From the IMG/VR virus record IMGVR_UViG_3300009790_003634, positions 1 to 21,777 of that record: a stretch of DNA of 21,777 nt, one strand, 5' to 3'. The position numbers and the translations under genes are program-made. Shown piece after piece: positions 1 to 21,777 of the stretch. The notes beneath the pieces were generated by a model, which saw only the letters and a list, made by a program, of their open reading frames with translations, was not told the origin of the DNA and ran no database searches. This DNA comes from a virus. The first letter of the stretch is position 1, and the number at the start of each line of letters is the position of its first letter.

Positions 1-14
1 CTATTGGAGGTTGC

Positions 15-1217
15 ATGAAAAAAGTATTATTAATAGCCCCAGTGATGTCACGTTCTGGTTATGGCGAAATGGGCAGGTTTGCCATGCGCTCATTAATCAG
101 TAACACAGACATTGATTTGTACATTCACAATATTAATTGGGGAAAAAGTGGATGGATTTGGAAAGATGATAATGAAAGAAAATTGATTGATTCATTATTA
201 CAAAAGACAGTTTTATATCGACAGAACGGTGGAACATTTGACGCGTCAATACAATGTACTATCGCAAATGAATGGCAAAGAATCACGCCATATGATGTAG
301 GATATACCGCTGGTATTGAAACAGACAAGATAGATCCGGAATGGATTAATAAATCTAATGGAATGAGCAAAGTTATAACAATTTCGAAACACAGTGCAGA
401 TGTAATCAAGGAAACTACATGGCAAGCCAGAAATGAAACCACTGGGGAACACATACCAGAATATAAATGCACGACTGCAGTTGAATATGTTGGATTCCCT
501 AAAAAAGATATTGAGTCTCAGGAACTAGAATTGAATTTAAGGCATGACTTTAATTTTCTATGTGTAGCTCAGATCGGCCCTAGAAAGAATGTCTTTGGTG
601 TTATAAATGCTTTCATAGAAGAGTTTAAGAATGAAAAAGTGGGATTATTGTTAAAGCTAAATGGAGCCAATGATTCTATTATGGATTACCATGCAACTTC
701 AACAATGTTCACAGAAATTTCGAAAGCAGCTAAAGAAGAAGAATGGGAATGCTCTATTAACTTTTTGCACGGGAACCTGACAGACGAACAGATGTCAGGA
801 TTATATAACGATCCCAGAATAAAAGCCGCAGTTTCTTTGACACACGGAGAAGGGTATGGGTTGCCACTATATGAGGCAGCATACAATAATTTACCTGTGA
901 TTGCTACAAACTGGAGTGGGCATTTAGACTTTCTCACAACTGGGACTGGCAAGAAAAAGAAAATTCACTTTGCTCCTGTAAAGTACGAACTTCAAAAAAT
1001 TCCACCGCATGCTGTGTGGGAAGGAGTTTTGCATCCTGAATCTAGATGGGCAGTGCCAGATCAAGCAGACGCCAAGAAGAAAATGAGAGACGTTTATAAA
1101 AATTACTCTAAATGGCAGAAGAAGGCAAAAAGCTTATCTAAAACTTTTAAAGGACAGGAATATTATTACAATAAGTTTATTGAAGCTTTAGGTTTAGAAA
1201 CAACTGAGGAAAGTTAA
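15..1217 (+). CDS. Glycosyltransferase, GT-B fold (GT4-like)
   Basis: Probable retaining glycosyltransferase that moves a sugar from a nucleotide donor to an unknown acceptor in the cytoplasm. The 400-aa length suits a two-domain GT-B enzyme. The N-terminus has a beta strand followed by a glycine-containing loop (GYGEMGR, residues 15-21). The C-terminal half opens with a strand and the phrase GPRKN (188-192), typical of the donor-binding domain. The EX7E motif of the GT4 group is visible as E279 and E287 in HGEGYGLPLYEA, followed by PVIATNWSG (294-302). The start follows GGAGG at 6-10, only 4 bases upstream. The stop is one base before the next gene, so it is the first visible member of the sugar operon; an earlier member may lie outside the window. 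Donor and acceptor cannot be read from sequence. Confidence 0.85.
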   Translation: MKKVLLIAPVMSRSGYGEMGRFAMRSLISNTDIDLYIHNINWGKSGWIWKDDNERKLIDSLLQKTVLYRQNGGTFDASIQCTIANEWQRITPYDVGYTAGIETDKIDPEWINKSNGMSKVITISKHSADVIKETTWQARNETTGEHIPEYKCTTAVEYVGFPKKDIESQELELNLRHDFNFLCVAQIGPRKNVFGVINAFIEEFKNEKVGLLLKLNGANDSIMDYHATSTMFTEISKAAKEEEWECSINFLHGNLTDEQMSGLYNDPRIKAAVSLTHGEGYGLPLYEAAYNNLPVIATNWSGHLDFLTTGTGKKKKIHFAPVKYELQKIPPHAVWEGVLHPESRWAVPDQADAKKKMRDVYKNYSKWQKKAKSLSKTFKGQEYYYNKFIEALGLETTEES

Positions 1218-1218
1218 T

Positions 1219-2199
1219 ATGAATAAGACAGCAATTATTACCGGTGTCACTGGGCAAGATGGTTCTTATTTGTCTGACTTATTGATTGAGAAAGGATATA
1301 CAGTTGTGGGAACTTATAGAAGATCAGTTTCTGATTTTGCCAATAAGACGCAAAACATTTCACATTTGTTGGATAATAGAAATTTCATTCTAGAAGAAGC
1401 AGACGTAACAGATTCTGCTTCTTTGTATCGCTTGGTTCATGAACACCAGCCAGATGAATATTATAACTTGGCTGCACAGTCACATGTCGGTACGAGCTTC
1501 AAAACGCCTATTAGTACCACTGAAATTAATTTGATGGGGTGTTTGTATGCTTTGGAAGCAATACGTCTTCAGAAGCCATCCTGCAAGTTTTACCAAGCTT
1601 CTACAAGTGAAATGTTTGGTGATAATACTAGGTGTCCTCAAGGGCTAGGAACAGAATTCTCACCAGTGTCTCCTTATGCATGCGCAAAATTAGCTGCACA
1701 TCACATGGTTGGTACATATAGGAAATCTTATGGCATCTATGCATGCTCAGGGGTTTTGTTTAATCATGAATCTCCCAGAAGGGGCGAAAATTTTGTAACA
1801 AGAAAAATAACAAAAGCTGCTGCCAGAATTAAACTAGGACTTCAAGACGAATTGAGATTAGGAAATTTATCAGCACAAAGAGATTGGGGGCATGCCCAAG
1901 ATTTTGTTAGGGGCATGTGGATGATGCTTCAGCGTGAAGAGCCTGATGATTTTGTTTTAGCAACCGGTAGGACAAATTCTGTACAACAATTTCTAGAACA
2001 TGTTTTTGAATTTGCAGAATTAGATATCAAGAAGCACGTTGTCATTGATCCTAAATTTTATCGCCCATGTGAAGTTCCAAAACTTTGGGGTGATCCCGGT
2101 AAAGCAATGACAGTACTTGGGTGGGTACCCGAATATGATTTTGAGACTTTAGCTTTAGAAATGTATGAAGCAGATTTATCAAGAGAGGGAACTGCATGA
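1219..2199 (+). CDS. gmd: GDP-mannose 4,6-dehydratase
   Basis: Short-chain dehydratase expected to convert GDP-D-mannose to GDP-4-keto-6-deoxy-D-mannose, the precursor of GDP-fucose, GDP-rhamnose and GDP-perosamine. The Rossmann NADP-binding motif is G9-V-T-G12-Q-D-G15. YNLAAQSHV (82-90), the catalytic T129-S130-E131, and Y153 with K157 in SPYACAK are all in place. The phrase NHESPRRGE (182-190) followed by FVTRKI, and RDWGHA (221-226), are strong signatures of this family rather than of general epimerases. At 326 aa it is slightly shorter than typical bacterial enzymes (about 345-375 aa). The start is preceded by AGGA at 1207-1210. The stop overlaps the next start (ATGA), suggesting translational coupling. 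No GDP-fucose synthase or reductase follows in this window, so the keto product must be handled by the aminotransferase nearby or by host enzymes. Confidence 0.93.
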   Translation: MNKTAIITGVTGQDGSYLSDLLIEKGYTVVGTYRRSVSDFANKTQNISHLLDNRNFILEEADVTDSASLYRLVHEHQPDEYYNLAAQSHVGTSFKTPISTTEINLMGCLYALEAIRLQKPSCKFYQASTSEMFGDNTRCPQGLGTEFSPVSPYACAKLAAHHMVGTYRKSYGIYACSGVLFNHESPRRGENFVTRKITKAAARIKLGLQDELRLGNLSAQRDWGHAQDFVRGMWMMLQREEPDDFVLATGRTNSVQQFLEHVFEFAELDIKKHVVIDPKFYRPCEVPKLWGDPGKAMTVLGWVPEYDFETLALEMYEADLSREGTA

Positions 2200-3149
2200 A
2201 AATTCTGATGATTAGTACACCGTATCAACCAACTGTGAATATTGGCTCTAATGGGCTGGGAAGGTTGGTATATGATTATGCACATAGAGCGTCCATGGAA
2301 GGGGATCAAGTCACAGTCTTCTGTGGTGAAGGATCTATATTGCCAGAAGGTGTACGCAGTCATTATTGGGCTCATGAGCCAATTGACATAGGAAGAGTGC
2401 ATAATATCTGCAGAAAAGAAAAATATGATGTAATATTGGATTGTAGTCATTTAAAAATATTGAGCAACATTTATGCTTACGAAAATATGCCCGTAGTGAA
2501 TTTTATGCTGGATGAAGAATGCAATTATCAACCTAAGAACATGCTTATCTGTAACGATCATCAGAAAAAAAGATATAAAGATTATCGATTTATGATCGAT
2601 ATAGGAATCGAATTTGAAAGGTATCCTTTGATCGAAGAGAAAGAAGATTATTTTTGCTTTTGCGCTAAAATAGAAAAAAGAAAAGGATACGATATTGCAA
2701 TAGAAGTTGCCAAGCGCACTGGAATTAAATTAATACTCGCTGGCCCACAAGTTCACTGGCAACCAGAAAGCGCTGAAGGATTACCTAATTGGATCGGCGA
2801 AATAACTGAACATGAAAAGTTTTGTAAGTTTGTTGGCGCCGCCAAGGCTATTTTTTGTCCTTCTAGAAATGATGCTGGAGGGTTAGTTCTATTAGAAGCT
2901 GCCGCATTGGGAACACCTGTTATAACAACTACACACTCCGGAGCACAACATCACACTTTAGACGGACAAACTGGTTTTGTGTGTGATAGCATCGAAGATA
3001 TGTGCAGAGCAGTAACGGGCATCGAGAATTTAACACCAAAAGACATCAGAAACACCGCTCGTAAAAAGTGGGATCTACAGAGTAACTTTGCTGCGTTTAG
3101 GAATGTGCTAATACAAGTCAGTGAAGAGCACAAAGGGGCGAACAAGTGA
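2196..3149 (+). CDS. Glycosyltransferase, GT4-like
   Basis: Second GT-B glycosyltransferase of the cassette, 317 aa. The N-terminus (KILMISTPYQP, then a glycine-containing GSNGLGRLVYDYAH at 17-30) is the acceptor-side Rossmann domain of GT4 enzymes. The C-terminal domain starts near F153 with AKIEKRKGYDIAIE (157-170), reads LILAGP at 179-184, and contains PSRNDAGGLVLLEAAALGTPV (222-242). In the usual EX7E motif the first acidic residue is D226 and the second is E234, a mild substitution also possible in active enzymes. The gene begins inside the gmd stop (ATGA) and ends inside the next start (GTGA), so it is co-translated with the dehydratase and acetyltransferase. The likely role is transfer of a deoxy- or amino-sugar made by the neighbours. 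It is shorter than most GT4 proteins (350-400 aa) because the N-terminal domain is compact. Confidence 0.87.
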   Translation: MKILMISTPYQPTVNIGSNGLGRLVYDYAHRASMEGDQVTVFCGEGSILPEGVRSHYWAHEPIDIGRVHNICRKEKYDVILDCSHLKILSNIYAYENMPVVNFMLDEECNYQPKNMLICNDHQKKRYKDYRFMIDIGIEFERYPLIEEKEDYFCFCAKIEKRKGYDIAIEVAKRTGIKLILAGPQVHWQPESAEGLPNWIGEITEHEKFCKFVGAAKAIFCPSRNDAGGLVLLEAAALGTPVITTTHSGAQHHTLDGQTGFVCDSIEDMCRAVTGIENLTPKDIRNTARKKWDLQSNFAAFRNVLIQVSEEHKGANK

Positions 3150-3538
3150 GATTAATTAAAAATAGTTATATTTATTGGGAATTTATAAGAAATCTTAGAA
3201 ATATGGACGGAGTAAGAGAAGGGTTCATACAGCAAGATATAATTTTACCGACAAAGCATGAAGAATATATGAAGAAGAATAGCCATTCTTTTTGGATCTG
3301 CCTTGATGAAGACAAGCCAATTGGATATATCGGTGTTGTAGATTTAGATATTCGTGTCGCCACCCTTCCCGATTATCAAGGAAAGGGTGTGGCATCTTTT
3401 ATGTTAAATGAAATAATGAAGAAAAAACCTAACGCCGTTTCGAAAGTGAAGATCAGTAACCTTGCTAGCTTACGTTTGTTCGAAAAGTGCGGATTTGAAA
3501 AGAAATATTACCTTTTGGAGAAGAAAAATGAGACATAA
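3146..3538 (+). CDS. GNAT family N-acetyltransferase
   Basis: A 130-aa single-domain GNAT enzyme, expected to move an acetyl group from acetyl-CoA to an amine. The acetyl-CoA loop (motif A) is YQGKGVA at 77-83, after the central strand VATLP, and the motif B region reads NLASLRLFEKCGFEKK (105-120), a very typical GNAT ending. The N-terminal MDGVREGF stretch (20-27) resembles GNATs that acetylate amino-sugar nucleotides. The start is GTG, overlapping the preceding TGA (GTGA). The 3' end overlaps the next gene by 11 bases. Between a glycosyltransferase and a sugar aminotransferase, the likely substrate is an amino-dideoxy sugar nucleotide, as for WecD, which is also GNAT. That substrate is inference; a protein or small-molecule amine is an alternative. 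Confidence 0.85.
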   Translation: MRLIKNSYIYWEFIRNLRNMDGVREGFIQQDIILPTKHEEYMKKNSHSFWICLDEDKPIGYIGVVDLDIRVATLPDYQGKGVASFMLNEIMKKKPNAVSKVKISNLASLRLFEKCGFEKKYYLLEKKNET

Positions 3539-4142
3539 TCCATATAAAATTGTAAAAATGTTTGAAGAAACAATGGCTGATTATTGCGGCTCTAAGTATG
3601 CCGTATCGACAGATAATTGTACCGACGCACTATTGTTGTGTTGTGAATATTTAAAAGTCGAAGAAGTTGTGATTCCAGAGAGGACTTATTTATCAGTCCC
3701 GCAATCAATTATACATGCCGGCGGAAAAGTTGTGTTTGATGGCAGAGAATGGCAAGGCATATATCAACTCAAGCCTTATCCAATCTACGACGCTGCAAAG
3801 AGGCTGACATCAAATATGTATGTTCCCGGTACGTTTATGTGTTTGTCTTTTCACATCAAAAAGCATTTAAAAATTGGTAAAGGCGGCATGATTTTGACTG
3901 ATGATCTGGATGCCGCAAAATGGTTTCGCAAAGGCAGGTATGAAGGTAGAGGCGAGGTTATGTATCACCAAGACGAGATCGAGATCAATGGTTGGAATGC
4001 ATATATGTCACCAGAGCAAGCCGCCCGTGGGCTTATGTTAATGCAAAACTACCCGGAGCATGTTCCAGATATACCAGAAGATCCTCCATACCGCCGCCTA
4101 ACAGAGTTTCCTTTGTTTAAAAATTGTGAGGTGAGAAAATGA
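3528..4142 (+). CDS. Minimal DegT/DnrJ/EryC1-type sugar aminotransferase
   Basis: PLP-dependent sugar aminotransferase family (fold type I, like WecE, PerA and ArnB), but only 204 aa against the usual 360-400. Visible landmarks in family order: a CGSKYAV opening (20-26), NCTDALLL (30-37), VIPERTYLS (48-56), GGKVVFD (65-71), YDAAK (87-91) whose D88 would hold the PLP ring nitrogen, and SFHIKKH (107-113) whose K112 aligns with the Schiff-base lysine. GKGGMILTDD (117-126) and MSPEQAARGL (160-169) follow. About 40-50 residues normally found between the VFD strand and the DAA motif are absent, and the whole C-terminal small domain is missing. The residue after DAA is K rather than the common Q. 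ATG 3528 is chosen because GGAG lies at 3517-3520; the frame stays open upstream to 3462, but that part only overlaps the acetyltransferase. The stop overlaps the next start (ATGA). Confidence 0.83.
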   Translation: MRHNPYKIVKMFEETMADYCGSKYAVSTDNCTDALLLCCEYLKVEEVVIPERTYLSVPQSIIHAGGKVVFDGREWQGIYQLKPYPIYDAAKRLTSNMYVPGTFMCLSFHIKKHLKIGKGGMILTDDLDAAKWFRKGRYEGRGEVMYHQDEIEINGWNAYMSPEQAARGLMLMQNYPEHVPDIPEDPPYRRLTEFPLFKNCEVRK

Positions 4143-5095
4143 AATTAGTAGTTATCACCGGCTGTTTAGGGCTTATTGGTAGTCACGTCACCAGAAAATG
4201 TTTAGAAAAAGGCTGGAAAGTTATGGGAATCGACAAGATGACATATGCAGCAAACGAATGGGCTCTAGAGGAATTTCAAGCACACAAAAATTTTATATTT
4301 AAAAAAGAAGATATATGCAATTTATCAACTTTACCTGATTGCGATTATGTTATAAACATCGCAGCAGAATCTCATGTCGAGAATAGTATTAAAGATTCTG
4401 ACGTCTTTATGCAGTCAAATGTTCTGGGTGTTAAAAACTTATTAAACATAATCAAAGATAAGCATGCAAATGTTTTTAATCGTCCAATCTTTTTTCATTT
4501 TAGCACCGATGAAGTGTATGGAGATATTAGAAATGGCTCTCATACCGAAACTGATATCTTAAAGCCAAGCAACCCTTATTCGGCATCAAAAGCCGCCGCT
4601 GATATGTTAGTGTTAGCTTGGGCTAGAACATATGATATAGAATATATAATATTGCGCCCAACCAACAATTATGGAATAGGGCAGTATTGTGAAAAATTGA
4701 TACCTTTGTCGTGCAAACTGTTAACTCTCAATCGTAAAATAAATTTACACGATAAGGGACAACCAGTAAGAAATTGGTTACACTCTGATGACACAGCCTC
4801 AGCCGTTGTAAGGATTATTGAGTCTGGAAAAGTGAATGAAATATTCAATGTCGCTGGCAACTTAGAACAAAAAAATTATACGACAGCAGTGAAGATAGTA
4901 AGAGCCTTCCATCCGAATATTGAAGAAAGAAATATATCAAGTTTTTTCAATTTGGAACATGTTAGAAAAGGGCAAGATGTTAGATACTCCCTAGATGACG
5001 AAAAATTAAAAGAATTAGGATGGAAGCCAAAGAAAAAATTTGATGAAGAGATCATAAACATAGTGGAATACTATAAAAATAATTTTAAATGGTAA
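4139..5095 (+). CDS. NAD-dependent sugar 4,6-dehydratase, RmlB-like
   Basis: Extended short-chain dehydrogenase most like dTDP-glucose 4,6-dehydratase (RmlB), which forms dTDP-4-keto-6-deoxy-glucose. The NAD motif is G8-C-L-G11-L-I-G14. IAAESHVENSI (74-84) matches the RmlB phrase, the catalytic STDEVYG (122-128) carries the T-D-E triad, and Y147 with K151 sit in YSASK. RPTNNYGIGQYCEKLIPL (173-190) and GQPVRNWLHSDD (207-218) are further RmlB-type signatures. At 318 aa it is slightly shorter than RmlB (about 355 aa). It is last in the sugar operon, coupled by ATGA to the aminotransferase, so its 4-keto product is a natural substrate for that enzyme. A UDP-sugar dehydratase or epimerase is the main alternative. 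With gmd also present, the phage may feed two nucleotide-sugar pools. Confidence 0.85.
   Translation: MKLVVITGCLGLIGSHVTRKCLEKGWKVMGIDKMTYAANEWALEEFQAHKNFIFKKEDICNLSTLPDCDYVINIAAESHVENSIKDSDVFMQSNVLGVKNLLNIIKDKHANVFNRPIFFHFSTDEVYGDIRNGSHTETDILKPSNPYSASKAAADMLVLAWARTYDIEYIILRPTNNYGIGQYCEKLIPLSCKLLTLNRKINLHDKGQPVRNWLHSDDTASAVVRIIESGKVNEIFNVAGNLEQKNYTTAVKIVRAFHPNIEERNISSFFNLEHVRKGQDVRYSLDDEKLKELGWKPKKKFDEEIINIVEYYKNNFKW
5072..5079 (+). promoter_or_regulatory. Candidate T4-type late promoter octamer
   Basis: TATAAAAA, a 7 of 8 match to the T4 late consensus TATAAATA, lies 30 bases before the start of the first gene of the transcription block, inside the end of the RmlB-like gene. The same octamer also occurs by chance inside coding sequence (around 1095 and 13090), so specificity is poor. 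It is listed because of its position at a functional boundary. Confidence 0.2.
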
Positions 5096-5109
5096 ATAAG
5101 GAGAACAAA

Positions 5110-5319
5110 ATGGAAACAATTAAAATAAATGAAAAAGCAGAGCTATCTGTGTATGAACTATCAGATCAAGCCCTAGGTGCGATCATGATGGCGTTGCAAA
5201 ATAGTCTTTTGAATCAAACAGATATTGTCCCTGTACTTAAGGGCTTGAAACTTGTTAATCATCCCCAAGAAGGGCTGGTTGTCACGAATCCGCCAATCTT
5301 AAGAACAGGAGAACAGTAA
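5110..5319 (+). CDS. Small conserved-looking protein of unknown function
   Basis: A 69-aa acidic protein that I do not recognise as a named family. It has a short beta-like N-terminus (ETIKINEKAELSVYEL), a central predicted helix (SDQALGAIMMALQNSLL) and a C-terminal VLKGLKLVNHP segment ending in NPPILRTGEQ. It has no signal peptide, membrane segment or cysteine. ATG 5110 is chosen because AAGGAG lies at 5098-5103; an in-frame ATG at 5089 lacks such a site and would overlap the preceding gene. The stop overlaps the next start (TAATG), so it is co-translated with the zinc-ribbon gene. Its company with that gene and the late sigma factor suggests a phage accessory role in late expression or virion biogenesis, but this is only context. 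Confidence 0.6.
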   Translation: METIKINEKAELSVYELSDQALGAIMMALQNSLLNQTDIVPVLKGLKLVNHPQEGLVVTNPPILRTGEQ

Positions 5320-5567
5320 TGCCCAAATATAGCTATCAATGCAGAGAGTGTGGTAGCTTGTATGAGATCTGGCATGGGATGACTGAAGAGCATATCAATT
5401 GCATTGTGTGCGACGAACCTTCAGTCATCCGCATCCCTTCTTTATTGGGAGAAGTCCACGTTAATTCTACAGAAAGAGTAGGTGACATTGTTAATAAAAC
5501 GATTGAAGAGACTAGACAAGAGGTGAAAGAATTTAAGAAGGAGTTAAGCAAGGAAATGAAAAAATGA
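5319..5567 (+). CDS. FmdB-type zinc-ribbon protein
   Basis: An 82-aa protein with an N-terminal zinc ribbon of the FmdB/CxxC type: MPKYSYQCRECG places C8 and C11, and CIVCDEP places C28 and C31, giving two CxxC knuckles for one zinc ion. The PKYSYQC opening is very typical of the family. The rest, about residues 52-82 (ERVGDIVNKTIEETRQEVKE and a lysine-rich tail), is predicted to be one charged helix. Family members are often annotated as regulatory, with little biochemical support. Here it lies two genes upstream of the gp55-like sigma factor, so a nucleic-acid or polymerase contact is possible but unproven. Both ends overlap neighbouring genes (TAATG and ATGA). Confidence 0.75.
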   Translation: MPKYSYQCRECGSLYEIWHGMTEEHINCIVCDEPSVIRIPSLLGEVHVNSTERVGDIVNKTIEETRQEVKEFKKELSKEMKK

Positions 5568-5878
5568 TTATAGAAATAATATTGGGACTTTCTGTCCTGA
5601 TAAACATAGTTTTGGGGTGGTATATTTATAAGCTTTTACGAAATTTGATAGATATTGAAGATCGTTTTTTAGATATGAAATCTAAGCTTATTGAATTTGC
5701 AACGCATTTGCGAGCAATAAACAGAGTTGAATCTTTTTATGGCGATCCTACGATTACAGCGCTCATAGAACACATGAAGAGGTTATCAGATGATATTGAA
5801 GAATATTCAAGAGTCATGGTTGTTTTTGAAGATGATATGGAGGATTTAGAAGATGACGACGAAAAAGAAGAGAACTAG
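5564..5878 (+). CDS. Small membrane-anchored acidic protein
   Basis: A 104-aa protein of unknown function. Residues 1-24 (IIEIILGLSVLINIVLGWYI) form one hydrophobic segment that would act as an uncleaved N-terminal membrane anchor. A charged helix follows (LRNLIDIEDRFLDMKSKLIEF), then a middle part with YGDPTITALIEHMKRL, and a strongly acidic tail (EDDMEDLEDDDEKEE). The topology suggests one membrane pass with the long part probably in the cytoplasm. The start overlaps the previous stop (ATGA). The last 26 bases overlap the sigma factor gene in another frame, and the acidic tail is encoded by that shared stretch, whose GGAGG (5839-5843) also serves as the sigma gene's ribosome site. The function is not recognised. 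Confidence 0.62.
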   Translation: MIIEIILGLSVLINIVLGWYIYKLLRNLIDIEDRFLDMKSKLIEFATHLRAINRVESFYGDPTITALIEHMKRLSDDIEEYSRVMVVFEDDMEDLEDDDEKEEN

Positions 5879-6560
5879 AAAGCCTAGAACTAAAAGAATG
5901 TACTTTACTCAAGTACATGAAGATGCCATTATTGAATACAATAATAGCACAGATTTCAAAAGAAAAACAGAGTTATATGAAACGCTCATACACCCAGCCT
6001 TAGACGAAATGGTGGACAAAATAGTATATACTTACAAATTTACTTCTTTACCTAATATAGCAGAACTGCAGTCTGATTGTAAGGTAATGTTGGTTACAAT
6101 ATTGCACAAATATGATCCATCAAAAGGCTCGAAAGCTTTTTCATATTTTTCTGTTATAACAAAGAATTGGTTTATCGCACAAGTTAAAAAGAATGCCAAG
6201 AAAAACAAAAGAGAAGTGTCTATGGAAAGTTACTTGTCCATGGAAAAAATTGGAGGCACTGAATTATATGCCGAAGATCCGTACCACGCGATGAAAGAGA
6301 GAGAAGAATTTATGAACCTTCTCAAAGAAGAGATAAATTCATGGGATTCCGTTAGCATGCGCCCAAATGAAAAGAAAGTATATGAAGCCATAAAGACTTT
6401 ATTAGACAATGCTGACAAGTTGGAAATATTTAATAAAAAAGCTATTTACTTATACCTAAGAGAAATAACCGGTTTAAACACTAAGCAAATTGTAGCTCAG
6501 TTGTCTAAAATGCGTGTGAAATACTCTGATTTTAAAACTAGGTATGAGAATGGTGATTGA
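5853..6560 (+). CDS. 55: Late-transcription sigma factor, T4 gp55-like
   Basis: A 235-aa minimal sigma-70-family protein, expected to direct host RNA polymerase core to phage late promoters. A basic N-terminus (TTKKKRTRKPRTKR) precedes a region-2-like segment at about residues 40-115. Its core, KYDPSKGSKAFSYFSVITKNW (86-106), matches the region 2 pattern of T4 gp55, where aromatic residues lie near the -10 melting surface. There is no obvious region 4 helix-turn-helix, as expected for gp55, which relies on the co-activator gp33 and the sliding clamp. The C-terminus (TRYENGD) lacks a clear hydrophobic-acidic clamp-binding tail. The start follows TGGAGG at 5838-5843 within the upstream gene. 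Its place directly before the tail genes fits late regulation. The main alternative is another phage ECF-like sigma factor. Confidence 0.8.
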   Translation: MTTKKKRTRKPRTKRMYFTQVHEDAIIEYNNSTDFKRKTELYETLIHPALDEMVDKIVYTYKFTSLPNIAELQSDCKVMLVTILHKYDPSKGSKAFSYFSVITKNWFIAQVKKNAKKNKREVSMESYLSMEKIGGTELYAEDPYHAMKEREEFMNLLKEEINSWDSVSMRPNEKKVYEAIKTLLDNADKLEIFNKKAIYLYLREITGLNTKQIVAQLSKMRVKYSDFKTRYENGD

Positions 6561-6562
6561 AT

Positions 6563-6868
6563 ATGTCAAAAAGACTTAATAAATTTATAGAAGAAGCGGT
6601 TAAAAATATTAGGAAAGATCGCGAAACAACACAAGAATTGTTAAATGATTTGATAAAAATAGCTGCCCAAAGCGAACATAACCACAAAGAGGTTAGCATC
6701 GCGGCAGCTAAATACGTTGAAACGTTGCAAAGATCAAACGAGCAGCTAGTAAAACTAGCTAGCTTGGTACAAAAAGATGAAAAAAAAGATTCATCTTTTT
6801 CCTTTTCCGGAACTGACAAAGATGATATTTATGATATGATCAAACAAGAAGAAGATAAGGAGGAATAA
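6563..6868 (+). CDS. Small helical protein, possible gp33-like late co-activator
   Basis: A protein of about 101 aa made almost wholly of charged helix, with heptad-like spacing in TQELLNDLIKIAAQ and AAAKYVETLQRSNEQLVKLA, then a lysine/serine linker and an acidic C-terminus (DKDDIYDMIKQEEDKEE). It has no signal peptide, membrane segment or cysteine. The start is uncertain: ATG 6563 is chosen, but TTG 6557, overlapping the sigma stop as TTGA, is also possible and would add two residues. Only a weak purine run precedes either. Size, acidic tail with hydrophobic residues (I, Y, M, I), and position next to the gp55-like gene suggest a functional counterpart of T4 gp33, which bridges polymerase and clamp. 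That is inference from context; I cannot recognise the sequence itself with confidence. Confidence 0.6.
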   Translation: MSKRLNKFIEEAVKNIRKDRETTQELLNDLIKIAAQSEHNHKEVSIAAAKYVETLQRSNEQLVKLASLVQKDEKKDSSFSFSGTDKDDIYDMIKQEEDKEE

Positions 6869-6871
6869 TGA

Positions 6872-9361
6872 ATGTCAAAATTCGTACCACCACCAGATCA
6901 AATCAACAGCATTAATCCCAAAAAATCTAAAAAATCTTTTGATGAAAATGGGCAATCGATTTTTAGTGAAATCAAAAAGGTAATCAAAGAATCTTTTGAA
7001 GCCGACGCCTTTGAGCAAGTCGGTGCATTAAATGCTGTTGTATTGGAGATTAGAGAACCAGACGTTATGGCGATGTTCTGGAGAAATCCTTTGATGTGGT
7101 ACCAGTTTATGTCTAAGGGGCAGATCCCGGATTACTTAGAAGTCCGATATAGAATCCCAGAAATGCATGCCCATCTTCCAGAGCCTTCCGGCCCTGATGA
7201 TTGGCTAGCTATCAATCTTCATCCATATGCTATGATGAAGAAAGAGAAGGGAATGCCCGCAGTCGGCGACATTGTTGTTTTGGATTTTCAAGATAAAAAC
7301 AACTTTAGAGGCGCCATGGTTCTGGAGACTCTTAACACCAACGAAAACCCAAACTCTGGCGGAAATTGTAAATCAACCGATACATCAAATTCTGCAGCGC
7401 CACCTTTGAATATGGCAGCACCCGCTGGAGATAGCCAAACATCGCCTCCGCAAAATTATTCAGCGACTAACAGCCCAACACCTGAAAGCTCGACGCAAGG
7501 CATAAACTATCCTGTTGGCTCAATATCCAGTGGAGAGCAGTCCCAAGTAGATTCGGAATCGATTGGCAGTCAAACCACAGATCCTGCAGATCCTTATTAC
7601 ACCGGTGGTACTCAACCTGTTATTGCACAAGCAGATTTAGAGCAGTTTAAGAAGAATTTATATTTTATCAAAATAGAAGATTTGAGAACCATGTCAGATT
7701 TTCGAAATGTTGATAATGCCGCAGAGACTTTGTTGGGTAAAAAAGTGGGAGCGGTTTGCTTTTCAGTCGCTGAAGGAGAGACGAAAGTTAGTGATGTCTC
7801 TAGGGTTAAAAAGCTGATAGAAAAGTTAAAAATAGCTAATATTGACGTTGGACTCTCTATAGAAATAACATCAATGGATCAGTTTCATGACAATTTTATT
7901 TTTATGGCTGAAATTGCAAAAACCAAAAAAGTTGATTTTATAGCGTACAACTTGGTTAATAACAATAGTTTTGATCAAATCGATCGCCACGATATGATAT
8001 TCCATAATTTTAGTACAAATATGAAAATAGATTATTACGCTATCATAACAGAAAAAACTGAAAATCCAACATCAGGATTCTGCACCAAACGACAGAATAG
8101 ATTGTTTTTAAATGATAACTCTTATGACTACATTGAGAACAATGAACCGTCTTTATACGATACGCAATTTAACTCTTCTGGTGCCGCTATCGGATCCTTC
8201 TCGGCGCTTCACACAACTTCAACAGACGGGAATAGCATGTTTTTTCCAGCATATCATTTGGGAGGAATCAACTTCTTGTCAACACCGGATGAGCCTTGTG
8301 TTAACGGTGAAAGATCGAATGACATCTTAGCTAAGGATATTAAACAACATTCTGAAATCATAGACAGTCCTCATGCCACTAAGCACATAAGCTTGTTTAT
8401 GGACTTTCATTTGCTTAAAAACGATAATGCAACTCAAATTTTAAAATCAACATCTGCCATCGATCTAGACGAAAAGCAAAAGCAAAGGTTCCTAAGTAGT
8501 GACAAGAATACCCAAACAACCAATATAGCTAACGTTGTAAATAAAGTCTCCACGGCAGTCGATCAATCGATTCAGCAACCTACATTCAACAGTGCTTCTA
8601 CGGACACGAACACTGGAGGCGCCGCTGCAAATGGGGGAGAAGGGACTGGTGACACTCAAACTCCTGCAGCAACAAGCCCATCTGCATTTGCTTCTACACC
8701 CGGTATGCAGTGCACACCAGTAGCTACAGGTGCCGAAGGCGGTGGGCCGGGAGGCGCAGGAGGCGCAGGAGCAGCAGTTGATCCTCCATCATTCAGATTT
8801 GATTCTCTTGAAAATTATCAGAATCTAGGATGGACAGCCAATAATAGCGCGGCTATAAATAATGTTATTTTCGAATTTATGGAAAAGTTTTCTGCAGCAG
8901 TCTACAGGAGATTGCCCGCAAACTCTCCAAGCTTTACAGGCTCAAACCCGAAAAAAATAAGATTAACATCTACTGCTAGAACATTCCAAAAACAAGCCGA
9001 ACTAATGTGGGATAAGATCAAAAATGGCGGTGGCGATAGTGCTGTTTACAGTTTATATGGCAGAAAAGAGTGGACTGAGGCTGTTGTAAATGCATATCAT
9101 GCAGGCAACATGCCTGCAGCAGTTGCTGCTGTTGAGAAGAGGGTTAATAGTGGAGGTGGCTCCGCCCACCTTAAAGGAAAAGGGGTTGATGTGCACACTT
9201 GGAGTCACATTAATGCCGAAGGAATGAATTCAGACGGTGCAACAGTCGCACAGATGAATAATTCGAAATTTGTTCAAGCAGTTGTTGAGGCAGCAAAAGA
9301 AGTTGGCGCAAGTCCAGTTGTCGAAGCATATCAACAACATGTTCATATAACAATATTTTAA
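6872..9361 (+). CDS. Baseplate hub protein, gp5-like, with C-terminal M15-type peptidase
   Basis: An 829-aa modular protein, probably the central hub/cell-wall-degrading part of the baseplate. Residues 47-155 look like the OB-fold domain of T4 gp5, ending in the pattern VGDIVVLDFQD..FRGAMVLET. Residues 156-255 are a Pro/Ser/Thr/Asn-rich linker. Residues 255-545 form a second domain with alternating strands and helices (GAVCFSVAEG, RVKKLIEKLK, VGLSIEI, VDFIAYNLV), perhaps a TIM-like barrel. Residues 546-640 are another low-complexity Gly/Ala/Thr linker. The C-terminus (641-829) carries an M15-type zinc peptidase pattern: TSTARTFQKQAEL (699-711), then S764-A-H766..G769..D773 fitting SxHxxGxAxD, and H823/H825 near the end. 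H766, D773 and H825 are the likely zinc ligands. T4 gp5 has a lysozyme instead. The start follows AAGGAGG at 6857-6863. The substrate is presumably peptidoglycan peptide. Confidence 0.8.
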   Translation: MSKFVPPPDQINSINPKKSKKSFDENGQSIFSEIKKVIKESFEADAFEQVGALNAVVLEIREPDVMAMFWRNPLMWYQFMSKGQIPDYLEVRYRIPEMHAHLPEPSGPDDWLAINLHPYAMMKKEKGMPAVGDIVVLDFQDKNNFRGAMVLETLNTNENPNSGGNCKSTDTSNSAAPPLNMAAPAGDSQTSPPQNYSATNSPTPESSTQGINYPVGSISSGEQSQVDSESIGSQTTDPADPYYTGGTQPVIAQADLEQFKKNLYFIKIEDLRTMSDFRNVDNAAETLLGKKVGAVCFSVAEGETKVSDVSRVKKLIEKLKIANIDVGLSIEITSMDQFHDNFIFMAEIAKTKKVDFIAYNLVNNNSFDQIDRHDMIFHNFSTNMKIDYYAIITEKTENPTSGFCTKRQNRLFLNDNSYDYIENNEPSLYDTQFNSSGAAIGSFSALHTTSTDGNSMFFPAYHLGGINFLSTPDEPCVNGERSNDILAKDIKQHSEIIDSPHATKHISLFMDFHLLKNDNATQILKSTSAIDLDEKQKQRFLSSDKNTQTTNIANVVNKVSTAVDQSIQQPTFNSASTDTNTGGAAANGGEGTGDTQTPAATSPSAFASTPGMQCTPVATGAEGGGPGGAGGAGAAVDPPSFRFDSLENYQNLGWTANNSAAINNVIFEFMEKFSAAVYRRLPANSPSFTGSNPKKIRLTSTARTFQKQAELMWDKIKNGGGDSAVYSLYGRKEWTEAVVNAYHAGNMPAAVAAVEKRVNSGGGSAHLKGKGVDVHTWSHINAEGMNSDGATVAQMNNSKFVQAVVEAAKEVGASPVVEAYQQHVHITIF
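8750..8767 (+). repeat. Tandem 9-base repeat in hub linker
   Basis: Two exact copies of GGAGGCGCA lie within a GC-rich stretch (about 8735-8780) of the otherwise AT-rich hub gene. They encode Gly/Ala residues of the flexible linker before the peptidase domain (protein residues about 622-636) and are likely to vary in length by slippage. Confidence 0.6.
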
Positions 9362-9369
9362 TATAAAAA
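9362..9369 (+). promoter_or_regulatory. Candidate T4-type late promoter octamer
   Basis: TATAAAAA (7 of 8 to the T4 late consensus TATAAATA) starts directly after the hub stop codon, in a 30-base gap and 22 bases before the next start. It is one of few such matches that is intergenic. AT-rich composition makes chance matches common, and no transcription data are available. Confidence 0.25.
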
Positions 9370-9391
9370 CTAATTATTCTGGAGTAAAATT

Positions 9392-10327
9392 GTGTCAAAA
9401 CTAAAAAGCGCCCTAAACTTAGAAGGACTAAGTGAAAAAATCAGACAAGATCTGGATAACACCCCGACATACCTGCAAGGTGTATTGGGTAGAGGTACAG
9501 CAAACGCTAGAACGATAGAGCCCAAGCCCAAATTTGTCCAAGCTGAGGCTGAAAAAATTCTAGATAGCGGCACAAACGCACAGATAGTCATAGGAAAAGA
9601 TCGCCCAGCTTCTTTATTATCCGGATATGGAGGAAGGGGTGATAGTGGAGCAGGTACAATTGATATTGTATCCGGAAGAATGTCTCACAATCCTTGTCAA
9701 GTCGATCAGTCTGGCAAAGAACTTCGGACAAATCCGGATTTTAAATTAGATGCATCTAGAATATACATAAGTCAAAAAACAGATATTGATGATAATTTTG
9801 ACTTAGCAGATGGAAAAGTTGGCAATTCCAAAGCCCGTGCCGGAATGGCTTTGAAGTCAGACGCCGTTAGAATAATAGGAAGAGAAGGCATAAAACTAAT
9901 CACAGGGACAGATGTTAAAAATTCTACTGGTGAGGATATTTTAAGTGTTTCGGGAATAGATTTGATTGCAGGAAATGATGATAGCGATTTACAGCCAATT
10001 CCATTGGGTGATAATTTAAACAGATCTTTGAGAAGATTGACTAATTATGTAGACAAGCTAGCTGGAATTTTACAATCTGCAATTGTTTATCAGCTAAAGT
10101 TCAATGCAAAAGTAATGGCACATACTCATATAACAGCTTTTTTTGGTACCCCTACCGCCCCTTCTGAATCGTTGATACCAGCCGGCATCACAGTGATTAC
10201 TGATCATTCTACAACCACAATACCTGATTTAGTGAAATTTAGATCAAACACAAAGTTTCACAAACAAACTTATTATTCAGTTTCTGGCAAAAGATACATC
10301 AATAGTAGCTTCAATAATACAAACTAA
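9392..10327 (+). CDS. Baseplate spike/needle-like structural protein
   Basis: A 311-aa probable virion protein, likely part of the central spike under the hub. The start is GTG, with GGAG at 9381-9384. The N-terminus (1-60) is charged and helical. The centre (about 75-175) has glycine-rich, strand-forming phrases such as SGYGGRGDSGAGTID and GMALKSDAVRIIGREGIKLIT (151-171), which resemble the beta-helical repeats of phage spike proteins. Residues 200-245 read LQPIPLGDNLNRSLRRL, then a helix leading to AHTHITAFFG (243-252), a pattern common in spike and VgrG-like C-terminal segments where the HTH histidines may bind a metal. In T4 the beta-helix belongs to gp5; here it would be a separate polypeptide right after the hub. 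The end is a polar beta-rich tail (YYSVSGKRYINSS). The assignment is by pattern, not by a clear family match. Confidence 0.58.
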   Translation: MSKLKSALNLEGLSEKIRQDLDNTPTYLQGVLGRGTANARTIEPKPKFVQAEAEKILDSGTNAQIVIGKDRPASLLSGYGGRGDSGAGTIDIVSGRMSHNPCQVDQSGKELRTNPDFKLDASRIYISQKTDIDDNFDLADGKVGNSKARAGMALKSDAVRIIGREGIKLITGTDVKNSTGEDILSVSGIDLIAGNDDSDLQPIPLGDNLNRSLRRLTNYVDKLAGILQSAIVYQLKFNAKVMAHTHITAFFGTPTAPSESLIPAGITVITDHSTTTIPDLVKFRSNTKFHKQTYYSVSGKRYINSSFNNTN

Positions 10328-10338
10328 GGACATAAAAT

Positions 10339-13300
10339 ATGGCAACCGGCGCAACAGCAACAACATTTAGAGTTTTGATAGATACAGAAATCTATGAATC
10401 AGTTCAGTCTTTATCGAACCCCATTGGAACCTTACTTTCTGATCAGGAAGTTACTTTAATTGAACCTAACTTGGGAAAATATTTTCAATTAAGTAAGATT
10501 TCTTACGAAACCAGCGGAACAACAAAAGAGACTTTTATAAGATCTTGCTTTCTAGCACCAGCAGCAGGTAACTCATCTCCACCCGAAACATATGAATTAA
10601 TTGGTGAAGAGGTGGAAGAGCCAGTACCGAATCCAATCAAAGTTAAAGATGCTGAAATAGAAACACCATATGCCGAAGGAAAGCACATAAATGTTGTTAT
10701 AGATTCAGGCTTTGTCGATATGAAAGATATTGATGATAATTTGATGGATCTAAAGCTAACAGCAATTTCTAAAATGATAGAATTTTATGGCAAGAACGCA
10801 ACATCAACACAATTGAATGAGTTTATTGCAAATCCTTTTGGCTTGATTAAGATGGGTGAAACATATTTCCCTACTCGTCCTTGTAAGGGTATCGTAATTA
10901 AATTTTCTGTAAGAAAAAAGTATTTTGATGCTTTTGAGGATATGTCTTTTGATGATTTTTCGATTAGGAATATTCATAAAAACTTTATCGCAATAAACAT
11001 TCAAGGTAAACAGTTTGAAAAGTCAATGTCTGATTTGGTTAAGGTATTGGGAAAATATAATTCTGATGTGGGTAAATTTAGTGGATCTTTGGTAGGTATT
11101 AATTTTGATAAAAGCGGCAACGAAGTTAGGAATTTTTTATCTAATTTCAAAAAATTTCTTTCAAGTAATAATGTTTCATTAGCAAATGTAGGAGAATCAA
11201 AGTTTGAGCTTGGATTCAATATGGAAACATATCGGCTAGAATATGTATTACACTTTAGTCCATATGGAAATTTTCTTACTGTTGGACTAAAAGCATTAGC
11301 CGCTCAAATAAATGCAACAACATCTAAGATTTTAATAGCACATAAAGATATTGTATCTGCATCTTTAGGTGGCATGAATTGGATGGATTTATGTAATAAT
11401 TTCTTGGCTGGAGAATTTAAAATTGATTTTTCAACTCCATCTGTAAAAAGTCCAAGCCTTAAGAAACCTAAAAGCCAACTCGAAGCAGATATGAAAAGAG
11501 TGTCTGCTGATTATGACGACTTAACCATTATGGATAGCGACAAGAATGGACAACTAGCAAACTTGAAAACAGATCCAAAATTCAAAGAAAAAGCATCAGA
11601 ACTTTTGTTGAGATCTCGTGATGTGGTAGGTGATAACTTCTTAGCAAACTTACCAGAGATTTTAGCCAATGTTGACGATCTGAATTCATTATATGGCTTA
11701 GTCTTTGATAAAGTTTCGATAAAAGATTTGGTTGATCTGTTGATGGAGAAAATGACAGAAAACTTAAATGTACCGGATATCAATGAAATCAAACTAAGGG
11801 GTATAATGAAGGCTTTGACGCCGAATATGGCATTAGGTTTGATAGAAGAATTCATCGAAACACCCCAACAATTAAGCGCTTTTTCTGTTGGCGTGTGCGA
11901 TTTAATAGAAATTTCAGAAAACAATATCGATGATATTCTGGGTAGCTTTAGCTCAATAGACAACCCGATACAATTCTATTTGATACACTATAAAGATTCA
12001 AGCCCCGGTGTTCCTGCAGGAATGCTGGCAGATGCTTATGTTGGAGACTTGGCTGCAAAGCTAGAAGAAAACGGCATCACTGATTGTGAATCACTTTATA
12101 GCGCCTACCGAAACAATAATTTTAATATTAGCGACTATTTCCAAGAAACGGCTCTAAAAACTATAATATGTGAAATCTTGACAAACGGACTACCAGAAAT
12201 GACTGACATATGCGTGTACACTCCCACCGTCACCGCCACCTCGATAACGTCTTTTACTTCGTATGGAGTATCTTCACCCGTTTTAAATGCTGATATCATG
12301 AGCTTTCTGAAATCAATTGACGCCAGTATTCTCGTAAAAGGCATTGATGTGTTTATCAAAGACATGTTTGCTGATGCACAAAATTACCAAAAACAGCTTA
12401 ATATTGACGCAAACGCCTCGTCTTATGTACCCGGTACCGCAACCCCAGACTATAGTGGAGTAAAATTCTCTATAACTCCCGGTGATCTATTTGATCGCTT
12501 TGCAAAGATACCAAAAATAAAAATAGAATTAGATAAATTGTCTTTGACTAAGAAGAAAATGTTAAATAAAGTGCCAAATGTTAATCTAGATTTGGAAAGT
12601 AAAAAGAAAGATGTTAATTTTTCCTTGCCATCTATCAAAAGTGTCAATCCTAGTTTTGACTTTTCTAGTTTCGAATTTGAATCTATCGGCGATATCTTTG
12701 GACAAGCGGTAGAGTCAATTGAAAATGCCATAGTAGATGGCATCGAGAAAGGGCTTATTAATGCATTTAAGGGTATACTACAAAACGTTTTAGATTCTTT
12801 AAACATGGATATGCCAGATATAGATTCTCCAGATTTTGGCGGATTGAATATGAATGATCTCATGGACGCATCGGACGGCACTAGTGCAGACATAGTGACT
12901 AGTATAATATTGGATGATTTGAAGTTTGAAATCGGAAAATTCAATCCGGATTTTGACTCAAATGCTGTAGATATTTCCGGATATACTCCATCTCTATCAG
13001 ATGTCAAAACGGCGTTCGATGATATGTCAGCATGCCTTAAGCCTCTAGAACTGACAAGAGTTATGAAAGGACAATTTAATAAAAAAGATTATAAAAATAT
13101 GACGTCTTCGATCAAAGATCCAAACTTAAAGCAAGCCTTTAATCCTAGTGCGTTCAATAGAGCAATGGAAATGATTGCTGATTTTGTTGATGTGGACATG
13201 CTAGAAGAATTGGAAGATGCATACGACAACAAGCAAGTTATGGTTGCGGTATGCAAAAACCATGGAGTTCCTTACTGCCTCAGAGATATAAAAGTGACAT

Positions 13301-16300
13301 TAGAGGAAAAATACGCTTCCTTATCACCAGCAGAAATCTGCGATCTAATAGACGATATAGTTGATGAAACAAAAGATTCACTAGTTGATGCCATTGGAAA
13401 TATGAAAGAAAATTTCCAAGACAATCTTCCTTTTAATGAAGATCCTTGTTCTTTTATGCCCAAGCCGGCAGACATTCCAGCTATGGATTTCGTAAATAAT
13501 GTGGCTTTTGATGCAATTTTTAATCCGATTGAATTGGAATATAAAGCAGAAGCTGCAAGCTTTCCTGACTTGATGTTAATGTCTACATCCCCAGAAGAGT
13601 ATGTCAAGTGCCGACTTTACCAATATGATTCTGTTCCTGTTGAGGTTTTGCAAGATCCTGCAACTGGACTATTTGACATTGAATATGACTTTATTAGTAA
13701 TGTCATGGGTGATGACTTTGACAAAGAAACCGGTGCATTTAATCAAGACTTTTCGAATCATTATTTCGGCCCACAAACACCGGTGTACTACCTAGGAAAT
13801 GATAGAAACTATTATCAAGTTGAAAATTTATCTCTTATTGAGATCGATAAGCAAAATGATGAATATTTTATAAACAGAAATGACACACCTTCGGTTGACG
13901 ATAATTTATATGTAAAAAAAGCTACTGAATCTCTTCGTCCGATACCTAGGCTAAAAGAGAGTTATATAGATTCTGGATTTATCATAAGAGGTTATGGATC
14001 CACCGGTGCTTCCGGCGTTGGTATGGTTTATTCCGGCGGGGGAGGCACGGGTACCGCCGCAGTAGAGGAAATGAGAAATATAACTAACGCAAGAATCGCC
14101 AGAGGATATGAGATACAATTTCCAAGTCTTTCGGCAGAAGCCACCATGGCATCTGAAGATTTTACACCAGCGGATTTAGAAGCTGAAGACTCCGGTGACG
14201 ATGAAGTGCTAAATTTGCTTATCGGAGAAGATAGATCTCTAACTAGTATCGCCAGATCTCCCAAGATCAAATTTGACGTTGGCGCCAACAGAACCACGAT
14301 ATCAAATTCAGCTAACATGACTTATCCTTCAGTTGATGCATTAGTTAACCCACAATGTGTTAAGTTGGATTCCGAATATAATGTCGAGACTGACACAGGA
14401 TATCCTTATTACGCAAAATCTATTCAAGATTCGATTGATGAAACGCAACGAAGACTGTTCGAAGAATATGGACTATATACCGCCAGCCCCTTTAGAGAAT
14501 TTTTAGGATTTTACACTGACGGACATGACTCCATGGCTCAAAGTTTTATCAAAGACGAGCGTGAAGATTGTGACTTAATTGCAAACATGACAGCAGACAT
14601 AGCACAAACAATGATGAGAGCTATGGGCGAGTCGCCATTATTCGACACCAATGAAATGTTATCGTTTTTGTTTGAGACTGAAGATGTGAATTTATTTAAA
14701 GTTCAAGAAGCCAAAGGCGCCGCAAAAGATGATTTCAATGAAGACTGTGAATTTAAAGATGATAATAAATCAAAATTAAAATCTTCTTCAACAAAGCAAC
14801 TAATTTATTTAACTTTTAGAATATACACAATTGATCTTTTGATGAAATCTTGTTTCATAAATAGCGTTGTTTACGAAGAAGAAATGAGCGACTACATGAT
14901 AAAGTTCATATTCGAATATATGGTACAAGAACTCAAAAGAGAAAAAGAATCATATTATTCTGTTTTTAAAGATTTATATAGCCAAGAATATGGTGAAGAT
15001 CTAGAATCAAAATTCCCAGATCCACCAAAGAAGTTTAAGTCCATTGTTTCAGAAATTTATCTAGATATGCGAAGTTACTTTAGTACTATATTTCCAAATG
15101 CTATGGATGGCACAATACGAGCCGCTGTTTCGGGCATGAAAGTGTTTTCGGGTACCGAATCTGAGTACCCTAGGGAATTGTATGATACATACATGTATGG
15201 CAGAAATATCCCTAGTGAAAACTCTAGATTTTTGATACAACTGCTTTTCCAGAGAGACGATGGTACAGAAGTATTTTTGAACAATAGTACATATGCCGAA
15301 CGCTCTCATGATACGCCAATCATAATCAGGCTGAATTATGTATTTGATTACTATAATACTGTAAATTCGAACGTTCGAAAAAACATCGACGAAGATGTCG
15401 CCATTCCCGGTATAATGGTGGGAGAAGGAGGCATTCCGCCGTCCACCATCGAATACGCATGGCTTAAAAAACATGATCCAGTACTCTACAGCGATGACGA
15501 CGATGTACATCACTCAGCGATTGGACAAGAGAATCTGCAAGGGCGTTCAGCACCAGCTTACGATTTGGGAGATTACAGATCATCTTACGTTAACGAGGAA
15601 AAACAAGCTTATCTACCTATTCAAGTTCATAAGATGAGAAGAACAAAATCGTTTCTCATGCAGTACTCTTCACGAGAAGGTTTTTGGGCTTATCATGAGG
15701 AGCCATATCTAGTTGTATTGCCATTAGCTGAAACTCGAATAGATGTAGGATCAGATACTTATGATAATTTTAAATCGGAAGGATATCAATTATTTCGCTC
15801 TATACAAGCTCAAAATAAGCCATATATCATCGATAAAAAAGAATATAATTATGACACATTCATCGCAATGTCAATCGCAAAATTTGTCTCCGATTCTGCA
15901 GACGGCTCTCACGCTGTAGAATATTCAATACACGATTTCTTGAAAAATAGAATGAGAGTAGATAGCTACATAGATTTGATTAGAAGAACTATGTTAGTAA
16001 AATTACAACAATTGAAGCCGGAAGTGTTGTTCGCCTTTCAAGATACTAAAAATGCAATTAGAAGGGGAATAATGTCCCTTTCAAAAGAAAAAGAAGTGTT
16101 TGATTATGTAGAATTAGAGACAGATACGACTATGGGCGATCAATCTCAGGGAGTTGGTACGAGTCCAGATTTTTCCCCTAAAGCTAAAAAAATGGCACTT
16201 ATGACAGTACCAATGATTGTGAAAGGTATGGCGGAAATGTTCGATCCAAATATCAAAGTCGCTTCTGTGATTAGAAAAGCCGCTAATGCCTCTGGTTTGG

Positions 16301-17922
16301 ATATTCCTCCGCCAATCGCTTCTTTAATGGCTCTCCCTTTTAATGTTATACCTCTCGCCCCCGGCCCACCAATTACGCCACTAGGATTGACTTACTTGGC
16401 AACATCATTTTTGGAGCCAAAAGAAAGAAAGAAATTATCAGACTTGAAGAGAGGAAAGAATATCAACCCCGGCGCCGATCCAGAAACAGGTGGTTTTGTC
16501 GGTGGCTCACCAGAAGAATTATTAGAAGCCCGCGAGTTAGCAGCCCGCGAGGCATATGCTAATGCAGAAAAAATCCATACTAGGATTATAAGTTTTGCGA
16601 AAGCTTGGTGTTTCATGCTGGAAGAATTATATGACAAAGTTGTAAATGAAAGTTTTCAATATACATACAGCTCCGAATCCACTGATGAGTTAAATATCCC
16701 AAACCATGGCACTTATAATATCCATTGGCTGGGTGATGCCGCAGAAGGTAAAGATATGAATGTCACAGCAATTGTTCAGCCCGCCAGCGCAGGTGGCTCA
16801 GTTGGGCTTGATTACCACGTTTGGGACGTTATTCAAGCATGGAGCGATCCGAATAAATGGACGCACCGCCAATCTTCTGTAGATATGGCAACTCAAACAT
16901 ACGATCGAGAATTAGAAGAGGCAGACTTTAAAGATTTCATGACAAAAGTAAGCCGAATGATCAATAATCATCTGACTGCAACCCTCGGCGACAAACAGCG
17001 AGGTGCACACACCATGTCCGGTGACAAGAGTTTGGCTATCCAAATGTATAATTTTTGTAGATATCTTTCCGCCATGCAAGATCACACTAGTTCTACCTCC
17101 ACAGATGGATATTCATGGCACAGGTACCTTGGCTTCGAAAAATTTGAGGAATTGAAGAGTTTTCACAGGGGCGGGATTAAAGCAATATTTGGCTTCAACC
17201 GAGCCATGGCATTTTTGGCATATGGAATTTCTAGAATAATGAATGAAGCCGGCTTGAGCGTTGAAATTGACTTCACTGATGAAGTTCATCAACCACGTTT
17301 TGAGGCATTACCTGCCGGACGTAGACTAGCAGATACCATCGATTCACCAGTCGAAGGACGTCTGGTTCTTACACATAGAAACATGGATTGGCACATGTCC
17401 GCATTCGGCGGTAGGGATGACGTGGGATGGAGTTCAGAGCAATACTGGAACCATTATATTCGTGATGCTTCAGGAGTTACTGATAGTGCGATGGATGACG
17501 ACTCTGAAGAATATTGGGGTACCCTGATCATACCAAACTTCACTAGCGATCTCTCTTATAACCTTAATAACCAAGCAAAGTACCATTATACAGGGCATAT
17601 TCCATCTGAAAGCACTTACGATGCTGCAGAATCTCAAGGCTCCTACCGCGCCAACATCAACGGTATGAATACGGTTTTTTATAGTGAATCGCAATTGTTT
17701 TTCAAAAATACCGGGGGGTATGGACAGAATGGAAGTCACAGTCCCAAAGGTGTTGGAATCGACAAGTTTTTCAAGAAGATGAAGGACGAATCATTGTTCG
17801 ATATGTTAGTGACAGCGTATATGGAACGGGCAGAGAGAACTACCGATGGATTCCAAGAAACAGACGCCGGCGAAGCCGAAGATCTCACAGCCAGCGGCAC
17901 AATCTTCGGGGAAATTGAGTGA
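10339..17922 (+). CDS. Giant (2527-aa) probable tail/baseplate protein, function unknown
   Basis: One uninterrupted frame of 7584 bases, the largest gene here. I do not recognise the family. Residues 8-75 may be a small beta barrel (SH3-like). Residues about 340-1230 are Asp/Ser/Leu-rich and mostly helical, with an amphipathic stretch near 774-826 (FGQAVESIENAIVDGIEKGL). A Gly-rich turn lies near 1232, then an acidic part (1270-1300) and a strongly helical block (about 1474-1560). Residues about 1955-2015 are hydrophobic and Pro-rich (PPPIASLMALPFNVIPLAPG). The last third is Trp-rich: I count 12 Trp after residue 1690 and only one before. Long uniform coiled coil, as in a classical tape measure, is not evident. 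The start follows AAGGA at 10326-10330, overlapping the previous stop. Position between spike and gp25/gp6 argues for a baseplate or tail-tip structural role. Confidence 0.75.
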   Translation: MATGATATTFRVLIDTEIYESVQSLSNPIGTLLSDQEVTLIEPNLGKYFQLSKISYETSGTTKETFIRSCFLAPAAGNSSPPETYELIGEEVEEPVPNPIKVKDAEIETPYAEGKHINVVIDSGFVDMKDIDDNLMDLKLTAISKMIEFYGKNATSTQLNEFIANPFGLIKMGETYFPTRPCKGIVIKFSVRKKYFDAFEDMSFDDFSIRNIHKNFIAINIQGKQFEKSMSDLVKVLGKYNSDVGKFSGSLVGINFDKSGNEVRNFLSNFKKFLSSNNVSLANVGESKFELGFNMETYRLEYVLHFSPYGNFLTVGLKALAAQINATTSKILIAHKDIVSASLGGMNWMDLCNNFLAGEFKIDFSTPSVKSPSLKKPKSQLEADMKRVSADYDDLTIMDSDKNGQLANLKTDPKFKEKASELLLRSRDVVGDNFLANLPEILANVDDLNSLYGLVFDKVSIKDLVDLLMEKMTENLNVPDINEIKLRGIMKALTPNMALGLIEEFIETPQQLSAFSVGVCDLIEISENNIDDILGSFSSIDNPIQFYLIHYKDSSPGVPAGMLADAYVGDLAAKLEENGITDCESLYSAYRNNNFNISDYFQETALKTIICEILTNGLPEMTDICVYTPTVTATSITSFTSYGVSSPVLNADIMSFLKSIDASILVKGIDVFIKDMFADAQNYQKQLNIDANASSYVPGTATPDYSGVKFSITPGDLFDRFAKIPKIKIELDKLSLTKKKMLNKVPNVNLDLESKKKDVNFSLPSIKSVNPSFDFSSFEFESIGDIFGQAVESIENAIVDGIEKGLINAFKGILQNVLDSLNMDMPDIDSPDFGGLNMNDLMDASDGTSADIVTSIILDDLKFEIGKFNPDFDSNAVDISGYTPSLSDVKTAFDDMSACLKPLELTRVMKGQFNKKDYKNMTSSIKDPNLKQAFNPSAFNRAMEMIADFVDVDMLEELEDAYDNKQVMVAVCKNHGVPYCLRDIKVTLEEKYASLSPAEICDLIDDIVDETKDSLVDAIGNMKENFQDNLPFNEDPCSFMPKPADIPAMDFVNNVAFDAIFNPIELEYKAEAASFPDLMLMSTSPEEYVKCRLYQYDSVPVEVLQDPATGLFDIEYDFISNVMGDDFDKETGAFNQDFSNHYFGPQTPVYYLGNDRNYYQVENLSLIEIDKQNDEYFINRNDTPSVDDNLYVKKATESLRPIPRLKESYIDSGFIIRGYGSTGASGVGMVYSGGGGTGTAAVEEMRNITNARIARGYEIQFPSLSAEATMASEDFTPADLEAEDSGDDEVLNLLIGEDRSLTSIARSPKIKFDVGANRTTISNSANMTYPSVDALVNPQCVKLDSEYNVETDTGYPYYAKSIQDSIDETQRRLFEEYGLYTASPFREFLGFYTDGHDSMAQSFIKDEREDCDLIANMTADIAQTMMRAMGESPLFDTNEMLSFLFETEDVNLFKVQEAKGAAKDDFNEDCEFKDDNKSKLKSSSTKQLIYLTFRIYTIDLLMKSCFINSVVYEEEMSDYMIKFIFEYMVQELKREKESYYSVFKDLYSQEYGEDLESKFPDPPKKFKSIVSEIYLDMRSYFSTIFPNAMDGTIRAAVSGMKVFSGTESEYPRELYDTYMYGRNIPSENSRFLIQLLFQRDDGTEVFLNNSTYAERSHDTPIIIRLNYVFDYYNTVNSNVRKNIDEDVAIPGIMVGEGGIPPSTIEYAWLKKHDPVLYSDDDDVHHSAIGQENLQGRSAPAYDLGDYRSSYVNEEKQAYLPIQVHKMRRTKSFLMQYSSREGFWAYHEEPYLVVLPLAETRIDVGSDTYDNFKSEGYQLFRSIQAQNKPYIIDKKEYNYDTFIAMSIAKFVSDSADGSHAVEYSIHDFLKNRMRVDSYIDLIRRTMLVKLQQLKPEVLFAFQDTKNAIRRGIMSLSKEKEVFDYVELETDTTMGDQSQGVGTSPDFSPKAKKMALMTVPMIVKGMAEMFDPNIKVASVIRKAANASGLDIPPPIASLMALPFNVIPLAPGPPITPLGLTYLATSFLEPKERKKLSDLKRGKNINPGADPETGGFVGGSPEELLEARELAAREAYANAEKIHTRIISFAKAWCFMLEELYDKVVNESFQYTYSSESTDELNIPNHGTYNIHWLGDAAEGKDMNVTAIVQPASAGGSVGLDYHVWDVIQAWSDPNKWTHRQSSVDMATQTYDRELEEADFKDFMTKVSRMINNHLTATLGDKQRGAHTMSGDKSLAIQMYNFCRYLSAMQDHTSSTSTDGYSWHRYLGFEKFEELKSFHRGGIKAIFGFNRAMAFLAYGISRIMNEAGLSVEIDFTDEVHQPRFEALPAGRRLADTIDSPVEGRLVLTHRNMDWHMSAFGGRDDVGWSSEQYWNHYIRDASGVTDSAMDDDSEEYWGTLIIPNFTSDLSYNLNNQAKYHYTGHIPSESTYDAAESQGSYRANINGMNTVFYSESQLFFKNTGGYGQNGSHSPKGVGIDKFFKKMKDESLFDMLVTAYMERAERTTDGFQETDAGEAEDLTASGTIFGEIE

Positions 17923-17949
17923 TTATGTATCTCAAAATAAAAATAAAGG

Positions 17950-17958
17950 TATAAAATA
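17950..17958 (+). promoter_or_regulatory. Candidate promoter element before gp25
   Basis: TATAAAATA lies in the only sizeable gap (17923-18040, 118 bases, very AT-rich). It is close to, but not an exact match of, the T4 late element TATAAATA. A second AT-rich box (TATACTATTTAAT, from 18012) is nearer the gene. The gap has room for a promoter driving gp25, gp6 and the following structural gene. Confidence 0.3.
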
Positions 17959-17970
17959 AATTTAAATTAT

Positions 17971-17991
17971 AGATATGGTAGTAAAATATCT
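17971..17991 (+). other. Weak inverted repeat in the gap before gp25
   Basis: AGATAT (17971-17976) and ATATCT (17986-17991) can pair around a 9-base loop. The stem is six A/T-rich pairs with one G-C at the second position, followed by only TT before A-rich sequence. It is too weak for a convincing intrinsic terminator and may be a chance feature of AT-rich DNA. Confidence 0.2.
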
Positions 17992-18040
17992 TTAAAACAT
18001 AAATGTTGTTGTATACTATTTAATATTTGAGGAATAATAC

Positions 18041-18421
18041 ATGTCAAACATATCCCCAGCATTGCCATTAACCATAGATCCTACAAACGGCTTCTTGAAC
18101 AACCACACAGAAGTTTCAGCAATAGTTCAAGATTTGAAAATGTTACTTTTAACATCTCCGGGCGAACGCGTCATGGATCCTAATTTTGGCGTAGGCATGA
18201 GAAGGTTTTTGTTCGAACAGAATAATACAACCACCCATTCTTCGATCAAGGCTAAAATCATGAGACAGGCAAAAGAATACTTACCGTTTATTGATATACA
18301 AGAAATATCCTTTAGCACCGAAGATGACTCTTCAAATGTCAGAGCAAATGGATTGATGGTGTCAATAAGATTCGTTATTGCTCCACTGGGAATTTCTACA
18401 ACTGCCAATATAACGGTTTAA
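18041..18421 (+). CDS. 25: Baseplate wedge protein gp25
   Basis: A 126-aa baseplate wedge subunit of the GPW/gp25 family, found in contractile tails and type VI secretion (TssE-like). It joins the wedge gp6 to the hub or tube-sheath initiation complex. The family hallmark spans residues 35-59: LLLTSPGERVMDPNFG, then a basic MRRFLFE. R43 and the E42 neighbour belong to the conserved PGER turn. The C-terminus is a beta sandwich half (VRANGLMVSIRFVIAPLG). Length matches T4 gp25 (132 aa). The start follows TGAGGA just upstream (about 18028-18033). It lies after the 118-base gap and 13 bases before gp6, forming a unit with it, in line with their direct physical contact in T4. Confidence 0.92.
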   Translation: MSNISPALPLTIDPTNGFLNNHTEVSAIVQDLKMLLLTSPGERVMDPNFGVGMRRFLFEQNNTTTHSSIKAKIMRQAKEYLPFIDIQEISFSTEDDSSNVRANGLMVSIRFVIAPLGISTTANITV

Positions 18422-18434
18422 AAGAGGAAAATAA

Positions 18435-20246
18435 ATGGCTAAATATGATGATAAAAACAAAAAGATCCCAATCAGATATACAAGCAGGGACTTCAATAAT
18501 ATAAAAAAGGATTTGGTAAGTTACGCAAAAAGATACTATCCGGATTCGTACAAAGACTTCAATGAAGCGTCTTTTGGTTCGTTAATGTTTGACACGGTGG
18601 CGTACACTGGAGACATCTTATCTTTCTATTTGGACTACCAAACAAACGAATGTTTTTTGGATACTGCCAATGAATATAATAATGTCGTGAAACTTACTAG
18701 ACAAATGGGTTATAAATATCGAGGACGTCCCTCGACTCATGGATATGTTTCTTTTTTCATTTTAGTGCCCGCCGACTCTAACGGACTTCAACCTGACAGC
18801 AAATATATACCAATATTAAAAAGACGAACAGAAATGTCCTCTGATAATGGAGAAAACTTTTTATTAACTGAAGATGTAGATTTCAGAAAAGCAGGAAATG
18901 AGGTGGTTGTTGGGCGTGTCAATTCATCAACCGGGCTACCAACACATTATATTATAAAAGCAACAGGAAGGGTGATATCTGGAAGACTTCAACAAAAAAA
19001 TGTTAATCTAGAAGAATTCAAAAAATTCAATAGAATCTTTATTGGAGATGCAAATATATCAGAAATATTAGAATGCACTGATATTGAAGGGCATGAATAT
19101 TATGAAGTCGAAAACTTAGCACAAGATGTGATTTACAGAGATATTCCAAATTCAGATTCGGCTAGCCGAGATGCAACACCGATGATATTAAAGCCATATG
19201 CTGTTCCTAGACGATTTGTTGTCGAAAGGAATGGTGGGCAAACATTCATGCAGTTTGGATATGGCTCAGAAGAGGACATAAAGATTGACAAAATTGTTGA
19301 TCCTTCTAATATTGTTTTAAATCAATTTGGAAGAGATTATATTTTAAATACAGATTTTGATCCAGCAAATTTGCTAGGAAGTGACAAGTTTGGCGTCTCC
19401 CCTGTCAATACTACTTTGAGGATCGTATATCGTTCGAATGATAGCGATAATCCAAATGCAGCAGTTGGTTCTGTCAAGCAAATTGTTAGGGCTATATACA
19501 GCTTTGAAGATCAAACAAACTTGGACGAAGGAAAAGTGAACGATGTTAGATCTTCTTTGGAATGCACGAACGAAGCAGCAATTGTAGGGCATGCGAACAT
19601 ACCTTCAACTGAAGAATTAAAAATTCGTACAAAATCGTTTTTCGCAACACAAAACAGAGCAGTAACTAGAGATGATTATAAATCTTTAGTATACAATATG
19701 CCTGCAAAATACGGTGCCATCAAAAGATGCGCAATATTGCAAGATAGAGATTCATTTAAGAGAAATCTCAATATGTACCTTATCTCAGAAAACTCTGCTG
19801 GCAATCTTACACAATCAAATGATATTTTAAAGTCAAATGTCAAGACATGGCTTAATCAACATAGAATGGTTAACGATACTTTGGACATTATGGACGCCAA
19901 GATAATTAACCTATCAATTAACTTTGTCATCGTCACAAAAGGCGGATATGATAAGTTTAGAGTATTAGATAATTGTTTACGAACAATTCGTGCTCGCTTC
20001 ACAAGACATTTTGATATTTCAGAACCCCTGAGTTATACAGAAATTTATTCGACTTTGAACAGGATCGAAGGCGTGGCAGACACATCAGATGTAACAGTTT
20101 TAAACCAAAATGGCGGCGCCTATTCTAATACTATGTTAGATATTGGCAAGAATACCACACCGGATGGAAGATTTGTTGCATGCCCTCTAAATTGTGTTTT
20201 TGAAGTAAAGTTTCCATCCATAGATATTAAAGGGAGTGTTAAATAA
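18435..20246 (+). CDS. 6: Baseplate wedge protein gp6 (baseplate J-like)
   Basis: A 603-aa counterpart of T4 gp6 (660 aa), the wedge protein whose dimers form the inner iris-like ring of the baseplate. The N-terminus has the typical IPIRYTSRDFNNIKKDL (residues 11-27), then FNEASFGSLMFDTVAYTGDI and LDYQTNECFLDTA, matching the gp6/baseplate J opening where the chain forms the helical bundle with gp25 and gp7. The central part is beta-rich. The phrase FATQNRAVTRDDYKSLV (about 400-416) is the hallmark of the baseplate_J fold. The C-terminal domain (from about 465) has the INLSINFVIVTKGGYDKF beta-alpha pattern. The start follows GAGG at 18424-18427. The stop overlaps the next start (TAATG). The family call is secure; assembly details are from T4. 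Confidence 0.92.
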   Translation: MAKYDDKNKKIPIRYTSRDFNNIKKDLVSYAKRYYPDSYKDFNEASFGSLMFDTVAYTGDILSFYLDYQTNECFLDTANEYNNVVKLTRQMGYKYRGRPSTHGYVSFFILVPADSNGLQPDSKYIPILKRRTEMSSDNGENFLLTEDVDFRKAGNEVVVGRVNSSTGLPTHYIIKATGRVISGRLQQKNVNLEEFKKFNRIFIGDANISEILECTDIEGHEYYEVENLAQDVIYRDIPNSDSASRDATPMILKPYAVPRRFVVERNGGQTFMQFGYGSEEDIKIDKIVDPSNIVLNQFGRDYILNTDFDPANLLGSDKFGVSPVNTTLRIVYRSNDSDNPNAAVGSVKQIVRAIYSFEDQTNLDEGKVNDVRSSLECTNEAAIVGHANIPSTEELKIRTKSFFATQNRAVTRDDYKSLVYNMPAKYGAIKRCAILQDRDSFKRNLNMYLISENSAGNLTQSNDILKSNVKTWLNQHRMVNDTLDIMDAKIINLSINFVIVTKGGYDKFRVLDNCLRTIRARFTRHFDISEPLSYTEIYSTLNRIEGVADTSDVTVLNQNGGAYSNTMLDIGKNTTPDGRFVACPLNCVFEVKFPSIDIKGSVK

Positions 20247-21777
20247 TGGCAATAAAAAGATATGTTGCAATCGCAGACAATACGATAACTAATCAGTACA
20301 ATGCAGCGCTTTCGTCCCAGAGAACTAAAGCAAATGCTGGCTTGGCAGACTCGCTTGAGATTTTTAAAATTTACGGACAAGTCAATTCGAGTACTGTTGA
20401 GCAAACCAGAATTTTAATTAAGTTTCCAGTTAATGAAACAAATTTGTCTTCTGAAGTTCGAACTATCAAGCAAGATCGTGATGCTGGCATTCTGCCGGCA
20501 AAAGATTCGGTAAAGTTCTTCATGAAGATGTATAATGTAGAGCATCCGCAAACTGTTCCTAGGAATTTTAAATTAGTGGCGCACCCACTTAGAAGAACTT
20601 GGGATGAGGGCTTAGGAATAGATCTGGACGAGTATTCAGACATTGGACAGTCAAGCTGGCTTTCAGCCTCTTCGACAACAGCATGGGGCACAGCAGGCGC
20701 TTCTCATACAGGAAGCGATGTAAATACCTCAACAGCCTATTTGATGGAACAAGAATTCGATACAGGGCTTGAAGATTATGAAGTTGATATTACCAAATAT
20801 GTAGAAGATGTCCTCTCTGGTGATATCAATTCTGGAAACAATTACGGACATATCTTGCAGATATCTTCTAGCTATTTGAGCGATTCCAACTCTTACTATA
20901 CAAAAAAGTTTTCAGCAAGAAGCTCAGAGTATTTTTTTAAACGTCCGGTAATTGAAGCCCGTTGGGATTCTTCTATTAAAGATGATAGAAATAATTTCTA
21001 TTACAGTTCATCTCTTTGTTCTTCGACAGACAACCTGAACACAATATACTTATATAATAACATTGGCGGAAGGCTTAAGAATTTACCATCTCCTGTTAGT
21101 GCAGGTAATGTATACGTTCAGTTTTACCTTTCTTCTGGCTCTGCAGCTTCTGGCAGCGCATTGACATTGGTTGCAGACGGCACACATGTCACTTCTGACA
21201 ATCCCACGTTTGTAACTGGTGGCTATGTATCTACTGGTATTTACAGCGCTTCAGTGGCTATCACGGGCACCGCCGAAACACTTCACGATGTTTGGTATAG
21301 AAAAACGAAAGCCTCAACAGTCCTGACGTTTGGCTCAGGAATTCCTTCCAACGGAACACTGGGTATTACCTTTGGCGCCCTAGGAGCATATACACTTACC
21401 TTTGACAACACAGCCGGATCAACTGATTCTGATGTCGGTACCAAAGCCTCAGCAGTCTTGACTTTTGGCTCAGGAGTCCCTTCTAATGGGACATTGGCGA
21501 TCGCTTTCGGTACACTTGGAACCTATACCCTTACTTTTGATAACACAGCGGGCTCTTCCGATGCTGATATCGGTTCTGACAAAGCAGCAACAATTGATCC
21601 GTCAGCAGAGAGGGATTCAGCCGCCAACGCCCAAAAAGTATTGTCGTTATTAAAAGATGGTGTCACTGGAGATGCAATTAAAAATGCTTACGACTTTGCT
21701 TATGGTGGATCTGCTGGATCCGAAACCGTAACAATCACTTCTAAAGAAATTGGCTCAACCCACAACATCACTGTGAC
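20246..21777 (+). CDS. Large tail/baseplate structural protein, DNRLRE-like N-terminus (partial, runs off window)
   Basis: An open frame of 510 codons with no stop before the window ends, so the 3' part is missing. The start ATG overlaps the gp6 stop (TAATG), with AGGGAG (20231-20235 region) upstream. The N-terminus (AIKRYVAIADNTITNQY) leads to EIFKIYGQVNSS and RILIKFPV. The phrase RRTWDEGLG, followed by WLSASSTTAWG, resembles DNRLRE-type beta-sandwich proteins found on virions and cell surfaces. Residues about 340-370 are Ser/Thr/Gly-rich beta strands (GYVSTGIYSASVAI). Two 45-residue tandem repeats start at K355, followed by a helix-strand unit (DSAANAQKVLSLL, then ETVTITSKEIGSTHN) of the kind common in phage fibre-like proteins. 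Position after gp6 suggests an external baseplate or fibre protein replacing gp7/gp8-type genes. Exact role unknown. Confidence 0.75.
   Translation, partial: MAIKRYVAIADNTITNQYNAALSSQRTKANAGLADSLEIFKIYGQVNSSTVEQTRILIKFPVNETNLSSEVRTIKQDRDAGILPAKDSVKFFMKMYNVEHPQTVPRNFKLVAHPLRRTWDEGLGIDLDEYSDIGQSSWLSASSTTAWGTAGASHTGSDVNTSTAYLMEQEFDTGLEDYEVDITKYVEDVLSGDINSGNNYGHILQISSSYLSDSNSYYTKKFSARSSEYFFKRPVIEARWDSSIKDDRNNFYYSSSLCSSTDNLNTIYLYNNIGGRLKNLPSPVSAGNVYVQFYLSSGSAASGSALTLVADGTHVTSDNPTFVTGGYVSTGIYSASVAITGTAETLHDVWYRKTKASTVLTFGSGIPSNGTLGITFGALGAYTLTFDNTAGSTDSDVGTKASAVLTFGSGVPSNGTLAIAFGTLGTYTLTFDNTAGSSDADIGSDKAATIDPSAERDSAANAQKVLSLLKDGVTGDAIKNAYDFAYGGSAGSETVTITSKEIGSTHNITV
21308..21577 (+). repeat. Two tandem 135-base coding repeats (45 residues each)
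   Basis: Unit 1 is 21308-21442 and unit 2 is 21443-21577. At protein level 35 of 45 residues are identical, with shared phrases FGSG, PSNGTL and YTLTFDNTAGS. Among the 35 identical residues, 16 use a different codon, so the duplication is not recent and has been kept by protein-level selection. Each unit reads as several short beta strands, likely one Ig-like or fibre building block. Confidence 0.88.

Follow-up and report, generated by a model that had tools for sequence, protein, structure and literature searches.

T4 gp5 is the paradigm of a baseplate hub that carries a tail lysozyme. The locus described here raises two linked questions: whether the hub-like protein of an uncultured T4-like phage carries a wall enzyme of another class, and whether such a replacement is a single event or part of a wider pattern. 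We analysed a virus record of IMG/VR, 21,777 bases long and hereafter called the window, whose source is an uncultured marine T4-like myovirus.

A hub-like gene in a T4-like baseplate region

The gene of interest is open over 829 amino acids on the + strand, as the earlier note had read it, and stops abound on the opposite strand of the window. The genes around it follow one another in this order:

5853..6560, + strand: late sigma factor-like gene (phrog_234, E = 2e-8), a constant upstream neighbour of equal size and position in most relatives
6557..6868, + strand: gene of ~100 aa directly 5' of the hub gene, its size and place constant in most relatives
6872..9361, + strand: hub-like ORF with C-terminal M15-type peptidase (829 aa; full-length relatives in IMG/VR)
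9392..10327, + strand: putative spike half, 311 aa (23-member alignment, invariant H244-x-H246), a constant downstream neighbour
10339-17922: gene for a 2527-aa protein, between spike and gp25
18041..18421, + strand: baseplate wedge gp25 (Pfam GPW_gp25, E = 2.5e-14; phrog_261, E = 4.5e-18)
18435..20246, + strand: baseplate wedge gp6 (phrog_219, E = 4e-23)

Together, the late sigma factor, hub, 311-aa, 2527-aa, gp25 and gp6 genes identify the window as the baseplate region of a T4-like myovirus, and the gp5-like position earlier attributed to the hub gene is borne out by this cluster. It is from gene position that we infer a tail-tip role for the 829-aa protein. The 2527-aa protein had no Pfam, PHROG or PDB match; it is kept in relatives over its first ~1200 residues and in a block at ~1860-2100. 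Directly upstream of the tail genes, a block at 15-5095 encodes glycosyltransferases, two nucleotide-sugar epimerases and an acetyltransferase, and also holds a short (226 aa) aminotransferase-like ORF.

Used whole as a query, the 829-aa protein gave nothing useful in Pfam, PHROGs or PDB sequences and no relative in cultured phages (tblastn), and single-sequence patterns derived from it likewise gave nothing useful in IMG/VR. A Polysacc_deac_1 match (E = 0.057) was dropped, being below the cut-off and without the matching motif. Hub relatives were reached by using gp6 and the 311-aa spike gene as bait. Full-length relatives in other IMG/VR contigs are 34-45% identical from end to end and share three conserved blocks: N-terminal, middle and the C-terminal 190 residues. 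A profile of the C-terminal domain found no relative in 84,980 bacterial and archaeal genomes. The putative spike is highly conserved, with about 470 relatives in IMG/VR and none in cultured phages (tblastn), and is a good marker for this uncultured lineage.

A divergent M15-type peptidase domain at the C-terminus

The C-terminal block holds the following features:

8798..9358, + strand: C-terminal M15-type peptidase domain, residues 643-829 (pLDDT 93.2; VanXYc among the top PDB matches; profile match to VanY-type hubs)
8978..8980, + strand: R703 of a T-S-T-x-R-T-x-x-x-Q motif, counterpart of S-G-x-R-T...Q in VanY
9167..9169, + strand: H766, predicted zinc ligand 1, invariant in 10 related domains
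9188..9190, + strand: D773, predicted zinc ligand 2, invariant in the same 10
9323..9325, + strand: E818, predicted catalytic base, also invariant in the 10
9344..9346, + strand: H825, predicted zinc ligand 3, forming H-x-H with H823, again invariant in the 10

The three residues that had been proposed as an M15 zinc set, H766, D773 and H825, do lie at those positions, within S-A-H-L-K-G-K-G-V-D and H-V-H-I, and they correspond to the M15 triad H-x6-D ... H. Seven residues ahead of H825 stands E818, an acid close before the last zinc histidine as in M15 enzymes, and the VanY hub domains likewise have a conserved E ahead of the last H. In ten related domains with 28-64% identity to that of the window, G769, Y820 and H823 are invariant along with the predicted ligands and E818, and R703, T704 and Q708 of the first motif are kept in nine of the ten. 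Such conservation of H766, D773 and H825 is not due to chance.

Profile searching of this domain against M15 families is a check that the earlier note had put forward. No Pfam M15 model reached its cut-off on the single sequence (VanY, 14.8 bits against a cut-off of 25, E = 0.025; the best weak match was DUF5715, E = 0.0022), whereas a profile-profile comparison (hhalign) that set the window-type domain against 13 hub domains of this slot, the majority being VanY domains confirmed by Pfam, gave P = 6.3e-5. The alignment pairs T-S-T-x-R-T...Q with S-G-F-R-T...Q and also S-x-H-x-x-G-x-x-x-D, that is, both M15 motifs. A local rerun scored 38.7; none of 40 column shuffles exceeded 16.6, and the reversed profile reached 14.2. 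Two PDB sequences matched by the C-terminal profile (3n8b/3nm7, E = 0.016) were left unused, because all they cover is a helical insertion, which separates the R703/Q708 motif from H766, and the first half of the zinc motif.

The AlphaFold2 model of the domain (mean pLDDT 93) placed VanXYc chains at ranks 1, 2, 6, 8 and 10 of the Foldseek matches in PDB, with probability 0.89, TM 0.40-0.43 and a weak E-value of 0.11 that probably reflects the extra helices separating the two motifs. Among the best BFVD matches were viral M15B peptidases, which ranked after a direct relative. Motif, profile-profile match and, at weak E-values, the predicted fold point to the M15-type enzyme first suspected at this C-terminus, with a Pfam score below threshold, and we conclude that this is a divergent M15-type metallopeptidase domain whose predicted active site is intact.

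Inactive copies of wall enzymes do occur, and a domain as divergent as this one, below the Pfam thresholds and interrupted by a helical insertion, might have kept the M15 fold while being catalytically dead, or serve only as a peptidoglycan-binding or structural cap. We regard this as improbable, since ten divergent members all keep the predicted zinc ligands, E818 and H823, which is unexpected for a dead domain, and since other occupants of the slot bear plainly different hydrolases.

Base domain, middle domain and linker

Three further regions precede the peptidase:

7022..7342, + strand: residues 51-157, a beta-rich domain at the N-terminus and the constant portion of the slot (aligned in 24 relatives)
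7649..8491, + strand: middle domain, residues about 260-540, a predicted TIM barrel (AlphaFold2 and Foldseek)
8492..8791, + strand: low-complexity linker, residues 541-640, rich in Gly, Ala, Pro, Ser and Thr (pLDDT under 50), variable among relatives

The N-terminal domain aligns across the 24 relatives even as these bear different enzymes, and AlphaFold2 predicted five strands in it with low confidence. The earlier note had taken it as an OB-like segment fitting gp5. Its profile gave P = 0.064 against the OB domains of eight proteins recognised as gp5, which is suggestive and not significant, over a collinear alignment of 75 columns, and P = 0.17 with T4 gp5 by itself; the domain is possibly a gp5-type OB fold. 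It might instead be another baseplate domain, such as a gp27-like hub part or a new adaptor. The non-significant profile comparison is compatible with this alternative, and so is Anabaena phage A-1(L), which has its enzymes on the hub and an OB fold on the spike (PMC10966104). The collinearity of the best gp5 OB alignment speaks in the other direction, as does the length of the shortest members of the slot, about 190-210 aa, which is small for a gp27-type barrel set. We hold another baseplate domain to be rather unlikely; it would concern the anchor only and would be compatible with the enzyme described above.

The TIM barrel is a third domain that the earlier reading did not contain. Its best Foldseek matches were a GH113 mannanase and hevamine/GH18. 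Its only invariant acids are D308 and D419, and an active glycosidase was rejected as unsupported, there being no conserved catalytic acid at the ends of the barrel strands; a binding role is accordingly more likely. In another hub (L048:1938-5228), a region that resembles a TIM barrel by eye lies ahead of an Amidase_2 domain, which suggests that the barrel itself may also be an exchangeable module.

A probable spike in the next gene

The 829-aa chain has no C-terminal triple-stranded beta-helix: it ends with the peptidase, and a spike-like protein is encoded by the next gene. Profile comparison of this 311-aa protein with the spike-like half of a 378-aa protein of Flavobacterium phage immuto gave P = 0.0016, and 9392-10327 probably encodes the spike portion of the tail-tip device. 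This suggests a device split between two genes, with base and enzyme in one and the spike in the next. The enzyme had been thought to have moved to the C-terminus relative to gp5; with the spike apparently in the following gene, it would not have moved, and the order base-enzyme-spike would be that of gp5.

Recurrent exchange of wall enzymes in the hub slot

The order late sigma factor, ~100-aa gene, hub and spike is kept in most related contigs with a long enough flank, and the hub itself ranges from 192 to 1564 aa. Across ~60 related viral loci, the enzymes of the slot are single, combined or absent. The Pfam domains found there comprise VanY/M15_3/M15_4, Amidase_2, M23, SLT, GH19, CHAP and GDSL, together with Phage_lysozyme, Phage_lysozyme2 and muramidase. 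Some contigs have the slot split over two ORFs, and four loci (L102, L107, with 210 aa, L108 and L116) encode the N-terminal domain with no enzyme. We could assign a class to 62 of 75 loci, 40 of which carry an M15 domain; labels taken from Pfam models under-call this class, a lineage-specific M15 model having added L112, L123 and L133.

A quick maximum-likelihood spike tree required a minimum of 21 changes of enzyme class, and 14 for the presence of M15, both counts being approximate because of undetected domains and weak branches; some of the changes are recent. Breakpoints seen directly in pairs of contigs give firmer support than these counts. In the pair L132 and L136, spike identity is 95% and the DNA on either flank is 77-85% identical; hub identity is 67% over residues 1-188, after which L132 has VanY and L136 SLT. 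The closest VanY domains to that of L132 are found in L080 and L140 (47-48%), two loci with spikes just 41-43% identical to the L132 spike. L037 and L093 (spikes 71% identical) have hubs 44% identical over residues 1-247, followed by GH19 in one and VanY in the other; L073 and L076 (spikes 79% identical) have hubs that match as far as residue ~1199 and continue with M23 in one and VanY in the other; and in L110 and L102 an N-terminus 42% identical is followed by M15_4 and by nothing, respectively. In addition, a close relative of the window hub (L061:3700-6621) has a lytic transglycosylase between TIM barrel and M15 (PDB 9udh, E = 7e-18), so that a single protein contains two wall enzymes.

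The enzyme breakpoints fall behind the N-terminal domain, and the slot behind this domain is an exchangeable cassette in which wall enzymes have been swapped repeatedly. The enzyme swap claimed for this tail-tip protein is real and represents one case of a much broader series. Contigs of metagenomic origin could be misassembled, and domains missed by Pfam, as with M15 in L112 and others, could inflate the apparent diversity; that the whole pattern is an artefact of this kind appears extremely improbable, since direct alignment reveals exchange in separate contig pairs whose flanks are conserved on both sides and since exchange recurs in many independent contigs. A more specific proposal, to which we give about even odds, is that the lineage has made its tail tip a cassette slot: a constant base of ~190 residues and a constant spike would flank a site where recombination at a fixed junction exchanges peptidoglycan enzymes of many families, unrelated or different in action, frequently as pairs and in some cases with no enzyme at all. 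The exchange would track host wall chemistry, with M15, not lysozyme, as the commonest occupant.

L132:1528-4131 consists of two tandem hub genes with a common N-terminal domain and different enzymes, the second having an amidase-type domain (local model), and in its sister L136 a single hub bears a third enzyme. The tandem genes are possibly an intermediate of cassette exchange.

A proposed role in entry

The best explanation of these observations, to which we assign a probability of roughly 0.8, is that 6872-9361 encodes a tail-tip virion protein in which a base domain is combined with a divergent M15 peptidase, held in an exchangeable slot, that opens the wall at entry. The N-terminal domain would dock the protein in the central baseplate, beside or atop the spike encoded by the next gene, and the TIM barrel, probably a binding domain, and the flexible linker would carry the M15 zinc endopeptidase at the C-terminus. 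When the sheath contracts, the spike would pierce the outer membrane; cleavage of the stem or cross-link peptide by the peptidase would then breach the peptidoglycan, an entry job equivalent to that of gp5 lysozyme in T4. That the cut would be in the peptide follows from membership in M15. Some phage M15 endolysins cleave L-Ala-D-Glu, and the target here might be this bond or a D,D bond.

A separate Amidase_2 protein of 299 aa (L157:1126-2025) is encoded next to a ClpP-like protease in a relative of 184,889 bp with the same hub. By eye, its N-terminal stretch resembles a peptidoglycan-binding domain. Such a domain together with Amidase_2 is a usual build of endolysins, and this protein is a probable lysis endolysin. 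With an endolysin-like amidase present elsewhere, the hub enzyme most likely serves entry and probably not lysis.

The same gene bears on another reading, in which 6872-9361 would itself be a lysis endolysin located in the tail operon by chance and not a virion protein. M15 domains of cultured phages are indeed mostly annotated as endolysins. We nonetheless consider this very improbable: the constant N-terminal domain stays with every enzyme class and persists even in the four loci with no enzyme, the gene is placed between the late sigma factor and the baseplate genes, and the separate amidase gene is available in the 184,889-bp relative.

M15 domains occur in about two thirds of the tail-tip slots that could be classed in this T4-like marine lineage. 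Many slots combine two enzyme classes, and the enzyme differs between closely related viruses. If confirmed, the lineage would offer a natural collection of wall enzymes that are brought across an outer membrane, and it would become testable whether the entry enzyme, besides the fibre, limits host range.

Comparison with known systems

The window hub resembles T4 gp5 in being part of a putative tail-tip device encoded next to baseplate genes, with an N-terminal base domain, a wall enzyme and a spike in succession. It differs in bearing an M15-type peptidase in place of the lysozyme, of which searches with the window protein gave no match, in its additional TIM-barrel domain, in having the spike in a separate gene, and in an OB homology that is not demonstrable by sequence. 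The hubs of Ackermannviridae (Erwinia phage Bue1 and Serratia phage 3M) are also gp5-type OB proteins that adjoin gp25 and in which the lysozyme has been replaced; however, the enzyme is of another class (recorded as 'cell wall-associated hydrolase' and NlpC/P60-like by eye) and the spike belongs to the same chain. Read by eye, the gp5 sequences of Vibrio phages D485 and K414 and of cyanophage ACG-2014b have no evident lysozyme. The gp5 enzyme thus appears to vary already among cultured phages.

Hub gp15 of the Anabaena myophage A-1(L) has lysozyme, endoglucanase and peptidase domains with demonstrated enzyme activity, and a separate OB spike (PMC10966104). Like the window protein, it is a baseplate hub with the spike on a separate protein, here with peptidase and glycan-cutting domains; in contrast, it belongs to another phage lineage, its three enzyme domains are added to a conserved hub barrel, and its peptidase is of no named family in the text consulted (PMC10966104). 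With VanXYc, the M15B/VanY D,D-peptidases and M15 phage endolysins, the window's C-terminal domain shares the zinc motif, the predicted catalytic Glu and, at weak Foldseek E-values, the predicted fold, but it occurs in a putative virion-protein context, has a helical insertion and falls short of the Pfam thresholds. A related gp6 (31-32% identity) and a similar baseplate operon are present in Microcystis phage Mel-JY01 and Flavobacterium phage immuto, but their base and spike apparently form one chain, and the enzyme, if any, is a separate gene; beside the gene for its probable base and spike protein, Mel-JY01 encodes a GH19-type 'putative chitinase'.

It is documented in general that phage tail proteins and lysins undergo domain shuffling (PMC10684548). 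In the literature searched, we came across neither a T4-like hub with an M15 domain nor such an enzyme-cassette exchange at this position. Relative to known hub variation, the interesting part is the recurrent exchange of the enzyme.
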